From assembly GCA_021787475.1 (NCBI GenBank), contig JAJYLW010000015.1:1-55252 (forward strand): a stretch of 55,252 nt of DNA. Direction: 5' to 3'. Positions within the stretch are counted from its first letter, which is position 1. Every line of letters begins with the position of its first letter. The notes under the pieces are model-generated. The model was given only the letters and a program-made list of their open reading frames with translations, was not told the origin of the DNA and did not search any database. This document shows positions 1 to 55,252 of the stretch, piece after piece. This DNA is from Actinomycetes bacterium (GTDB lineage Bacteria > Actinomycetota > Thermoleophilia > BMS3ABIN01). The position numbers were made by a program, and so were the translations under genes.

Positions 1-65
1 GCCCGGCGGGCGCCGCCGGGCCGCCCCCCACATTCATGAAGTCATGCGCGGGAGGCGGCGCTGAT

Positions 66-109
66 CGGGCAAGCTGAAACTTCTCGCCGGGCAAGCTGAA
101 ACTTCTCGC
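66..109. repeat. 22-bp perfect tandem duplication
   Basis: Two identical adjacent copies of a 22-base unit beginning cgggcaagctgaaac lie at 66-87 and 88-109, about 20 bases before the candidate promoter of the first gene. Nothing else in the first 128 bases looks coding. The copies could be a duplicated regulator-binding site or a remnant of a mobile element; the sequence alone does not decide. Confidence 0.8.
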
Positions 110-128
110 TTGGCATGAAAGACAACTT

Positions 129-156
129 TTGAAGCACCGTCACTGAGCGGTATAAT
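129..156 (+). promoter_or_regulatory. Candidate sigma70-type promoter, possibly leaderless
   Basis: A consensus -10 box TATAAT sits at 151-156, with a TTGAAG at 129-134 and a 16-base spacer. Transcription would start near 163, only about 8 bases before the ATG at 171. No Shine-Dalgarno sequence precedes that ATG, so the message may be leaderless, which is common in Actinobacteria. This is inferred from sequence only. Confidence 0.5.
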
Positions 157-170
157 TATCTTGTTACTTT

Positions 171-725
171 ATGAACGGGTTTATCGAGAATCCAGAATCC
201 AGTAGCCAGCATCCGGTTTATTGCATAAACCATCCTGCCGTTGAGACCCTGGTGACCTGCAGTTCCTGCGGCGTCCCCATCTGTCCCGACTGCATGGTTG
301 AGACACCGGTCGCGGCCAAGTGTCCCGCCTGCGCCCGGATGCCCCGCTCGGCGCTGGTGCGGCTGAAGCCGGACCGGCTGGCCATGACTGTCATTATTGG
401 CCTGGTGGCTGCCGCAATCGGCGGCTACCTGTTTGGCCTGTTTGTGTCGGCCCTCAGTTTCTTTGCCATCATTATCGCGTTTGGCCTGGGGGCGGGCGTC
501 GGCGAAGCAGTATCGCGGGCCAGCGGCCGTTTTCATGACTTCCGCCTGGCTGCCTGGGCGTCCGCCTGCGCTGTCCTGGCAATCCTGTTTCCGTTTTTTT
601 TACAGGGATTTGCCGATTACGGTCTGTCCTCGCCGACCGTAAATTATGTTATCGCTTTCGGTGGAGTCTGGAAACTGCTTTGGATGGCGGCCGCCGCTTA
701 CGGTGCCTGGCAGCGAAATGCGTAA
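171..725 (+). CDS. B-box-type zinc-finger membrane protein
   Basis: A 184-residue protein of unknown role. The N-terminal 60 residues carry paired cysteines and a histidine (CINHPA, CSSC, CPDC, CPAC) spaced like a B-box or rhomboid-associated zinc finger. The rest is hydrophobic, with about four membrane segments near residues 71-92, 94-116, 128-147 and 160-180. No rhomboid catalytic motif is seen, so this is a zinc finger on a small membrane domain and not a protease. The ATG at 171 has no ribosome binding site but lies just after a good -10 box. The first codons overlap a short dispersed repeat (182-212) whose inverted relative follows the gene at 728-764. It is transcribed alone; the next gene is on the opposite strand. 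Confidence 0.7.
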   Translation: MNGFIENPESSSQHPVYCINHPAVETLVTCSSCGVPICPDCMVETPVAAKCPACARMPRSALVRLKPDRLAMTVIIGLVAAAIGGYLFGLFVSALSFFAIIIAFGLGAGVGEAVSRASGRFHDFRLAAWASACAVLAILFPFFLQGFADYGLSSPTVNYVIAFGGVWKLLWMAAAAYGAWQRNA

Positions 726-727
726 AA

Positions 728-764
728 CCGGATGCTGGATGGTAGACGCTGGATGCTGGACTAA
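728..764. repeat. ggatgctgga-type repeat, inverted relative at 182-212
   Basis: Here ccggatgctggatggtagac is followed by a second ggatgctgga copy. Positions 182-212, inside the first codons of the preceding gene, hold a diverged inverted version ending in ccagcatccgg. The two copies bracket the zinc-finger gene. A simple A/C-rich tract (ccaaaaccc, caaaaacc) follows at 765-788. Related ggatggtgga heptamers occur at 43720-43747. Confidence 0.55.
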
Positions 765-838
765 ACCAAAACCCAAAAACCAAAACAGAAGCACTTGACA
801 AATAGTAAATAATCACTGCAATGTTTTTGAACTATGAG

Positions 839-1846
839 CTATGCTTTTACCTTGGTTTTCCTGACCGTCCCGTCCTGTAGCTCCCACTTCCCGCAGCGCC
901 CCCCCCAGCGGGCCAGCGTCTTGCCCCCGACCTTTATCCGGACCACCTCGCAAGTATTGGAGCAGCCGTCGCAGATAAACGTCGAGGTCTCATAATTCAA
1001 GTCGGTTACCTCAAATCCCTTGAAGCTGGTCTCCCCGGGCTCAAGGTCCAGCTCCAGCGCCAGGATGGCGCTGCCAATCGCCCCCATCACGTGGTAGTAA
1101 GCCGGGACGACCACCTCCACGCCCAACTCCGCCTCAAAGGCGCGCTTCATACCGGCGTTGGCGGCGACGCCTCCCTGGAACACCGTCGGCTCCAGCAACT
1201 CCTTGCCCTTGGACAGGTTGTTCAGGTAATTGCGGGCAAGGGCATGGCAGAGGCCGTAGATAATATCTTCCACCCTGGCCCCCACCTGCTGCTTGTGGAT
1301 CATGTCCGATTCAGCGAAAACCGAGCAGCGGCCGGCGATGTGGGCCGGGCTGTCGGACCTGAGGGCGTAATCGCCAAACTCCTCAATCGGTATCCCCAGC
1401 CGGGTTGACTGGTGGTCGAGGAAAGAGCCGGTGCCGGCGGCGCAGACCGAGTTCATGGCAAAATCGGTGACGACGCCGTCGCGGAGGATGATCAGCTTTG
1501 AGTCCTGGCCGCCGATCTCAAGCACTGTGTTGACATCTGGGATTACTTGTGACGCAGCCACGGCGTGGGCGGTGATCTCGTTCTTGACAATGTCGGCGCC
1601 GACGATGACGCCGGTCAGGTGGCGGGCGCTGCCGGTGGCGCCGACGCCGCGGATCTCCACGTCCTGGTCCGCCATCACGGCGGTAAGCTCCTTCAGCCCT
1701 TCCTGCACCGCTCTGATCGGCTGGCCCTGGGTGCGCCGGTAGATCGCGCCGAGGACGCTGGCGCGCTCGTCCAGGATCACTAGGTTTGTGCTCACCGAGC
1801 CGACGTCGATGCCGAGATAACCGGTTCTTCGTTCCTTCATGTTCAT
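839..1846 (-). CDS. Acyl-CoA dehydratase activase, BadF/BcrA/HgdC-type ATPase (COG1924)
   Basis: A 335-residue ATPase of the ASKHA fold. Proteins of this family hold one [4Fe-4S] cluster between two subunits and use ATP to push a low-potential electron into a partner dehydratase or reductase. Visible family motifs are GIDVGSVSTNLV near the N-terminus, EIGGQDSK near residue 115, the CAAGTGSF cysteine motif near 135 and GRCSVFAESDMIH near 170. The second cluster-type cysteine of HgdC is in the GRCSVFAE segment. The C-terminal tail carries extra cysteines (CDGCSNTC, then GGRCG), usual for the COG1924 proteins that travel with DUF2229 proteins. It is the last of three minus-strand genes; 91 bases with a dispersed repeat separate it from the upstream partner. 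The true substrate is unknown. Confidence 0.85.
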   Translation of the reverse strand: MNMKERRTGYLGIDVGSVSTNLVILDERASVLGAIYRRTQGQPIRAVQEGLKELTAVMADQDVEIRGVGATGSARHLTGVIVGADIVKNEITAHAVAASQVIPDVNTVLEIGGQDSKLIILRDGVVTDFAMNSVCAAGTGSFLDHQSTRLGIPIEEFGDYALRSDSPAHIAGRCSVFAESDMIHKQQVGARVEDIIYGLCHALARNYLNNLSKGKELLEPTVFQGGVAANAGMKRAFEAELGVEVVVPAYYHVMGAIGSAILALELDLEPGETSFKGFEVTDLNYETSTFICDGCSNTCEVVRIKVGGKTLARWGGRCGKWELQDGTVRKTKVKA

Positions 1847-1896
1847 CTCCGCCTTAAGAGTTCAAACTGATCATTCAACCTGCTCAGCATAGCCAA

Positions 1897-1932
1897 ATCG
1901 AGGCAAGCCCCGGGCAGATTCCGAATAAACTT
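1897..1932. repeat. Diverged copy of a dispersed intergenic repeat
   Basis: The 15-base core atcgaggcaagcccc here is identical to the reverse complement of part of the repeat at 22619-22672; a closely related copy lies at 13858-13908. Beyond the core, similarity is weak. It fills the short gap between two activase-family genes. Confidence 0.45.
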
Positions 1933-1937
1933 CATGT

Positions 1938-3110
1938 TCAAACCGCCTTTACCTTGCATTCGTGGCAAGGCGAAACCGGCTCTCTGTTTAGCGCGTCCGG
2001 GGGGGTGGAGACGGTGCGGCCGCGCCGCCGCGCCCAGAGCAGGTCAACAAAAGCCTCCAGCCGGGTCACCATGCCGGCGCGGCCCGTCTGCTCGTCGAAC
2101 GTGAGCGTTAGCACGGGAATATCGTGTTTCTGCTGCACTTTTGGCAGGATGCTGGTGGCAATGTTTTCCGGCATGCAGCCAAACGGAAGCAGCTGGATGA
2201 CACCGTCAAAACCGCGCTCGGCAAACAGCACCGTGCTGCCGATGGTCTCGCGGCCCTCACCGCCGACATTATGGCTCAAGAACGGTGCCGCCTTTTCCTC
2301 GATCAGCCCTTTGGGGAAACCAAAAATCTTGTTGTCGCGGTGGGGGGCGATCCAGTCCGTCACCCAGACGCACCGTTCCAGATAAACGCCCATGTCACCA
2401 ATAAGCTCCTCCAGATCAAAATTACTGAACGGCTCCAGCAGCAGGAAAAATTCGCCGACTATGCCAACCTTGAGTACTTCCCGCTCCCGCTCCTGGTCAA
2501 CCGATTCGATCAGCCCCAGGCTTTCCCGCGCCGCCGCCTCTATCTCCGCGGCCGTTACCGCCGCCGCCAGCAGCTTCTCCGCCTCTTCCAGCGCCCGGCT
2601 GGTGTGGCCGCGGTTCTTCTCGTATGCCCGCACCATCAGCGCCCGTTTGCGCAGCTGGTCAAAGGCGCGGCCCTTGGCGAACGAGACTTTCAGGGTCTTC
2701 CACAGGCGGCGGATGCTCAGCCCCGCCGACAATGAAGCAAAGCTCTTGTAAAAGGCCCAGGCACCGTCGCTGAAAGGCTCCAGCATCATGAAATCGAACT
2801 CATAGCCGAGGTCGCGCAGAATGCGCTCCTCGACAATGCCATAGTAGCCAAAGCGGCAGGGGCCATGGCCGCCGGCCATGGCGATCGTGTTGGCTCCCTT
2901 TTCCAGCGCCTGGATGAAGTTGCCCAGGTTGATCTTCAACGGCAGGCAGGCAAATTCGGGGCTGTGCTTGATGCCAAGCTGGAGCGTCTTCGTCGAGGAC
3001 CGGGGCGGCTTGATGTATTCGACCCCGAGGCGGCCGAAGAGATCGTCCAGGAGCAGATGCAGGTTGCCCATGTGCGGGGTTGTGATCCTGATCTGGTCCG
3101 GCGGCCTCAC
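1938..3110 (-). CDS. 2-hydroxyacyl-CoA dehydratase-like protein (COG3581 type)
   Basis: A 390-residue protein of the family that pairs with COG1924 ATPases and DUF2229 proteins. Landmarks are ACLPLKINLGNF near residue 55, AGGHGPCRFGYYG near 80, LLPFGCMPE near 310, TLTFDEQTGRAGMVTRLEAFVD near 348 (shortened here from a longer conserved run) and a C-terminal CHEC. The conserved cysteines would hold an iron-sulfur cluster reduced by the neighbouring ATPase. The start ATG at 3110 overlaps the upstream gene's stop by four bases, so the two are probably translationally coupled. In many anaerobes these three pieces are one very long polypeptide; here they are separate genes. No hydroxyacyl-CoA pathway gene lies nearby, so the reaction cannot be named. 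Confidence 0.8.
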   Translation of the reverse strand: MRPPDQIRITTPHMGNLHLLLDDLFGRLGVEYIKPPRSSTKTLQLGIKHSPEFACLPLKINLGNFIQALEKGANTIAMAGGHGPCRFGYYGIVEERILRDLGYEFDFMMLEPFSDGAWAFYKSFASLSAGLSIRRLWKTLKVSFAKGRAFDQLRKRALMVRAYEKNRGHTSRALEEAEKLLAAAVTAAEIEAAARESLGLIESVDQEREREVLKVGIVGEFFLLLEPFSNFDLEELIGDMGVYLERCVWVTDWIAPHRDNKIFGFPKGLIEEKAAPFLSHNVGGEGRETIGSTVLFAERGFDGVIQLLPFGCMPENIATSILPKVQQKHDIPVLTLTFDEQTGRAGMVTRLEAFVDLLWARRRGRTVSTPPDALNREPVSPCHECKVKAV

Positions 3111-4093
3111 GCCACGGCCACCTTGTTCTTTCTCATTAGCATGTCAACGAAGGCCTCGATGCGGGTAACGAGCCCGGCTTCGCCGCTGTGCTCGTCAATA
3201 GTGAGCGACATCAGCGGCACCTTGTGCTGCCGGGCGCGGTGCTCGATCAGCACCTGGACGAGGGAATCGGGGCCGCAGGCAAAGGCAAGCACGTAAATGA
3301 CGCCGTCCACCTTGCCCGTTTCGGTCCAGTGGTTGATGGCGCCCATGATTTCTTTCTCATAACTCCAGTAAAGCTGCTTGGGAACGTCGGTTGCCGCTTC
3401 CATCAAAATGTGGTGGTCAGTCATTTCCGGCACGACCAGATCGACGCCCATCTCCTCGAGCCGGGCGATCAGGTTCTGGGTAATGTAGCCGTCGTAAATA
3501 TTGTAAGGATGGCCCAGCAGGCCAATGCGTTTGGCGCCTTCCCGCTGCGGCCGCCAGCGCGGCTTGTTGAGCCTGCTTAATGGTAGCAAGTCAACGGGCC
3601 GTCGGCCGGCGGCGAGGCTGTCCTGGTAGCGGCGCTGGGCCAGCTTGGCCGCGTCCAGGGCCGCGACCGCATCCAGCCTCCCGAGGCCAAACTCCTGCCG
3701 GGCAAAGTTGATCAGCTGCCACTTGAACTCGCTTGGCTTTTCGCGCTGGTTCAGCTTTGGCGTCAGCAGCGGCGGCAGGCCCATGCTGTCGGCGGCGGCG
3801 GCAATCATGTCCGGCAGCCCCAGGAACTTGGGGCAGGTGTAGGCCCTCTCCTCAACGCTCACGACCCGGGGAACGAACAGGGCGTCGACCTTGTCCTTCA
3901 GGGCGGCGCAATGCCCGTAAAAAGCCTTGACCGGGACGCACAGCTCGTTCTCGGCAATCTCAACGCCGCGCGAGAGGATCTTTTTATTGGTCATGGGGGA
4001 CGTTTCCACTTCCAGGCCCAGCCCGGTGAGGAACGTTTTCCAAAAAGGAAGATATTTATAGTAGAGCAGCGATCTGGGAATGCCTACGCGCAT
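3107..4093 (-). CDS. DUF2229 (COG3580-type) dehydratase-activase-related protein
   Basis: A 328-residue protein beginning MRVGIPRSLLYYKYLPFW, the characteristic opening of the DUF2229/COG3580 family. Cysteine motifs ENELCVPVKAFYGH near residue 55, YTCPKFLG near 85 and LAFACGPDSL near 270 are suited to iron-sulfur binding, and the end repeats the SLTIDEHSGEAGLVTRIEAF motif found in the downstream partner, which suggests an ancient duplication. It is the first gene of the three-gene minus-strand set. About 200 non-coding bases separate it from the next gene cluster. Confidence 0.8.
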   Translation of the reverse strand: MRVGIPRSLLYYKYLPFWKTFLTGLGLEVETSPMTNKKILSRGVEIAENELCVPVKAFYGHCAALKDKVDALFVPRVVSVEERAYTCPKFLGLPDMIAAAADSMGLPPLLTPKLNQREKPSEFKWQLINFARQEFGLGRLDAVAALDAAKLAQRRYQDSLAAGRRPVDLLPLSRLNKPRWRPQREGAKRIGLLGHPYNIYDGYITQNLIARLEEMGVDLVVPEMTDHHILMEAATDVPKQLYWSYEKEIMGAINHWTETGKVDGVIYVLAFACGPDSLVQVLIEHRARQHKVPLMSLTIDEHSGEAGLVTRIEAFVDMLMRKNKVAVA

Positions 4094-4239
4094 AGACTCG
4101 TCGGTTGCCTGCGATCGTGGCCCCGGCGCAGCCTGACGCCAGGAAACGCCTGGATCATTTTAAAAGACTTCCCTTTTCCATGCGCATCTAACCAATGCGG
4201 ATCAGCGCCGGAAAAGAAAAGGTTAAGTGATACTAAGTG

Positions 4240-4270
4240 ATTTGCCACCAGTTGGCAAATTTCTTTTTCT
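4240..4270 (+). terminator. Hairpin with T-rich tail between two minus-strand operons
   Basis: An 8-bp perfect stem (ATTTGCCA / TGGCAAAT, loop CCAGT) at 4240-4260 is followed on the plus strand by ttctttttct. On the minus strand it lies just after the stop of the flippase-like gene, with a ctttt-rich stretch about 15 bases further on, so it may work in that direction. No plus-strand gene precedes it. The rest of 4094-4295 holds nothing that looks coding. Confidence 0.5.
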
Positions 4271-4295
4271 ATCACAACTATTCGGCTGCCGCGCA

Positions 4296-5408
4296 TCACC
4301 GCAGCTCACCCTCCATTTTCCTGATGCTCTCCCGCTTGACCTGCTTCAGGTTGAGGCCCTCCCGGAGGAGAAAGGCGCTGCCGACTCCCAGGCCGATCGA
4401 TCCCTCGATCGCCTGGAGGCCGATCGAGAAGGCCAGCGCTGTCGATTCGTTGATGCACTTGAAATCGGGCAGGCACGGCTGGCCCGCCGGCGCAGACCCG
4501 TAAGCGATGGCAAGCGGAATCACGGTCGCCAGTTGGAAGATGCCGACGTTTCCCGGAGTCGCCGGCAAAGCTCCGGCTACGTTGATCAGGATGAGAAGCA
4601 GCACGGCGCCAAGGAAGCCGGTGAACCCGAGGTGAAAGGCGTTAAGCGACATGAAGACGGCCGTAAGCTGCGACATCCATGAAGCGGTGGTGGTGCCGAG
4701 GATGGTGATTACCCGCCCGGGACTGCGCAGCACCTGCTGGCCTTCGCTGAAGCGGGCCACGATTCCTTTCAGGCGCGTCATCTGCTTTTTCCACCATGAA
4801 TGATGCTCCCGGTGGCTGGCCGCCGCTGCGGCGGCGCTCTGGGCGATGCTTTCCCGTTTCGCTTCCAGCAGAATCAGCGCCGCGCCAAAGAAAACCGCCA
4901 CCGCCAGCAGGACGATAGCGCCCCTGTCCGCCCAGCCCGGCAGGTTCATCCTTGTCACCCCGTAAATGATGATCATAGCCAGCACGAAGCCGTCAAAAAC
5001 GCGCTCGAGGACGATGGTGCCAAACACAGTCGAGCGCGAGACCCGCTGGCCGCTGATTGACTGGCGCCGGCTGATGACGTAAGCACGGGCCAGCTCGCCC
5101 ATGCGCGCCGGCACGAGCGCATTAACCAAAAAACCGATCATCAGCGCCGAGGTCAGGTCGCGCCATCGCGCCGGCGCTTTTTTGAAGCTGAAATCAAAGA
5201 TGATTTTCCAGCTGGCGACCTTTAGCAGGATTGAGGCAAGGTTGGCCAGAATGGCCAGCCCGACGAAGAGCCAGGATACACCGGCGAACGTCGACAGCAG
5301 TTGGCTGTAATTGACCTGCTTCCAGAGGACGTAGGCAAGGATCGCCAGCAGGCTCAGCAGCAGCCAGTGGCGGATCAAGAAGCGGACCGCCATTTTGACC
5401 ACATTCAC
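4296..5408 (-). CDS. Flippase-like membrane protein, UPF0104/YbhN family (LPG synthase TM-domain family)
   Basis: A 370-residue integral membrane protein with roughly eight hydrophobic segments. The motif NALVPARMGELARAYVI near residue 100 is the hallmark of the family, as are ALPATPGNVGIFQLA near 280 and the Arg/Lys-rich cytoplasmic loop near 190-220. Family members include the membrane half of lysyl-phosphatidylglycerol synthase and proteins proposed to move lipid-linked sugars. It is the last gene of a minus-strand operon after a GT4 glycosyltransferase and a polysaccharide deacetylase, which suggests work on a glycolipid or lipid-linked glycan. The ATG overlaps the upstream stop by four bases. 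Confidence 0.8.
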   Translation of the reverse strand: MNVVKMAVRFLIRHWLLLSLLAILAYVLWKQVNYSQLLSTFAGVSWLFVGLAILANLASILLKVASWKIIFDFSFKKAPARWRDLTSALMIGFLVNALVPARMGELARAYVISRRQSISGQRVSRSTVFGTIVLERVFDGFVLAMIIIYGVTRMNLPGWADRGAIVLLAVAVFFGAALILLEAKRESIAQSAAAAAASHREHHSWWKKQMTRLKGIVARFSEGQQVLRSPGRVITILGTTTASWMSQLTAVFMSLNAFHLGFTGFLGAVLLLILINVAGALPATPGNVGIFQLATVIPLAIAYGSAPAGQPCLPDFKCINESTALAFSIGLQAIEGSIGLGVGSAFLLREGLNLKQVKRESIRKMEGELR

Positions 5409-6247
5409 CGTAAGCCCGCCTCGTTCATCATTTCTTCCACAGTGGCAAAAGCAAGGCCGCGGCTGCGGGCGAGGCTGATAATCTCCGGCAGCGCCGCCAC
5501 TGTCTGCGAGCGGTCTTCTTCCTGAAGGCCGCGCCAGCCGTCATGAAGGAGGAGGACGCTCCCCGGCCCGAGCAGTTCAACGGTCCGGGAAATAATTTTG
5601 TCAACGCCCGGAGCCGCCGTATCCCACACCCCCTTGGTCCAACCGGCAACCTGGTAGCCGGCGCCGGTTGCCGCCCGGTGGGCGGCAGGGCCCAGCCAGC
5701 CATGGGGGGCGCGGAAGAGGCGCGCCGGATCCTTGACGCCCGCCGCTTCGATGGCCTGGGATGTCAGCGCCAACTGGAGCCGGACCTGCCAGGGGCGCGC
5801 CCACATGAGGATGTCGTGGTCCATGCCGTGGCTGGCGACGCGGTGACCTTCCGCTTCCATTCTCCTGACGGCCTCGGGATAGCGGAGCGCGTTCTCTCCC
5901 AGCACGAAAAAGGTGGCCCGCACGCCTTCATGCTTCAGCACGTTGAGAATCTGATCCGTGAATGGAGGGCGGGGTCCGTCGTCGAAAGTCAGCGCGATCA
6001 GGTTTCCGCTGTGACTGCCCCGGTAAAACACTCGTCCCCCCAGCGGGAAATTTGGCACCAGGAAAGAATAAAGAAGAAAGCCATCGGCCAGCCCGCCGCT
6101 CAAAAGCGCCGCCGCCGCCAAGCGCCGCCGCCGCCGCCGCCAGAACAGGCGGGCGGCGCCGGCCTCGCCCGTCGCCGCTACCCCGGCCAGCGCCGCCAGC
6201 GCCGCCAGGGCTTCTTTTTTAGTCACTGAAAGCGCAGGCCATCTCAC
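5405..6247 (-). CDS. Membrane-anchored polysaccharide deacetylase (NodB domain)
   Basis: A 280-residue protein. The N-terminal 70 residues hold an Arg-rich patch (RRRRRRLA) and two hydrophobic segments that would anchor it. The carbohydrate esterase 4 domain spans about residues 80-275. Motifs seen are TFDDGP (metal and catalytic Asp), ASHGMDH (metal His pair), RAPHGW and LLLHDG with the catalytic His. Enzymes of this family remove N- or O-acetyl groups from cell-wall or glycolipid sugars. It overlaps the upstream glycosyltransferase by 29 bases and the downstream flippase-like gene by 4, so the three are one operon. The order GT4, deacetylase, membrane protein suggests assembly and export of a deacetylated glycan or glycolipid. 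Confidence 0.85.
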   Translation of the reverse strand: MRWPALSVTKKEALAALAALAGVAATGEAGAARLFWRRRRRRLAAAALLSGGLADGFLLYSFLVPNFPLGGRVFYRGSHSGNLIALTFDDGPRPPFTDQILNVLKHEGVRATFFVLGENALRYPEAVRRMEAEGHRVASHGMDHDILMWARPWQVRLQLALTSQAIEAAGVKDPARLFRAPHGWLGPAAHRAATGAGYQVAGWTKGVWDTAAPGVDKIISRTVELLGPGSVLLLHDGWRGLQEEDRSQTVAALPEIISLARSRGLAFATVEEMMNEAGLR

Positions 6248-7412
6248 CGGGCGCGTCCGCAGTCACCGTCTCAAATTCAGCGCCCCGGTTTTGCAGCTTC
6301 AGGTAGAGCGACTCCACCTGGGCGGCAACCAGATCCCACGAGTATTTGGAAAGCACCGTTTCCCTCCCGGCGCTGCCCATGTGCTGGCGCAGCTCCGCGT
6401 CGCGAAGCAGCCTGAGCAGGGCCTCGGCAAAGGCCGCCGGCTCGTTTTCTCCCACAAGGATTCCCTGCACGCCGTCCTCCATCACCAGCCGGTAGCCATT
6501 GATGTCCGAAGCCACGATTGGCTTGGCCGATGACATCGCTTCCAGCAGCACCACGCCAAAGGAAGCCTTGGTGCAGGGGCTGCAGAAGACATCGGCAGAG
6601 GCGTAGTAATTCGGCCTTCTGCCGTTGATCAGACCGGCAAAGTGGATGTCCCGGGCCAGTTTCTTGCCGATCAGGGAGCGGTAATAGGGCCTCAGCGGCC
6701 CGTCGCCGACGACTATCAGGCGGCAGTTGTCAAAGCCGGCCTTGACAATCTTGAATGCTTCTATCATTGTCCGCAGCCCGTTACGCGGGTCGAAACGGCC
6801 CACGAACAGGATGTTGAGCTTGCCATCCTCAAAGGCGGAGATCCCCGGTGCGCCAGGGCTGAAATAATCGGGGTCCACTCCGTTGGGAATGATGTTGTAA
6901 TCGGTTTTGAAGTAGCGCGACAGCGCGTCTACGCAAGCCTGGGAAACGACGATCTTTCCGTCCATCATCTCCATGTGGCGGGCGGCCATTTTCTGCAGCC
7001 AGGCATAGCCGCGGCTGCGGTCGAAGTAGGTGTGAAAGGTGCCGACCGTAACGGGGGCGTTGGAATGGCGCAGCGCCACCACCGGCAGGATGGGCGTCAG
7101 CGGCGAATGGGCGTGAATAACATCAAACTGCTCCTTCTCAAAAAAGCCGCCGAGGTCGGAGGCGAGCCGCTTGCCCACCGTGATGCGGGCGATGGAGCCG
7201 TTTGAATAAATTGGAATCCCTTTGCCAAACCTTACCACGGGGAAGACAGCAGGTCCATCGGGAAAGTGATGATGCTTGCGCGGCTTTAGGTTGTGCGTGA
7301 TCACGGTGACATCGTGGCCGCGCTTGCTTAAAGCGACTGCAAGGTTGTGGACGTGCTCAGTTATGCCCCCGAGCAGAGGGTAGTAATACTCAGATACGAG
7401 AGCAATTTTCAT
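6219..7412 (-). CDS. GT4-family glycosyltransferase (PimA/MgtA-like)
   Basis: A 397-residue GT-B fold enzyme. It starts MKIALVSEYYYPLLGGITEH, with the acceptor-domain glycine loop. HAHSPLTPI and GTFHTYFDR near residues 100-130 are typical of PimA-like and diacylglycerol glycosyltransferases, and the nucleotide-sugar site FGVVLLEAMSSAKPIVASD near 285 contains the family's E-x7-E motif. Such enzymes move mannose or glucose from a nucleotide sugar to a lipid at the inner face of the membrane. It is the first gene of the operon with the deacetylase and flippase-like protein. The product lipid cannot be named from the sequence. Confidence 0.85.
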   Translation of the reverse strand: MKIALVSEYYYPLLGGITEHVHNLAVALSKRGHDVTVITHNLKPRKHHHFPDGPAVFPVVRFGKGIPIYSNGSIARITVGKRLASDLGGFFEKEQFDVIHAHSPLTPILPVVALRHSNAPVTVGTFHTYFDRSRGYAWLQKMAARHMEMMDGKIVVSQACVDALSRYFKTDYNIIPNGVDPDYFSPGAPGISAFEDGKLNILFVGRFDPRNGLRTMIEAFKIVKAGFDNCRLIVVGDGPLRPYYRSLIGKKLARDIHFAGLINGRRPNYYASADVFCSPCTKASFGVVLLEAMSSAKPIVASDINGYRLVMEDGVQGILVGENEPAAFAEALLRLLRDAELRQHMGSAGRETVLSKYSWDLVAAQVESLYLKLQNRGAEFETVTADAPGEMACAFSD

Positions 7413-7870
7413 TTGTCATTCCGCCAAGGTTGAAAGACCTTAAAATCTCATTCCGGGGCCGGCGACTTGCCGGCCAGTCACGTCAGAATCTTACTATATT
7501 CGCAGCACTTTTCGCCACCGCAAAACCATCTTTGCGGGCGGCAGGTTTGGCTAATTCGCACCGGAATCCAGTACCGGCAACGCTTTATCCTATTCCCGCT
7601 CGATTGTTTTTTTATTCGACGCCGGCGCCCAAGAACCCCCCTGTGCTTGCCGGGAAAGCCGCTCGGCCCTTCCTGGGCCGCAGGCGCCCGATTGGTGTAT
7701 AATTTCTAGGTTGGCTGACTGGTTTTATCCGGCAGGCTGTTTGTCCGCCGCTTAGAGCCAATCTCGGTAAGTCATGGAGACCGGCTGCAGCAGGATACGC
7801 CTACCGGGAACAGGCTCTTTACTCTTTACATTTAACTTTTTCCTTTGGCGAAAGGAGGATTGAAAACAAG
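7413..7870. other. 458-base divergent intergenic region with a -10 box and long leader
   Basis: No protein-coding or RNA gene is recognised. A perfect TATAAT at 7698-7703 preceded by TG could start transcription of the plus-strand FmdB/SurE genes, giving a leader of about 160 bases, but no good -35 box is seen at normal spacing. The leader can form a stem between agagcc near 7756 and ggctct near 7812. I do not recognise a riboswitch or structural RNA class in it. Confidence 0.4.
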
Positions 7871-8134
7871 TTGCCTATTTACGAATACCGGTGCCTCAAA
7901 TGCGGGCACCAGTTTGAGAAGCTTCAGAGTATCTCCGAGGATGCTGTAAAGAAATGTGAAAAATGCGGGGCCCGGGTTACCCGCCTCTTTCATCCTGTCG
8001 CCGTTCATTTCAAGGGCAGCGGCTTTTATTCAACCGATTACGGCAAGCGCCAGGCGCCCAAGAGCAAGCCTGAAGAGAAGCCAAAAAAGCAAGGCAAGGA
8101 GCAGCCCAAGAAAGAGGCGGCCGCCAGTTCCTAG
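7871..8134 (+). CDS. FmdB-family zinc-ribbon protein
   Basis: An 87-residue protein starting MPIYEYRCLKCGHQFE, the nearly invariant start of FmdB family regulators. One zinc ribbon is formed by Cys8, Cys11, Cys29 and Cys32. The rest is a Lys/Glu-rich low-complexity tail that could bind nucleic acid or protein. The start is TTG at 7871, chosen because it gives the conserved MPIYEY and follows aaaggagg by about 12 bases. It is the first gene of a short plus-strand set with surE. FmdB proteins were first linked to formamidase/amidase operons, but most copies have no proven role. Confidence 0.85.
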   Translation: MPIYEYRCLKCGHQFEKLQSISEDAVKKCEKCGARVTRLFHPVAVHFKGSGFYSTDYGKRQAPKSKPEEKPKKQGKEQPKKEAAASS

Positions 8135-8182
8135 ACCCAGGTCCTCCGCCGCTAAATTTTTAGACGCCTCCTGGCACGCCCC

Positions 8183-9004
8183 TTGCAAATACTAGTCACA
8201 AATGATGATGGAATTGACTCGGCCGGCCTGTTTGCCGTCAAGCAGGCGCTGGAAGGCTGCGGCCGGGTTGCCGTAATCGCACCCGACCAGAACCGGAGCG
8301 CCATCGGCCGCAGCATCACCGTGGGCCAGTCGCTGAATGTGACGGAGGTTCCGTTTCCCGACGGCAGCAGCGGCTTTTCCGTGGACGGCACGCCGGTGGA
8401 TTGCGTCCGCCTGGCGGCGCTCGGTTTTCTCGGGTGGCAGCCCGACATTGTTGTCTCCGGCATTAACCTGGGGCCGAACCTGGGCGATGACATCACTTAT
8501 TCCGGTACGGTAGCCGCCGCCTTTGAAGGCATCATGCTGGGCCTGCCGGCGATTGCCGTTTCCATCGAGCGGCCCGGCGGCTGGCGCGAGTCTGCCGGCG
8601 AGAGCCGCTTTTTTTTCGGGCCGGTGGCGGCGTTCACGGCGCGGATGGCGAGAAAAATCGAGGAGAATAATTTTCCCGGCACAATCCTGCTTAATGTCAA
8701 TGCACCCAATCTGCCGGCCGGGGAGCTGGGCGGAGCCGAGGTCACCCGGCTGGGGAAGCGCATTTACCGGGATCAGCTGGTGGAAGAAACGGGAGGAACG
8801 GGGCCGGCGGGAGGCCGCCGTTTCCTTATTTATGGAGACGACCCGTCCTACCATGAAGAGGAAGGCACCGACTTCCACGCGCTCGGCCGGAAAAAAATAT
8901 CGGTGACGCCGATACATTTTGCCCTTACAAATTTAATCGGCATGGAGATTATTCGCGACTGGGATCTAAACGGCCTGGTCGCAAACGGATCAGAAGCAGT
9001 CTGA
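8183..9004 (+). CDS. surE: 5'/3'-nucleotidase SurE
   Basis: A 273-residue protein that dephosphorylates nucleoside monophosphates, using divalent metal. The metal-binding start MQILVTNDDGIDSAG with the Asp pair at 8-9, the APDQNRSAIGRSIT loop, VDGTPVDCV and the VVSGINLGPNLGDDITYSGTV signature (shown in part here) are all intact. The start codon is TTG at 8183, fixed by the conserved first residues. It lies 48 bases after fmdB and one base before the HAD phosphatase gene. Length is normal for the family. Confidence 0.93.
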   Translation: MQILVTNDDGIDSAGLFAVKQALEGCGRVAVIAPDQNRSAIGRSITVGQSLNVTEVPFPDGSSGFSVDGTPVDCVRLAALGFLGWQPDIVVSGINLGPNLGDDITYSGTVAAAFEGIMLGLPAIAVSIERPGGWRESAGESRFFFGPVAAFTARMARKIEENNFPGTILLNVNAPNLPAGELGGAEVTRLGKRIYRDQLVEETGGTGPAGGRRFLIYGDDPSYHEEEGTDFHALGRKKISVTPIHFALTNLIGMEIIRDWDLNGLVANGSEAV

Positions 9005-9005
9005 G

Positions 9006-9674
9006 GTGTTTTTAAACCCGGCCGACAAAAGTTTTCGCGCCTTTCTTTTCGATCTTGACGGCACCGTCGTTGACACTATCGACTTGATCCGGGAGTCGTT
9101 CCGGCACGCCAGCCGTGAGGTGCTGGGGCGGCAGCTGCCCGACGAGGTCCTGATGGCCAATGTCGGCCAGCCGCTGATGGAGCAGATGGAGAAGCTGGGC
9201 GCCAAAAAGGCCGGGCAGCTGTACGACACATATCGCCGTTACAACCACGCCCACCATGACGAGCTTATCCGTTCTTACCCGGGCGTCGAGGATCTGCTGA
9301 AGGAGTTGGGCATGCGGGGGGTCCGCCTGGGAATAGTCACCTCCAAGAGCCGTGACACCGTCAAGATGGCCTTCCACTCCATTCCAGTGGAGCCGTATTT
9401 TGACACGGTGGTCGCGGCCGACGACACCGATTTCCACAAACCCCATCCGCAGCCGCTGATGCTGGCCATGCGCCGCCTGGATGCGGCCCTCGATGAGACA
9501 GTCTATATTGGCGACAGCCCCTTTGACATTAAGGCCGGTCAGGCGGCCGGAATCGCCACCGCCGGCGTCGGTTGGGGCATCTTCCCGCCCCAGCGTCTGA
9601 AGGAACTGGAGCCTGACTTCTATTTCGAGAAACCGGATGAGATACTTAGCCTTTGCCCGGTAAGAAATGTTTAA
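9006..9674 (+). CDS. HAD-superfamily phosphatase (PpaX/Gph-like)
   Basis: A 222-residue haloacid dehalogenase hydrolase, subfamily IA. Motif I is FLFDLDGTVVDT with the nucleophilic Asp, motif II is VTSKS, motif III is HKPHPQP and motif IV is YIGDSPFDIKAG. A helical cap lies between motifs I and II. Relatives include pyrophosphatase PpaX and phosphoglycolate phosphatase; the sequence does not decide between them. The start is GTG at 9006, directly after the surE stop, so the two are probably cotranscribed. The last codons run into a dispersed cgtttcacgt-type repeat. Confidence 0.85.
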   Translation: MFLNPADKSFRAFLFDLDGTVVDTIDLIRESFRHASREVLGRQLPDEVLMANVGQPLMEQMEKLGAKKAGQLYDTYRRYNHAHHDELIRSYPGVEDLLKELGMRGVRLGIVTSKSRDTVKMAFHSIPVEPYFDTVVAADDTDFHKPHPQPLMLAMRRLDAALDETVYIGDSPFDIKAGQAAGIATAGVGWGIFPPQRLKELEPDFYFEKPDEILSLCPVRNV

Positions 9675-9727
9675 CGTTCAGCATTTGACGTTTCACGTAA
9701 TTTATTATCACGTTAAACGTGAAACGA
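9668..9727. repeat. Palindromic CGTTTCACGT-family repeat, copy 1
   Basis: Arms built of the word gacgtttcacgt and the inverted cgttaaacgtgaaacg flank a short A/T-rich centre. Two further copies of the same word family lie at 12588-12660 and 23474-23590. The element overlaps the end of the HAD gene and lies upstream of cobA-hemD. It can fold into a hairpin but has no T tail. Confidence 0.6.
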
Positions 9728-9762
9728 AAACGACGCCAGTGAAATAACAGGAATGCGGCTGT

Positions 9763-11367
9763 ATGACAAATATCATGAGCAGGGTTGATAACAACAAGGG
9801 AAAGGTTTTTCTGGTGGGCGCCGGGCCTGGTGATCCGGGACTGTTCACGCTCAGAGGCGTCCAGTGCCTGAAGGCGGCCGACGTGGTTGTTTACGATTAC
9901 CTCGCCAGCGAGGAGTTGCTTGCTTACGCCGGCGCGGGCGCCGAGCTCATCTACGTGGGCAAGAAGGGCGGCGACCATACCATGCAGCAGGAAGACATCA
10001 ATCGTTTGCTGGTGGAGAAAGGCCGGGCCGGCAAGGTGGTGGCGCGGCTGAAGGGCGGCGATTCGTTTATCTTTGGCCGCGGCGGCGAGGAGGCGCTGGC
10101 GCTGCGCGAGGCCGGGGTTCCTTTCGAGGTTGTCCCTGGCATTTCTTCGGCTTACGCCGTGCCCGCCTACGCCGGCATTCCCGTCACCCACCGCGGGTTG
10201 ACCACCGATGTCGCCTTTATCACCGGTCACGAGGACCCCACCAAGGCCGAATCCGCAATCAAATGGGACAAGATATCAACGGGAGTCGGCACCCTGGTTT
10301 TCCTGATGGGGGTCAGGAACCTGCCCTACATCGTCGGGCGGCTGGTGGCGAACGGCAGGCCTGCGACTACGCCGGTGGCGCTGGTGCGCTGGGGATCGAC
10401 GCCGAGGCAGTCGACACTGACAGGAACCCTGGCAAATATTGTGGATCTTGTCAAAAAAAAAGGTTTTCAGGCGCCGGCGATCACCATTGTCGGCGAGGTC
10501 GTTTCGCTGCGCGGGCGGCTGCGCTGGTTTGAAGACCGGCCCCTGTTCGGGCGGCGCGTTGTCGTCACCCGCTCCCGCGACCAGGCCAGCGACCTGGCGC
10601 GGGCGCTCAAGGAGGCGGGGGCGCAGCCGGTGGAATTTCCTACTATCAGGGTGGCGCCGCCGGCCGATGAGTATGTTGATCTCGACGCTGCCGTCGGCAG
10701 GATCGTCTCGGAAAACGGGCCGGCGTTTGACTGGATTTTGTTTACGAGCGTCAATGGCGTGGACAGCTTTTTCCAGCGTCTTGAGCGCCAGGGCGACGTC
10801 CGCGACCTGAAAGGGATGCGACTGGGCGCCATCGGCCCGGCGACGGCGGCGGAGCTTGAGCGCCGCGGGCTGAAGCTGGATTTTGTTCCCTCGGAGTACC
10901 GCGCCGAAGCGGTGATCGAAGGGCTGCTTAAACTGGGCGTAAAAGGCAGGCGCGTGCTCATTCCCAGGGCGAAGGAGGCGCGCGAGGTGCTTCCCGAACA
11001 ACTGGCGGCGGCGGGCGCGGATGTTGAAGTTGTCGCCGCCTACGAGACGGTTCTGGAGCGGTCCGCCGCCAACGAAATGAAACGTATGCTGGCAGGCGGA
11101 GAAATTGATATCATTACTTTTACAAGCTCGTCCACGGTAAGAAACTTCGTGTCTCTCCTCGATGGGCTGGATTTTGCCAGCCTTCCGGCTGTGACCGTTG
11201 CCTGCATCGGGCCGGTGACAGCGGACACCGCTAAAGGACTCGGCCTGCGCGTCGATATCGTGGCTCAGAAGTTTACGATTCCGGGGCTGGTTGAGGCGCT
11301 TGTCCACTGGGCAGCCGCAAAGAGCAATCCGGAGCAGGAAAATCCAAAATCGCATTCCGCATTTTAA
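9763..11367 (+). CDS. cobA: Fused uroporphyrinogen-III methyltransferase / uroporphyrinogen-III synthase
   Basis: A 534-residue bifunctional enzyme of tetrapyrrole synthesis. Residues about 10-250 are the SAM-dependent methyltransferase ([18 protein letters not shown], the [15 protein letters not shown] loop, [20 protein letters not shown]). Residues about 265-515 are the HemD-like synthase ([43 protein letters not shown]). Together they close hydroxymethylbilane to uroporphyrinogen III and methylate it to precorrin-2, the branch that leads to siroheme. The fusion is common in Gram-positive anaerobes. ATG at 9763 is used; ATG at 9775 is a possible alternative. It heads the ahb genes, with ahbC 18 bases downstream. 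Confidence 0.93.
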
Positions 11368-11385
11368 GGAAATCTGATTTAGAGC

Positions 11386-12588
11386 ATGATTGACATCACC
11401 CGTCTTTATTGCGACCGCGATACTCCCGCGGACTCCCTCCGTTATGGACATGGGCACAAGGGCAAGGAAACGCCCGGGACTCCCTACATTCCCCGCCGGC
11501 CCAGATCCGCGGCCGAGCGGCGCCCGGTAGTCGCCTGGAACACCAGCCGCACCTGCAACCTCAAGTGCGTTCACTGCTACACGGATTCGGAAGCGAGAAA
11601 GTACAAGGGCGAGCTTGACACCGGGGAAGGCAAGACGCTGATTGAGGATCTGGCCCGCTTTCAGATTCCGGCGCTGCTCTTCTCCGGCGGCGAGCCGCTG
11701 ATGCGCAAGGACCTGTTCGAGCTGGCCGCGCATGCCGTCTCACTGGGCATCAGGCCGACCCTATCAACAAACGGCACCCTTATCACCGCAGAGGTTGCCA
11801 GGCGGATCAAGGATCTTGGTTTCACCTATGTTGGCATCAGCCTCGACGGCATCGGCGACATCAATGACGCCTTCCGGGGCCAGAAAGGCGCTTTTGCAAA
11901 AGCGATGAGCGGTTTCCGCAATTGCAAGGAGGCGGGGCAGCGAGTCGGCCTGCGCCTGACGCTGACGCGCCACAATTACACCGACCTGAACCGGATTTTT
12001 GATTTCATTGAAGCGGAAGATATTGATCGGGCATGTTTCTACCACCTTGTCTACTCAGGGCGGGGCAAGGAGAGCGACGACCTTTCCCATGCGGAGACCC
12101 GCGACGCCCTGGACATCATCCTGGCGCGCACCAGAGATATGCATGACCGCGGCCTGCAGAAGGACATCCTCACTGTCGACAACCATGTCGACGGCATCTA
12201 CCTGTACATGAAGCTGTTGGCCGAGGCGCCCGAGCGCGCCGGGGCGGTGATGCGGCTGCTTGAATGGAACGGCGGCGGCATGTACAGCTCTGGCGTCGGC
12301 TTCGGCGACATCGATTTCCTCGGCAACGTCCACCCGGACCAGTTCTGGATGCACTACAGCTTTGGCAACGTGCGCGAGCGCCCCTTCAGCGAGATCTGGA
12401 TGGACACGTCCGACCCGCTGATGGCGGGCCTGAAAGACCGGGCCGGGCACATCCACGGACGCTGCCGGCAGTGCCGCTGGTTTGCGGCCTGCGGCGGCGC
12501 CCTGCGCGTGCGCGCCGACCTGGTCTACAACGATCCCTGGGCGCCCGATCCGGCCTGTTATCTGACTGATGATGAAACCAACGTTTAA
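11386..12588 (+). CDS. ahbC: AhbC, Fe-coproporphyrin III-forming radical SAM enzyme (didecarboxysiroheme deacetylase)
   Basis: A 400-residue radical SAM protein of the NirJ/AhbC type. In the siroheme-dependent heme pathway AhbC removes two acetate side chains from 12,18-didecarboxysiroheme to give Fe-coproporphyrin III. The radical SAM motif is CNLKCVHC near residue 60, followed by FSGGEPLMRKD and STNGTLI. The C-terminal part has a second cysteine set (CRQCRWFAACGG and a final Cys before the C-terminus) for an auxiliary cluster. The extended N-terminus with YGHGHKGKETPGTPY is typical of the ahb group. Assignment to AhbC rather than NirJ rests on the neighbouring ahbD, ahbA and ahbB and on the lack of nitrite reductase genes. 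Confidence 0.88.
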   Translation: MIDITRLYCDRDTPADSLRYGHGHKGKETPGTPYIPRRPRSAAERRPVVAWNTSRTCNLKCVHCYTDSEARKYKGELDTGEGKTLIEDLARFQIPALLFSGGEPLMRKDLFELAAHAVSLGIRPTLSTNGTLITAEVARRIKDLGFTYVGISLDGIGDINDAFRGQKGAFAKAMSGFRNCKEAGQRVGLRLTLTRHNYTDLNRIFDFIEAEDIDRACFYHLVYSGRGKESDDLSHAETRDALDIILARTRDMHDRGLQKDILTVDNHVDGIYLYMKLLAEAPERAGAVMRLLEWNGGGMYSSGVGFGDIDFLGNVHPDQFWMHYSFGNVRERPFSEIWMDTSDPLMAGLKDRAGHIHGRCRQCRWFAACGGALRVRADLVYNDPWAPDPACYLTDDETNV

Positions 12589-12660
12589 CGTCTCACGTTT
12601 AACGTTTCACGTAAACCATTCTTCTGCCATGTCAAGCGCGAAACGTGATACGTGAAACGC
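12588..12660. repeat. Palindromic CGTTTCACGT-family repeat, copy 2
   Basis: Tandem acgtttaacgtctcacgttt words on the left and inverted gcgaaacgtgatacgtgaaac on the right enclose about 25 bases of unique sequence. The right arm supplies the GTG start codon of ahbD, so the repeat has become part of the gene's 5' end. Related to 9668-9727 and 23474-23590. Confidence 0.6.
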
Positions 12661-13773
12661 CCGCCAGAAAAATTGCACAATCACGCTGGGCATGCCAGCC
12701 AAACTGGCGCTAAACCGGCAGAGGCGCCGCCGCTTCGCCTGGTTGCCTGGGAAGTCACCCGCCGCTGCAACCTCTCCTGCCGCCACTGCCGCGCCGCCGC
12801 CAACAAGGGGCCCTACCCCGGCGAGCTGTCAACGGAAAAATGCCTCCGCGTTATTGATGAGATTGCCGAAACGGGCAGCCCGATTGTGATCCTTACCGGC
12901 GGCGATCCGATGATGCGGGAAAATATCTACGATATTGCCCGCTACGGCACGGAAAAAGGCCTGAAGATGGTGATGTCCCCCTGCGGCACGCTGCTTGACG
13001 ATGAGAACGCCCGACGGTTGAAAGAAGCAGGGATCGACCGCATCTCGCTCAGTATCGACGGGGCCACCGCCGGGACGCACGACGATTTCCGCCGGGTGGA
13101 CGGCGCTTTCGACGAGGCAATGAAAGGGATCGCGGCGGCCAAAAAAGCCGGCATCGAGTTTCAGATCAACACAACTGTGACAAAATTAAACATAGCCGAG
13201 CTGCCGGGCATCCTTCAGCTCGCCATTGACCTGGGGGCGGTGGCCTTCCACCCCTTCCTGCTTGTGCCGACGGGCCGCGGCAAAGAGCTGGCCGACCAGG
13301 AGCTTTCGCCGGCGCAGTATGAAGAGACGCTTAATTGGGTCTACGACCAGCGGAGCAAGCTGCCGCTTAATTTCAAGCCCACGTGCGCTCCCCATTATTA
13401 CCGCATCCTCCGGCAGCGCGCCCATGCCGCCGGCGAGCGCGTCACCGTTAAGTCGCACGGCATGGACGCCGTCAGCAAGGGCTGCCTTGGCGGCCAAGGC
13501 TTCTGCTTTATCTCATACCGGGGGGAGGCAAGGATCTGCGGTTTTCTCGATGTCAGCTGCGGCGACTTAAAAGAGCAGAGTTTTGGCGATGTCTGGCGGA
13601 ACTCGCCGGTTTTCCGGCAGATGCGGGACCTGGACTCTTATCACGGACGGTGCGGCTATTGCGAGTACCGCCGCTTTTGCGGCGGTTGCCGCGCCCGTGC
13701 CTACGAAGTCACGGGCGACTACCTCGCCGAAGAGCCCTTCTGTGTCTATCAGCCAAAGGCCAAAAAGAAATAG
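12652..13773 (+). CDS. ahbD: AhbD, heme b synthase (radical SAM)
   Basis: A 373-residue radical SAM/SPASM-type protein. AhbD oxidatively decarboxylates two propionates of Fe-coproporphyrin III to vinyls, giving heme b. The segment LRLVAWEVTRRCNLSCRHC is the family signature and holds the CxxxCxxC cluster motif near residue 45; TGGDPMMRE follows. The C-terminus carries CGYCEYRRFCGGC and a last Cys in EEPFCVY for the auxiliary cluster. The GTG at 12652 is the most upstream start and lies inside a dispersed repeat; no clear ribosome binding site is seen, so TTG at 12673 is possible. It follows ahbC. Confidence 0.9.
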   Translation: MKRPPEKLHNHAGHASQTGAKPAEAPPLRLVAWEVTRRCNLSCRHCRAAANKGPYPGELSTEKCLRVIDEIAETGSPIVILTGGDPMMRENIYDIARYGTEKGLKMVMSPCGTLLDDENARRLKEAGIDRISLSIDGATAGTHDDFRRVDGAFDEAMKGIAAAKKAGIEFQINTTVTKLNIAELPGILQLAIDLGAVAFHPFLLVPTGRGKELADQELSPAQYEETLNWVYDQRSKLPLNFKPTCAPHYYRILRQRAHAAGERVTVKSHGMDAVSKGCLGGQGFCFISYRGEARICGFLDVSCGDLKEQSFGDVWRNSPVFRQMRDLDSYHGRCGYCEYRRFCGGCRARAYEVTGDYLAEEPFCVYQPKAKKK

Positions 13774-13857
13774 TTCAGGGCGAGTTAAGAGTTCCGAGTT
13801 ATTTAAGAAAGTTTTTACTGATCATCCTCTTACTCAGGATAATTAGAAAAAATGATA

Positions 13858-13908
13858 CGAGGGGCAAGCCCCGAGTTCATTTCTAGGTAAATTGGAAGAT
13901 CAGCAAGT
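13858..13908. repeat. Dispersed intergenic repeat, about 50 bp
   Basis: The segment from cgaggggcaagccccgag through aaattggaagatcagc matches, with a few changes, the reverse complement of 22619-22672; a diverged partial copy is at 1897-1932. The left part contains the palindrome GGGGCAAGCCCC. It lies in the 183-base gap between ahbD and ahbA, flanked by text-like gagttccgagtt and ggaactcgaaact words. Confidence 0.65.
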
Positions 13909-13956
13909 TTTTTTTAATTTTGAGCTCGGAACTCGAAACTTGGAATCGGGATTTTT

Positions 13957-14418
13957 ATGGACGCCACGGACAAAAAACTGATAACTTTGATCCAGGCCGA
14001 CTTCCCGATAGTTGACCGCCCCTACGCCGCTATCGGCGAAAAGCTGGGCGTCTCCGAGGATGAGGCAATCGGGCGGGTCGCGGCCATCATGGAGTCGGGC
14101 GAGATCCGCCGCCTGGGGGCTTCGTTTGACTCGCGCAGGCTCGGCTACACCAGCACCCTCTGCGCCGCGCACGTGCCGCCGGAAAAGCTTGAGGCTGCCG
14201 TCGCGGCGATCAACTCCTATCACAATGTCACGCATAATTACGAGCGCAACCATTATTACAACGTCTGGTTCACGCTGATTGCGCCAAGCCGCCGCCGCAT
14301 CGGGGAGATCCTGAAAGAGATCGAGCAGCAGGCCGGCATCGGCCCCATCCTCGACCTGCCGGCCACCCGCCTCTTCAAGATACAGGTTGATCTGCCCGTC
14401 ATCGACAATGACGAATGA
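13957..14418 (+). CDS. ahbA: AhbA, siroheme decarboxylase subunit
   Basis: A 153-residue protein of the AsnC/Lrp fold: an N-terminal helix-turn-helix-like region (IGEKLGVSEDEAIGRVAAI) then an alpha-beta ligand domain. The conserved VTHNYERNHYYNVWFTL segment near residue 95 is the siroheme-binding signature of AhbA/NirDL-type decarboxylases rather than of true regulators. With AhbB it removes two carboxyls of siroheme to give 12,18-didecarboxysiroheme. AhbB lies 38 bases downstream. Which of the pair is called A and which B rests on the HNY...NxWFT pattern. Confidence 0.85.
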   Translation: MDATDKKLITLIQADFPIVDRPYAAIGEKLGVSEDEAIGRVAAIMESGEIRRLGASFDSRRLGYTSTLCAAHVPPEKLEAAVAAINSYHNVTHNYERNHYYNVWFTLIAPSRRRIGEILKEIEQQAGIGPILDLPATRLFKIQVDLPVIDNDE

Positions 14419-14456
14419 CCGTTGAGCATTGAAACTCTATATGATTGCAATTAGGT

Positions 14457-14939
14457 ATGGTGGATAAGGAATTTAGCGAGCAGGAAAAGCAACTGGTGAG
14501 GCTGCTGCAAGAGAGCATTCCCTTGACGCGGCGGCCGTTTGCCGATCTTGCCGCCCAGGCGGGCATGGAGCCGGAAGCAGTGCTGGCCAGGGTGAAGGAG
14601 TGGAAGCGGAGCGGGGCCATCCGCCGCTTCGGGGCGATGGTGCGGCACCAGCGCCTCGGTTACACCGCCAATGCCATGAGCGCATGGGACGTGCCGGACG
14701 AGCGTGCTGAAGAGGTGGGGCAGGCGCTGGCGGCGGCCAAAGAAGTGAGCCACTGTTACCAGCGGCCCCGGGCGGAAAAATGGGACTTCAACATGTTCGC
14801 CATGATTCACGGCGCCAGCCGCGAGGAATGCGAGCAGGTCGCGGCGCGGCTGTCGGTCGAGGTGGGGATTGACAATTACGGCCTGCTTTTCAGCAGCCGC
14901 GAATTTAAAAAAATCAGCATGAAGTACTTTATCGAGTAG
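14457..14939 (+). CDS. ahbB: AhbB, siroheme decarboxylase subunit
   Basis: A 160-residue partner of the preceding gene, with the same Lrp-like layout. The CYQRPRAEKWDFNMFAMIHG segment near residue 98 is the AhbB signature, with the Cys-Tyr-x-Arg-Pro run. The start ATG at 14457 is preferred over a TTG at 14445 because it gives the more usual N-terminus and is preceded by ttaggt. The product forms a heterodimer with AhbA in studied organisms. The next gene starts 10 bases after its stop. Confidence 0.87.
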   Translation: MVDKEFSEQEKQLVRLLQESIPLTRRPFADLAAQAGMEPEAVLARVKEWKRSGAIRRFGAMVRHQRLGYTANAMSAWDVPDERAEEVGQALAAAKEVSHCYQRPRAEKWDFNMFAMIHGASREECEQVAARLSVEVGIDNYGLLFSSREFKKISMKYFIE

Positions 14940-14949
14940 CTCCGCGTTC

Positions 14950-16437
14950 ATGCGCCCCCTGATCAGAAATGACCGGCTGATTGCCGCGCTGCTGTTTCTG
15001 GCTGTCTTCGCCTCCCGCATCCCCTTCCGCACCCGCATGCTGTACGCGTGGGATTCAGTCCTCTACACCCGCGCCATAAAAAACTTCAATGTCGCCGCGG
15101 GCAGCCCCCAGCCGCCGGGGCATATATTTTATGTCGGCCTCGTCTGGCTTGTTAACCGGATTACAGGCGATCCCAACGCGGCGATGGTCTGGATCAGCGC
15201 TTTTTTTGCAGGCGCCTCGGTGGCCATGCTTTACTTGCTGGGGAGGACGATGTTCAGCCGCGCCGTCGGGCTGGCCGCGGCGGCGTTGCTTGCCACCAGC
15301 CTCAGCTTCTGGGTCTACAGTGAGGTTGCCTATCCTTACACCCTCCTTGCTTTCTTGAGCACCGCCCTTGCCGCTCTCATCTACAAGACCTGGGAAGGGA
15401 AGTCCGCCTGGGTGCTGCCGGCGGCCCTCGTCCTCGGCTTGGCGGCCGGCTTCCGCGAGGAACTGCTCCCCTTTCTGTTCCCGGCGGTCGTGGTCGGCTG
15501 GCTCCGCCAGCCGCCGCTGCGCATCGCCGCCGCCGTGGCGCTCATGGCGCTGGCGGCGCTTTCCTGGTATATTCCGGCGGCGCTGCTTTCGGGCGGCCTG
15601 GCGGCTTACCAGAACGCTTCCTCCGCACAGACTTCCTATTTGATAAACTACTCTTCTGTGTTCGGCGCCGGCAAGGCGGCGCTGGCGGCCAATCTTGACG
15701 CTTTCTTCCGGTTTTTGGGCTGGGCGGCAGCCGCCGGCGCGCCTTTGCTGGCCGCCTTTCTGGCGGCGCTGCCGTTTTCCCGGTTCCGCCAGACCGGCAG
15801 CGGCAGGCGCCTTCTGTTTCTGGCGGCCTGGTCCCTGCCCAGCATCCTCTTTTACATCTTTATCCACATAGGCGAGTACGGCTATGTTTTCAGCTTTCTG
15901 CCGGCGGCGCTGCTGGCCGCCGCCTGGGGAGGATCACGCTTTGGCGAAATTATCAACGAAAAGCGGCCCCGCGTTTCCGCGGCGCGGGGTTTCGCTATCA
16001 TCACGGCGCCGCTGGTGCTGGCAAACCTGCTTTTGTTCCTGGTCTTCAGCCCGCCGATGAGCGCCAGCAGGCTGGCGGCGCGGGATAACCTGCTTAAATC
16101 AAAAGTTGAGACGATCAAGCGCCACTTCAGCCCCGCCGCGACGGTCATTGTCAGTGTCTTTGATGAGAACGAGGTTGATTATTACCTGCCGGGCTACCGG
16201 CATTTCGGGCTTGATCCGATGTCGCAGCAGCGGGCCGTGTTTGCCCTGGGGCCGGACGTCAGGCAGGTTGTCATTTTTGACGAATATCTGCATCCGCCCG
16301 GAGGCGACCCTGGCGGCAGCCTGCCGCTGGGCCTCGACCAGACGCTCAAGTTCCTCTACAGGACGCCCGGGCAGACGGAGGCGGTGCTGGACTGGAGAAA
16401 GCGGGAGGTGGCGCTTGAAAACGGCTCACGTGCTTGA
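14950..16437 (+). CDS. Polytopic membrane glycosyltransferase-like protein (GT39/DUF2723-like)
   Basis: A 495-residue membrane protein with about ten hydrophobic segments followed by a soluble tail of about 110 residues. An early acidic loop (LYAWDSVLYTRAI, then QPPGHIFYVG) resembles the donor-binding loop of lipid-linked sugar transferases of the GT39 and DUF2723 type. It is sandwiched between ahbB and a methyltransferase and is probably cotranscribed with them, but has no obvious link to heme synthesis. The acceptor is unknown. Confidence 0.65.
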   Translation: MRPLIRNDRLIAALLFLAVFASRIPFRTRMLYAWDSVLYTRAIKNFNVAAGSPQPPGHIFYVGLVWLVNRITGDPNAAMVWISAFFAGASVAMLYLLGRTMFSRAVGLAAAALLATSLSFWVYSEVAYPYTLLAFLSTALAALIYKTWEGKSAWVLPAALVLGLAAGFREELLPFLFPAVVVGWLRQPPLRIAAAVALMALAALSWYIPAALLSGGLAAYQNASSAQTSYLINYSSVFGAGKAALAANLDAFFRFLGWAAAAGAPLLAAFLAALPFSRFRQTGSGRRLLFLAAWSLPSILFYIFIHIGEYGYVFSFLPAALLAAAWGGSRFGEIINEKRPRVSAARGFAIITAPLVLANLLLFLVFSPPMSASRLAARDNLLKSKVETIKRHFSPAATVIVSVFDENEVDYYLPGYRHFGLDPMSQQRAVFALGPDVRQVVIFDEYLHPPGGDPGGSLPLGLDQTLKFLYRTPGQTEAVLDWRKREVALENGSRA

Positions 16438-17056
16438 ACTCTACCGCGCCGCGCCTTTGCCCATGCGGGCCTTTCTCCGGGGCCGGCTGCTTCTCAGCGA
16501 TCTGGACATGGTGGAAGCGCAGGTTCCCGGAAAAGGAGATATTGTCGACCTGGGCTGCGGCCACGGCCTCTTTTCGAACATGATGGCGCTGCGCTCTCCC
16601 GCCCGGCAAGTGACCGGCATCGATCTTGACGCCGGCAAGATCAGGCATGCCCGCCGCAGCGCCGCCGGCCGCCGGAACATCGCCTTCCGCCAGGGTGATT
16701 TCCTGAAGTCTGGGCTACCGCTGTGCGATGCCGTCACCATCGTTGACGTCCTTTACCTGTTGCCTGCGGTTGAGCAGTTGCGGGTGCTTGGAGCCTGCCG
16801 CCGCGCCCTCAAGCCCGGGGGGGTGCTTGTCCTGAAAGCCCAGGAACGAAGGCCGCGCTGGAAGTTTGCCATAACCTGGCTGCAGGAGACGGCGGCAACA
16901 ACCGCCGGCATTACCGCGGGCAAGCGGGGGCGGCTCTTCTTCCCGAGCCGCAGCGAGGCGCTGGCTGCCCTGGAAGCGGCCGGCTTTATCCCCGAGGTGG
17001 TGGAGATGCGGCGCCGCCTTCCATATCCGGACGTGATTTACATCGGCAGAACCTGA
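16415..17056 (+). CDS. Class I SAM-dependent methyltransferase
   Basis: A 213-residue protein with the SAM-binding motif I IVDLGCGHGLFSNM near residue 36, an acidic GIDLDAGKI motif II and a DVLYLLP motif near residue 115. TTG at 16415 is chosen as start because gggaggtg lies 5 bases upstream, giving a 23-base overlap with the preceding membrane protein; an in-frame GTG lies at 16430. A long upstream extension of the same frame lies inside the previous gene and is not used. The substrate is unknown; the overlap suggests the methyltransferase acts with the membrane glycosyltransferase. The following 291 bases before resB hold no recognised gene. Confidence 0.75.
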   Translation: MKTAHVLELYRAAPLPMRAFLRGRLLLSDLDMVEAQVPGKGDIVDLGCGHGLFSNMMALRSPARQVTGIDLDAGKIRHARRSAAGRRNIAFRQGDFLKSGLPLCDAVTIVDVLYLLPAVEQLRVLGACRRALKPGGVLVLKAQERRPRWKFAITWLQETAATTAGITAGKRGRLFFPSRSEALAALEAAGFIPEVVEMRRRLPYPDVIYIGRT

Positions 17057-17347
17057 CCGCCCTTCCCCCTTACGGGCTTTACCCATGCGGGTATCGCCGC
17101 CCGGAAATCTCCATTTGAATTTCTGAAAGATGTGGCGCATAATAATCACGGTTCTTTTATTCCTCAAGTTGCTGGGAAGAACCGCTGAACAAGTGTTCGC
17201 AGCCGCAGCAGCAGATACCAGCGGCCGGGTGGGGAACATTGTTCACTAGCGTCACGGGTTAATTTATGACAGCACGTTTTTGTGTTTCCTGGAAAAGGCG
17301 GCCACACTTGCTGCCCGAGATTCCTCCAAAGTCATTAGCATGCGGGC

Positions 17348-18655
17348 ATGCGTTCCACGCCGCCGGACGGCGGCGCGCCACCTGCCTGCAGACGCTCATT
17401 TCCGGTTAGCTCCTTGCAAGAAGCCAATTCTGAAAATATCGCTGCTCTGCCCAAACAGGCCGCCAAACCCCAGATTTCGGTGGGGAGAAAGATATTTCAC
17501 TTTCTCATCTCAATGAAGCTTGCGCTGACGCTGCTGTTTGTCATCGCCATCCTTTCCATCATTGGAACCATCCTGCCGCAGGGGCAGGATGTCTGGGCGT
17601 CGGACTGGCCCAAGAGCCCGCTCTTTGATTTCTATAACACCCTTGGCCTTTTCAACATGTACTATTCGTGGTGGTTCCTGTCGGTGCTGGGGCTGCTCGT
17701 CCTCAGCCTGTCGGCGTGCATCTTTAACCGGATGCCGACCACCGTCAAACACGTCTTCAAGCCCAGGGTTGACGTCAAGGACGCTTTTGTCGCCAACCAG
17801 CCGCAGGCCGCGTCTATTGCCGGCGGCGCCGCCGCGGCCGTCGCAGTTTTGCGCCGCCACCACTACCGGGTCAAGAAGGGCGCGACGGGGTCGGTGCTGG
17901 CGCAGAAAGGCCGCTTCTCCAGCCTCGCTTCCGTGACTTTCCATCTCAGCTTTCTCCTGATTGCCGCCGGCGCCGTCCTCGGCGGGCTGTTTGGTTTTGA
18001 CTACCAACTTACTGTTCCAAACGGGCAGATTGTCAACGTTCCCCACTCTAACATGCAGGCTGAGAGCCATGGATTTGATATGCAGTTCAGCGGCAAGGCC
18101 CTGCTCGATGACGGCCGCACGGTTGAAGTCAACTCAACCGACGCTGCTTCGCAAAGCCAGTGTCTTGGCAGCAATGGCTGGTGGGACGGCACTGAGGGCA
18201 TATGCTGGGTCAGGGGCGTCAACGACGGCGGCAACATCGTCAGCGCCTTTGATCCGCGTCCTTCCCGCTACTCTACCAGTCTGGAGCTTTTCCAGAACGG
18301 CAAATCGATCTCGAGAAAGACAATCCAGGTCAATGATCCGCTGGAGCTGAACGGCATCAATTTCTATCAGGAAAGCTTCAGCCAGGACAACCAGGGCGGC
18401 GCTGTCTCGATCCTGGAAGTGAATCACTATCCCGGCAAGACGCTGGTTTATATCGGCGCTTTCCTGATGATGGGCTCGATTACCCTTGCCCTTTATTTCC
18501 CGAACCGGCGCATCTGGCTGAAAGCGGGCAAATCGGGCGAGCTGCTGATCGGGGGGCGGACAAACCGCTCCAGGCTGGGATTCAAGCGCGACTTTGAACG
18601 CATCACCACAGAAATTAAACTGAGAACTGGGCAGGAGGCCGGAGCAGATGGTTGA
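17348..18655 (+). CDS. resB: Cytochrome c biogenesis protein ResB (Ccs1)
   Basis: A 435-residue membrane protein. The membrane segment around residue 57 (MKLALTLLFVIAILSIIGTI, then PQGQD) and WWFLSVLGLLVLSLSACI near 105 are typical of ResB. A third segment near 195, a large extracytoplasmic domain of about 180 residues (with GINFYQESF and two Cys) and a final membrane segment near 370 complete the family layout. With CcsA it forms the system II heme-transport and ligation complex that attaches heme to CxxCH motifs outside the membrane. The start ATG at 17348 has no strong ribosome binding site and a later start is possible. It overlaps ccsA by eight bases. Confidence 0.9.
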   Translation: MRSTPPDGGAPPACRRSFPVSSLQEANSENIAALPKQAAKPQISVGRKIFHFLISMKLALTLLFVIAILSIIGTILPQGQDVWASDWPKSPLFDFYNTLGLFNMYYSWWFLSVLGLLVLSLSACIFNRMPTTVKHVFKPRVDVKDAFVANQPQAASIAGGAAAAVAVLRRHHYRVKKGATGSVLAQKGRFSSLASVTFHLSFLLIAAGAVLGGLFGFDYQLTVPNGQIVNVPHSNMQAESHGFDMQFSGKALLDDGRTVEVNSTDAASQSQCLGSNGWWDGTEGICWVRGVNDGGNIVSAFDPRPSRYSTSLELFQNGKSISRKTIQVNDPLELNGINFYQESFSQDNQGGAVSILEVNHYPGKTLVYIGAFLMMGSITLALYFPNRRIWLKAGKSGELLIGGRTNRSRLGFKRDFERITTEIKLRTGQEAGADG

Positions 18656-19706
18656 GTTCGAGGAAATCTTTTTTATCGTTACCGTTCTGACGTACCTGGT
18701 GGCCAGCGGCGTTTACATCTGGCACCTGATCGCGAATAGCAAAAAAGCGGGCCAACTGGGGACGATGCTGCTGGTGCTGGGACTGTTTGCCCACACGATG
18801 GCGCTGATATTCCGCTGGGTGGATTCCGGCCACGCGCCCATGTCGAATTCGTACGAGTCGCTGGCGGTGTTCAGCTGGGGCATCGTCCTCTTCTACCTGA
18901 TCATGGAGAGAGTCTACTCGATCCGGGCCGCCGGCGCCGTGGTGGTGCCCACCGCTTTCATCATTGCCAGCATCGCTCTCGTGCTGAACAACGGGCCCGA
19001 GCCCCTGGTGCCGGCGCTACAGAGCTACTGGCTCTGGATCCATGTGTCAATTGCGATGCTTTCCTACGGTTTCTTCGCCCTCGCGTTCGGAGCGGGATTT
19101 TTCTACATTGTCCAGGAGCACCTGCTCAAAAAGCACTACCAGAACGTGGTCATCGCCTTTGTGATCATGCTCGCAGTGATTGGCCTGGCGGTTGGCCTCT
19201 GGCTGGGATTCGGCGCCTGGGCGCATCCGCTGGACGTTGTTAACCCGGTCACCCATGAGACTTCAAAGCAGTACTCGGGCACCGATATCCTCAAGATTAT
19301 CGGCGGCGGCGCCATCGGCCTCGTAATTGGCATTGCCGCCGGCTTTCTCGCCGGCAAAGGCGCCTCCAAACCCGGGTTTGCCAAGCGCCTCCCTTCCCTT
19401 GACGTCCTGGACGAAGTCAGCTACCGGGCAATCGCCTTTGGCTTCCCGATGGTGACGATCGGCATCATCACCGGCGCAATCTGGGCCGACAAGGCCTGGG
19501 GCCGTTACTGGTCCTGGGACCCCAAAGAGACCTGGTCGCTGATAACCTGGCTGTTTTACGGCGCCTACCTCCACACCAGGCTGACGTGGGGATGGCGCGG
19601 GCGCCATTCCGCCGTGATTGCCGTGCTTGGCATCGTCATCGTGCTGTTTACCTACCTTGGCGTCAATTACCTGCTGTCAGGCCTGCATTCGTACGCTACT
19701 GCATAG
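18648..19706 (+). CDS. ccsA: Cytochrome c biogenesis protein CcsA/ResC (heme handling)
   Basis: A 352-residue membrane protein with about eight segments. The tryptophan-rich WWD heme-handling motif reads WGRYWSWDPKETWS near residue 285, and histidines at LFAHTM, WIHVSI and AYLHTR are in positions expected for heme ligation. It works with ResB to ligate heme to apocytochromes on the outer face of the membrane. Its presence next to heme synthesis genes, and about 8 kb before two hexaheme cytochromes, fits a heme-to-cytochrome supply line. It overlaps resB, and the next gene starts 13 bases after it. Confidence 0.92.
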   Translation: MVEFEEIFFIVTVLTYLVASGVYIWHLIANSKKAGQLGTMLLVLGLFAHTMALIFRWVDSGHAPMSNSYESLAVFSWGIVLFYLIMERVYSIRAAGAVVVPTAFIIASIALVLNNGPEPLVPALQSYWLWIHVSIAMLSYGFFALAFGAGFFYIVQEHLLKKHYQNVVIAFVIMLAVIGLAVGLWLGFGAWAHPLDVVNPVTHETSKQYSGTDILKIIGGGAIGLVIGIAAGFLAGKGASKPGFAKRLPSLDVLDEVSYRAIAFGFPMVTIGIITGAIWADKAWGRYWSWDPKETWSLITWLFYGAYLHTRLTWGWRGRHSAVIAVLGIVIVLFTYLGVNYLLSGLHSYATA

Positions 19707-19719
19707 CAAAGAAGAGTCC

Positions 19720-20352
19720 ATGGCTCTTTATCCCGTCAACCTCAAGGTAGGCGGCCGCCTCTGCGTCATTATTGGCGGCGGGCGGGTGGCACTGCGCAAA
19801 ACCGAGGGGCTGCTGGACTGCGATGCGGAAGTAAAGGTGATCGCCCCAATGCTCGATGATGAATTTGCGCGGCTGCGGGGGCGGTTTGAATACATTACCC
19901 GGCCGTACCGCTGGGGCGACCTGGACGGTGCCTTCCTGGCGATAGCGGCAACCGACGACGAGACCACCAACCGCGCGGTTGAGGAAGAGGCGCACGGCCG
20001 GCACATGCTGCTAAACGTGGTTGACAAGCCGGAGCAGTGCAATTTTTACGTTCCCTCAGTCGTCCGACAGGGAGAGCTGATGATTTCCGTCTCCACTGGC
20101 GGAGAGCTGCCCGCCCTTTCCCGGCGGCTGGGGCGGCAGCTTCAGGAGCAGTTTCCCGAGGAGTGGGGCCGGGCGCTTGAGCTGTGGGGAAAGGCGCGCC
20201 AGCGGGTTCTCGCCCGCGTCCGCGACGAAGAAAAGAAACGGAAGTGCCTGACCGAACTGGCGGCGCTGGACCTGGCCGCAGCTCTTAAAGCAGGCGGCGA
20301 GGTTGCCGCCCAGGCGGAGATCGACAGATGCATCTCGCCGTACTTGGCATAA
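19720..20352 (+). CDS. Precorrin-2 dehydrogenase (SirC/Met8/CysG N-domain family)
   Basis: A 210-residue NAD-dependent enzyme that oxidises precorrin-2 to sirohydrochlorin and, in Met8/CysG types, also inserts iron. The nucleotide loop CVIIGGGRVALRKTEGLLD near residue 15 and the dimer/catalytic stretch NFYVPSVVRQGELMISVSTG near 108 are clear. The C-terminal helical part is longer than in minimal SirC. ATG at 19720 is chosen because it begins the conserved MALYPVNLKV; the frame stays open upstream into ccsA. It overlaps hemA by 25 bases. With no separate sirohydrochlorin ferrochelatase in view, this protein may also insert Fe, but that is not shown. Confidence 0.88.
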   Translation: MALYPVNLKVGGRLCVIIGGGRVALRKTEGLLDCDAEVKVIAPMLDDEFARLRGRFEYITRPYRWGDLDGAFLAIAATDDETTNRAVEEEAHGRHMLLNVVDKPEQCNFYVPSVVRQGELMISVSTGGELPALSRRLGRQLQEQFPEEWGRALELWGKARQRVLARVRDEEKKRKCLTELAALDLAAALKAGGEVAAQAEIDRCISPYLA

Positions 20353-21656
20353 ATCACAAGACAGCCCCCGTCGAGCTGCGCGAGAAGGTTTCCCTTGACG
20401 AGGAGAAGTGCGGGGCGCTCTCCCGTCGCCTTCTTGACGGAGACGGCGCCCTTGAAGTTGTTCCCCTCTCGACCTGCAACCGCACCGAGGTTTATGTGGT
20501 GGCCTCGCGGCCGGAGGCGGGCCAGAAGGAGATCCTGGCGGCGCTGACGCAGATCGGCGGCATCCCGGCCGCCGAGCTGGAAGAATGCTCGTATTTTCAC
20601 GAGGGTGACAGGGCGGTGCGGCACCTTTACCGGGTGGCCGGCAGCCTTGACTCAATGGTGGTGGGCGAGGCCCAGATAATGGGGCAGATCAAGGACGCCT
20701 ACCGGCTGGCGCACAAGCAGGAGAGCACCAGCGTGCTCCTCAACCGGCTGTTCAGGCATGCGCTGGAGGTGGGCAAGTGCATCAGAACCGAGACGGCGAT
20801 TGGCGAGAATCCGGTTTCGGTGTCGTCGGTGGCCGTCGAGATGGCCAAAAAGGTGTTTGAGAATCTGGAGGGGAAGGTGGTGCTGCTGCTGGGCGCCGGC
20901 AAGATGAGCGAGCTGACCGCCACCCATCTACTCTCCCAGGGAATCGCCACTATCTTTGTCGGCAACCGCACCCTCAGCCGCGCTGAAGCGCTGGCGGACA
21001 AGTTCAACGGCAGGGCGATCCCCTATGACGACTTGCTTGACTATTTGCCTTTGGCTGATATCGTCATCAGCTCCACCGGCTCTCCCCATTACGTCCTCCG
21101 GAAAGGCGAGGTCGAGCGCGCCCTTCGCCGCCGCCACAACATGCCGATTTTCTTCATTGATATCGCGGTTCCGCGTGACATCGATCCCGGCGTCAACGAT
21201 GTCAACAACGCTTTCCTTTTTGATATCGACGACCTGAACGAGATGGCCCGCGCCAACGCCGTTGCCCGTAAAAAGGAGGCGGAGAAGGCGGAGAGGATCG
21301 TTGGCCAGGAAGTGGAGAATTTTAGCCAATGGCTGGCCGGCCTTGACGCAGTGCCGACGATCACGGCGCTGAGGGAGATGGCGGAGGCGGTCAAGCAGGC
21401 GGAGGTGGCAAAAGCGCTGGCACGCTTTGACGGCGATCTCTCGGAGAAGGACCGGAACCGCATTGAGACGATGGCAGCCGGCATCGTCAACAAGATCCTG
21501 CATGAGCCGACCGTGGAGCTGAAGCGGGTCGCGAACGAGCGCGGCGGCTACCTTTACGTTGAATCGATGCGGCGCCTGTTCAAGCTCAACGGTCACAAAA
21601 AAACGGAAACGGAAGCCGTCCCCGGGCGGCGCCAAGCGGAGAAAGATGAGCACTGA
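20328..21656 (+). CDS. hemA: Glutamyl-tRNA reductase HemA
   Basis: A 442-residue enzyme reducing glutamyl-tRNA to glutamate-1-semialdehyde, the first committed step of tetrapyrrole synthesis. The active-site cysteine is in PLSTCNRTEVY near residue 49, the signature GEAQIMGQIKDAY near 110, and the NADPH loop LLGAGKMSE near 188. A C-terminal dimerisation helix region is present. It overlaps the preceding dehydrogenase gene by 25 bases and hemC by 11, so all are one operon. The next enzymes HemL and HemB are not in the window. Confidence 0.95.
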   Translation: MHLAVLGINHKTAPVELREKVSLDEEKCGALSRRLLDGDGALEVVPLSTCNRTEVYVVASRPEAGQKEILAALTQIGGIPAAELEECSYFHEGDRAVRHLYRVAGSLDSMVVGEAQIMGQIKDAYRLAHKQESTSVLLNRLFRHALEVGKCIRTETAIGENPVSVSSVAVEMAKKVFENLEGKVVLLLGAGKMSELTATHLLSQGIATIFVGNRTLSRAEALADKFNGRAIPYDDLLDYLPLADIVISSTGSPHYVLRKGEVERALRRRHNMPIFFIDIAVPRDIDPGVNDVNNAFLFDIDDLNEMARANAVARKKEAEKAERIVGQEVENFSQWLAGLDAVPTITALREMAEAVKQAEVAKALARFDGDLSEKDRNRIETMAAGIVNKILHEPTVELKRVANERGGYLYVESMRRLFKLNGHKKTETEAVPGRRQAEKDEH

Positions 21657-22611
21657 CCGCGCCCGGGGCGTGGTGATTGGCACCCGCGGCAGTGAGCTGG
21701 CCATGTTTCAGGCGCGCCAGGTGGCCTGGACGCTGCAAAGAAACAGCATCGACCTCTCGGTCAAAATCAGGAAGATAACCACCTCCGGCGACAAGATTCT
21801 CGATTCCCCCCTGGCCCGGATCGGCGACAAGGGCCTCTTTGTCAAGGAGATTGAAACGGCATTACTCGAAGGCGAGATCGACCTGGCCGTCCACAGCGCT
21901 AAGGATCTGCCCACGGTCCTGCCCGACGGCCTGATAGTCGGCGCCTACGGCAGCCGCGAGGATCCCCGCGATGTTTTTGTCGGCAGCGGCCGCAGCCTGC
22001 GGGGGATTCCCGCCGGGGGCAGAGTCGGCACCAGCAGTCTCAGGCGTCGCTCGCAGTTGCTGTCGCTCAGGCCCGATCTGGAGATTGTTGACATAAGGGG
22101 GAATGTTGACACCAGGATCAGGAAGATAGCGGAGCAGGGGCTTAACGGCACCATCCTGGCGGCGGCAGGCGTCAAGAGACTTCAGAAGGAAGACCAGATC
22201 GCCTTTCATTTTTCGTTTGACGAGCTGCTGCCGGCGGTGGGGCAGGGCGTCATCGCCGTTGAGGTGCGCCGGGATGACAACCCAGTCCACCAGCTGATCG
22301 GCGTCCATAATGATGAGGATGCGGCCGCCTGCGTGCGCGCCGAGCGGGCGCTGATGCGGTGGCTGGAAGGGGGCTGCCAGGTGCCGATCGGCGCCCATGC
22401 CCGGACCCAGGGCGGCGCCCTGTTGCTGACGGCCTTCCTTGGCTCCCTGGACGGCGCCAGCGCCGTGCGCGACTCGATCGAGGGACCGGTCAGGGAGGCG
22501 GAGCGGCTGGGCGAGGCGCTGGCGGAGAGAATGCACGGCAGCGGCGGCGCCGAGATTCTGGCGGCTGTACGCGAAGCCCACGATGGCGAGGGTAGCGGCT
22601 ACTGGACGTAA
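21646..22611 (+). CDS. hemC: Porphobilinogen deaminase HemC
   Basis: A 321-residue hydroxymethylbilane synthase. GTRGSELAMFQA at the N-terminus, FVKEIETALLEGEIDLAVHS and the catalytic Asp region, the Arg-rich GTSSLRRRSQL and the cofactor-attachment Cys244 in EGGCQVPIGAH are all intact. The start ATG at 21646 overlaps the end of hemA by 11 bases and is fixed by the conserved VVIGTRGSELA; the longer frame upstream is inside hemA. It is the last gene of the plus-strand tetrapyrrole block. In many genomes hemB and hemL would follow; here the strand switches instead. Confidence 0.95.
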   Translation: MSTDRARGVVIGTRGSELAMFQARQVAWTLQRNSIDLSVKIRKITTSGDKILDSPLARIGDKGLFVKEIETALLEGEIDLAVHSAKDLPTVLPDGLIVGAYGSREDPRDVFVGSGRSLRGIPAGGRVGTSSLRRRSQLLSLRPDLEIVDIRGNVDTRIRKIAEQGLNGTILAAAGVKRLQKEDQIAFHFSFDELLPAVGQGVIAVEVRRDDNPVHQLIGVHNDEDAAACVRAERALMRWLEGGCQVPIGAHARTQGGALLLTAFLGSLDGASAVRDSIEGPVREAERLGEALAERMHGSGGAEILAAVREAHDGEGSGYWT

Positions 22612-22618
22612 CCTGATA

Positions 22619-22672
22619 ACTTATGCCGATCTTCCAATTTGCTCAGGAATGAATTCGGGGGCTTGCCTCGAT
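22619..22672. repeat. Dispersed intergenic repeat, inverted relative to 13858-13908
   Basis: The reverse complement reads atcgaggcaagcccccgaat through caaattggaagatcggc and matches 13858-13908 along most of its length. It lies directly after hemC. A degenerate partial copy is at 1897-1932. Confidence 0.65.
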
Positions 22673-22732
22673 CTAGCTTGTGTCCGGTCGGCTCCGCGGT
22701 CATTAAACCATTTTTAAACTCAAAAATGCGTA

Positions 22733-22755
22733 GAGGCGACCCAGCGGGTCGCCTC
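22733..22755 (-). terminator. Perfect 10-bp hairpin between hemC and the minus-strand peptide gene
   Basis: GAGGCGACCC, loop AGC, GGGTCGCCTC forms a 10-bp perfect stem. On the minus strand it is followed after seven bases by a short T run (catttttg), so it can terminate the precursor-peptide transcript 29 bases after its stop. It may also stop hemC readthrough. Confidence 0.6.
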
Positions 22756-22783
22756 ATTGTTGATCTCGTGATGCCGATTCTTC

Positions 22784-22906
22784 TTAAGGCGCCGGCGGCA
22801 CCGTAACACTGCAAGACCAGTTAGAGCACTCGAAAGTAAGCTCCTTCAGGTTGTCGTGCTTGGTCAGCACCGGCTTCTCGTAAAAATCCTTTGCCTGCTT
22901 GTTCAT
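22784..22906 (-). CDS. Orphan RiPP-like precursor peptide with YxxPxL leader
   Basis: A 40-residue peptide. The ATG at 22906 follows a very strong ribosome binding site (agggaggaaaggg). The leader contains YEKPVL, then Asp18 at the place of the usual Gly, then Thr24: Y-x2-P-x-L-x3-[G]-x5-T, which is the spacing recognised by PqqD-like RRE proteins in lasso-peptide systems. The segment after Thr24 is short and contains two cysteines five residues apart (CSNWSC) and a Pro-rich end (VTVPPAP). The region that would be the core starts with Glu and has no acidic residue at positions 7-9, so a classical lasso ring is unlikely. No modifying enzyme, protease or RRE is adjacent. It lies 91 bases downstream of the SLOG gene on the same strand. 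Calling it a RiPP precursor is inference. Confidence 0.6.
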   Translation of the reverse strand: MNKQAKDFYEKPVLTKHDNLKELTFECSNWSCSVTVPPAP

Positions 22907-22997
22907 CCCTTTCCTCCCTTCAACCACTGGCAACCTTCCCAGCCCACATACCCTCCGGATTATCATCAGCTAGTGAAATGCAAGTTTATCACGCCGT

Positions 22998-23471
22998 TTA
23001 TAATTTGACAAGCGCCAGCCGGACAGCCTCCGCTGGCGTGGCGGCGGGCACAATTCCCCTGGGAATTTCCCCGTCCCGGCTTATCTCCCATCCGCCCAGC
23101 ATGATCACGGTGCGGCCGCATTTGAGCGCCAGCCCGATTTCTGACAGGGTGCCAAACTCGCCGCCTATGGCGATCGCCACATCGCCGCTGGCGGCGACCG
23201 CCAGATTGCGGGCGTGGCCGATGCCCGTCAGGATGCGCAGGTCGAGCCAGGAGTTGGCGCCGGCGGCGTCCAGTCCGGGGAGGATGCCGACGGTGGAACC
23301 GCCCTTGCTTTTGGCGCCGCGGCAAGCCGCCTCCATGACGCCGCCCATGCCGCCACAGACCAGCACCGCGCCGGCGCCGGCGATCAGGCGGCCGGTCTCT
23401 CTGGCCAGGCCGGCGGTGGCTTCATCGCAGTGGCTGGCACCTATGACTGAGATATATTTAACTTTAGACAC
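22998..23471 (-). CDS. SLOG/TIGR00725-family nucleotide-binding protein
   Basis: A 157-residue Rossmann-like protein. VSVIGAS-type start (ISVIGASHCDE), the loop LVCGGMGGVMEAACRGAKSKGG near residue 38 (quoted in two halves: LVCGGMGGVMEA and CRGAKSKGG) and AIGGEFGTLSEIGLAL near 102 place it with TIGR00725 and LOG/DprA-like SLOG proteins, which bind nucleotides or ribose derivatives. The LOG phosphoribohydrolase motif is only partly kept, so cytokinin-type activity is not claimed. It precedes the small peptide gene on the same strand. Confidence 0.8.
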   Translation of the reverse strand: MSKVKYISVIGASHCDEATAGLARETGRLIAGAGAVLVCGGMGGVMEAACRGAKSKGGSTVGILPGLDAAGANSWLDLRILTGIGHARNLAVAASGDVAIAIGGEFGTLSEIGLALKCGRTVIMLGGWEISRDGEIPRGIVPAATPAEAVRLALVKL

Positions 23472-23473
23472 AA

Positions 23474-23590
23474 TTTCGTTTCGCGTTAATGACCTGCATA
23501 AGTATCAAGAATCGGCAGGCGGCGTAAAATCATAAATGTTGCTTCATTTATACTCATGTAAGCCAAACGCGAAACGCGAAACATAAAACC
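23474..23590. repeat. Palindromic CGTTTCGCGTT-family repeat, copy 3
   Basis: A left arm aatttcgtttcgcgttaatg and a right inverted arm aaacgcgaaacgcgaaac enclose about 75 bases of unique sequence between the SLOG and helicase genes. Word content is that of 9668-9727 and 12588-12660, with cgcg replacing cacg. Confidence 0.55.
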
Positions 23591-23602
23591 GAAACGGCGT
23601 AC

Positions 23603-25834
23603 TTAAAGTATTTTTTCCAGTATCTCAATCGCCGCGGCCTTGCTGAGCGGCTCGTTCAGGTTGCCGCACTTTGGCGACTGGATACAGGAAGGGCAGCCAG
23701 ATTCGCAGGGGCAGCAGGAGATGAGCTTGTGCGCACCATTTGCCAGCGCCTCGAAACTGTCAAAGCCGGAGCGGCTTATGCCAACCCCGCCGGGATGGCC
23801 GTCATAAACAAAAATTGTCGGCCCTCCTGTCTGCCAGTGCATCTCCGTTGACAGGCCGCCGATATCCCAGCGGTCGCACATCGCAAACAGCGGCAGCAGC
23901 GCAATCAGCCCGTGCTCGGCGCCGTGCAGGCCGCCGGCCAGGTCGCGGGCGCCGGCCGCGGCGGCAACCCGCTCCGGCAGCGTAAACCAGAAGCCCTCAG
24001 TGGGAAAATTCTGCTCCGGCAGATCCAGCGGCACTTTCTCGAGCACCTGGTTATCGGCCAGCAGTTTTTTCTGGTAAGCGGTCACTTGCTCGGTAACCAG
24101 CAGCCTGCCAAAGGATAGCTCGATGTTTCCGGCGGCCCGTTTGCGCGTGCGCTCAGCGATCTCAACGTCCGTTTCTTTTTTCGGCTGCGTGTAAAAATCG
24201 GCCAGGATCCGCCTTACCAGCGCCGTGCGCCCCTCCAGGTCCAGCCGCTCGACTTGGTAAGTCTCGCCCAGATGCAGGTAAATTGCGCCAGGATGGACAA
24301 AGATAAAGGCGCGCTCCGCCTCCACCTCGCCAAGCACGTCGCCGGTTCCCTCCACCACGATTGTGAATGAGTCCGGCGACGCCGAGCGCAATGATATCAA
24401 GGCCGCCGGGAAATCGGAGCGGGCGCGGAAAAAAGACCCGTCTTTCCGCCTCAACTCGCCTTCCACTTCCAGGGCCGACGCCGCCGCAACCATCCCGGGC
24501 CCGAAGAATTTCTCGTCTGCCGGCTCAATTGGAGACTCAAAAGCCGCCGCGGCCAGATGGCCGGCAAAGATCTGTTCGTTGCTGAAATCAAGGATGGCGG
24601 CCTCGACGTCGCGCTCAAGGAGCTCGTCCGGATGAGCCATGAAAAACTGGTCCAGCGCATCGAGCCCGGCAATGAAGACGGCCAGGCTCTCCCGGCCGCC
24701 GCGGCCGGCCCGACCCCACTGCTGCCAGAGGCTGGCGACGGTGCCGGGAAAGCCGGCGGAGATGACGGCGTCGACGCCGCCCACATCGACGCCCAGCTCC
24801 AGGGCGCTGGTGGCGGCGACGCCCAGCAGCCGGCCGGCGAACAGGCCCTCCTCGATCTCGCGCCGCTGGGCCGGGGTATAACCGCCCCGGTAGGGGGCGA
24901 TTTTCTCCGCCAGCCCCGGGCTGGCTTCCAGCAGCCGCGCCGCGTGCTTGTAAATAAGCTCCACCGCCTTGCGCGTGCGGGCAAACACAATCGTGCGCGC
25001 CTGCCTCCCCAGCAGGTCGGCAAACAGCGCCGCCGCCTCGGCCAGCGTGCTTTTGCGGATTCCCAGCGCCTTGTCAACAACAGGCGGGTTCCAGAAGACA
25101 ATCTGGCGCTCCCCCTGCGCCGATCCGTCCTCATCGATCAGCTCGAAATCGAGCCCGGTGAGGGACCGGGCCAGCTCAGCCGGATTGGCGATGGTCGCCG
25201 TGGTCAGTAAAAAACGCGGCCGGCCGCCGTAGATGGCGCAGATGCGCCGCAAGCGCCTGACAACGTTGGCGACGTGGGAGCCAAAAACCCCGCGATAGCA
25301 ATGAGCCTCGTCGATGATGACGTATTTGAGGTTGAAGAAAAAATCACGCCAGGCGCCATGATGGGGCAGGATGCCGACGTGCAGCATGTCGGGATTTGTC
25401 AGGATGATGTTGGCCCGCTTTCTGATCTGCGGACGGTGCCCGGCGGGAGTGTCGCCGTCGTAGATGGCCGGCCGCGCAAACGGCAGCCTGAGCGCCTGCA
25501 GCTTGCGCACCTGGTCCTGGCTGAGCGCCTTGGTCGGGTAGAGGTAAAGCGCCCGCCGCCTGTCCTCCGCGGCCAGTGCGTCCAGCACCGGCAGGTTGAA
25601 GCAGAGAGATTTGCCGCTGGCGCTGGGGGTGGTGACGATGACGTTCCTGCCCGCCCGGGCAAGCTCAAAAGCGCGTAACTGGTGGCTGTAGAGGCGGCCG
25701 ATGCCGGCGTTGGCAAGCGCTTCCCTGACGCTGGCGGCCAGAGTGGGGGGCATTTCGGTGAATTCGCCTTTCCGGGCCGCCTGGTGGCTGACGGCGGCAA
25801 TCTGAGGGTGCTTTTCGGGGGATAGCCGGACCAT
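23603..25834 (-). CDS. MrfA-like DEAD/DEAH-box helicase with DUF1998 zinc domain
   Basis: A 743-residue superfamily 2 helicase. Walker A reads TTPSASGKSLCF near residue 65, the Walker B box IIDEAHCYRGVFGSHV near 175, motif III TTATIANPAE near 212, and motifs V-VI ALELGVDVGGVD and QQWGRAGRGG near 345-380. The C-terminus has the four-cysteine MrfA/DUF1998 cluster (CCPCESGCPSC, then KCGN). Relatives in Bacillus (MrfA) and yeast (Hrq1) unwind DNA 3' to 5' in repair of crosslinks and bulky adducts. It has the full length expected. It is encoded alone, with a 158-base gap to the upstream minus-strand gene. Confidence 0.88.
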   Translation of the reverse strand: MVRLSPEKHPQIAAVSHQAARKGEFTEMPPTLAASVREALANAGIGRLYSHQLRAFELARAGRNVIVTTPSASGKSLCFNLPVLDALAAEDRRRALYLYPTKALSQDQVRKLQALRLPFARPAIYDGDTPAGHRPQIRKRANIILTNPDMLHVGILPHHGAWRDFFFNLKYVIIDEAHCYRGVFGSHVANVVRRLRRICAIYGGRPRFLLTTATIANPAELARSLTGLDFELIDEDGSAQGERQIVFWNPPVVDKALGIRKSTLAEAAALFADLLGRQARTIVFARTRKAVELIYKHAARLLEASPGLAEKIAPYRGGYTPAQRREIEEGLFAGRLLGVAATSALELGVDVGGVDAVISAGFPGTVASLWQQWGRAGRGGRESLAVFIAGLDALDQFFMAHPDELLERDVEAAILDFSNEQIFAGHLAAAAFESPIEPADEKFFGPGMVAAASALEVEGELRRKDGSFFRARSDFPAALISLRSASPDSFTIVVEGTGDVLGEVEAERAFIFVHPGAIYLHLGETYQVERLDLEGRTALVRRILADFYTQPKKETDVEIAERTRKRAAGNIELSFGRLLVTEQVTAYQKKLLADNQVLEKVPLDLPEQNFPTEGFWFTLPERVAAAAGARDLAGGLHGAEHGLIALLPLFAMCDRWDIGGLSTEMHWQTGGPTIFVYDGHPGGVGISRSGFDSFEALANGAHKLISCCPCESGCPSCIQSPKCGNLNEPLSKAAAIEILEKIL

Positions 25835-25912
25835 GACGGTATTTTACTTGAGTAAGAGCGCGGACGTCGGCATGCATAGGAGGCCTTTAGGCAGGAACAG
25901 GCTTTTAGGCGG

Positions 25913-25934
25913 GCACAGGCCTCCGGGCCTGTGC
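25913..25934 (-). terminator. 9-bp hairpin within short direct repeats
   Basis: GCACAGGCC, loop TCCG, GGCCTGTGC is a perfect stem. Beside it are near-direct repeats cctttaggcaggaacaggc and cttttaggcgggcacaggc (25884-25920). It follows the stop of the zinc-ribbon gene on the minus strand but lacks a T run, so it may be a REP-like element instead of a terminator. Confidence 0.4.
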
Positions 25935-25992
25935 AAAGAGGGCGGGTGCGAAGATTACCCTCCCAAAGTCAGGCTGGAAAGCCTGCCATCTA

Positions 25993-26361
25993 CTATTTCT
26001 CGCCGGTGTTGACCTCGCCAATCGGCGCGGCTGCGTCCTTGCTTTCCTGGATCTCGTCCAGGCGGTCGTTGAAGGCGCCGGCGATATGGCCAACCTGCTC
26101 GGAGATAAACCGGTGCACATCGATGGCGGCGGGAAGCTTTGCGATCTGCTCTTCGATGTCTTCCAGGATTGCCTCCAGTCGGTTGCAGCTTTCTGCCAGC
26201 TTCGCGCAACCTTCCATGGAGATGCCGGAGTCACAGTAGGGGCAGCTGATGTTTTTCTCTGCCTTGAGGGATGACTCTTCCACCCATATGTAAGTGAAGC
26301 ACTCCGGACAGGTGGCCCAGTAAATAACCGGCCTCCGCCCCCCAGGGCAAGTACTGCTCAT
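25993..26361 (-). CDS. Small zinc-ribbon, coiled-coil protein of unknown function
   Basis: A 122-residue protein. Two CxxC pairs (CPEC near residue 18, CPYC near 40) form a probable zinc ribbon around YIWVEESSLKAEKNI. The remaining 70 residues are helical with heptad-like Leu/Ile spacing (NRLEAILEDIEEQIAKLPAA), suggesting a coiled coil. I do not recognise the family. It is transcribed away from the YtxH gene, with a 219-base divergent region between them in which I see no clear promoter. Confidence 0.6.
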   Translation of the reverse strand: MSSTCPGGRRPVIYWATCPECFTYIWVEESSLKAEKNISCPYCDSGISMEGCAKLAESCNRLEAILEDIEEQIAKLPAAIDVHRFISEQVGHIAGAFNDRLDEIQESKDAAAPIGEVNTGEK

Positions 26362-26580
26362 CTAACACCCCCGTGCCAGTGGTTTCTTGCAATTTAAGTG
26401 TAACATCTGCCCGGGAATAATACGATGGTACAAATGTCATAAGGATTCAGCATCTGTTTTATTGTTTTTACAACCGGCCGCAGTCAGGATATGCCTGCCG
26501 GGATAGCTCTAAATGTTTATTCCTGGCCGAGGCGGGCAAAAAAAAAGAAAAATAATGCGTCTTTGGAGGGGTGAGCACGA

Positions 26581-26880
26581 ATGGAAAATCAGCAATCTTC
26601 CCGTCATGGTTTCGGCGCGGTGCTGAAAGCATTTCTGGCAGGAAACGTGTTGGGTGCGTTACTGGCGCTGCTGGCGGCCCCCCGGCCGGGCAGGGAGACC
26701 AGAAGGGCGATCTCGGAGGGAAACCGCGGCGCCATCGCCACCGGCCGCAAAGTTTATGGCACAGGCAAGTCAGCGGCGCAAATGGCTTCCCAAACGGCGC
26801 ACTGGGCTGGCAGCGCCGGCAGCCGGTTGACTGCCGGGCCGGAATCGCGACCGCCGATGCCGGCCTCTCTCCAATCATGA
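26581..26880 (+). CDS. YtxH-like small membrane protein
   Basis: A 99-residue protein. After a short polar start, AFLAGNVLGALLALLAAPRP forms one membrane segment ending in the AAPRPGRETR motif common in YtxH/gas-vesicle GvpP-like proteins. The rest is polar and Ala/Gly-rich and would lie along the membrane. ggaggggtgagcacg precedes the ATG at 26581 with good spacing. YtxH proteins are often stress-related in Firmicutes; function here is unknown. Confidence 0.6.
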   Translation: MENQQSSRHGFGAVLKAFLAGNVLGALLALLAAPRPGRETRRAISEGNRGAIATGRKVYGTGKSAAQMASQTAHWAGSAGSRLTAGPESRPPMPASLQS

Positions 26881-27128
26881 AGAACAGAGTCATGAAGAGG
26901 ACAGGCAGGCGGCATAAACAGGCAAGCAGCTAAGGGCTTTTTACTGCCCCGGTTACGGGTTTCCCCCAAGAAAAAATTGTAAATTTTTCGGGGAATTTCC
27001 CCCGGGGCAAAGATCGCCGCACGGATCTCCTTTTGACTAAGTTCCTGCTAATACCAATATTATGTTCGTTTTTTCACATAACCTTTCGACGCAAAGCCGC
27101 TAAAAATTATTAAACTGCTTATTAAGTA
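26881..27128. other. Intergenic stretch before the cytochrome promoter
   Basis: No gene recognised. Inside it, 26964-26993 forms a hairpin of cccc + aagaaaaaatt against aaattttt + cgggg, with one internal mismatch; it could end YtxH transcription in either direction. The word GACGCAAAGCC at 27088-27098 resembles part of a c-di-GMP-I riboswitch, but the rest of that motif is missing. Confidence 0.4.
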
Positions 27129-27157
27129 TTGACATTTATTAAATGTCGTCGTAAAAT
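27129..27157 (+). promoter_or_regulatory. Strong sigma70-type promoter for the cytochrome operon
   Basis: TTGACA at 27129-27134 and TAAAAT at 27152-27157 are separated by exactly 17 bases. The expected start near 27164 would give a 5' leader of about 335 bases before the cytochrome ATG. Confidence 0.7.
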
Positions 27158-27163
27158 ACCCCC

Positions 27164-27498
27164 AGGGTAGATAGAGTTGCAGCCATGCGGGTATCCAAAG
27201 CGGACGTTCGAGCGGAAGCGGATTGTTGAAAGCGTCACACAGTTTCGATTTTTGACGTGCAAATAACCTCATAGACAGGCTCCCTTTCAAGGGATCCCCC
27301 GCGATGCAGGACGGCCGCGACTCCTTTGTGGCTATAACGCCTGCGTTTCTTTTTGTCCCGGTATAGACCGGTGCGCCTTAAGGGCGCCGGCGCGGCGTAT
27401 AGTGCTGCGAGATTGTGATTATGTTCACGTGATTGATTTCACGTGATTTCACATGATCCGCAGTTTATCTAAAGCCGAAAGGAGGTGTATACGACTAA
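27164..27498 (+). promoter_or_regulatory. Long structured 5' leader of the hexaheme cytochrome gene
   Basis: The region from the predicted start to the cytochrome ATG has several possible stems, for example gcgccttaagggcgc near 27372, which is a clean hairpin. It ends with three related ttcacgtgatt words (27424-27453) and a very strong ribosome binding site, aaaggaggtg. I do not recognise a named riboswitch. A leader this long is unusual for a cytochrome gene and may control translation or transcript stability. Confidence 0.45.
27414..27429. promoter_or_regulatory. CRP/FNR-family-like operator
   Basis: TGTGA-TTATGT-TCACG matches the CRP consensus TGTGA-N6-TCACA at nine of ten positions. It overlaps the start of the direct repeats ttcacgtgatt / ttcacgtgatt / ttcacatgat. 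It lies inside the leader, about 70 bases before the start codon, so it could repress elongation or serve a second promoter. Confidence 0.4.
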
Positions 27499-29058
27499 AT
27501 GCGAGGGATAACCAACAACATGATGAAGGGTAAGTATATGCGAAAGATAGCTCTGGTAACGTTGATTGCGCTTCCGGTTGTTTTATTGCTGGCGTTTGCG
27601 ACCTCCGCATACGCACAGATCGACCCGTTAAGCCAGGTCGCCATCGGCGCGTATTCGACTAATAATCCGAACGGCGGCGTGCCTTCCGGATATTTAGACG
27701 GAAACGGCGACATCGCTCCGCACGGCAATTACAGCCTGGCGAATCCAAGCGCGGCTTATGCGCAGTATGGCAATACAAAGCCGACTGACTTCTGTCTCCA
27801 GTGCCACATGGTGCACGACGCCGAGGGCGACTACGCTCTCATGCGGGAGCAGACCGTGACGCAGACCTGCGCCACCTGCCACAACGTCTTTGGCCACAGC
27901 CCCACGGGGCAGTGGACGCGTCCCCGCCTGGTGAACTGGAACGAGGATCCTAACGAGGTCCAGCCGACTACCGCCATCGTGGGCGCCTACAAGAACGAGA
28001 CGGCAAATAACGGCGCCGGCCCGCAAAGCGAGCACGGCCTCGGAGTCATTCTGGATGGCAACGGCAATGTTGTTAACGGAGCCGAAGGCCGGGCCGGCGC
28101 GGATGACATCGCCGGCGAGTGCGATACCGACGCTTCCCGCGGCGGCACTTCCGACGGCGGCAACCCGACCAACTGCACCAACCTGCTGAAGGTGATCTCG
28201 CCGGCCAGCTACGCTGCCGGACTGACCAACTTCAGCGTTAACGCCGGTGGCCCAATCTACAGTGGCCAGGAGTCGAACCAGTTTGCGGCCACCAACGGCC
28301 TCTACTGCGCTTCCTGCCACTCGGTGCACGGCTCGGTCCAGGCCAACCCGAACACGATGACCTCTTACAAGAGCTGTTACATTGACAGCGAGGGCGTCTA
28401 CCGGGCGGTTGGGGCCGATACCCCGGCGCCGGCAGGCGCGACGCTGACCAACTGTCCGACGTCATCGCTGGGCAGCTTCGGCAAGCAGCTGGTGACTACG
28501 CAGGGGCTGAACAGCAGCACGACCGGCTACCCACATGTGGTGTTCCCGGACCGGCTGCTCTCCGACATGCCGAACCACTCGCTGTATCAGCCGATGAACA
28601 ACGAGGCGACGTCAAGTCATAACGGTGACGTTCAGAGCGCGACTTGGGACGGCACGAACAATACGTTCAAATGGCAGCCGCGTCCGGCGGAGACATACAA
28701 CGAGTTCTGCATGACCTGCCACACGATGAAGAACGACTCGGCGGCGGCAGATGTGGAGAACGCCAACGGCACCAACAGCGCCGATCCGTCTCAGCCGCAC
28801 AACCATCCGCCTCTCTGCACCTCCTGCCACGGAAACCCGGGCAATGGATCGTTCGGCCAACAGGGTAACGGCAATGGTTACGTCAACGACTTCCCGCACA
28901 GCAGTGGCAACGAGAAGTTCCTGACGCAAAACTCGGACAAGCTCTGTCTGGGTTGCCATTCGCCCGCAAACGGTCAGCCTGATGAAGCTGGTCAGTACGG
29001 TAACACCAATTCCTATGGTGGCGCCTACGACAACGGCGCAGGCAACCACCTGCCGTAA
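27499..29058 (+). CDS. Secreted hexaheme c-type cytochrome
   Basis: A 519-residue protein with a signal peptide (KIALVTLIALPVVLLLAFAT, then SAYA-Q cleavage) and six CxxCH heme sites: CLQCH, CATCH, CASCH, CMTCH, CTSCH and CLGCH. CxxCHxxH spacing at CLQCHMVH and CASCHSVH marks the doubled-CxxCH family and suggests bis-His ligation. The same six sites, in the same order and with shared linkers (YSLxRExTVTQ type, IYSGQ, SFGxQL, YNEFC, DFPHxS), recur at the C-terminus of the giant protein at 31633-35754. ATG at 27499 follows aaaggaggtg at slightly long spacing; ATG at 27538 (MRKIALVTL) follows gaaggg and gives a minimal signal peptide. It is the first gene of a set with a lipoprotein, a TPR protein and an NHL protein. 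NHL genes beside nanowire-type cytochromes are known in Geobacter, so a role in extracellular electron transfer is a reasonable inference. Confidence 0.88.
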   Translation: MRGITNNMMKGKYMRKIALVTLIALPVVLLLAFATSAYAQIDPLSQVAIGAYSTNNPNGGVPSGYLDGNGDIAPHGNYSLANPSAAYAQYGNTKPTDFCLQCHMVHDAEGDYALMREQTVTQTCATCHNVFGHSPTGQWTRPRLVNWNEDPNEVQPTTAIVGAYKNETANNGAGPQSEHGLGVILDGNGNVVNGAEGRAGADDIAGECDTDASRGGTSDGGNPTNCTNLLKVISPASYAAGLTNFSVNAGGPIYSGQESNQFAATNGLYCASCHSVHGSVQANPNTMTSYKSCYIDSEGVYRAVGADTPAPAGATLTNCPTSSLGSFGKQLVTTQGLNSSTTGYPHVVFPDRLLSDMPNHSLYQPMNNEATSSHNGDVQSATWDGTNNTFKWQPRPAETYNEFCMTCHTMKNDSAAADVENANGTNSADPSQPHNHPPLCTSCHGNPGNGSFGQQGNGNGYVNDFPHSSGNEKFLTQNSDKLCLGCHSPANGQPDEAGQYGNTNSYGGAYDNGAGNHLP

Positions 29059-29113
29059 GGCGGACATGGTTCACGACAGCCAGTTATAATAAACTGGTCT
29101 GACTGGAACATAT

Positions 29114-29140
29114 GGGGAGGCATCCACCGGATGCCTCCCC
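29114..29140 (+). promoter_or_regulatory. 12-bp perfect hairpin over the lipoprotein start site
   Basis: ggggaggcatcc, loop acc, ggatgcctcccc forms a perfect 12-bp stem. Its left arm is the ribosome binding site (ggggagg) and its right arm contains the ATG at 29131, so folding would hide both. No T run follows, so it is not a usual terminator. It lies 55 bases after the cytochrome stop. It could lower lipoprotein yield relative to the cytochrome or protect the upstream message. Confidence 0.6.
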
Positions 29141-29727
29141 AAACTCGGGAAGCGGTTTTTCCCGATGAAAAAGAAGAGCGATTTTCCACGAAAAAAAAGC
29201 TGACAGCAGTTTTTCTCCTCGGTCTTGCCTCCCTGGTAATTGCCTCGTGCGGCTCCGGCGCCCAGGCAGGCACCACCGGCACCACCCAGAATTTTAGCCA
29301 GCTGCACTCGAAGACTCCCGATCAGCAGAAGCAGATTCTTAATGACGTACATAATGACCTTACTTTAATCATGGGCATTACCAACAATCCGGCCGGCTTC
29401 CCCCAGGCCCTGACAGGGGCGGCGCTGGACAGCCAGAAGAAGCAGTTTGACCAGGATATGGCCCAGGGCCGCTACCGCAAGCGGGATTACCGCAACATGA
29501 CGTTAAAGTTTGAAGGCTACGATGATCCCATTGCCGAGATGTCCCTGGAGTTCGACGACTACGGTTATTACGTCGACGCCAAAACCGGCCATCAGCTGAG
29601 CCAGCCTTCACGCCAGCACCAGAAATTTGATTTGGCCGTAAAAGAGGACGGCGGCCATTGGAAGATTGAGCGCCTGCTGGCTCCCAGCAATTCCCGCACG
29701 CCCACCAGCCTTAACGGGGGCAGTTAA
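29131..29727 (+). CDS. Lipoprotein of the cytochrome cluster, unknown function
   Basis: A 198-residue protein. After a polar start, KKKLTAVFLLGLASLVIASC is a lipoprotein signal with lipobox VIASC, so the mature protein would begin at Cys40 and be lipid-anchored outside the membrane. The mature part is soluble, with charged helices then beta-like segments (TLKFEGYDDPIAEMSLEF, YGYYVDAKTG) and an end GGHWKIERLL reminiscent of NTF2-like folds. ATG at 29131 has a ribosome binding site but both are in a strong hairpin; no other standard start precedes the signal. It lies between the cytochrome and TPR genes and is probably part of their complex or assembly. Confidence 0.65.
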   Translation: MPPQTREAVFPDEKEERFSTKKKLTAVFLLGLASLVIASCGSGAQAGTTGTTQNFSQLHSKTPDQQKQILNDVHNDLTLIMGITNNPAGFPQALTGAALDSQKKQFDQDMAQGRYRKRDYRNMTLKFEGYDDPIAEMSLEFDDYGYYVDAKTGHQLSQPSRQHQKFDLAVKEDGGHWKIERLLAPSNSRTPTSLNGGS

Positions 29728-29756
29728 GGAATGGCGAAGGTTCTGAGGAGCACGGC

Positions 29757-30383
29757 TTGTCAAGGTTAATGAATATTGTTATAGCACTGGTCATCATCGG
29801 CATCCTGGCGGGCGGCGGCTACCTTGGCTACCTCTACATCCACCCCCCCCAGACCAAGAGCTCCATCGATCTGGACCTGGAGAGCTGGCAGGGCCGCGTC
29901 AACCAGGACCCCGGCAACGCCCTTTACCGCGCCAACCTGGGCGTCACCCTGATCCAGAAAGGCCAGTTCAACAAGGCGATCCAGGAGCTAAAAGCCGCCC
30001 TCAATATAGATCCGACCGCCTTTACATACATGGATTCCCTCGGCGACGCCTACCGTCTCGCCGGCCAGCCGGACAATGCCGTTAACGAGTACAAGCAGGC
30101 GCTGGCAAAATATCCACCGGGGAACAAGTATACCGACGCGTACAAGATTGCCGATGTTTTGTTCAATGACAAGCATGACATAAACGGGGCGCTCAATTAC
30201 GTGCAGCAGTCGATTGCCGATAACGGCAACATCTGGAACAGCCTCTACCTTTTCGGCCAGATTCTGGAAAAGCAGGGGAAACTGGCGCAGGCCCGGCAGG
30301 AATATCTGAAAGCGGCGGAATTTAACGGCAGTGACCCGGGCGTGCAGGCGGCCCTGAAGCGTGTGGAAGCGGCTAAAGTCTAA
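29757..30383 (+). CDS. Membrane-anchored TPR-repeat protein
   Basis: A 208-residue protein. Residues 5-28 are one membrane segment (NIVIALVIIGILAGGGYLGY), followed by about four tetratricopeptide repeats; the best are NALYRANLGVTLIQKGQFN and AFTYMDSLGDAYRLAGQPD. Start TTG at 29757 is chosen because gaggag lies seven bases upstream; ATG at 29769 is an alternative. TPR domains bind other proteins, and in this operon it may hold cytochrome subunits during assembly outside the membrane. The NHL gene follows after 21 bases. Confidence 0.8.
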   Translation: MSRLMNIVIALVIIGILAGGGYLGYLYIHPPQTKSSIDLDLESWQGRVNQDPGNALYRANLGVTLIQKGQFNKAIQELKAALNIDPTAFTYMDSLGDAYRLAGQPDNAVNEYKQALAKYPPGNKYTDAYKIADVLFNDKHDINGALNYVQQSIADNGNIWNSLYLFGQILEKQGKLAQARQEYLKAAEFNGSDPGVQAALKRVEAAKV

Positions 30384-30404
30384 TCTGATTTTGGGAGTAG
30401 TGAC

Positions 30405-31457
30405 ATGGAGTTTGTAGAGACCTTAAAAGATCACAAGAAAAAACTGATCGTGATCGCCATCCTGCTGATCATTTTGGTGGTGGTGCTGCTGCTGCTGATG
30501 AGAAAGAAAGCCGAGTCGCAGATCGTCACTTCGGGTTTTACCTTCATTGGGTCTATTAACGGACTTCATTCTCCGCTGGGCGTGGCCACTGACCATTATG
30601 AGAACATCTATGTCAGTGACACCGGCGCGGGCCAGGTTACCGTTTATAACCGCGACGGCGGCAAGAAATTCGATATCAACAATACCACCGACGAGACGGG
30701 CAAGCCGCTCAAATTCAACGGCCCCTATGGCATCGCTGTTGACGACGTCCACAACAAGATTTACGTCTGCGATTACACCTGGCGCGGTGTGCGCGTCCTG
30801 GACAGGGATGGCCATTTCCTCTACAACCTGCCGAAGGATCCCAAAACCGACCTTAAAAACAACCCGAACATAGGTTTCGAGCCTTTCGGCGTTGCCGTGG
30901 CCGGCGACCGGGTCTTCGTCTCTGGACAGGACGGCCTCTTTATCTTTGACTCCGACGGCAATTTTATCGAGCACCTGGGCACGTATGGCACCGGCAAGGG
31001 CCAGTTCCAGTTTGCCGACGCCATTGCCGTCGACCCCAAGACAAAAAACATATTTATGACCGACACCCTTAACCGGCGCATCACCTGCCTGACCATGGAA
31101 GGCAAGCTGCGCTGGATTCTGGGAAGCCCGGACAAGAACGGCCAGGTCACCAGCCCGCTGCAACTGCCGCGCGGCATCGCGGTTGGTCCGGACGGCCTCG
31201 TTTACATTAGCGACACCTTTGCCCAAAAAATCATTGTGCTTGACCAGAATGGAAACCTGAAATCAGAGTTTGGCAACCGGGGGGTCCAGGACGCGGAGAT
31301 CAATTTCCCTGAAGGGATCGCCATTACCTCAACCCGGCGCATGTACATTGACGACCGCGAGAACAACCGCGTGCAGATCTGGCAACTGGCCAATCCGCTG
31401 CCGGCCGCCCCCATTAAGGACGTAACCGACTTTGCCAAGGATTTAAAGAAATACTAA
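30405..31457 (+). CDS. Membrane-anchored NHL-repeat beta-propeller protein
   Basis: A 350-residue protein with an uncleaved membrane anchor at residues 15-33 (LIVIAILLIILVVVLLLLM) and about six NHL-type repeats beyond it, for example SPLGVATDHYENIYVSDTG, GPYGIAVDDVHNKIYVCDY, LPRGIAVGPDGLVYISDTF and FPEGIAITSTRRMYIDD. A six-bladed propeller outside the cell is expected. NHL proteins next to multiheme cytochromes are known in metal-reducing bacteria and may aid export or filament assembly. It ends the first cytochrome operon; hairpins follow. Confidence 0.83.
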   Translation: MEFVETLKDHKKKLIVIAILLIILVVVLLLLMRKKAESQIVTSGFTFIGSINGLHSPLGVATDHYENIYVSDTGAGQVTVYNRDGGKKFDINNTTDETGKPLKFNGPYGIAVDDVHNKIYVCDYTWRGVRVLDRDGHFLYNLPKDPKTDLKNNPNIGFEPFGVAVAGDRVFVSGQDGLFIFDSDGNFIEHLGTYGTGKGQFQFADAIAVDPKTKNIFMTDTLNRRITCLTMEGKLRWILGSPDKNGQVTSPLQLPRGIAVGPDGLVYISDTFAQKIIVLDQNGNLKSEFGNRGVQDAEINFPEGIAITSTRRMYIDDRENNRVQIWQLANPLPAAPIKDVTDFAKDLKKY

Positions 31458-31524
31458 GGAGCCGATTGCGTCAAGCCAACGGGAGGGCGGCTCCGGAGCC
31501 GTCCTCCCGGCGCATCTTGATAAG

Positions 31525-31562
31525 CCCTGCAAATTGCGCTATTGAGCAGGGGATGTTTTTTT
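31525..31562 (+). terminator. Terminator-like hairpins after the NHL gene
   Basis: CCCTGC at 31525-31530 pairs with GCAGGG at 31546-31551, and after four bases a run of seven T follows. Just upstream, 31481-31510 forms a longer GC-rich stem (gggagggcggctc against gagccgtcctccc). Together they probably end the cytochrome operon. Confidence 0.55.
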
Positions 31563-31598
31563 GATTTATTGTGCGATAAATGTTATAATTTTCACAAT
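31561..31598 (+). promoter_or_regulatory. Promoter of the giant beta-helix/Ig/cytochrome gene, with inverted repeat
   Basis: TTGATT at 31561-31566 and TATAAT at 31584-31589 have a 17-base spacer, giving a start near 31596 and a leader of about 37 bases. ATTGTG at 31568-31573 and CACAAT at 31593-31598 form an inverted repeat across the -10 box, a possible repressor site. The T run of the preceding terminator overlaps the -35 box. Confidence 0.65.
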
Positions 31599-31632
31599 AT
31601 TTCCGACGTGGCTGAAACCCGGGGGCTAAGGG

Positions 31633-34600
31633 ATGCTGGTCGTGAGGCACATCCGGAAGGCAGGTTATCTGAAGGTTGCTTTTGCCGGGCTGGCGTTTGC
31701 GCTGGTAATCTCGCTGGGGTTGTTCTTCGCCAATCGGGGCTCGGCCTCCACGACAATAGGCATCAGCAACAATTCCACCGGTGGTGACTGTACCACGGTC
31801 GGCGCCTGGGACGCCGCCACCGGGACCTGCACCCTGACCACCGACCTGACCTTCCAGGGAAATAACGGCTTCCAGATCTCGTCCAGCGGCATCACCCTGG
31901 ATGGAAACGGCCATTCCATCGCCGGCAGCAATCAGGCCGACGGCGTTGTCATCCAGGGCGTCACGGGCGTCACCGTCAAGAACCTGACCGTCCAGAGCTT
32001 TGACACCGGGGTTTACCTGAACGGGGCCAGCAGCGTCACGCTCACCGGCAACACCCTTGCCGGCAATGTTTCCTCCGGCGTCAACATTGTCTCCTCAAAC
32101 AGCAACACCGTCTACCACAACAATTTTATCGACAACGGCGTCCAGGCGCAGGCGAGCGGCTCCGGCAACGTCTTTAACCTGGCGTCGCCCCAGGGCGGCA
32201 ACTACTGGAGCGACTGGACTTCGCCCGACGCCGACGGCGACGGCTTTGTTGACATTCCCTACGCTTTTAGCGGCGGCCAGGATAACCTGCCCTTTACAAC
32301 ACAGAACGGCTGGGTTGACACGACGCCGCCGGTGGTGACAAACATTCAACCGTCCGCCAGCGTCGTCGTCAGCTCGGTCATCGTCAGCGCCAGCTACAAT
32401 GACTCCGGCCTCCACGCCAGCGGCGTCGATCCCACCTCTGTCACCGTTACCCTGGATGGAAACATGCTGCCCAATTGCAGCGCCACCGCCACCGACGTTC
32501 ACTGCCCGGCAAACAACCTCGGCGTCGGCCTGCACACGATCACGGTGACGGTAAGCGACATGGTCGGCAACTCCAGCGGCGCCACCAGCGGCGGCTTCAG
32601 CGTCAACGACATTCAAGCCCCCACCGTTTCCGCCGTTGCGCCGTCCGGGGCAATCACCACCAGCACCGCCACCATCTCCGCCAGTTACGTGGACCCGGCG
32701 CCCGCCAGCGGAATTAGTACATCCTCGGTTAACCTCAGCCTGGACGGTCAGGCGCTCAGCGGTTGCATGGTCACAACAACAAATGTAAGCTGCAATGTCT
32801 ACGGCCTCACAGTCGGGCCGCATGCAATCGGCGGCTCTGTCACCGACAACGCCGGCAACACCAGCTCAATTAACGGCAGCTTTAACGTCGGAGACGCGAC
32901 GCCGCCGGTGATAAGCTCCGTCCAGCCCTCGGGCAGCATCTCCACCAGCTCCGCCGCCATCAGCGTTTATTACAGCGACCCGGCGCCGGCCAGCGGGGTC
33001 AACACATCATCGGTTTCAGTGACGTTGGACGGCAGCCCGGTGAGCGGCTGCACGGTCGCGGCGTCGCACGCCAACTGCCCGGTTTACAATCTTGCCGTCG
33101 GCAGCCACGTCATCGGCGGCTTGGTATCGGATAATGCCGGCAACCAGACGGCCATTAGCGGCGGCTTCAGCGTCGTTGACAACGCCAAGCCGGTGATAAC
33201 CGCCGTGACGCCAACAGGCGATATTTATTCTTCCGCCGCCGGCATCACGGTAAATTATTACGATCCGGCGCCGGCCAGCGGCATCAATACCGCTGCCGTT
33301 GCCGTCAGCGTTGACGGGAAGGCCCTCAGCGGCTGCACCGTCACGGCTCAAAGCGCCAGCTGCAACGTCTCCGGCCTGGCGCTGGGCACGCATGCCATCT
33401 CCGGATCGGTGGCAGACAACGCCAGCAATACGACCACGATCTCAGGCAGCTTCAGCATCGTTGACAATATCAGGCCGGTCGCGACCAGCGTCGCTCCCGC
33501 CGGTCCCAACCATTACGGCACCTCTGCGGCCATCAGTGTGTACTATACGGATCCCGTCGGATCCGGCCCCAGCCCGGCGCCGGCCAGCGGCATCAACGCC
33601 TCATCGGTATCGGTCACCCTTGATGGAACGGCGCTCAGCGGCTGCACCGTCACCGCCACCAGCGCCAACTGCAATGTTTCCAACCTGGTGCAGGGCATGC
33701 ACTTGATCGGCGGACACGTTTCTGACAACGCCGGCAACGCCAGCATCATTTACGGCGCTTTTTTCATCGGCCGCTCCGGCGACACCACGCCGCCGCAGAT
33801 AACAATCGCCAGCATGCCGCCCGCCACGGCGGCGATTGACGTCTACTATTCGGACAGTGAAGCGGGCGGCGCCGGGATTGACACAAACTCGGTTGTGGTT
33901 ACGATCGACGGCGGCATCATCAGCTGCAGCGTTGGCGCCAGCCAGGCAAGCTGTCCGGTGGCACAGCAGTCACTGGGCTTGCATGAAGTTGACGCATACG
34001 CGGCCGACAATGCCGGCAACTGGCAAAAGGCGGCTGGCGCCTTTAACGTCACCGACAATGTGGCGCCGGTGATCAGCAACCTCCAGCCGGCGGGAACAAT
34101 CGGCGGCTCCAGCACGGTCATCTCGGCCGGGTTTAACGACCCGGCGCCCTCCAGCGGCATCGCCGCGGTATCGGTCTACATGGACGGCGCCGCCCTCAGC
34201 GCCTGCAATATTGACAAGAGCGCCGGGACGGTCAGCTGCCCAATTCAGGGGCTTACGCTTGGTTCTTCCCATAATTTCACCGTCAACGTCAGCGACAACG
34301 CCAGCAACGCCAGCACCGCCTCCGGCTCCTTTACCGTCGAGGACCTGACGACGCCGGTGATCACCGGCATCTCCCCGGCAGGGGCGGTTAACCCGGGAAA
34401 CATCGTCGTCAGCGCCGGTTATTACGATCCCAACGATCCGGCTCACATCTCCAGCGGCATTGACGTATCGTCAGTGGCTGTGCAGTTGGACGGCAAGCTG
34501 CTGCTTGGCTGCCATGTGACGACATCCAGCGTCGCCTGTCCCGCATACGATCTGGCGCCGGGCACGTCGCCACATGCAATCGGCGTTACGGTCAAGGACG

Positions 34601-35754
34601 ACGCCGGCAACTCCGCCAGCATGAGCGGCAGCTTCACCGTACAGGACACGCTGCCGCCCGTTATCACCAGCATCAGCCCGTCCGGAACGGTCAGCCAGGC
34701 GTCCATACCTTCTCCCTGGAACGTGGAGATTGCCTATGAGGACGCCGGCTCGGGGGTTAATGCCTCAAGCATGGTGATAAACCTGGACGGCCAGAAGGTG
34801 GCCGGCTGCACTATCAGCGCCAGCGCCGCCAACTGCCCGATCCCGGCCGCCAACGAGGGAATGGGATTGCACTCCATCAGCGGTTACCTGAGCGACAACG
34901 CCGGCAACCAGGCCCAGATCGTCGGCAACTTCATGATCACGCCGGCGCTGAGCACTGTCTCGCCTCACGGCGGCTACAGCTCCACCACAAATGACTGCAA
35001 CCTCTGTCATGAGATGCACGGGGCCGACAGCGATTACAGTCTTGTCCGGGAGTCAACGGTGACCCAGGTTTGCGGCACCTGTCACGGACTCTTCGGCGCC
35101 CCGGTGGGCAACAATACCTGGACGCCGCCGCCGCCGTCATTCAGCAGCAACAGCAGCCTCGGCCAGGCGACCGTCTCCCAGTATGCCGTCTATACCGTTG
35201 ACATGTCGAAGATGACGCCGAGCCAGATGGACGCCGTTCCCGGGCACAGCCTCGGGGTAATGTACGGCGGCACGGTCGTTCGCAACAGCAACAGCATTCC
35301 CGACGGCAGCGGCCAGCTGCAGGTCATCTCTGACAGCAACTCCATTTACAGCGGCCAGCCGGCAACCGATTTTGAGGCGCTCCAGGGGTTGAGCTGCGTC
35401 TCCTGCCATACCCCGCATGGATCAACTGATATAACCCAGAGTTTCGGCAACCAGCTGACCGACAACGGTTTCAAGCCGGTGACGGCGAGCATGATGCTGA
35501 CGAATCGGCCGAATCATATCAATACGCCGGTGAAAAGCTATAACGAGTTCTGTGAAGCTTGCCATAACCTGGTAGGAACCGCCAGCGACAGCAACCCGAT
35601 TCACAAGCACCTGCCTCTGTGCGTCTCCTGCCATGGCGACCCCAGCAACGGTGCTTCCCGGGACTTTCCCCACACCAGCCCCAACGCCGATCTGCTTATC
35701 ACAGATACGGCCAACCTGTGTTCGCAGTGCCACGACCCGGCAACGCTGCTTTAA
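31633..35754 (+). CDS. Giant surface protein: NosD-like beta-helix, nine Ig-like repeats, C-terminal hexaheme cytochrome
   Basis: A 1373-residue exported protein. Residues 14-36 are a signal or anchor segment (FAGLAFALVISLGLFFA). Residues about 37-226 are a NosD-like right-handed beta-helix (GITLDGNGHSIAG, then GGNYWSDWTSPDADGDG). Residues about 227-1105 are nine Ig-like repeats of about 95 residues, most starting PPVI-type and ending SDNAGN...GSFSV; most have two cysteines about a dozen residues apart (SGC...C), suggesting one disulfide per domain. Residues about 1106-1373 carry six heme sites (CNLCH, CGTCH, CVSCH, CEACH, CVSCH, CSQCH), collinear with the separate cytochrome at 27499-29058. 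No LPXTG or C-terminal membrane anchor is seen. The layout reads as a long stalk holding a redox tip away from the cell. ATG at 31633 follows ctaaggg. Confidence 0.85.
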   Translation: MLVVRHIRKAGYLKVAFAGLAFALVISLGLFFANRGSASTTIGISNNSTGGDCTTVGAWDAATGTCTLTTDLTFQGNNGFQISSSGITLDGNGHSIAGSNQADGVVIQGVTGVTVKNLTVQSFDTGVYLNGASSVTLTGNTLAGNVSSGVNIVSSNSNTVYHNNFIDNGVQAQASGSGNVFNLASPQGGNYWSDWTSPDADGDGFVDIPYAFSGGQDNLPFTTQNGWVDTTPPVVTNIQPSASVVVSSVIVSASYNDSGLHASGVDPTSVTVTLDGNMLPNCSATATDVHCPANNLGVGLHTITVTVSDMVGNSSGATSGGFSVNDIQAPTVSAVAPSGAITTSTATISASYVDPAPASGISTSSVNLSLDGQALSGCMVTTTNVSCNVYGLTVGPHAIGGSVTDNAGNTSSINGSFNVGDATPPVISSVQPSGSISTSSAAISVYYSDPAPASGVNTSSVSVTLDGSPVSGCTVAASHANCPVYNLAVGSHVIGGLVSDNAGNQTAISGGFSVVDNAKPVITAVTPTGDIYSSAAGITVNYYDPAPASGINTAAVAVSVDGKALSGCTVTAQSASCNVSGLALGTHAISGSVADNASNTTTISGSFSIVDNIRPVATSVAPAGPNHYGTSAAISVYYTDPVGSGPSPAPASGINASSVSVTLDGTALSGCTVTATSANCNVSNLVQGMHLIGGHVSDNAGNASIIYGAFFIGRSGDTTPPQITIASMPPATAAIDVYYSDSEAGGAGIDTNSVVVTIDGGIISCSVGASQASCPVAQQSLGLHEVDAYAADNAGNWQKAAGAFNVTDNVAPVISNLQPAGTIGGSSTVISAGFNDPAPSSGIAAVSVYMDGAALSACNIDKSAGTVSCPIQGLTLGSSHNFTVNVSDNASNASTASGSFTVEDLTTPVITGISPAGAVNPGNIVVSAGYYDPNDPAHISSGIDVSSVAVQLDGKLLLGCHVTTSSVACPAYDLAPGTSPHAIGVTVKDDAGNSASMSGSFTVQDTLPPVITSISPSGTVSQASIPSPWNVEIAYEDAGSGVNASSMVINLDGQKVAGCTISASAANCPIPAANEGMGLHSISGYLSDNAGNQAQIVGNFMITPALSTVSPHGGYSSTTNDCNLCHEMHGADSDYSLVRESTVTQVCGTCHGLFGAPVGNNTWTPPPPSFSSNSSLGQATVSQYAVYTVDMSKMTPSQMDAVPGHSLGVMYGGTVVRNSNSIPDGSGQLQVISDSNSIYSGQPATDFEALQGLSCVSCHTPHGSTDITQSFGNQLTDNGFKPVTASMMLTNRPNHINTPVKSYNEFCEACHNLVGTASDSNPIHKHLPLCVSCHGDPSNGASRDFPHTSPNADLLITDTANLCSQCHDPATLL

Positions 35755-35856
35755 AGCCACTCGTCATTTCCGCCGAGAGAACCGGTTTTGAAGCTGCGGG
35801 GGGGCAGGCACGGCATTATATAAAGTAACATAAAATAACCAATATGTTAAATCTAA

Positions 35857-35885
35857 TTGCATTACTTTTGTTGATATTGTAGAAT
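35857..35885 (+). promoter_or_regulatory. Strong sigma70-type promoter upstream of a short terminated transcript
   Basis: TTGCAT at 35857-35862 and TAGAAT at 35880-35885 are 17 bases apart. Transcription would start near 35892, after the giant gene's stop, and meet a strong terminator at 36035-36066. Confidence 0.65.
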
Positions 35886-35891
35886 GAAAGT

Positions 35892-36066
35892 GCGGCTGGG
35901 CAGCTGCGCGTCCACGCAGCCGCCGGCTAATACGATGCCGGCCTTCGGCCCCGACCAGATCAGCCAGCAGTCATCGATTAACATGGGGTCTCACGTAGCC
36001 GGTTTTTAAACATATCAAAATAAAGCAATCGATTAAAAGGCCGGAGCTCTCAGCTCCGGCCTTTTT
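35892..36066 (+). ncRNA. Predicted small RNA or attenuated leader, about 175 nt
   Basis: Bounded by a good promoter and a perfect intrinsic terminator, with no open frame of note. Its first half is GC-rich and foldable: GCTGCG-cgtcca-CGCAGC nested in GCGGCTG...CAGCCGC, then ggcc-ttc-ggcc. The words catcgattaac and aatcgattaaa recur near the 3' end. It could be a stand-alone RNA or the attenuated 5' part of the message for the beta-helix gene at 36213, 147 bases beyond the terminator. It does not match a riboswitch class I know. Confidence 0.5.
36035..36066 (+). terminator. Intrinsic terminator
   Basis: GGCCGGAGCT, loop CTC, AGCTCCGGCC at 36039-36061 is a perfect 10-bp stem, followed by TTTTT and preceded by AAAA, so it can work on either strand. 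It ends the predicted 175-nt RNA. Confidence 0.85.
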
Positions 36067-36212
36067 GCGGCCACATTCAAGTGGGGCATTAATGAGCGGC
36101 GGGCTTATCAGGGCGGCAGATTGGACGATAAGATTACAGCGAACTGGATTCGAGGAACATTTTGCCTGTATTAAGAATCTATTCTTAACCGTCCGGAAAG
36201 GAAAGCTTCCCA

Positions 36213-38612
36213 ATGAGAGGTCTAAATACTTGCCTGATCCGTCTGAAAAAAAGCCCTGGCGGGAAAATTTTTTTGGCGATTGGCCTAATCATCGCAGCCA
36301 CACTGGGTTTGCACATCAGCTCCGCGGCGGCCGGCGGCGGAGCCATCAGCTCGAGCACTACTTTTAATATCAGCAATGCTGTCGGCGGCGGGGATTGCAC
36401 TGCCCGCGGCATCGGCACCTGGAACCAAAGCACCCTCACCTGCACGCTGACAAGCGACGTGACCATGACCGCCGCGGTTGACGGCATTCAAATAGACAGC
36501 GACGGCGTCACCCTCGACGGCAACGGCCATACGCTGACGGGAAACGGCTCCGGTGAGTCGGGAGTTTTGGGAGTTTATCTCTCGGGCCGGACGCGGGTAA
36601 CGGTCAGGAATCTGAACGTTACCAATTTTAACATTGGCATCGGCCTTGATTCATCCAGCAGCAACGTCATTTCCGGCAACACCGCCAATTCAAACGGGGC
36701 GGGCATCGACCTGGAAAACACGAGCGATAATAATACAATTTCGGCCAACACCGCTGACTCGAATTATACGGGAATCAACCTTGCCAACTCCTCCAGCAAC
36801 AACTTCGTTTCTGGCAATACGGCCGATTTTAATGTCGGAAGTATTCTTAGCGCCGGAATTCTGGTTTCCTCTTCCAGTAACACCATTTCCGGGAACACCG
36901 CCAATTCGAACGGGATCGTCGGGATCGAACTTTTTAGCTCCACAAGCAACAATAACGTTAACGTTACGGGCAACACCACCAATTCAAATTTCGAAGCCGG
37001 TATCGGGCTTTTCGATTTCAACAATAATGAGATTTTGAACAATTCAACTATGTTGAACGCAATAGGAATTGCTGCCACTGACGCCAGCAGCAATACATTT
37101 TCGGGCAACACGATCAGCGCAGGTAACAATGGTATTGTTCTTGACACAAGCTCAACGGGCTCCAACAACAACATCATCTACCGCAACAACTTCATCGGCA
37201 ACACGACCCAGGCGAGCGTGGAAGCCGGCAGCACCGGCAACGTCTTTAACCTGCCGCTTCCCGCCGGCGGCAACTACTGGAGCAACTGGACTTCTCCCGA
37301 CTCTGACAATGACGGCATCGTGGATAGCCCTTACGTTTTTTCCGGCGGCCAGGACAATCTTCCCTGGACCTCGCAGAACGGCTGGCTTAATGATTATTTC
37401 TGGACCTGGTATGATAACCAGAGCCCCGGGGCCAAAGACTGGGTGCTGCTCTCCAACCCCGCCGGCTCGGGCAGCCTCTCCTTTCGCCTTAAAATAGCAG
37501 GCTCTTCCAAAGCGCTGCCAGACTCGGGCCTGGTCGGCGCCGGGAAAACCCTCTACGCCCAGTACCCGGGACTGATGGGCGGGCCGGTGGACGCAACCAA
37601 GGCGCTTCCCTCTGGCGCGGCCGTAACCTCGCAGCGAACCTTATGGGCGGGAAACTCACTGGAGGAAGTCCTGGGCCAGCGCACAGACAAGCTTTCCAAT
37701 GATTATTTCTGGACCTGGTACGATAACCAGAGCTCCGGCTATACAAACTGGATTTTAATCGCTAATACGGGTATGGACCACAACGGCAATACCCAGGGAG
37801 CAGTCACGGCGACTGTTAAGATCGGCGGTTCGGCGGTCTGGAGCGGCAGCATCCCTCCGGGAGGAAGGGTAACCCCCACCTTTCCCGGCAGGATGGGCGG
37901 CCCGGTTGAGGTGACATCCTCAGGCGGAGACGTGATGGCTTCCCAGAGGGTTCTTTCCAACTACGGCTCAGCCTTTAACGAGGTGCCGGGCGTCCCGGCC
38001 TCCTCACTGGCTGACACCTACCTCTGGACCTGGTACGACAACCAGAGCCCCGGAGCGATAAACTGGGTGCTTGTGGCAAATCCGCCCGGAGCCCCGGCGC
38101 CAATCTATTACAACATCTTTATCGGCAGCACTCTGGTAAAAAGCGGCGGGCCGATCGCCCCCGGCCATGACGTCACCCCTGCCTTCCCCGGCAGGATGGG
38201 AGGACCGGTTAAAGTTGTCACGTTCAACAATCCCGCCCATCCGGGAGTGAGCCCCGCGCCTTCTATCTGCTCCCAGCGCTCGGTCTTCGGGCCTTCGTTT
38301 GAGGAAGTGCCGGGCTCTTCCGTCTCCTCACTTGCCGGAAGCTACAACTGGACTTGGTACGATAACCAAAGCCCCGGTATGAGCAACTGGGTGCTTGTGG
38401 CAAATCCGGGCACAGCTACGGTAAACAATGTCACCGTCAAGATAGCCGGAAAGACGGTTTGGGGGCCGGCCAGCATCGGCTCCGGCGCCATGGTTACGCC
38501 AACCTTTCCAGGCAAGATGGGCGGCCCCGTCCAGGTGAGCGCCGGCGGTAACGTGATTGCCTCCCAACGGGTGCTTTACAACGGCTACTTCAACGAGGTG
38601 CTGGGGGAGTAG
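36213..38612 (+). CDS. Secreted NosD-like beta-helix protein with four WTWYDNQSPG-type repeats
   Basis: A 799-residue protein. Residues 17-42 form a signal segment (KIFLAIGLIIAATLGLHISS). Residues about 50-390 are a NosD-like beta-helix with many SSNNxISGNTANSN-type turns and the ending GGNYWSNWTSPDSDNDGI; this head is clearly related to residues 37-226 of the giant protein at 31633. Residues about 393-799 are four repeats of about 100 residues, each with WTWYDNQS, NWVLVANP, FPGRMGGPV and SQRVL motifs. It contains no CxxCH. Tyr/Trp-rich repeats suggest binding of sugars or surfaces, but that is inference. ATG at 36213 is preceded by ggaaaggaaag. No wall anchor is seen. It is 146 bases past a terminator, so it has its own promoter or depends on readthrough. 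Confidence 0.75.
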   Translation: MRGLNTCLIRLKKSPGGKIFLAIGLIIAATLGLHISSAAAGGGAISSSTTFNISNAVGGGDCTARGIGTWNQSTLTCTLTSDVTMTAAVDGIQIDSDGVTLDGNGHTLTGNGSGESGVLGVYLSGRTRVTVRNLNVTNFNIGIGLDSSSSNVISGNTANSNGAGIDLENTSDNNTISANTADSNYTGINLANSSSNNFVSGNTADFNVGSILSAGILVSSSSNTISGNTANSNGIVGIELFSSTSNNNVNVTGNTTNSNFEAGIGLFDFNNNEILNNSTMLNAIGIAATDASSNTFSGNTISAGNNGIVLDTSSTGSNNNIIYRNNFIGNTTQASVEAGSTGNVFNLPLPAGGNYWSNWTSPDSDNDGIVDSPYVFSGGQDNLPWTSQNGWLNDYFWTWYDNQSPGAKDWVLLSNPAGSGSLSFRLKIAGSSKALPDSGLVGAGKTLYAQYPGLMGGPVDATKALPSGAAVTSQRTLWAGNSLEEVLGQRTDKLSNDYFWTWYDNQSSGYTNWILIANTGMDHNGNTQGAVTATVKIGGSAVWSGSIPPGGRVTPTFPGRMGGPVEVTSSGGDVMASQRVLSNYGSAFNEVPGVPASSLADTYLWTWYDNQSPGAINWVLVANPPGAPAPIYYNIFIGSTLVKSGGPIAPGHDVTPAFPGRMGGPVKVVTFNNPAHPGVSPAPSICSQRSVFGPSFEEVPGSSVSSLAGSYNWTWYDNQSPGMSNWVLVANPGTATVNNVTVKIAGKTVWGPASIGSGAMVTPTFPGKMGGPVQVSAGGNVIASQRVLYNGYFNEVLGE

Positions 38613-38800
38613 CAGGAAGATCGGGCACAAGTTTTAGGGCTTTTCCCTCCTGCGCCATTGCCCATTGCTTTTCGCTAGCCTCGCTACGGGATCGGCTCTT
38701 AAGCAGCAGCGCTGTTTTACCGAAAGAGAGAGCGAGTGATATATAAGTGATAAAGCGGCATCAGCCGCGGCGCCGGCGTTCATTGCCGGTGAGTTTTTAA

Positions 38801-41104
38801 ATGTTGGCATTGGCTTCTTTTTTTCAACAGCAGCTTGACTTTGTCTTATTCATTTACGGGCTGGCGTTAATCCTGCTGGCGGCCGTCTGCCTGCACATGC
38901 GGACCTCGCCGCGCCGCCTGCCCTGGCTCTGGCTGGGCTTGTTCGGGCTTACCGGCGGCATCCGGCAATGGGCCAGCCTTGTCTCAATTGTCAATGACGG
39001 CGCATCATTCAGGCTGTTACGCCTGGTTTTGCTGGCCGCCTCGTATTTTTTCCTGCTGGAGTTTGGCCGCCGGGGCCTGAAACGAATACTTGGCAAAGGA
39101 CCCGGCCCCTGGATTTATCTGCCGCTCGGGGCGGCGGCTTTTTCGGGGGTCTTCGGCGGAGGACAGTCCGGAGCAGGCGCCACCATAAGTTATACTCTCG
39201 GCATTCCGGGCGGCATTCTGACCGCCCTTGTTTTGCTTTACGCGGCCCGAACGGCGAAGAACGGCGGCAGCCTGGAACGGCTCGCGGCACTGGCTTTGGG
39301 GGCGTACTCGGTTTTTGCCGGGCTGGTTGTGCCCGGCGCTTCCTTTGTCCCGGCCTCAGTGCTAAACGAGGCCAATTTCACTTCCAGATTTGGCGTTCCG
39401 GTTCAATTGCTGCTGGGTTTGCTGACGCTTCTTTTCACTGCATCAATCTGGTCGTACGGCCAGCGCACTCGCCCCCAGCTGGAATACATTGTCAGGCGCA
39501 AGGTCAGCGGCCCGGTGCTGGCAATCATGTTTGTGACCGTGCTTGCCGCAGGATGGATTTCCACGGAGCTCTTTGGCGACAACCATATACAGATGATGAA
39601 GAGCGATCTGACCAATCAGACCGCCGCCATCTCGGCGGCGATTGACGAGCATATCCAGAAAATAATTGAGACCCAGGCAAACCCGACAAATCCGGAATAC
39701 AGGAGCCAGGTGGCCGAGCTTAAGGAGCATCTGGGCGATATCCAGAAGGCGAATCCGCAGATGATCGGCCTGATGATATTCGAAAGCGCTGCGGGGCCGC
39801 GGCTGCTGATGTCCAGCGGGCAGGCTTTCCCTCTGGCTGGCGGGCGAGCACAAGCCGGCGAGGCGGAATCTCAGGGCCCGGCTTCAGCATTCTCTGGCCG
39901 TGAGCCGGTCACAGGTGGCTCCTATCATTCCGGCTCCCGGTCTTATCTGGTCAGTTACACACCCATCAACGATTCTGCCGGCAAGACAATCGCGGTTGTT
40001 GCAGTTGAATTCGACTCTTCACATTTTGACTCCATGATCGCCGTCTACCGGCTGGTGCCCATCAGCATCACGCTGTTTGTCCTTCTGATCATGATCGGCG
40101 CCTACGTGACCAGACAAAATCTGGCCGAGAGGGCGGAGATACTGGAGAACGCCAAGAAAAGGTTCTCCGATCTGACCCACAAGGCGATCATGGAGCGCCG
40201 CTGGGAGGTCGGCTTTGAGGACGATTTTGTGCCCACCTGCTGGGAAGTTAAAAAGTGCGACAAGACCAATTGCCCCGTCTATGGGAAAGAACACGCGCGC
40301 TGCTGGCTGATCGCCGGCACCTACTGCCGCGGCCAGGTACAGGGTCAGTTTGCCCAGAAACTTGGCGACTGTTCACAATGCGATATCTACAGGGAGGCAA
40401 TGACGCATGGGCCTGTGAGCGAGATTGGCGAGAACTTCAACAGTCTGATGTGGTCGCTTCGGGAAAAGGAGGACCTGCTCAAAGTCACCAACGATGAGCT
40501 GGAAAAACATAACCGGGAGTTGAAGGAGCTACACCGCCTTGCCGAAGAGCGAGCCGATACCGATGGACTGACCGGCCTCAAGAACCACAGTTATTTCCAG
40601 CAGCGCCTGATGGAGGAGACCGACCGGGCCCAGCGCTACGGCCGCCCCCTGTCACTTATCATGCTGGACCTCGACAAATTTAAAGAGGTGAACGATTGCT
40701 TTGGTCACCAGAAAGGAGACCATCTTCTCCAACTGGTTGGCAAGATCCTGTCGGGCGAGGTGCGCGACGTTGACCTGGCCGCCAGATATGGCGGGGAAGA
40801 ATTCATGATCATCATGCCGGAGATCAAAGGCGAGGAAGCTGTCAAAGCTGCCGAACGCCTGCGCGGCAAAGTGGAGCATCTTTACCGGGAAGTGGACCTG
40901 CCGGAGCACCAGACCGCGGCCAGCTTTGGCGTCGCCGATTTCCCCGCCTGCGCCCGGGACAGCAGCAGCCTGATCGCCGCCGCCGACGGCGCACTGCTCT
41001 TTGCCAAACGCTCGGGCCGCAACCGGGTTGTCTATCTAGATGAAGAGTTGAAGAAGGCGATCAACTGGGATGAGGACAAGAAGCCTGGCAGTTACGCGGC
41101 TTGA
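38801..41104 (+). CDS. Membrane diguanylate cyclase with Cache-like sensor and Cys-rich two-CW domain
   Basis: A 767-residue signalling protein. Residues 1-225 hold about seven membrane segments. Another segment near 237-255, an extracytoplasmic Cache-like region near 256-405 and a segment near 412-432 follow. Residues about 470-530 are Cys-rich (CWEVKKCDKTNCPVYGKE, then CWLIAGTYC and CSQC), like the two-CW motif of many anaerobe sensors, which may hold a metal, cluster or heme. After a coiled coil, the GGDEF domain (about 590-755) has an intact GGEEF active site and the RDVD I-site five residues before it, so it should make c-di-GMP with product inhibition. It stands next to the surface-protein genes, and c-di-GMP often controls surface attachment. 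ATG at 38801 follows ggtgag. Confidence 0.82.
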   Translation: MLALASFFQQQLDFVLFIYGLALILLAAVCLHMRTSPRRLPWLWLGLFGLTGGIRQWASLVSIVNDGASFRLLRLVLLAASYFFLLEFGRRGLKRILGKGPGPWIYLPLGAAAFSGVFGGGQSGAGATISYTLGIPGGILTALVLLYAARTAKNGGSLERLAALALGAYSVFAGLVVPGASFVPASVLNEANFTSRFGVPVQLLLGLLTLLFTASIWSYGQRTRPQLEYIVRRKVSGPVLAIMFVTVLAAGWISTELFGDNHIQMMKSDLTNQTAAISAAIDEHIQKIIETQANPTNPEYRSQVAELKEHLGDIQKANPQMIGLMIFESAAGPRLLMSSGQAFPLAGGRAQAGEAESQGPASAFSGREPVTGGSYHSGSRSYLVSYTPINDSAGKTIAVVAVEFDSSHFDSMIAVYRLVPISITLFVLLIMIGAYVTRQNLAERAEILENAKKRFSDLTHKAIMERRWEVGFEDDFVPTCWEVKKCDKTNCPVYGKEHARCWLIAGTYCRGQVQGQFAQKLGDCSQCDIYREAMTHGPVSEIGENFNSLMWSLREKEDLLKVTNDELEKHNRELKELHRLAEERADTDGLTGLKNHSYFQQRLMEETDRAQRYGRPLSLIMLDLDKFKEVNDCFGHQKGDHLLQLVGKILSGEVRDVDLAARYGGEEFMIIMPEIKGEEAVKAAERLRGKVEHLYREVDLPEHQTAASFGVADFPACARDSSSLIAAADGALLFAKRSGRNRVVYLDEELKKAINWDEDKKPGSYAA

Positions 41105-41206
41105 AATAGACGCTGCCGATCTATGGTTGCAAGAGCTAAGCCTCGCAAAGCTGCATACTTTTTGCCCTTGGCATCAGTGACCATCTGCCTGCAGAGAAGC
41201 TCGGCG

Positions 41207-41545
41207 TTATACCACGTTAACCGAATCGCAAGATCGAAAAGTGTCGTCAGTTGTGAGCGCGCCGCTGAGGCAGGCCCGCGCCTCCCCGAGTTGGAGGTTC
41301 AGTGACTGAGTTAAAAAATGGAAGACCACGTCGGGAATGCCGTCTTCATTGATGTCTTCAACGTTGAAGCTGATGGGGCCGGCGCCGGCAAATATTACTG
41401 AGTCGGAAATAATGGTTGTGGCGTCAAAGTCGCCGTAACTGTACACTCCCACAGCGACGTTGCCATTGCTGCCAAGATAATGGAATTGGGGCAACTCCCC
41501 GGCTTAATGTCGATGCCGCCGTCAGTGCCGTCCACACAGATGGTT
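41207..41545 (-). pseudogene. Frameshifted remnant of a secreted-protein C-terminal domain
   Basis: One minus-strand frame reads GIDIKPGSCPNSIIL and then loses the match; the next frame continues GSNGNVAVGVYSYGDFDATT, later VEDINEDGIPDVVFHF and GEARACLSG...CDSVNV. Together these make a complete domain commonly seen at the end of secreted proteins (IDIKPGSxPN...VAIL...FDA...DxNxDGxxDLVxxF). The break near 41478 is explained by one missing base. A stop codon lies upstream of TICVDGTDG near 41545, so only this fragment remains. The rest of 41105-41632 holds no recognised gene. Confidence 0.65.
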
Positions 41546-41632
41546 CACGCCCATTACCTGCGGGAATTCTATTTCTTCCGATTCGATTCTTCCGCTGTAC
41601 CAGTGAATTGCAAATATCAACTTTCCTGCAGT

Positions 41633-41728
41633 TGGCGGGAAGGCGTAGGAATCGAACCTACCAATGACGGGGTTACCGCCACCTACCGGTTTTGAAGACC
41701 GGCTGGGCCACCAGACCCCTGCCCTCCC
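41633..41728 (-). tRNA. selC: tRNA-Sec (anticodon UCA)
   Basis: A 96-base tRNA gene with encoded CCA. The acceptor stem GGGAGGGC pairs with GCCTTCCC over 8 bp, and the T stem GTAGG/CCTAC has 5 bp, giving the 13-bp acceptor-T arm of bacterial tRNA-Sec. The anticodon stem CCGGT/ACCGG holds the loop CTTCAAA with anticodon TCA at 41693-41695. A long variable arm follows. It lies 87 bases after the selB stop on the same strand, completing a selA-selB-selC set. Confidence 0.95.
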
Positions 41729-41815
41729 GTAAGGATTATGGCCACTCGCATTCTATCCTAACCGCAGCCCGGGCGAATATTGATCGTGCCGTATAGATGC
41801 TTCTGTATAAGTTCT

Positions 41816-43756
41816 TTACCCGGTTTTCCGGCGGCGGAGAATGCGGTAATCCTCCAGCCGCCGGGTCAGGCCGTTGCGGTCAAAATATTCAAGCAGCGCC
41901 TGGGCAAACTTGCGGCTGACGCCAAGCGCGTCCCTGAGCTCGGCCAAGGTGATGCGGCCGGTTTCCTGGCAGCGCCCGACAACCGCGCGGCGGGCCTGCT
42001 CAACCGCTCCGGCGGCAAAGTAGAGCTCCGGCTTGACTTTTACCACCGCGCCGCGCTCCTCCAAAAGCCCAAGGATTAATTGCAAATCCTGGCCGCCGGC
42101 GCCCGTTAAGGCTGCAAGTTCCGAGACCGGCGGCGGCATAAGTCCCGCCTCCTTAAGCTGATCCGAGACGCTATCCAAAAGCTGCTCTTGAGCTTTCGAG
42201 AGCCTGGTTTCAGCGCTGGCAAGCAAATAGCGCTGTTTTGCAAAAGCGACCCCGCCGGACTTGATCATTCCTGCCAGCAAAGCCTGGAAGGAAGAATCGT
42301 CCGGAGCCATGTCAAGCGCTTTGGCCAGCCCGCCGGCGGCGAGGCTGGGTTCGGCAGGGGATTCCTCCTGGCGGAGTTTTAGGGTCTTAAGAATGAGACT
42401 CTCGAGTTCGGAAATTATTTGCGGCGAGAAATAAATCAGGCCGCCGGAAGCCTCCCTGCCGACGGCCACAGCCGGGTCTTCCAGGGATCTCTTCAGTTGA
42501 CCTTTTGGAAGATTACTGCCGGAAATCAGCCCGTTAAGGTTCAAGCCTCTCTTGCCAGCCTCGCTTAAAAGAAGTGAAACGACCGCGACGGTTTTTCCGG
42601 TTTCCAGGATCTCAAGCCGCCTGGTGTAAGCTTCTCCCCGGCCATGCTTGCGCGGGGCCGGGTCGATGACAACGCCGCCGCCGATCGTGGTTACCGGGCT
42701 GAGCGACCGCAGGATGAAGCGGTCCCCCCGGGCGGGGACAATCTTTTTCTTCAGCCGCACCTGGGCGAAGCAGCTCTCCCCCGGGCGCAGCCGTGCGCGG
42801 TCGGCAAACATGAGCTTGGCGGTGGCCTCGGCCGTGCCGTGGTGGAAGCGCACTTGAGCGCCATACTTAAGCTGTGGCGAATTATCAAGGAGGCTGATGC
42901 GGGCGTCAACCATGTAAACAGATCTTAGCCCTTCGCCTTTGACTATCATTTGTCCGCGGCTGAGCAGATCCTTGCCGATTCCGGAAAGGTTGATGGCGGC
43001 GCGCTGTCCGGCGGCGGCGCAGGCGACGGCCCGGTCGTGCACCTGAACGGAGCGGGCGCGGGCGGGCAGGCTGTCCGGAAGCACGCGCAGGTTGTCATCA
43101 GCGCAGATTTCTCCAGACCACAACGTGCCGGTCACTACCGTGCCGATTCCCTTGAGGGTAAAGACTCGGTCTACGGGCAGGCGCGCCGCCGGCGACGCAT
43201 GATGCGCCTGCGCTGCCCGTGCGGCCGCGTCCTCAAGCGCTCCCAGCAGTAGCGGCAGGCCCGCGCCGGTCTTGGAGCTGACAGGGATGACAGGCGCTTT
43301 TGCATAAGGCGTTTCGGTCAGAAAATCATCGACGTCGGCCTGGACCAGCTCCAGCATGTCTTCTTCCACCAGATCCGCCTTGGTAATTGCCACCACTCCT
43401 TGGGGAATTCCCAGCAGCCGGATGATGGCCATGTGCTCGCGGGTCTGCGGCATGACGCCGTCATCGGCGGCAACAACCAGTAAAAAGATATCGATGCCGC
43501 TGGCGCCGGCGACCATGTTGCGGACAAACTTCTCATGCCCGGGGACGTCCACCACGCTCATCGCCGTCCCCGAAGGGAGCTTAAGCTCGGCGTAGCCCAG
43601 CTCGATGGAGATGCCGCGCTGCTTCTCCTCGGCGAGGCGGTCGGTGTCGGTGCCGGTAAGCGCCTTGATCAGGGCCGTCTTGCCATGATCGATGTGGCCG
43701 GCGGTGCCTAAAACCAGATGGTGGATGGTGGATGGTGGATGGTGGATTTTTTCCAT
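41816..43756 (-). CDS. selB: Selenocysteine-specific elongation factor SelB
   Basis: A 646-residue GTPase that delivers Sec-tRNA to UGA codons marked by a SECIS hairpin. The P-loop [19 protein letters not shown], the switch motif DVPGHEKF and the ITKADLV guanine-binding motif are intact in the first 170 residues; two beta-barrel domains follow (about 175-375), then four winged-helix domains that bind SECIS. Full length for bacterial SelB. The only standard start is ATG at 43756, with little ribosome binding site. The first 13 residues ([13 protein letters not shown]) are encoded by a heptamer repeat at 43720-43747. It is 23 bases after selA. Confidence 0.93.
43720..43747. repeat. Four perfect tandem heptamers inside the 5' end of selB
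   Basis: GGTGGAT is repeated four times without a break (ATCCACC on the selB strand). It lies between the selB ATG and the codons for its GTPase P-loop. Since seven is not a multiple of three, gain or loss of one unit would shift the reading frame. The word resembles the ggatgctgga repeats at 182-212 and 728-764. Confidence 0.85.
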
Positions 43757-43779
43757 TTGGAGTCCAGGGCGGCAAACTT

Positions 43780-45186
43780 CTAGCCTTGGCTGACTGCCTG
43801 CTGTAATGCCCCGATAGTTTCGTCCAGTTGCTCTGGCAGGATCGTGCGCACGTCCAGAAGGAGCCTGCCGCCATGGATGCGGCCGATGACCGGCGGGTCC
43901 GTCGCCCGCAGCCGCGCCGCCAGCTCGTCAACGGAAATCGAGACAGGGCTTAAGGCGCAGACCCATGAGTCCAGCTCCAGCAGCGGCAGGGCGCCGCCAC
44001 CCACCTTGGAGGCGGACTGCTGCAGTTGGACGCCGACGCCGGCGCCAACCGCCTGCTTCAGGCCCGCCGCCAACCGCTCAGCCATCGGTTTCAGCGCCGC
44101 CGCTGTCTCCGCCAGCATGCGCAGCGTCGGGATTCTCCGGACTGCTTCACGGGGGTTCAGATAAAGCGCCAGCGTAGCCTGCAGCGCCGCCAGCGTCATC
44201 TTGTCCACCCGGAGCGCCCGCGCCATCGGGTGCGCTTTCATTTTCTCGACAGCCTCGCGCCTGCCGATAACGATACCCGCCTGGGGGCCGCCGAGGAGCT
44301 TGTCGCCGCTAAAGGTGACGATATCGGCGCCGGAGGCGAGGCTTTCAAAAACGGACGGCTCGTCCGCCAGCGCCGGCAGGTCCGCCAGGGCGCCGCTGCC
44401 CAGGTCGTCCATGACCATCAGGTTGTGCTTGCGTCCCAGCGCGACCAGCTCGCCGATGCCGACCCCGGCGGTGAAACCGATGACCTTATAGTTGCTGGTG
44501 TGAACATGGAGCAGCATTGACGTCAATGGACCGATTCCTTTCCCGTAGTCAGCCGGCCTGGTTTTGTTGGTTGTGCCCACCTCGACAAGTTTGGCGCTGC
44601 TGGCGGCCATGATGTCGGGGATCCGAAAAGAGCCGCCGATCTCGATCAACTCGCCGCGGGAGACGATCACCTCGCGGCCGGCGGCGAACGTCGACAGGGC
44701 CAGCAGCACGGCGGCGGCATTGTTGTTGACAACGAGGGCGTTTTCGGCGCCGGTGAGGGCGGTAATGATGCGGGTGATGTGGTCGTGGCGCGATCCGCGC
44801 GCTCCCGCCGCAAGATTGTATTCCAGGTTGGAATAGGAAGCGGCAACCTCGCCAACGGCCCCGATCGCCTCTTCCGCCAGGACGGAGCGGCCCAGGTTTG
44901 TGTGGACCACCACGCCTGTGGCGTTGATCAACGGCTGCAATGTTGGTTTGTAAACGGCTGCCGCCTCTTCCCCGACAAGCGCCGCCAGACGCCCCGGCTC
45001 CAGATCGGCCGGGGTGACCGGCTCGCCAGCAAGGATGCGGCGGCGCAGCTTTTCCAGCACGCTCCGGGAAGAATCCGCCACCAGGCGGCGGCCGCGCTGC
45101 TCGATCGCGTCCGCCAGCGCCGGGTTTTCCAGCAACTCCTCGACTGAGGGCAGCCGCCGCAAGGCGGAAAGCTCCTTGTCTGCCAT
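43780..45186 (-). CDS. selA: L-seryl-tRNA(Sec) selenium transferase SelA
   Basis: A 468-residue PLP enzyme converting Ser-tRNA(Sec) to Sec-tRNA(Sec) with selenophosphate. RRLPSVEELLENP at the N-terminus, INATGVVVHTNLGRS near 85, NNNAAAVLLAL near 150 and the PLP-lysine segment FSGDKLLGGPQAG near 290 are the family signature. ATG at 45186 is chosen: agaggagcg lies just upstream and it begins the conserved N-terminal domain; the frame stays open far upstream but is not coding-like. It is the first gene of selA-selB-selC. The selenophosphate synthetase SelD is not in the window. Confidence 0.95.
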   Translation of the reverse strand: MADKELSALRRLPSVEELLENPALADAIEQRGRRLVADSSRSVLEKLRRRILAGEPVTPADLEPGRLAALVGEEAAAVYKPTLQPLINATGVVVHTNLGRSVLAEEAIGAVGEVAASYSNLEYNLAAGARGSRHDHITRIITALTGAENALVVNNNAAAVLLALSTFAAGREVIVSRGELIEIGGSFRIPDIMAASSAKLVEVGTTNKTRPADYGKGIGPLTSMLLHVHTSNYKVIGFTAGVGIGELVALGRKHNLMVMDDLGSGALADLPALADEPSVFESLASGADIVTFSGDKLLGGPQAGIVIGRREAVEKMKAHPMARALRVDKMTLAALQATLALYLNPREAVRRIPTLRMLAETAAALKPMAERLAAGLKQAVGAGVGVQLQQSASKVGGGALPLLELDSWVCALSPVSISVDELAARLRATDPPVIGRIHGGRLLLDVRTILPEQLDETIGALQQAVSQG

Positions 45187-45405
45187 AAAATCCCGCTCCT
45201 CTCGTTCCGATTCTACTCTACTGGCAAGCAGCCAATCTGTAAAGGAACGGGCGCTTGCCCGCCGTATCACAATTAAAGTAAGATATGCGCAGAGGGCCAC
45301 CAGAGTGGCGTCTCGGCGGGAAACGGTTTCCCGCGGTGGTCCTGATATGAAAACACCCGCATTTACATTGATAAATTTGCCTTCGCGCTCATGCCGGAGG
45401 TCAAG

Positions 45406-47940
45406 ATGAAGCCGGCCGGCGAGGGCGCGGTCTCCTTGAATTCCGCCATTTCTCACCGGGCGGACCTTCATCTCCATTCCCGTTTTTCCAAAGAATCCGA
45501 CCTGTGGATCCTGCGCCAGGCCCACGTGGGTGAGAGTAACACAGATCCGGAAACTGTCTATAAGGCCTGCAAACAAAAAGGGATGACTTACGTCACCCTG
45601 ACTGATCACAACACGATCGAGGGCGGGCTGCGGCTGGCCGGGCGCGAGGACTTCTTCCTCAGCGAAGAGGTGACGACCTATTTTCCGGACCAAGACGTGA
45701 AGCTGCATCTGCTGGCGCTGGGCATCAGCGAGAATCAGCACCACGAGATCCAGTCGCTGCGTAAGAACCTCTACGAGCTTGTCGCCTGGCTGAACCGTGA
45801 GAACATCGTTTACGTGCTTGCCCATCCGCTCACCAGGCTGGGAGGGGAGCTTACCCCCGGTCATATCGAGAGGCTGATGTTGCTGTTTCCCATCTGGGAA
45901 GCGCACAACGGCTCCACGCTCGAGCCCGAGAACTCGATGGCGATGAGGCTGGCCCGGCGTTGTTCACCGAGCTTCCTTGCCGGTCTGGCCGACAAGCACG
46001 ATCTGGAGCCGGTTGCCAGAAGCCGGATCAGCTTTACCGCCGGCTCTGACGACCACGCCGGCTTCGATATTGCCAGCGCCTGGACGGCTACGGCGCCGGC
46101 CAGTGACGTATCCGCATTCCTGAGCGAGGTCAAAGCCGGCCGCACCGCTGTGGCCGGAAAGCACGGGAGCACACTCAAGCTGGCCCATACGATGATGGGG
46201 CTGCTGGCCAGCAGCATCGAAGGCGCCGAGGTGAAAGAAGAAAGCCGCCGCGGACACGGCGGCCCCTGGCGTTTTTTCAAAACGGGCGGAGGCGCCGCCG
46301 AAGCGGGCAAATGGGTTGGCCTGGTGTCGCTGGCGACCGGTTCCGGCAATGCCGCCGGCTTACTTAAGACCGTCATGGGCGACCGCGAGCTGCGCCGGGC
46401 GCTGATGCCGTTGCTGGGGGCTGCCGCCCGGCCGGAGAAGAGAAGCGGCGAGCAGTTTCACCGGCAGCTGTTCTCCTTGCTAAATGCCACCTGGGCGACG
46501 GGAATGCGCTCGGCGCTGGCCAATCTCTCCGATGTGTCATTTTTCAATATCGTTGACAATTTTGACAAGATCGGGCGCCTCGTGGCGTTGCAAGCGCTGC
46601 TGATGCCCCACTCCCTGGCCGCCAACTATCACAGCCGGCAGCGGCATTTTCTCAGCCGTCTGGGCAAGCAAATGTTTCCCGATGAGCCGGAGCCGGATGA
46701 GGCCGGGCCGCCCCGCGTGGGCCTCTTCACTGACACATTTGACGAAGTAAACGGGGTAACGAGCATTCTGCGCCGGCTGGCGGAAGATTGCGAAGCAAAG
46801 GGAAGGCCCCTGGATATCATCTGCGCGGGCCGGCGTCAGGGGGGCGGAGTGACAAGGTTTCCGGCGGTGGCTTCGGTTGACCTGCCCGAGTACGGATCGC
46901 TTGGTTTGAGCATTCCGCCGGTGCTTGACGTCGTCAGCCATTGCGAGGAGCGGCGCTACAGTGTGATTCATGCCGCCACCCCGGGCCCGATGGGCCTGGC
47001 GGCCTTCCTCGCCTCGCGGATCCTGCAGGTGCCATTGGTAACCAGCTATCACACTGATGTGCCGCGCTGCATCGGCCGCATAACCGATGACAAGCTGAAT
47101 GAAGAAATTGCCTGGACTTACACGCGCTGGTTCTACCGTCGCAGCGATCTTACGTTTGTGCCGTCCGTTTACACGGGCCGCGACCTTCGCAGCCACGGCC
47201 TCGATCATCACAAGATGGCTGTTCTTTACCAGGGAATCGACTCCGACAGGTTTGCCCCCCGGTTCCGTTCCCGCCGCTGGCGGCAGCGTCTCGGTGGGGA
47301 TAACAAGAAAATTATACTGTTCGTGGGCAGGCTGTCGCAGGAGAAGGATCTCCTGTTTCTGGCTGAGTGCTACCGGGCGCTCGCCGTCAGGCGCGATGAT
47401 ATTCATCTGGCGATTGTCGGCGACGGCCCCCTGCGCCCGAAGCTGGAGGCAGTTCTTGGAGAAGGGGCAACGTTCACCGGCTGGCTGGGAGGTGAAGACT
47501 TGGCCGGCGCTTTTGCATCGGCGGACCTGTTTGTGTTCCCCAGCAGCGTCGACACTTCCGGCCAGGTAATTCTGGAGGCGCAGGCCTCCGGACTGCCCGT
47601 GGTTCTTTGCTCGGAGGGCGGCGCCTGCGAGAACATCAGGCCCGGCGTCAGCGGCCTGACAGCGCCGGCGCGAAGCCTGGCAGGATTTGCCCGGCAGGTA
47701 GAGACGCTTCTCGATGACGGCAACCTGAGGGAATCGATGGGCGAGGAAGCGAGGAAGTCGGCCAGAGTCCGCTCGTGGGAGAAAGTTTTCGATGACCTTT
47801 TTGACACATACGCAGAGCTTGTCAGTTGGTGGCAACCGCTGTCGTCGATCCAGCAGAACAAGGACGGTCATTTTGGGCGCGAAGAATCTGTGGTTGATTT
47901 CCTCCTGGGCGCCGGCGGCCAGGCTTCATATCCGCGTTAG
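45406..47940 (+). CDS. Fused PHP-domain phosphoesterase / GT4 glycosyltransferase
   Basis: An 844-residue fusion. Residues about 15-250 are a PHP domain with metal motifs DLHLHSRFSKES, TLTDHNTIEGG, LAHPLTRLGG and AGSDDHAGFD. Residues about 430-800 are a GT4 glycosyltransferase: GLFTDTFDEVNGV, SYHTDVPR, LFVGRLSQEKDL and the donor site VDTSGQVILEAQASGLPVV. A linker of about 180 residues joins them. The pairing suggests transfer of a sugar and removal of a phosphate on the same glycan or glycolipid, but no substrate is evident. The start ATG at 45406 is chosen because ggagg lies five bases before it; ATG at 45391 is less likely. It diverges from selA; the 219-base gap shows no clear promoter. 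Confidence 0.85.
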   Translation: MKPAGEGAVSLNSAISHRADLHLHSRFSKESDLWILRQAHVGESNTDPETVYKACKQKGMTYVTLTDHNTIEGGLRLAGREDFFLSEEVTTYFPDQDVKLHLLALGISENQHHEIQSLRKNLYELVAWLNRENIVYVLAHPLTRLGGELTPGHIERLMLLFPIWEAHNGSTLEPENSMAMRLARRCSPSFLAGLADKHDLEPVARSRISFTAGSDDHAGFDIASAWTATAPASDVSAFLSEVKAGRTAVAGKHGSTLKLAHTMMGLLASSIEGAEVKEESRRGHGGPWRFFKTGGGAAEAGKWVGLVSLATGSGNAAGLLKTVMGDRELRRALMPLLGAAARPEKRSGEQFHRQLFSLLNATWATGMRSALANLSDVSFFNIVDNFDKIGRLVALQALLMPHSLAANYHSRQRHFLSRLGKQMFPDEPEPDEAGPPRVGLFTDTFDEVNGVTSILRRLAEDCEAKGRPLDIICAGRRQGGGVTRFPAVASVDLPEYGSLGLSIPPVLDVVSHCEERRYSVIHAATPGPMGLAAFLASRILQVPLVTSYHTDVPRCIGRITDDKLNEEIAWTYTRWFYRRSDLTFVPSVYTGRDLRSHGLDHHKMAVLYQGIDSDRFAPRFRSRRWRQRLGGDNKKIILFVGRLSQEKDLLFLAECYRALAVRRDDIHLAIVGDGPLRPKLEAVLGEGATFTGWLGGEDLAGAFASADLFVFPSSVDTSGQVILEAQASGLPVVLCSEGGACENIRPGVSGLTAPARSLAGFARQVETLLDDGNLRESMGEEARKSARVRSWEKVFDDLFDTYAELVSWWQPLSSIQQNKDGHFGREESVVDFLLGAGGQASYPR

Positions 47941-47977
47941 CCGCGCATCCGGATGGCTGTGACTTCTTCGGACGGAT

Positions 47978-48820
47978 GTGACGTGTGCCAATGTCGACTC
48001 TGCAGTTTCGTCGAAGCGGGCGTTCAGAGCTGCTGTCTCCAGGAGATCCGGGGTAGTTTTGGCGATTGTCCGGGATGAGCATCCGCAGACTCCCGCCCTG
48101 GTCCTCTTTGCCCATCATGATGATGAGTTCTTTATTGCCGCAACCCTGAAAAAAATGGCGCAAAGAGGGCCGGCGGCGGCTGTCTGGCTGACCCGCGGCG
48201 GCCTTCACGGCCGGCTGCGTCAGGCCGAGTCGCGGCGGGCAATGGATATATTGGGGGTGCCGCGCCGGGCGCTCTTCGAGATAGGTCTGCCCGACAACCA
48301 TTTGATTGACTATCTGGAAGATGCAGTCAGGCGGCTGGCAAGATTGATGGCGGCCTACCGGCCTGCTTCTGTCATCGTGCCTGCCTTTGAAGGAGGGCAT
48401 CTTGATCATGACAGCCTGCAGTTGGCGGCCGCCGCTGCCATTAGGCGCACCAACTGGGGAGTGAATCAGCACCCGCCGCTGTATGAATTTCCTCTTTATC
48501 ACCGGTCCGGCCGCCGGCTGGCCGTCGGCGAGTTTTTGCCCGGCCCGGCCCGGACGATTTTTACCCCGCTGAAACTAAAAGACCGGGTGCTTAAGCAAAA
48601 GCTGGCCCGGATTTACAGCAGCCAGAAAATGATCCTCTACCCCATGCTGGCTTTCAGGGGCGGGCCAATGATGCTGCACCGGCGCGGAGAGCCATACCGG
48701 CTGGTGTCAGCCGGGCGCAATTACACTAAGCCCCCTCATTCCGGCCGGCTTGCCTATCAGTTCTATACGCGGCGCAAATTCAGCGAATTTGCCAGCGCCG
48801 CAGCCATGAATTATAAATGA
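47978..48820 (+). CDS. PIG-L family (LmbE-like) deacetylase
   Basis: A 280-residue zinc hydrolase. The metal motifs are LVLFAHHDDEFF near residue 45 (the usual AHPDDE with His for Pro) and GGHLDHDSLQ near 138. Family members remove acetyl from N-acetylglucosaminyl compounds such as GlcNAc-inositol or GlcNAc-malate. It follows the PHP-GT4 fusion after 37 bases and probably works on the same glycan or thiol precursor. The GTG at 47978 is the most upstream start; the conserved part begins near residue 38, so a later start is possible. Confidence 0.8.
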   Translation: MTCANVDSAVSSKRAFRAAVSRRSGVVLAIVRDEHPQTPALVLFAHHDDEFFIAATLKKMAQRGPAAAVWLTRGGLHGRLRQAESRRAMDILGVPRRALFEIGLPDNHLIDYLEDAVRRLARLMAAYRPASVIVPAFEGGHLDHDSLQLAAAAAIRRTNWGVNQHPPLYEFPLYHRSGRRLAVGEFLPGPARTIFTPLKLKDRVLKQKLARIYSSQKMILYPMLAFRGGPMMLHRRGEPYRLVSAGRNYTKPPHSGRLAYQFYTRRKFSEFASAAAMNYK

Positions 48821-48842
48821 ACTCGGAACTCAAAACTCTAAC

Positions 48843-49691
48843 TTACAGTTCTTCCCCCGCCAGAACCTGCAGCATCGTCTCCACGCCGCTGACCCTTTCC
48901 ACCAGCAGGTCGGCGGACCGCGGCAGCTGGGCCGGCATTTCTTCCGAGATTACGCCGACGTTGATGGCGGTGACTCCCTTGCGGCGCTTGCGTTTGCGCA
49001 GCTCTTTGAAAGCGTCGATATCGGTGGTGTCATCACCGGCGTAAAGCATCAGTTTTGCTCCGAGCCGGTCAACAAGATGCCCGACAGCGACTCCCTTGTC
49101 AACGTCAACAGGCGGCCTGACTTCAAATACCTTGCGGCCCTCCCGCGCCAGGAGTCCCAGCGCCTCGATTTTGGCAAAAAACATTTTCTTGATAAGCTCC
49201 CGCGCTTCGCCCGGGTCGGGCGCACGGCGAAAATGGAAGGACATGGTCGCGTTTTTGTCTTCGATCCAGATACCCGAATCCACCATTTCAGGCAGCGAAC
49301 GCGCGTATTCGACCAGCTCTTTCACTCTAGCGACGTAAGGCTGGGCGGCCTCGCACAGAACAACGGCGCGGCCGGGCAGCATCGTCTCAAAGCCGTGGTT
49401 GCCAATGTAGGCAAGGTCCGAGTTCCCGGTGATTCGCTTGGCCTCGGTTGCCGGGCGGCCGCTGACCACGGTTACGGCCAGGTACATACGCTGAAGCTGG
49501 CGCACCAGCCGGACAATATCCGGCGGCACAGCCACATCAGCCGGCTTGGGCATGATCGGCGCCAGCGTCCCGTCCAGGTCAAGGAAAATGGCGGCGCGGC
49601 CGGCTTCACTCACAAGTGGCCGCAGCATCTCCTGCATCTCATCAGGAGAGCTTGCCGTCGGCTTGGTCATTTTCAAGGATTTGCGCGCCAT
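48843..49691 (-). CDS. otsB: Trehalose-6-phosphate phosphatase (OtsB-like HAD)
   Basis: A 282-residue HAD-superfamily phosphatase with the OtsB layout: FLDLDGTLAPIMPKP near residue 36, VVSGRPATEAKRI near 75, IGNHGFE near 95, DKGVAVGHL near 200 and AGDDTTDIDAF near 218. It would release trehalose from trehalose-6-phosphate. No OtsA synthase is in the window, so another sugar phosphate is possible. It converges with the PIG-L gene and is transcribed away from the secreted protein at 49853. The few bases between it and the PIG-L gene hold gaactcgg-type simple words. Confidence 0.8.
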   Translation of the reverse strand: MARKSLKMTKPTASSPDEMQEMLRPLVSEAGRAAIFLDLDGTLAPIMPKPADVAVPPDIVRLVRQLQRMYLAVTVVSGRPATEAKRITGNSDLAYIGNHGFETMLPGRAVVLCEAAQPYVARVKELVEYARSLPEMVDSGIWIEDKNATMSFHFRRAPDPGEARELIKKMFFAKIEALGLLAREGRKVFEVRPPVDVDKGVAVGHLVDRLGAKLMLYAGDDTTDIDAFKELRKRKRRKGVTAINVGVISEEMPAQLPRSADLLVERVSGVETMLQVLAGEEL

Positions 49692-49852
49692 TTTCTAGAA
49701 GACTTTCCCGACATGGCCGTCTCGCTTTTGTCTTGGCATCACAGGCGCTATGCTATCATAAGCCGGCGCCGGTGGGCAGCAAACCTGTTTCCAGCCGCCG
49801 CCCGGCAGGGAATTTTGCAAGAAGCGGAAGTACGAGAACACGAGGCAAGGAA

Positions 49853-51865
49853 TTGACACAGTTTTTACTGCGCTGCAAACGGATGCCGGCTCCGGGGCGG
49901 ACCGCGCTTCTCCTCCTGGTTCTTGCGATCGCGTCAGGGGTCTTAAGTCAAACCTGTTTTCAGTCCCGCGCCCGCGCTGCCGGGGCGGCGATGACTGTTT
50001 CGACGGACAAGTATCTCTACCACGCCGGCGGCAGCGCCACTTTTAACATCGCCATCAATGCCGCCGGCCAGCCGCTTTCCGGCGACCTGCTGCTCAAGGT
50101 ATATCCGGCAGCCTCGCCTGCCTCGGCAAACCCTGTTCAGGGCGACCCATTGTCTACTGTGACCATAAAAAATGATTACAGTCTTTCGGGCCAGGACAGC
50201 TTCAGTTTCAGCGCCAGCACCGGCAGGCTGGGAGTCAAAGCGGGGGGGTACCCCGTCCGGGTGAGCCTGGAGTCAGGCGGCCGGGAGATGCTGGGCGCGA
50301 CATGCTGGCTGGCGGTGGCGCCGGCCGGCGGCAGCCAGCCGCTGGACCTGGTGCTAATCTGGACGGTGAGCGCGCCGCCGGCGCAGAATCCGGCCGGCGA
50401 GTTCGTGGATGCTTCGCTGCTGGACCGCTGCCAGGCAAATCCCCGCACGCCGGACACGTTGCTCCAGCATCAGGATGTGCAGCAAAAGTTCCCGCAGGTA
50501 AAAACAACCTACGCCATCGAGCCGGAGCTGCTCGATGAGCTTGCTGCCATGGCGGGCGGATTTAACATACGCAGCGGCAACGATGTCAAAAACTATCCGG
50601 CCGGCTCCCCTGCCGCCGCGGCGGCGGCGGGCTGCCTCGCCGGCCTCAGTCAGGCAGCCTCCGGCGGCGAGATCCTTGCCGCTCCCTACGCGTACACGGA
50701 CCTTTCCCTGCTGGCCAAGAACGGTTGGGATGACGGCAGCGGCCAGTTCCGCGTCGGCGACAATACCCTGGAGAGCCGGCTTGGTCTGAGCCAGGTTCCG
50801 AAGGGGGCTTATGCCCCTGGGTTGAATCTGACCACAGATTCTCTTCACTACCTTTCGGCGACCGGCAGCGAGTATACAGTGCTGCCGGGGTCGCTGCGGG
50901 CGGCGGTCCAGATCCCGCAGGCGCTGGCCGGCGCGGTCTCCTACCGCATTCGCGACATAAACGGTGAGCGGATTACGGCCCTGTTTGCCGCCGATGACGC
51001 TTCCGCCGCATTGCTCGGCGGCCAGGCCGACCCGGCCGCTTTCTTTGCGTCCCTGGCAAATGCTTATGAAGGCGGCAGCCAGCTGGTGATCGCCGCGGCG
51101 ACCGTCCCCAGCCCGGCCATCACCGAGCAGCAGCGTGACCAGGTCTATGACATAATCAGCCGGGAGTCCTGGATTAACACGATGACGCTGGGGGAAGCCG
51201 TCAAGAAGTATCCGCCAAGCACCGAGCCCGTCATCCTTTTTAAATACGCGGATCCTGTTTCAGGTTATGTCAGCCAGACCTATTACCAGAAACTGGAAGC
51301 TGCCCATGAATCTTTCGAGGACTACCGGGCGGCAGTCGATCCTGATGAAGCAGCTTTGATCACGCTGACGCGGAAGATGTTTATCGCTGAAAATGGTTAC
51401 TGGGCCGGCGAAGGGACGCGGCCCGAAGACGCCAACCGCGGCTTCGCATATTTCGATGACATTATCAAACGCGTCAAGGCCGAGTTCGGCCGGCTGTCGA
51501 TCTCGGTGGGGCTGCCTCTGCTGCAGGGATCGGCCGACGGTGAGGCGCATGTGTCAGTCACAAATGGAAATCACTATCCGCTAAGCGCCGATATAGTTGT
51601 TGAAGGCAATAATGTCCAGTTCCCCCGGGGGGATGACCGGCGCTTGACGCTTCCGCCGGGAGAGACAGACGTGAAAATTCCTTATCGTGGGTCCGGCTGG
51701 TCCCGGATCAGGGCCACTGTTCAGTCCCGGGGCCACGTGCTTGCTGATGACAGCGCCACGATTCATCCGATTTCAGACCGCGCCTGGATTGTGATTGCCG
51801 TGGCGGCGGGCGCGCTTGCCGGCGGCGCCTCGTATTATTTTTTCGCTGTCCGGCGGCGCGGTTAG
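49853..51865 (+). CDS. Secreted, membrane-anchored GH57-like protein of unknown function
   Basis: A 670-residue exported protein. The signal segment is TALLLLVLAIASGVLSQ near residues 18-34, and a C-terminal membrane helix (AWIVIAVAAGALAGGASYYF) is followed by RRRG, so it would be held by its C-terminus. Residues about 45-150 are an Ig-like beta domain. The central region has TTYAIEPELLDELA and MFIAENGYW, which resemble parts of glycoside hydrolase 57 domains, but catalytic Glu and Asp cannot be assigned. A second beta domain (about 565-640) precedes the anchor. The start TTG at 49853 follows caaggaa; ATG at 49883 is an alternative. The frame extends upstream over the phosphatase gene on the other strand and is not used there. 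Confidence 0.5.
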   Translation: MTQFLLRCKRMPAPGRTALLLLVLAIASGVLSQTCFQSRARAAGAAMTVSTDKYLYHAGGSATFNIAINAAGQPLSGDLLLKVYPAASPASANPVQGDPLSTVTIKNDYSLSGQDSFSFSASTGRLGVKAGGYPVRVSLESGGREMLGATCWLAVAPAGGSQPLDLVLIWTVSAPPAQNPAGEFVDASLLDRCQANPRTPDTLLQHQDVQQKFPQVKTTYAIEPELLDELAAMAGGFNIRSGNDVKNYPAGSPAAAAAAGCLAGLSQAASGGEILAAPYAYTDLSLLAKNGWDDGSGQFRVGDNTLESRLGLSQVPKGAYAPGLNLTTDSLHYLSATGSEYTVLPGSLRAAVQIPQALAGAVSYRIRDINGERITALFAADDASAALLGGQADPAAFFASLANAYEGGSQLVIAAATVPSPAITEQQRDQVYDIISRESWINTMTLGEAVKKYPPSTEPVILFKYADPVSGYVSQTYYQKLEAAHESFEDYRAAVDPDEAALITLTRKMFIAENGYWAGEGTRPEDANRGFAYFDDIIKRVKAEFGRLSISVGLPLLQGSADGEAHVSVTNGNHYPLSADIVVEGNNVQFPRGDDRRLTLPPGETDVKIPYRGSGWSRIRATVQSRGHVLADDSATIHPISDRAWIVIAVAAGALAGGASYYFFAVRRRG

Positions 51866-51913
51866 CAATATGCTTCCGATTTCCGCATGTGAGGGCAGGG
51901 GTAAATAATAGTA

Positions 51914-52303
51914 ATGCATAAACTGATTCGCAACCAGGAAGGCGCGTGCGTCACCAGGCTCATTGTCCTGGCATTGGTGGCGATTGTCATTGTCCTGTTC
52001 GTGCTCGACGGCATCTCTGTGCTTAGGGCTTACAACACGGCAGGCGACGTCTCGACGGCTGCCGCCCAGGCGGCCGAATCGGAGTGGAAGGTGAGTAAGA
52101 ACGACACTCAGGCCCGGGCAGCCGCCGCCGGCTACTGCCAGGATCATGGCCTCACAATTGCCGATTTCCAGGTTCTTGACAGGCCGTTTCATGGATACTT
52201 GGTCAGCTGCCCTGCTGACGCCAGCACGCGCATTTTTAAACGGCTGCCCTGGTTCATGAACCTGATCCATCAGGTCAACGCGGGCAGCGCTTACGAGTCC
52301 TGA
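51914..52303 (+). CDS. Small membrane-anchored protein, TadE-like N-terminus
   Basis: A 129-residue protein with one N-terminal membrane helix ([20 protein letters not shown]) near residues 16-35 and an outside domain of about 90 residues with two cysteines (YCQDHG and SCPAD), possibly a disulfide. The start region [16 protein letters not shown] resembles pseudopilin-like TadE/TadG proteins, but there are no pilus genes nearby. The family is not recognised. It lies between the secreted GH57-like protein and trpB2. Confidence 0.5.
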
Positions 52304-52409
52304 GCCGGCGACTCTCTTCGGGAGCGTCAGATGGGGTGCGCTATTGCCAAGACCAGCCTATCAGGCTAGAGTTCAGGATAAGCTCAATCTTATACGCCGG
52401 AGGTTTTTC

Positions 52410-53771
52410 ATGGCAGTCAAAATGATTCTTTCAGAAGACCTGCTTCCCACCCGTTGGTATAACATAGTGCCCGACATGCCGCCCGGCAGCCTCAAGCCGC
52501 CGCTCGATCCGGCCACCGGCGAGCCGGTGGGTCCGGAGGCGCTGGCGCCACTGTTTCCCATGTCACTGATCGGCCAGGAAGTCAGCAGCGAGCGCTTTGT
52601 TGACATCCCCGAAGAAGTTCAGGAGATCTACAAGCTGTGGCGGCCGACGCCGCTGATCCGGGCGCAGCGGCTGGAGAAGGCGCTTGATACGCCCGCCAGG
52701 ATCTATTTTAAATACGAGGGCGTCAGCCCGGCCGGCTCCCACAAGCCCAACACCTCCGTGCCGCAGGCCTATTTCAACCGGAAGGCGGGCATCAAGCGCA
52801 TCGCCACCGAGACAGGCGCCGGCCAGTGGGGAAGCGCCATGGCCTTGGCGACGGAGATGTTTGGCATGGACTGCACTGTTTACATGGTCAGGATCAGCTT
52901 CGAACAGAAGCCTTACCGGCGCAGCATGATGGAAGTCTGGGGCGCGGAGGTACTCGCAAGCCCGACCGACCGCACCAGCTCCGGCCGGGCGGTGCTTGAG
53001 CAGGATCCGGATTCGCTGGGCAGCCTCGGCATCGCCATTAGCGAGGCGAGCGAGGACGCCGCGACTCACGACGACACAAATTATTCGCTTGGCAGCGTTC
53101 TTAACCACGTGCTCATGCATCAAACCGTGGTGGGCGAGGAGGCCGTGCAGCAGATGGAGATGGCCGGCGACTACCCTGACATTGTCATCGGCTGCATTGG
53201 CGGCGGCAGCAATTACGCCGGCCTCGCCTTTCCGTTCATGCGGGACAGGCTTGCGGGCAAAAAACAGGTCGAGTTTCTGGCCGCCGAACCGAGCGCCTGC
53301 CCCACGGTCACCAAAGGAAAGCTCACCTATGACTTTGGCGACGCCCTCGGGTCAACGCCGCTTTTCATGATGCACACGCTTGGGCACGACTTTACTCCTC
53401 CCGGCATTCACGCGGGCGGCCTCCGCTATCACGCCATGGCTCCGTTGATCAGCGCCCTGGTTGACACGGGCAACATGAGCGCTGTCGCATATGGCCAGAC
53501 AGAGGTTTTCGCGGCGGCCATCACCTTTGCCCGCGCCGAGGCGATCATCCCGGCCCCGGAATCAAGCCACGCCATCAAGGCTGCCATCGACGAAGCAGTC
53601 AATGCGCGCGAGGCCGGCGAAGAAAGGGTTATTCTCTTCAACTTGAGCGGCCACGGCCATTTTGACATGAGCGCCTACGATCAGTACCTAAGCGGCAAGC
53701 TGACCGATTATGCCTATCCGGAGGAGAAGATCAGGGAATCGATGGCGAGGATTCCCAAGGGAAAGTGGTAG
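52410..53771 (+). CDS. trpB: TrpB2-type tryptophan synthase beta chain
   Basis: A 453-residue PLP enzyme making tryptophan from indole and serine. The length and the N-terminal block [14 protein letters not shown] mark the TrpB2 subgroup, which usually works without a TrpA partner. The PLP lysine is in [14 protein letters not shown] near residue 115, the [10 protein letters not shown] motif follows, and the phosphate loop [11 protein letters not shown] is near 273. ATG at 52410 is chosen because ggaggttttttc precedes it. No trpA or other trp genes are nearby, as expected for TrpB2. The short gap after it leads into the mobile element. Confidence 0.92.
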
Positions 53772-53813
53772 CGCCCCGAAACTCGGGAAACTTGGAGGGA
53801 ACTAGGGGAGGGG

Positions 53814-54617
53814 ACTCGGGGACATAATACTATTTTTTTTGCAGGGCTTTTTATTTCAATTTGACACCTGTCAGAGTTTCCACTATAAAGCTGTTTTATG
53901 GCAAGAGTCGCGCGGGTTGTTGCACCCAGAGTCCCTCATCATGTTACGCAACGCGGAAATAGACGGCAGCGGACTTTTTTCTCAGAAGAGGACTTCAGGC
54001 TCTATAAGGTTCTTCTGAAGGAATGGTGTCAATTTCATTGCGTCGAGATTTGGGCATATTGCCTGATGCCTAATCATGTTCATTTAGTTCTAGTTCCTCC
54101 AACGGAGGAAAGCCTCCGTTTAGCAGTTGGTGAAGCACACCGCCGCTACACTGCAAAAGTCAATAAAAGACAAGGTTGGACTGGCTGTCTTTGGCAGGGC
54201 CGGTTTTTCTCTTATCCAATGGATGATTCTTATCTTCTCAGGACGGTCAACTACATCGAAATGAATCCAGTAAGGGCTGGAATATGCAAAGACCCGGATG
54301 AATATCGTTGGAGCAGCGCCGCAGATCGCATTAACGATGTTGGTGATTCAGTGATAACCCCAAATATTTTTACCAATTTTGCCAAGCAGCAGTTTCGGCA
54401 GATAATGCTGCTCAGTGATGAGGAACTGGAAGAGATAAGAATCCACGAAAGGACAGGACGGCCGCTTGGCTCAGAAAGTTTCGTCGAGGAACTTGAAAAG
54501 AATCTCGGTAGAGACCTGAAACCGCGTAAAAGTGGCAGACCCGCGAAAGTCAGTGCATTGTAAAAACGATGATGGATTCAAAAACACCTGGAATTAAATA
54601 GTATTGTGTCCCCGAGT
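53814..54617 (+). mobile_element. RAYT (IS200-like) element with 22-bp inverted ends
   Basis: The left end actcggggacataatactattt (53814-53835, here split as actcggggac + ataatactattt) and the right end at 54596-54617 are inverted copies matching at 21 of 22 bases. Between them lies one transposase-like gene. The right end runs into tandem gtgtccccgagttaa units. This is the usual look of a REP-associated tyrosine transposase with its repeats. Confidence 0.8.
53898..54563 (+). CDS. REP-associated tyrosine transposase (Y1_Tnp, IS200-like)
   Basis: A 221-residue protein of the Y1 transposase family. MARVARVVAPRVPHHVTQRGN opens it (first 20 only: MARVARVVAPRVPHHVTQRG), YCLMPNHVHLVL near residue 55 is the HUH metal site, and NYIEMNPVRAGI near 115 contains the catalytic Tyr region. 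The WQGRFFSYP segment is typical of RAYTs. Codon use is more A/T-rich than the neighbours, which fits recent arrival. The reading frame is intact, so the element may still be active. Confidence 0.9.
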   Translation: MARVARVVAPRVPHHVTQRGNRRQRTFFSEEDFRLYKVLLKEWCQFHCVEIWAYCLMPNHVHLVLVPPTEESLRLAVGEAHRRYTAKVNKRQGWTGCLWQGRFFSYPMDDSYLLRTVNYIEMNPVRAGICKDPDEYRWSSAADRINDVGDSVITPNIFTNFAKQQFRQIMLLSDEELEEIRIHERTGRPLGSESFVEELEKNLGRDLKPRKSGRPAKVSAL

Positions 54618-54652
54618 TAAGTGTCCCCGAGTTAAGTGTGTCCCCGAGTTAA
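54606..54652. repeat. Three tandem gtgtccccgagttaa units
   Basis: Units lie at 54606-54620, 54621-54635 and 54638-54652, the last two separated by two bases. The first is part of the RAYT element's right end. They may be repeat ends left by the element. Confidence 0.8.
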
Positions 54653-54653
54653 G

Positions 54654-55252
54654 TCAGGCAACCCACGTCCATAGCACAAACTTGGCGGTGAGCAGCCCCA
54701 GGAAGGTGAGGGAAAAGACCATCACCAGCCGGTCAAACCACGGGCGCTCTTCGCCCCAGAGGGCCGCCAGGATGAAGAGCGGAAAGGCAGTCAGGACAAA
54801 GCGCGGCATCGAGAACAGCGGCACATACTTGGATGGCAGGGAAAGCGGCAGCAGCAGGGCCACCATTGAGTAGAGCGAGTAATGCAGCGGCAGCCGTTTA
54901 AAGGCGGCGATGGCCAGCCCCAGGAAAGGCAGCGTAAAAAGCAGGTTCATAACGTTGTAAGTTGACCAGAGACGCGGATCAAAGTCAAGAGGAGTGTAGG
55001 AAATGTCCTTTGTTGACAGAATAGTTGACATGCCGTTGTAGGCGGCCCTGATTCCCTCCCCGAGCCCCCCCAGGGGGCCGAAAGGAACGCTCAGCTGGCG
55101 CAGCCAGTTTCCCTGCGCCTTGGAGAACAGCAGCGCGTCGCCAAAGTGCACCCCCAGGTAGAGCATCCACGCCGCCAGGCCCGCCGCCGGCAGGAGCAAA
55201 AACAGTCCTTCCCCCCTTACCCGCCGCCAGCTCCAGTTTTTGTCTTTAAGAT
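54654..55252 (-). CDS. Membrane glycosyltransferase (PIG-V/mannosyltransferase-like), partial
   Basis: The last 199 residues of a polytopic membrane protein whose start lies beyond the right edge of the window; the frame stays open to the end. At least five hydrophobic segments are present, for example LLLPAAGLAAWMLYLGVHFG and LLFTLPFLGLAIAAF. The order of motifs (KAQGNW, YVPLFSMPRFVLTAFPLF, then an aromatic end) resembles PIG-V-type mannosyltransferases that use lipid-linked sugar. Its stop overlaps the last base pair of the repeat units beside the RAYT element. Confidence 0.65.
   Translation of the reverse strand, partial: LKDKNWSWRRVRGEGLFLLLPAAGLAAWMLYLGVHFGDALLFSKAQGNWLRQLSVPFGPLGGLGEGIRAAYNGMSTILSTKDISYTPLDFDPRLWSTYNVMNLLFTLPFLGLAIAAFKRLPLHYSLYSMVALLLPLSLPSKYVPLFSMPRFVLTAFPLFILAALWGEERPWFDRLVMVFSLTFLGLLTAKFVLWTWVA

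Follow-up and report, generated by a model that had tools for sequence, protein, structure and literature searches.

The short gene at positions 22784-22906 (minus strand) of the window, by which we mean the complete stretch of 55,252 nucleotides analysed here, belongs to a multi-copy peptide system restricted to one bacterial family, and most copies of this peptide are operon-like partners of secreted proteins which have one C-terminal Ig-like domain (CTD) in common. These statements on the gene family and its pairing are made with very high confidence. The best explanation of the arrangement, to which we assign a probability of about 0.5, is that the matured peptide may act as a donor strand for the surface proteins. 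The more extended proposal, that lasso-type leader machinery devoid of a cyclase would make this separately encoded strand and that a lipoprotein carrying the same strand would tether the surface proteins, is a possible one that we hold more tentatively.

The gene consists of 40 codons plus stop (MNKQAKDFYEKPVLTKHDNLKELTFECSNWSCSVTVPPAP, read from 22906 to 22784), divided into a leader of 25 codons (22832-22906) and a core of 15 codons, ECSNWSCSVTVPPAP (22787-22831). It is preceded by a strong ribosome binding site, AAGGGAGG (22920-22913, minus strand), and strong sites of this purine-rich kind are maintained before the start codons of its orthologues. A GC-rich terminator hairpin (22733-22755, stem listed for the plus strand, T-run read from the minus strand) is common to the peptide gene and the convergent hemC gene (21559-22611, plus strand; Pfam Porphobil_deam), and hairpin plus T-run are present in most orthologous copies. 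Directly upstream, with its stop codon 91 bp before the peptide start codon, lies a SLOG-cluster-4 gene on the same strand (22998-23471, minus strand; Pfam LDcluster4), which is a conserved neighbour in most orthologous loci. Synteny identifies the same copy in about 15 loci, before convergent hemC-hemA and mostly behind a helicase and the SLOG gene. Codon comparison of the window sequence with two orthologues yielded dN/dS values of 0.089/0.677 and 0.108/0.814 (ratio about 0.13), so the syntenic orthologues are under purifying selection. Because of this selection and of some ten paralogues in the same genome, the gene stands far beyond chance, which bears out the original prediction of a real gene with ribosome binding site and terminator. 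The window copy is thus an old, maintained member of the family, though one without a paired CTD gene. No Rfam match indicated a structured RNA at the locus, and identity with the Ogr/Delta zinc finger (PF04606) was rejected at 18.6 bits vs. a gathering cut-off of 26.3; the NCBIfam model lasso_leader_L3 matches the ORF below its cut-off (12.1 vs. 19 bits). Elsewhere in the window are a selenocysteine tRNA gene (41637-41728, minus strand) and genes for large secreted multihaem proteins (31633-35754 and 27499-29058), the first of which has a beta-helix together with Ig-like repeats and CXXCH motifs.

The peptide had been taken for an orphan, a label that does not hold: about 11 leader-bearing copies (the window copy and ten more) are dispersed over separate contigs of this 1.84 Mb genome. 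A search of relatives for the same leader with a conserved core, as proposed with the original prediction, found homologues in every family member, since all 19 genomes of the family, including the source genome, contain 4 to 12 copies each. No copies were present in the 41 genomes of other families among the 60 genomes of the first search. When 396 genomes sampled from the phylum were searched, those of other families gave short matches covering mainly the leader. A wider scan over 84,980 species genomes yielded 76 distinct loci, every one of them in an assembly with the label Thermoleophilia, Gaiellales, Actinomycetes or Actinobacteria or in one of unclassified bacteria such as BMS3Abin01. 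The core was not found outside the family in any of these searches.

Several further sequences were seen around this family. Four genomes of another family of the same phylum (G103, G165, G380 and G405, family f12) show short leader matches, some of them in tandem. The source genome itself encodes two leader-bearing ORFs with different cores, DDVGWGLSSCGGDDDCGDD (L011:7543-7671, contig C13) and VHSYWNCSINGPDVHAGGPCDHDNPHGHN (L009:7596-7724, contig C33), the latter behind a GH5-like gene which has an internal CTD match. Three contig ends of this genome (C10:1, C22:19504 and C27:1, in loci L005, L010 and L007, respectively) fall inside near-identical peptide copies adjoining beta-helix CTD genes; collapsed tandem duplications have probably broken the assembly at these points.

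A view on the 92 distinct complete reading frames shows that 89 fit the common pattern, and these form the precursor set. The lasso-type spacing of the leader (Y-17, P-14, L-12, T-2) is exact over the set, with Y(-17) present in 85, L(-12) in 87, T(-2) in 88 and F or R(-1) in 86 precursors. The window leader carries these residues as Y9, P12, L14 and T24, if the predicted B2 cleavage occurs after Phe25, which agrees with the earlier view that its Y-x2-P-x-L-x9-T spacing suits recognition by an RRE, and the spacing equals that of known lasso precursors (PMC10368454). The core follows the consensus E-C-x-x-W-[QS]-C-S-V-x-V-P-P-x-P, in which W5 and S8 are invariant (89/89) and C2, C7, V9, V11 and P12 are almost so (87, 88, 87, 87 and 88 precursors, respectively). 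None of the 89 precursors has an acidic residue (Asp or Glu) at core positions 7-9, and no asparagine synthetase corresponding to the lasso C protein was found in the 98.7% complete genome, whose sole PF00733 match is QueC. Therefore the product is not a lasso peptide, as had been anticipated from the core of the window copy. Of the hallmarks of RiPPs in general, a precursor with a leader and an encoded RRE and protease are present.

The enzymes lie elsewhere in the genome, consistent with the earlier remark that no maturation enzyme is adjacent. The proposed genome search located RRE and B2 genes in trans, on contig C7, where they overlap with the gene for an HprK-like kinase in one operon. 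The B2 protein of this genome scores above the cut-off of the NCBIfam lasso B2 model and the RRE above that of Pfam, while the HprK-like proteins remain below the NCBIfam cut-offs; the catalytic motifs are retained in the kinase (H..G.SGSGKST..DD) and in B2 (the Cys, and the His of GHSW). PqqD/RRE genes are present in all 19 family genomes (above the cut-off in 18) and B2-type proteases in 17 (above the cut-off in 16). Processing without cyclisation is plausible, because PadeB1 and PadeB2 cleave a leader without a C protein (PMC5067487) and B1 assists the HprK-like kinase BsfK in phosphorylating a core Ser (PMC10368454). By analogy with these systems, we infer with fairly high confidence that the precursor is processed by cyclase-free machinery. 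Its core would probably carry a phosphoserine.

A thioether-linked product, as had also been considered, is not indicated: the one RRE-linked radical SAM gene found goes with precursors of its own, of another kind, in relatives, and in the source genome it has suffered an internal deletion. No radical SAM/SPASM maturase stands beside the B1/B2 operon of this genome, which has 25 further radical SAM matches besides the RRE-linked one. The latter belongs to a second RRE locus (L162:8249-9984, contig C19 of the source genome; also L174, L175 and L176), with genes for a CTD protein, a signal-peptidase-like protein, a ScmC-like HprK, a radical SAM/SPASM protein and PqqD. In L174 and L176 it includes small precursor-like ORFs with a KxYxAPxL leader and an AYAC core start; in the source genome the HprK-like gene also contains stops. 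This locus resembles the SynChlorMet-type cassette (NCBIfam ScmC/D/E/F models) in having HprK-like and PqqD-like proteins, and in relatives it matches the ScmC, ScmD and ScmE models, all below the cut-offs. It differs from the system described here by its radical SAM genes and other precursors, is decayed in the source genome, and is unlinked to the peptide family.

The association with surface proteins is invisible from the window, because the window copy is one of the unpaired ones. Upstream sequence of 500 bp or more is available for 86 copies, of which 62 start 5-190 bp behind the stop codon of a co-oriented CTD gene; in all except one of these the distance does not exceed 92 bp. With 2,000 random placements the number of such pairs averaged 1.07 and never exceeded 7. 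When all copies are counted, 64 of 98 are paired, and among the 88 copies that do not lie at contig ends, 24 lack an adjacent CTD gene. The CTD comprises about 105 residues, reaches no Pfam family above the cut-off and forms the C-terminus of secreted proteins that are otherwise unrelated, such as rhodanese, beta-helix, multihaem cytochrome and GH5-like proteins. Small proteins of some 160 residues with a CTD only are encoded at L118, L122 and L134. It occurs 11-38 times per family genome, outnumbering the peptides by about 2:1, and was found in none of the 21 genomes searched outside the family. A disulfide between CTD and peptide was discarded, as many paired CTDs have no Cys near the C-terminal end, and so was an in-cell read-through of the stop codon producing a CTD-peptide fusion, as only about one third of the pairs are in frame, as expected by chance. 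Near the peptide loci, other secreted proteins carry a second recurrent C-terminal motif of the FPGKMGGPVAVSATGNV...RVL type (L009:6614-7336, L017:2956-3174 and L018:9637-11157).

One kind of locus adds a further component, being composed of genes for a CTD protein, the peptide, a lipoprotein of about 200 residues and an HprK-like protein, in that order. Sixteen of the 19 family genomes encode the lipoprotein, usually in single copy. It shows a lipobox (recognized by eye), a Gly/Pro-rich linker and a tail of the form I-x-I-x-V-P-x-x-P (type GGWxSGGIxIxVPPAP). With a profile of the peptide tail, such lipoproteins take the first nine ranks among 2,192 ORF C-termini. Core position 8 is Ser in every peptide and variable in the lipoprotein tail, which suggests a role of this residue specific to the peptide, such as phosphorylation.

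Structure prediction offers a possible reason for the shared tail. The CTD alone is modelled as an Ig-like sandwich (pLDDT 92.5), whose nearest folds are adaptin-ear and ApaG-like ones (Z of about 10, a common fold). A fusion was modelled in one AlphaFold2 run from a natural in-frame CTD-peptide pair of this genome, with the stop codon read as Gly, the resulting read-through chain being artificial and a modelling device only. Most of its CTD reached pLDDT values of 94-98, and its linker and leader values of 54-80; the core, at 86-92, forms a strand at S-C-S-V-T. Alignments of the fusion to the same folds gain about 5-11 residues and reach their last strand, as compared for two related CTDs: the alignment to 1gyu extends from 712-810 (CTD alone) to 712-822 (fusion), that to 1xvs from 5-113 to 5-124. 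Because of this extension to the last strand of the adaptin-ear and ApaG-like folds, the model suggests that the CTD falls short of this strand and that the core supplies it, with the limit that in a single native-core run a tethered tail could occupy the free edge by default.

A scheme can be drawn up from these elements. In the cytoplasm, the RRE (B1) would bind the leader, the HprK-like kinase would probably phosphorylate the invariant Ser8 of the core, and the B2 protease would cut after Thr(-2)-Phe(-1). The product would be a peptide of about 15-18 residues, either linear or closed by a C2-C7 disulfide. This peptide would leave the cell, although no exporter for it was identified. Outside, the strand C-S-V-x-V-P is predicted to complete the CTD, an Ig-like sandwich without its last strand, by donor-strand complementation. 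The lipoprotein is predicted to offer the same strand on its Gly/Pro-rich linker and could tether CTD proteins to the membrane, while the window copy may supply its peptide in trans to CTD proteins without a peptide gene of their own.

Alternatively, the matured and perhaps phosphorylated peptide may be a free secreted signal or natural product of a cyclase-free RiPP pathway, its adjacency to surface-protein genes reflecting mere co-expression. The lasso-biosynthesis type of leader, RRE, kinase and B2 would fit such a product, as would the existence of unpaired copies like that of the window, but we regard it as unlikely, since one and the same domain of otherwise unrelated proteins accompanies 62 of 86 copies, the core barely varies over 89 precursors, unlike competing antimicrobials, the lipoprotein has the same tail, and CTD and peptide have one common taxonomic range.

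Still less probable is that the tails of peptide (VPPxP), lipoprotein (VPxxP) and CTD (YTYP) represent a common C-terminal sorting or processing signal, e.g. for the sortase of the family. All three end in alternating hydrophobic residues followed by P-x-P, and a sortase gene is present in 19 of 19 family genomes, but behind the tails neither an LPxTG-like motif nor a membrane segment was observed, the conserved strand part would be superfluous in a pure tail signal, and the peptide is predicted to fill the strand position. Finally, the place of the window copy beside hemC-hemA, which is kept over the family, and the multihaem cytochrome among the partner CTD proteins might point to a particular function of this copy in the biogenesis of haem or cytochrome c. 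This is very improbable, given that the window core is the same as in other copies, that hemC is convergent and not co-transcribed, and that most paired partners examined are not cytochromes.

The enzymes of the system are of a known kind, while their arrangement matches no system found in the libraries or the open-access literature searched, and no description of a pairing between peptide and surface domain was found in that literature. The novelty thus rests on the dispersed leader peptides, mostly one per surface-protein gene, together with a lipoprotein of the same tail. Lasso systems with split B1/B2 and HprK-like kinase (paeninodin, PMC5067487; BsfA/BsfK, PMC10368454) are alike in leader motif, spacing and Thr(-2), as well as in PqqD-like B1, B2 protease and kinase. 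They differ in having a C cyclase and a ring acceptor at positions 7-9, whereas here the enzymes are encoded away from about 11 dispersed precursors, the core is near-invariant and the peptide is paired with a surface domain. A foreign strand that completes an incomplete Ig-like fold, as predicted here, is known from chaperone-usher pili (PMC4654587) and archaeal threads (PMC9715654). In those systems a chaperone or the next subunit donates the strand; here the donor would be a peptide that has its own gene and an RRE leader.

Completion by a donor strand is directly testable by mixing a synthetic core peptide (ECPNWQCSVTVPPPPA) with the CTD. If true, a mini-gene would supply the last strand of a domain on 11-38 proteins per genome, including rhodaneses, beta-helix proteins, a multihaem cytochrome and a glycosidase. 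Machinery for natural-product peptides would then have been recruited for assembling proteins at the cell surface, and this would offer one explanation for the occurrence of lasso-type leaders, RREs and B2 proteases in the absence of a cyclase.

Follow-up and report, generated by a model that had tools for sequence, protein, structure and literature searches.

A free and a stalk-borne hexahaem cytochrome in one locus of a single-membrane actinobacterium: a candidate extracellular electron-transfer cassette

The window, which means the whole analysed stretch of 55,252 nucleotides, belongs to an uncultured actinobacterium that, judged from its gene content, is single-membrane (monoderm). A search for Omp85 found none in its genome at E 0.01, although the same search was positive in 7 of 14 controls, and a sortase is present. 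The lack of Omp85 at this threshold ruled out a diderm porin-cytochrome or outer-membrane conduit. Two multihaem cytochrome genes, here called FREE and FUS, lie in the window with three genes between them. The features are as follows:

17348-18655, plus strand: ResB, cytochrome c maturation
18648-19706, plus strand: CcsA-type gene, cytochrome c maturation
27499-29058, plus strand: FREE, secreted standalone hexahaem cytochrome (519 aa, about 480 mature)
29131-29727, plus strand: lipoprotein gene (lipobox by reading)
29757-30383, plus strand: TPR protein with N-terminal membrane anchor by reading (Pfam TPR_2, 2e-16)
30405-31457, plus strand: NHL beta-propeller with N-terminal membrane anchor by reading (Pfam NHL, 3.8e-16)
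31633-35754, plus strand: FUS, stalk-borne hexahaem cytochrome (1373 aa)
31747-32313, plus strand: NosD-type beta-helix head of FUS, residues about 39-227 (Pfam NosD, 1.3e-12 at residues 39-195)
32323-34935, plus strand: stalk of FUS, nine Ig-like (Big_13-type) repeats, residues about 231-1101
34930-35754, plus strand: C-terminal hexahaem domain of FUS, collinear paralogue of FREE

There were 15 CxxCH matches in the whole window, a number reached by no shuffle, and 12 of them are the six haem sites of FREE plus the six at the 3' end of FUS. The preliminary description had proposed that the two cytochrome domains are collinear paralogues, and the alignment bears this out. BLASTP of FREE against the FUS haem domain aligned the two in a pair of segments of the same order (E 4e-16 and 2e-15). 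The global alignment places each of the 18 C/C/H haem letters opposite its counterpart; outside these letters, 104 of 244 aligned residues are identical. The alignment score was 374, against a mean of 83 (sd 14.5) and a maximum of 132.5 in 1000 shuffles of the fused domain which kept the CxxCH letters in place. It means that chance likeness between CxxCH-rich proteins is excluded, and the objection that nothing is shared beyond CxxCH does not hold. The linker strings listed earlier (DYxLxRExTVTQ, IYSGQ, SFGxQL, YNEFC, DFPHxS) were found in the same order in both domains, and the fused domain, said to occupy the last 270 residues of FUS, lies at 34930-35751 as its last 274 residues. Paired_CXXCH_1 (PF09699) matched with 59.5 and 56.6 bits against a curated cut-off of 20.6. 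The dN/dS was 0.08 for the FUS haem domain, 0.22 and 0.30 for FREE, and 0.18-0.19 for the FUS stalk. A search of the genome contigs with FREE gave one locus only (L061), the match lying in the same place as in G003:C96.

From N- to C-terminus FUS consists of a NosD-type head, a stalk of nine Ig-like repeats and the hexahaem domain. The head was extended to residue 227 by similarity to 36213-38612; this neighbouring gene bears the same kind of head. The Ig-like repeats are 92-105 aa each, with mean pairwise identity of 44% and exactly two Cys per repeat. By reading, the N-terminal hydrophobic stretch of FUS could be a cleaved signal, and the protein ends in the haem domain without a C-terminal anchor or TM.

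Twelve His were invariant in 24 of 24 sequences from six families, six of them belonging to CxxCH and six others, which fits an all-bis-His hexahaem. After adding further families, ten of these His columns held in 44 of 44 sequences. The His of CxxCHxxH at domain position 30, also invariant in 44 of 44, matches the one that we take to be the inter-subunit haem ligand in OmcS. The Geobacter nanowire OmcS (PDB 6ef8, 6nef) is alike in having six CxxCH per chain, His enough for all-bis-His ligation, CxxCHxxH at haem 1 and similar local sequence around haems 1-2. It differs in that no full-length sequence match was found and that here a second copy of the module is fused to a stalk. The hhalign score to OmcS was 62, covering haems 1-2 only, and none of 60 shuffles scored above 36.8; however, the pentahaem family scored 75, so the match may be no more than a generic doubled-CxxCH signal. 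Four of six distal His were matched to OmcS, a level reached by 9 of 100 shuffles. The PDB sequence search with FREE gave no match at E 1, and OmcS (6ef8) was absent from the PDB profile matches at E 0.1. The best profile match was 7tfs ("Cytochrome c"; E 1.9e-7 over about 90 positions), presumably the OmcE filament, a tetrahaem, of which only part aligns. An AlphaFold2 model of the fused haem domain, built with 20 rows of the family, was unusable (pLDDT 38), and wider searches for a deeper alignment, made in the classes to which G379 and G235 belong, added no new full-length rows.

Members of the family usually have a single standalone hexahaem (about 285 aa), after which come the lipoprotein, in some genomes a pentahaem, then TPR, NHL and ResB/CcsA. 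FREE is an enlarged relative of this hexahaem, and its inserts hold four extra Cys. In relatives the cassette is directly upstream of ResB/CcsA, with TPR and NHL adjoining these maturation genes, whereas here ResB/CcsA lie about 8-10 kb away. The TPR gene is kept in 14 of the 16 hexahaem-bearing family genomes, the other two being broken at contig ends, and the NHL gene is conserved likewise (14 of 16). All three genomes of the genus which have the FREE/FUS pairing (G000, G001 and G003) show the same order of FREE, lipoprotein, TPR, NHL and FUS. The C-terminal part of the lipoprotein was modelled with pLDDT 82 as an NTF2-like fold near the Tim44 C-terminal and ARC6/PARC6 IMS domains (Foldseek: 3qk9, E 3.9e-6; 5d9r, 1.3e-4), and ARC6-like_IMS matched it weakly in 9 of 15 family members. 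The genes between the cytochromes had been described as an assembly line. Their conservation, the position of TPR and NHL beside ResB/CcsA in relatives and the NTF2-fold model go along with this, and the role itself is putative. The pentahaem is present in 10 of 19 family genomes and absent in G000, G001 and G003. A strict swap of pentahaem for FUS was ruled out by G011, which has neither.

FREE and FUS did not come out as sister groups in the trees, and special co-evolution of the two is therefore not visible. The stalked domain is nearer to the family-standard standalone hexahaem than FREE is, FREE being enlarged and diverged. FUS as a simple copy of the adjacent FREE was therefore rejected. 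It means that the earlier idea of one redox module present both free and on a stalk stands as to paralogy and, as given below, recurrence of the pairing, but the stalked domain is no copy of FREE itself.

Among 396 genomes 37 gave a search match; those of f14, f25, f38, f48 and f66 and G437 (f56) were left out. Set A2 omits the incomplete hexahaems of G371 and G459 as well as G012, a near-duplicate of G009. The tally of stalked hexahaems excludes four long proteins (L125, L128, L133, L139), which have seven haems or interrupted haem runs and whose matches are scattered. A second family (f26), in a different class of Actinomycetota, showed the same free/stalked pairing in 7 of 11 genomes, all 11 fetched in part. 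In G174 the free hexahaem, a TPR gene and the stalked hexahaem follow each other on one contig; G137, G445, G273, G225, G195 and G151 have the same arrangement split at contig ends inside the stalk, and G205, G163, G244 and G303 have the free hexahaem only.

The fused haem domains of the family studied here (f1) and of f26 formed separate clades, each with support of 100/99 in one tree and 100/100 in another. The AU test rejected a tree with all stalked haem domains in one clade (lnL 143 lower, p-AU 6.6e-45), and the two stalks are unrelated (best BLASTP E 9.0). A single ancient fusion inherited by both classes is rejected on these two grounds. From the separate clades and the AU result, the stalk-hexahaem fusion appears to have arisen independently at least twice. 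A single fusion followed by repeated replacement of the haem domain is a less likely account of the pattern.

We tentatively read the locus, at a confidence a little short of even, as a cassette for extracellular electron transfer in an actinobacterium with one membrane, in which FREE is the chain or carrier and FUS the fixed end piece. At the sequence level this reading is built on two paralogous cytochromes, the order of the domains, a conserved set of lipoprotein, TPR and NHL genes and the lack of Omp85; the tree adds the seemingly independent second pairing. An ancestral secreted hexahaem cytochrome would have duplicated; one duplicate would have enlarged and remained free as FREE, and the other would have kept the compact family-standard haem domain and gained the NosD head and the nine-Ig stalk to become FUS. 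System II (ResB/CcsA), aided by the membrane-anchored TPR and NHL proteins, would load haem onto both. FUS would then cross or exit the wall on its stalk and display one hexahaem unit, on which FREE may dock via the same interface as between FREE and FREE, and the docked FREE units, either strung in a chain or coming and going as carriers, would pass electrons outward. With the Ig stalk attached next to haem 1, at the N-terminal side of the domain, it is the haem 5/6 end that would face outward and receive FREE. A more specific idea, which we hold to be less likely than not, is that FUS-type proteins are dedicated nanowire end pieces which nucleate or anchor a hexahaem wire without an outer membrane and which evolved at least twice by N-terminal fusion of unrelated stalks.

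How cytochrome wires start, attach to the cell and are capped or anchored at their ends is described as unclear for OmcS in the excerpts of PMC7096707. A wire-like module that recurrently sits on a stalk beside its own free copy is a concrete candidate for the wire attachment piece, and the locus broadens the grounds for multihaem extracellular electron transfer among the single-membrane Actinomycetota. CwcA of Thermincola (Tfer_0075 / TherJR_1122) is alike by description as the hexahaem of a single-membrane bacterium, and a homology model based on OmcS led to the proposal that it polymerises through the peptidoglycan of a monoderm wall; however, Thermincola is no actinobacterium, and the excerpt of PMC7911101 mentions no stalked partner.

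It is somewhat unlikely that no wire exists, FREE being a soluble shuttle and FUS a wall-spanning or wall-exposed terminal reductase which on its own contacts minerals or partners, with collisional exchange between FREE and FUS. Such a scheme fits all data here, and it has precedents in OmhA and OcwA, multihaem cytochromes of monoderm iron reducers described as lying at the cell surface in the excerpts of PMC7829351 and PMC7096707. The likeness is by description, and OcwA differs in having nine haems. This alternative leaves unexplained why, apparently independently in two lineages, the hexahaem module of the free carrier recurs in FUS. The outer-membrane decahaems MtrC/OmcA differ further, with ten haems against six here, and Pfam Mtrc-MtrF_II-IV_dom scored 26.9 and 19.3 bits, below the cut-off of 30.

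FUS as a distal-tip adhesin, with the NosD head binding mineral, glycan or a partner cell and the haem domain linking to the chain end or the cell, seems improbable. The head itself, the neighbouring gene with the same kind of head and a propeller-Ig protein which adjoins the hexahaem in one family member speak for it. So does ANME MHC type C, which in the excerpts of PMC9012536 has an N-terminal pectin-lyase-type beta-helix, proposed to bind mineral, glycan or partner cell, a multihaem part and no C-terminal TM. FUS has this domain layout, but these large ANME cytochromes are given 20 to 80 haem sites there, while FUS has six, a nine-Ig stalk and a free copy adjoining. However, Pfam detected neither NosD nor any other stalk domain in the three stalked proteins of f26 that were scanned, so the head is not what the two families share. 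Quite improbable is that the two are incidental paralogues, FUS having replaced a lost pentahaem as partner of other cytochromes with no direct dealings with FREE, which matches the pentahaem distribution and the non-sister placement but not the conserved FREE/FUS adjacency or the independent second pairing in f26.

A GGDEF gene is also found in the window. The Rfam scan of the window detected no c-di-GMP riboswitch near it, tRNA-Sec being the sole match. Promoter-like sites, as consensus matches only, lie at 27129-27157 before FREE (27499) and at 31561-31589 before FUS (31633).

The window is a single contig (C35) from a 1.84 Mb genome of the phylum Actinomycetota, with completeness of 98.7%. 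Its cytochrome cassette consists of five genes sharing one orientation:

27499-29058, FREE, the standalone hexahaem cytochrome
29131-29727, lipoprotein
29757-30383, TPR protein
30405-31457, NHL protein
31633-35754, FUS, the stalk-borne hexahaem cytochrome

FUS starts with a NosD-type head (Pfam, 1.3e-12), continues with nine Ig-like repeats that each contain two Cys, and ends in a C-terminal hexahaem domain. The preliminary description regarded FREE and this domain as collinear paralogues, which was borne out more strongly than it had been put: the alignment score was 374, against at most 132.5 among 1000 shuffles with CxxCH kept fixed, with 104 identities in 244 positions outside the haem letters and 18 of 18 haem letters in register. 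On the 3' side of FUS there is a second NosD-type protein (36213-38612), sharing the head of FUS (60% over 103 aa) and carrying C-terminal repeats around 'WTWYDNQSPG...NWVLVANP'. A GGDEF protein with a two-CW cysteine domain (38801-41104) comes after FUS in the window and in G001 and G003, two genomes of the same genus, which have no second NosD-type gene in between. No c-di-GMP riboswitch was found in the window. Selenocysteine machinery (tRNA-Sec and SelB) was located at 41637-43756.

The hexahaem was searched in 119 related genomes, and was present in 16 of 19 genomes of the window's family (G000-G004, G007-G016, G018), in G002 as no more than a fragment where the contig ends. In most members there is a single standalone hexahaem of about 275-390 aa, with 42-50% identity to the FUS domain and typically about 30% to FREE. 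The genes usually run in the order hexahaem, lipoprotein, pentahaem, TPR and NHL, followed by ResB, CcsA and haem-synthesis genes. Lipoprotein, TPR and NHL genes stand alongside the hexahaem in 14 of the 16 genomes (in the other two, G002 and G014, contig ends break the locus), and the pentahaem occurs in 10 of the 19. In G000, G001 and G003 the cassette has shifted away from ResB or lies on a ResB-free contig, has no pentahaem, and carries FUS after the NHL gene. G004 of the same genus keeps the ancestral place and the pentahaem and is without FUS, so FUS seems to have been gained recently, inside this genus. Nor is it a duplicate of FREE as it stands today: the FREE and FUS clades are each fully supported in the trees, yet they are not sisters. 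A second standalone hexahaem was seen elsewhere in the genomes of G010 and G014 (L068 8262-9098, L073 6200-7036). In G007 (L065 6058-8305), the gene directly upstream of the standalone hexahaem encodes a propeller protein with a single Ig domain like those of the FUS stalk (41% over 111 aa), a possible stage before fusion.

Searching the family profile against 396 genomes of the phylum led to f26, a family in another class. There, TPR and NHL genes precede a free hexahaem of about 304 aa, which is followed by another TPR gene and by a stalked protein carrying the same hexahaem as its C-terminal 260 residues. The cassette is whole on one contig in G174 (L123). In G137, G445, G273, G225, G195 and G151 the stalk gene has the same starting point and is cut off by the end of the contig, and a haem-bearing end is found on a different contig; we infer that the pieces are one gene, and the draft of G195 also has interrupted reading frames. 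Thus the free and stalked pairing is found in seven of 11 f26 genomes, and G205, G163, G244 and G303 carry the free form alone. All 12 stalked haem domains of f26 form one clade (100/100) within f26, and those of the window's type form a separate clade (100/100) within the window's own family. Forcing the ten stalked rows of a 44-row tree together cost 143 log-likelihood units (p-AU 6.6e-45), a result to be read with long branches and the alignment of insert-rich proteins in mind. The stalks of FUS and f26 are unrelated (best BLASTP E 9.0), and no Pfam stalk domain was detected in the three f26 stalked proteins scanned. A single old fusion followed by replacement of the haem domains is a possibility, and two independent fusions are the simpler reading of these sequences. 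A second stalked copy, in the same fused clade and with stalks up to about 1565 aa, exists in G174, G273, G137, G445 and G195 (L153, L154, L155, L156, L157). Two 12-haem proteins on the opposite strand after the f26 stalked gene (L123 14096-16299), one matching NapC/NirT, are possibly the quinol side.

FREE has about 80 residues per haem (mature) and the FUS domain about 44; OmcS has 407 residues for six haems (about 68 per haem). Between-species dN/dS was 0.08 for the FUS haem domain, 0.22-0.30 for FREE, 0.18-0.19 for the stalk and 0.06-0.07 for NHL. We infer that FREE became a bulkier, freer-evolving carrier, and that the compact module under strong constraint was retained in FUS. A set of 24 sequences from six families shares exactly twelve invariant His, of which six belong to CxxCH and six lie elsewhere (FUS domain positions 30, 106, 163, 196, 227 and 248). 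When 20 rows were added, comprising G012 and, from other families, 12 standalone and seven stalked proteins, ten of the twelve columns hold in 44 of 44, and in an f26/f75 alignment (15 rows) twelve His are once more invariant. This pattern fits all-bis-His hexahaem cytochromes such as OmcS, in which, according to the part of PMC6584659 consulted, one of twelve haem ligands is supplied by the neighbour subunit.

The family profile matched best 7tfs (1.9e-7) and 9yuq (1.5e-5) in the PDB, and OmcS was not among the matches at E 0.1. Profile alignment to OmcS scored 62, over haems 1-2 only; 60 shuffles reached no more than 36.8, but the pentahaem family scored higher, at 75. Distal His fell on OmcS His at four of six sites, equalled in nine of 100 shuffles, and structure modelling gave no usable model. 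The hexahaem resembles OmcS-type wire proteins, and these results do not suffice to class it as one.

FREE and FUS belong to a known kind, the extracellular multihaem cytochromes. In our preferred reading, FREE would be a hexahaem carrier outside the cell, perhaps able to chain end to end, FUS would be one unit of its kind fixed on a stalk, and the carriers would dock there. The free-versus-docked picture of the preliminary description is plausible as a hypothesis, and convergent evolution lends it weight. Excerpts of PMC7096707 describe the capping of OmcS wire ends as unclear, and the terminal monomer as one that might attach to a membrane anchor. For CwcA of Thermincola, a hexahaem wire within the monoderm wall is proposed (PMC7911101, in part), and for a beta-helix head ahead of haems the closest architecture in print is that of ANME MHC-C (PMC9012536, in part). 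Searches of open-licence PMC literature, consulted in part, turned up no account of a free hexahaem paired with a stalk-borne one; passages also came from PMC10553843, PMC9686372, PMC10599522, PMC11976967, PMC9473688, PMC12954529 and PMC7829351.

No Omp85 was identified in the window's genome, with seven of 14 control genomes positive, and a sortase is present. The cell is most likely monoderm. As an Ig-like domain is roughly 4 nm long, the nine of FUS would span about 35 nm. This falls inside the peptidoglycan thickness of 20-80 nm given in a section of PMC7911101.

The lipoprotein model (pLDDT 82) matched the C-terminal domain of Tim44 (E 3.9e-6) and, at 1.3e-4 and weaker, intermembrane domains of ARC6/PARC6, which predicts an NTF2-like fold for the lipoprotein; weak Pfam ARC6-like_IMS matches were also obtained in nine of 15 members. 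By reading, the TPR and NHL proteins each carry a hydrophobic anchor at the N-terminus, and their position beside ResB/CcsA suggests that they may aid maturation or export. Apocytochromes are bound by TPR proteins such as NrfG/CcmH. Also beside ResB/CcsA, 9763-22611 holds uroporphyrinogen/siroheme genes, two radical SAM proteins and two NirDL-like siroheme decarboxylases (Pfam), amounting to a haem supply via the siroheme route next to the cytochromes.

Three other multihaem genes were found in the window's genome via Paired_CXXCH_1: L111 and L115, with seven CxxCH each and NrfH-like starts, which could take electrons from quinol, and L110 with six CxxCH. L110 (residues 207-301), L076 15916-17379 and L065 6058-7971 have in common a domain of about 100 aa at the C-terminus, with 33-39% identity; its bearers are this hexahaem protein, a NosD protein of G016 and the LVIVD-propeller/Ig protein of G007, and its role in the window's family may be surface sorting or attachment. 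In families f70 and f52 (L099 11053-14829, L100 10064-13510), the hexahaem adjoins, by reading, a ferredoxin-like protein and a large protein with a Tat-like start, possibly a molybdopterin oxidoreductase.

What the first reader, a model, noticed from the sequence alone, without database searches (positions are those of the whole stretch)
31633..35754. A hexaheme cytochrome fused to a nine-domain Ig-like stalk and a beta-helix head
One 1373-residue exported protein joins a NosD-like beta-helix, nine Ig-like domains each with a probable disulfide, and a C-terminal domain with six CxxCH sites. I know of separate adhesins and separate cytochromes, but not of this three-part fusion. The stalk would be tens of nanometres long and could carry electrons or the redox tip across a thick wall to a mineral or partner cell. 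The domain reading is direct; the role is inference.
Basis: partly seen in the sequence, partly recalled or inferred. Interest (0 to 1): 0.92.

Follow-up and report, generated by a model that had tools for sequence, protein, structure and literature searches.

The report
Hexaheme cytochrome on a surface-protein stalk
An uncultured actinobacterium carries a gene that joins a long rod-like surface protein to a six-heme, electron-carrying cytochrome; the join is real, conserved and has parallels that evolved separately, and it is probably a way of placing redox chemistry outside the cell, of a kind already proposed for another Gram-positive bacterium.

Summary
ORF 31633-35754 (+) encodes 1373 aa: signal peptide, short right-handed beta-helix (res ~40-228), nine tandem Ig-like domains (229-1102, one Cys pair each) and a C-terminal domain with six CxxCH. 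The same co-linear gene (82-83% identity, purifying selection) occurs in two independently assembled genomes of the genus, so it is not an assembly join. The cytochrome part is a relative (42-50%) of a stand-alone secreted hexaheme cytochrome that sits in a conserved cytochrome/heme-maturation operon across the family; the beta-helix/Ig part belongs to large surface-type proteins without hemes. The fusion arose inside this genus. Another actinobacterial family separately fuses the same hexaheme module to other stalks (up to 1826 aa), and an adhesin-cytochrome fusion (CFE_2239) is published for Carboxydocella. Best reading: a secreted, stalk-mounted cytochrome for extracellular electron transfer. 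The stalk has no hemes and cannot conduct; anchoring, orientation and partner are not shown. Profile similarity to OmcS/OmcE nanowire cytochromes vanishes when CxxCH is masked, so a nanowire role is speculation. New variant of a known kind.

The parts
31633..35754 (+). fusion gene, 1373 aa: beta-helix + nine Ig-like domains + hexaheme cytochrome
   Evidence: orthologues 82-83% over full length
31633..31749 (+). signal peptide / N-terminal hydrophobic segment (res 1-39)
   Evidence: read from sequence; 82-88% conserved; cleavage inferred
31750..32316 (+). right-handed beta-helix with NosD-type end (res 40-228)
   Evidence: Pfam NosD 2.4e-14, Beta_helix 1e-9; AF2 pLDDT ~89 for the coils, low for res ~176-227
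32317..34938 (+). nine tandem Ig-like domains, one Cys pair each (res 229-1102)
   Evidence: boundaries and identities; Ig1-Ig4 modelled as beta-sandwiches; Foldseek titin / RTX adhesin
34939..35751 (+). C-terminal hexaheme cytochrome domain (res 1103-1373); CxxCH codons start at 34996, 35071, 35395, 35551, 35620, 35719
   Evidence: six CxxCH invariant in 31 homologues, six distal His invariant or at least 90% conserved
27499..29058 (+). stand-alone hexaheme paralogue, 519 aa
29131..29727 (+). conserved small lipoprotein-like protein of the operon (198 aa), no known family
29757..30383 (+). TPR protein of the operon
30405..31457 (+). NHL-repeat beta-propeller protein with N-terminal membrane segment
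31480..31509 (+). 13-bp G+C-rich hairpin between NHL gene and fusion gene (possible terminator, no T-run)
   Evidence: z -2.7
31561..31589 (+). promoter-like site TTGATT-17-TATAAT before the fusion gene
   Evidence: second hexamer kept in G003, altered in G001
17348..18655 (+). ResB, cytochrome c maturation system II
18648..19706 (+). CcsA-type cytochrome c assembly protein

Best explanation
A secreted surface protein in which a beta-helix/Ig-repeat scaffold carries, as its C-terminal module, a bis-histidine hexaheme c-type cytochrome related to the one in the neighbouring conserved cytochrome operon. The rod-like stalk (nine Ig domains, roughly 35-40 nm if straight) and the beta-helix tether or dock the cytochrome away from the membrane, in the wall or matrix or on a mineral or partner, and the cytochrome acts as a terminal or relay electron carrier in extracellular electron transfer, fed by membrane cytochromes (for example the NapC/NirT-type protein) and perhaps the stand-alone hexaheme. 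Shown: architecture, conservation, origin by fusion, operon context, heme-attachment genes. Inferred: heme loading, surface location, role in electron transfer, stalk length. Not known: which end is at the cell and what the beta-helix binds.
For: Six CxxCH and six distal His conserved in 31 homologues. Lowest dN/dS in the cytochrome part (0.08-0.09), fixed number of Ig domains, all 32 Cys kept. Stand-alone secreted hexaheme (42-50% identity) in most of the family, in a conserved operon hexaheme-lipoprotein-pentaheme-TPR-NHL-ResB-CcsA-hemA/hemC. ResB, CcsA and heme-synthesis genes in this window. NapC/NirT heptaheme and two more multihemes in the genome. Heme-free beta-helix/Ig relatives with up to 17 Ig repeats and other C-termini, i.e. 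a surface-protein scaffold with exchangeable ends. Parallel stalk-hexaheme fusions beside a stand-alone hexaheme in family f29. Published adhesin-cytochrome fusion restricted to the Fe(III)-reducing strain of Carboxydocella (PMC6085454).
Against: No experiment. No anchor motif, so it may be released rather than cell-bound. Beta-helix and Ig modules are not adhesins by themselves. AF2 of the cytochrome domain failed (pLDDT 36), so its fold is unverified. The organism is uncultured, with no physiology.
Confidence: 0.62

Rival explanations
1. Adhesive cap or anchor of a cytochrome filament: the stand-alone hexaheme polymerises in the manner of OmcS, and the fused copy ends or roots the wire, with the Ig stalk as adhesin or anchor.
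For: Stand-alone paralogue and fused copy co-occur here and in family f29; OmcS (2.5e-12) and OmcE (7e-9) are among the best solved relatives of the widest profile; OmcS and OmcE use an inter-subunit His-heme bond (PMC12954529, PMC12307469).
Against: With CxxCH masked there is no hit at all, so similarity is not shown beyond heme motifs; 6r2q scores nearly as well; nothing tested here shows polymerisation.
Confidence: 0.12
2. Ordinary wall or periplasm-like electron carrier: the stalk only tethers the hexaheme inside the envelope as a short-range relay, without contact with minerals or partners.
For: Family-wide operon next to heme maturation genes, modest heme number.
Against: A ~35-nm stalk is more than seems needed inside a wall; the scaffold family is otherwise of very large surface-type proteins.
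Confidence: 0.18
3. Redox-sensing or matrix protein in which the hemes serve signalling or detoxification rather than respiration.
For: A diguanylate cyclase gene lies downstream (38801-41104) and a relative of it follows the fusion gene in G003 and G001.
Against: Bis-His multiheme modules are usually electron carriers; no signalling domain in the protein; no functional link to the cyclase shown.
Confidence: 0.05
4. Chimeric assembly or annotation artefact.
For: None found.
Against: Same gene and same junction in three assemblies at 80-90% identity.
Confidence: 0.01

Closest known systems
CFE_2239 of Carboxydocella thermautotrophica 019 (adhesin-cytochrome fusion, PMC6085454)
   Same: Secreted 1486-aa protein joining a heme-free, adhesin-like part (first 500 residues) to a multiheme part, in a Gram-positive bacterium, near a hexaheme cytochrome and cytochrome c maturation genes; its authors propose a terminal Fe(III) reductase born by gene fusion.
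   Different: 17 hemes, not 6; adhesin part without recognised domains, not beta-helix + nine Ig; class Clostridia. Sequence comparison not done here.
Stalk-hexaheme fusions of actinobacterial family f29
   Same: C-terminal hexaheme of the same family behind a long heme-free stalk; stand-alone hexaheme in the same genomes.
   Different: No beta-helix; FN3 or unassigned repeats; separate origin; in G354 next to two 12-heme membrane cytochromes.
Stand-alone hexaheme of family f1 (e.g. G009, 283 aa)
   Same: 42-50% identical, same six CxxCH and distal His.
   Different: Secreted alone, first cytochrome gene of its operon.
ANME S-layer multiheme cytochromes MHC-A/B (PMC9012536)
   Same: Multiheme modules fused to a structural module of the cell envelope.
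   Different: Archaea; S-layer domain and membrane helix; many more hemes.
OmcS / OmcE cytochrome filaments of Geobacter
   Same: OmcS is also hexaheme; among the nearest solved sequences by profile.
   Different: No stalk; relation not shown beyond heme motifs.

Membership tests
Multiheme c-type cytochrome (paired CxxCH) | CxxCH motifs above the family cut-off | tested here: met
   PF09699 56.6 bits vs 20.6; TIGR01905 46.8 vs 25.2
Multiheme c-type cytochrome (paired CxxCH) | one conserved distal His per heme | tested here: met
   six non-CxxCH His invariant or at least 90% conserved across 31 homologues
Multiheme c-type cytochrome (paired CxxCH) | cytochrome c maturation system in the genome | tested here: met
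   ResB and CcsA at 17348-19706
Multiheme c-type cytochrome (paired CxxCH) | covalently bound heme | not testable with these tools
   needs heme stain or mass spectrometry
NosD copper maturase | score over the NosD maturase cut-off | tested here: not met
   TIGR04247 56 bits vs 300; only the beta-helix family PF05048 is met, 48 vs 23.6
Bacterial Ig-like tandem stalk | tandem Ig-fold sandwiches | tested here: met
   Big_13 over cut-off for the whole protein; AF2 and Foldseek for Ig1-Ig4; single domains scanned alone stay below cut-off
OmcS/OmcE-type cytochrome nanowire | sequence relation beyond CxxCH | tested here: not met
   hits are lost after masking CxxCH (fewer rows, so less sensitive)
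OmcS/OmcE-type cytochrome nanowire | polymerisation with inter-subunit heme ligation | not testable with these tools
   AF2 model of the domain unusable
Adhesin-cytochrome fusion (CFE_2239 type) | heme-free surface-protein part plus multiheme part in one secreted chain | tested here: met
Adhesin-cytochrome fusion (CFE_2239 type) | homologous cytochrome part | not tested
   CFE_2239 sequence not fetched

The most novel reading that the evidence does not exclude
Actinobacteria repeatedly make a two-part system: a stand-alone hexaheme that forms the conductive element and a stalked copy that docks or caps it, i.e. an adhesive tip or root for a cytochrome wire.
Probability: 0.1. Interest if true: 0.85.

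Novelty: new variant of a known kind. Interest (0 to 1): 0.55.

Why it matters
How cells without a porin-cytochrome conduit place redox proteins outside a thick wall is poorly known. This gene, its two orthologues and the separate stalk-hexaheme fusions in another family suggest that actinobacteria repeatedly solved it by mounting one kind of hexaheme module on rod-like surface proteins. It gives a compact, testable set of proteins in lineages where almost nothing is characterised.

Tried and rejected
AF2 of the cytochrome domain (A2, 20 rows): pLDDT 36, discarded. Nanowire membership by profile: OmcS 2.5e-12 with A3, but nothing after CxxCH masking, so dropped as a family claim. Assembly-join explanation rejected by independent assemblies. 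NosD maturase reading rejected by cut-off. Plasmid collection: only one weak Ig match. Paper searches for Ig-like + multiheme + adhesin or fusion found nothing; the precedent came through the Carboxydocella paper.

Full report
OBSERVATION. The ORF at 31633-35754 (+) is 1373 aa without stop. It has 32 cysteines: two in the beta-helix cap (53, 66), nine pairs in nine repeats, twelve in six CxxCH motifs between 1122 and 1367. Shuffled versions contain 0.013 CxxCH on average. Pfam assigns NosD/Beta_helix, Big_13, Paired_CXXCH_1 and Cytochrom_c3_2 above cut-off. Repeats start at 229, 326, 421, 516, 611, 717, 808, 904 and 1005 and end at 1102; pairwise identity 33-62%. AF2 of residues 40-610 (mean pLDDT 82.1, pTM 0.39) gives a beta-helix of about five coils and four sandwich domains; residues ~176-227 are unreliable. 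Foldseek's best solved matches are titin I65-I70 (5.5e-15) and a tetra-tandem RTX-adhesin repeat (1e-11). These fit an extended rod, but the low pTM means that the angles between domains, and so the exact length, are not predicted. The figure of 35-40 nm assumes ~4 nm per Ig domain (general knowledge).

NOT AN ARTEFACT, AND UNDER SELECTION. All nine Ig domains are in register and all 32 Cys conserved; dN/dS is 0.08-0.09 (cytochrome), 0.16-0.19 (stalk), 0.14-0.20 (beta-helix). The constant repeat number is notable for a repeat protein.

ORIGIN. The cytochrome domain is 42-50% identical to a stand-alone secreted hexaheme found in most genomes of the family. There it belongs to a conserved cluster: hexaheme - small lipoprotein - pentaheme - TPR - NHL - ResB - CcsA - hemA/hemC (not every gene is seen on every contig). 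In the window the order is 519-aa hexaheme (27499) - lipoprotein (29131) - TPR (29757) - NHL (30405) - fusion (31633), with ResB, CcsA, hemA, hemC, a HemD/methylase fusion and two radical-SAM proteins at 9763-22611. The pentaheme gene is missing in the three fusion genomes (only the region shared with hexahemes matches) and was also not found in G011 and G014; it is present in congener G004, which keeps the plain arrangement. So the fusion most likely arose within the genus. G002 has the 519-aa paralogue cut by a contig end, so its status is open; G005 has neither. In the tree the fusion domains form one clade (100/100), as do the 519-aa paralogues, both near G007, G011 and G016 hexahemes (several branches are long). 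The N-terminal 1100 residues are about 40-55% identical to heme-free proteins of the family with up to 17 Ig repeats and other C-termini. So the protein looks like a domain swap: a surface-protein scaffold received a hexaheme end. A 13-bp hairpin (31480-31509) and a promoter-like site (31561-31589) suggest transcription apart from the NHL gene; both are pattern evidence only.

PARALLELS. In samples of 299 genomes of the class and 396 of the phylum no further NosD-Ig-hexaheme protein was seen. But in family f29 (all 11 genomes have the hexaheme) the hexaheme also sits at the C-terminus of heme-free stalks with FN3 or unassigned repeats: L227 3467-6007 (847 aa), L244 (1678 aa), L245 (1826 aa), and L225, L226, L246, L247, whose frames are cut at their start by the end of the contig or stretch. 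In L227 a stand-alone hexaheme lies 1.2 kb upstream and two 12-heme cytochromes lie on the other side. G100 (same class) has TPR + Ig repeats + at least 12 hemes (L224). [quoted passage not shown] a homologue was reported in Anaerosomatales, which include an Fe(III) reducer (PMC9686372).

MECHANISM. Shown: architecture, conservation, gene context. From established knowledge: CxxCH with conserved distal His gives bis-His c-type hemes; ResB/CcsA attach heme. Six distal His are conserved (domain positions 13, 30, 106, 163, 227, 248; position 1 = residue 1100), one per heme; a seventh (196) is conserved only in the family. Inferred: export, heme loading, electron transfer outside the membrane. The genome has a NapC/NirT-type heptaheme that could draw electrons from quinol. 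The stalk has no hemes, so electrons cannot travel along it; it can only position the cytochrome or let it swing between contacts. The chain lacks an LPXTG motif or C-terminal helix (read), so the base may be an uncleaved N-terminal helix, a wall-binding beta-helix, or there may be none.

NANOWIRE QUESTION. With a wide profile OmcS is the best solved match (2.5e-12), followed by 6r2q (5.9e-10) and OmcE (7e-9). After replacing C, C and H of every CxxCH by X in ten members there is no match at all up to E 10 (fewer rows, so less sensitive). I therefore do not file it with nanowire cytochromes.

VERDICT. Observation right, interpretation partly right, novelty lower than claimed: a new domain combination within an adhesin-cytochrome fusion theme that has a published example. 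The repeated, apparently separate origin of stalked hexahemes in actinobacteria is the most interesting result.

Noticed in passing
window 29131-29727; homologues in G001, G004, G007, G009, G010, G011, G013, G016: Small lipoprotein-like protein conserved beside the hexaheme, with motif KRDY...EFDD..YYVD..TG; no Pfam or NCBIfam match. Candidate new family tied to cytochrome assembly or function.
   Followed up: partly
window 27499-29058: 519-aa hexaheme paralogue with large insertions between hemes compared with ~283-aa relatives; found in the genomes that have the fusion.
   Followed up: partly
G000, G001, G003 against the rest of the family: The pentaheme cytochrome between lipoprotein and TPR genes is missing in the three fusion genomes, as if the stalked hexaheme had taken its place.
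   Followed up: partly
window 36213-38612: Next gene is another beta-helix protein (799 aa) ending in four repeats with WTWYDNQSPG..NWVL.ANP; the same repeats end other surface proteins of this genome (L241, L242). No such gene lies between the fusion and the cyclase gene in G003 and G001.
   Followed up: no
L244 249-5282, L245 547-6024, L227 3467-6007: Large stalk-hexaheme proteins (1678, 1826 and 847 aa) in actinobacterial family f29.
   Followed up: partly
L224 1134-5282: TPR + Ig-repeat + at least 12-heme protein in G100 (same class), cut by the contig end.
   Followed up: partly
window 9763-22611: Heme-synthesis block (HemD/methylase, two radical-SAM/SPASM proteins, hemA, hemC) with ResB and CcsA; the radical-SAM pair suggests the siroheme route to heme.
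   Followed up: no
window 41816-45906: SelB and SelA genes: selenocysteine machinery.
   Followed up: no
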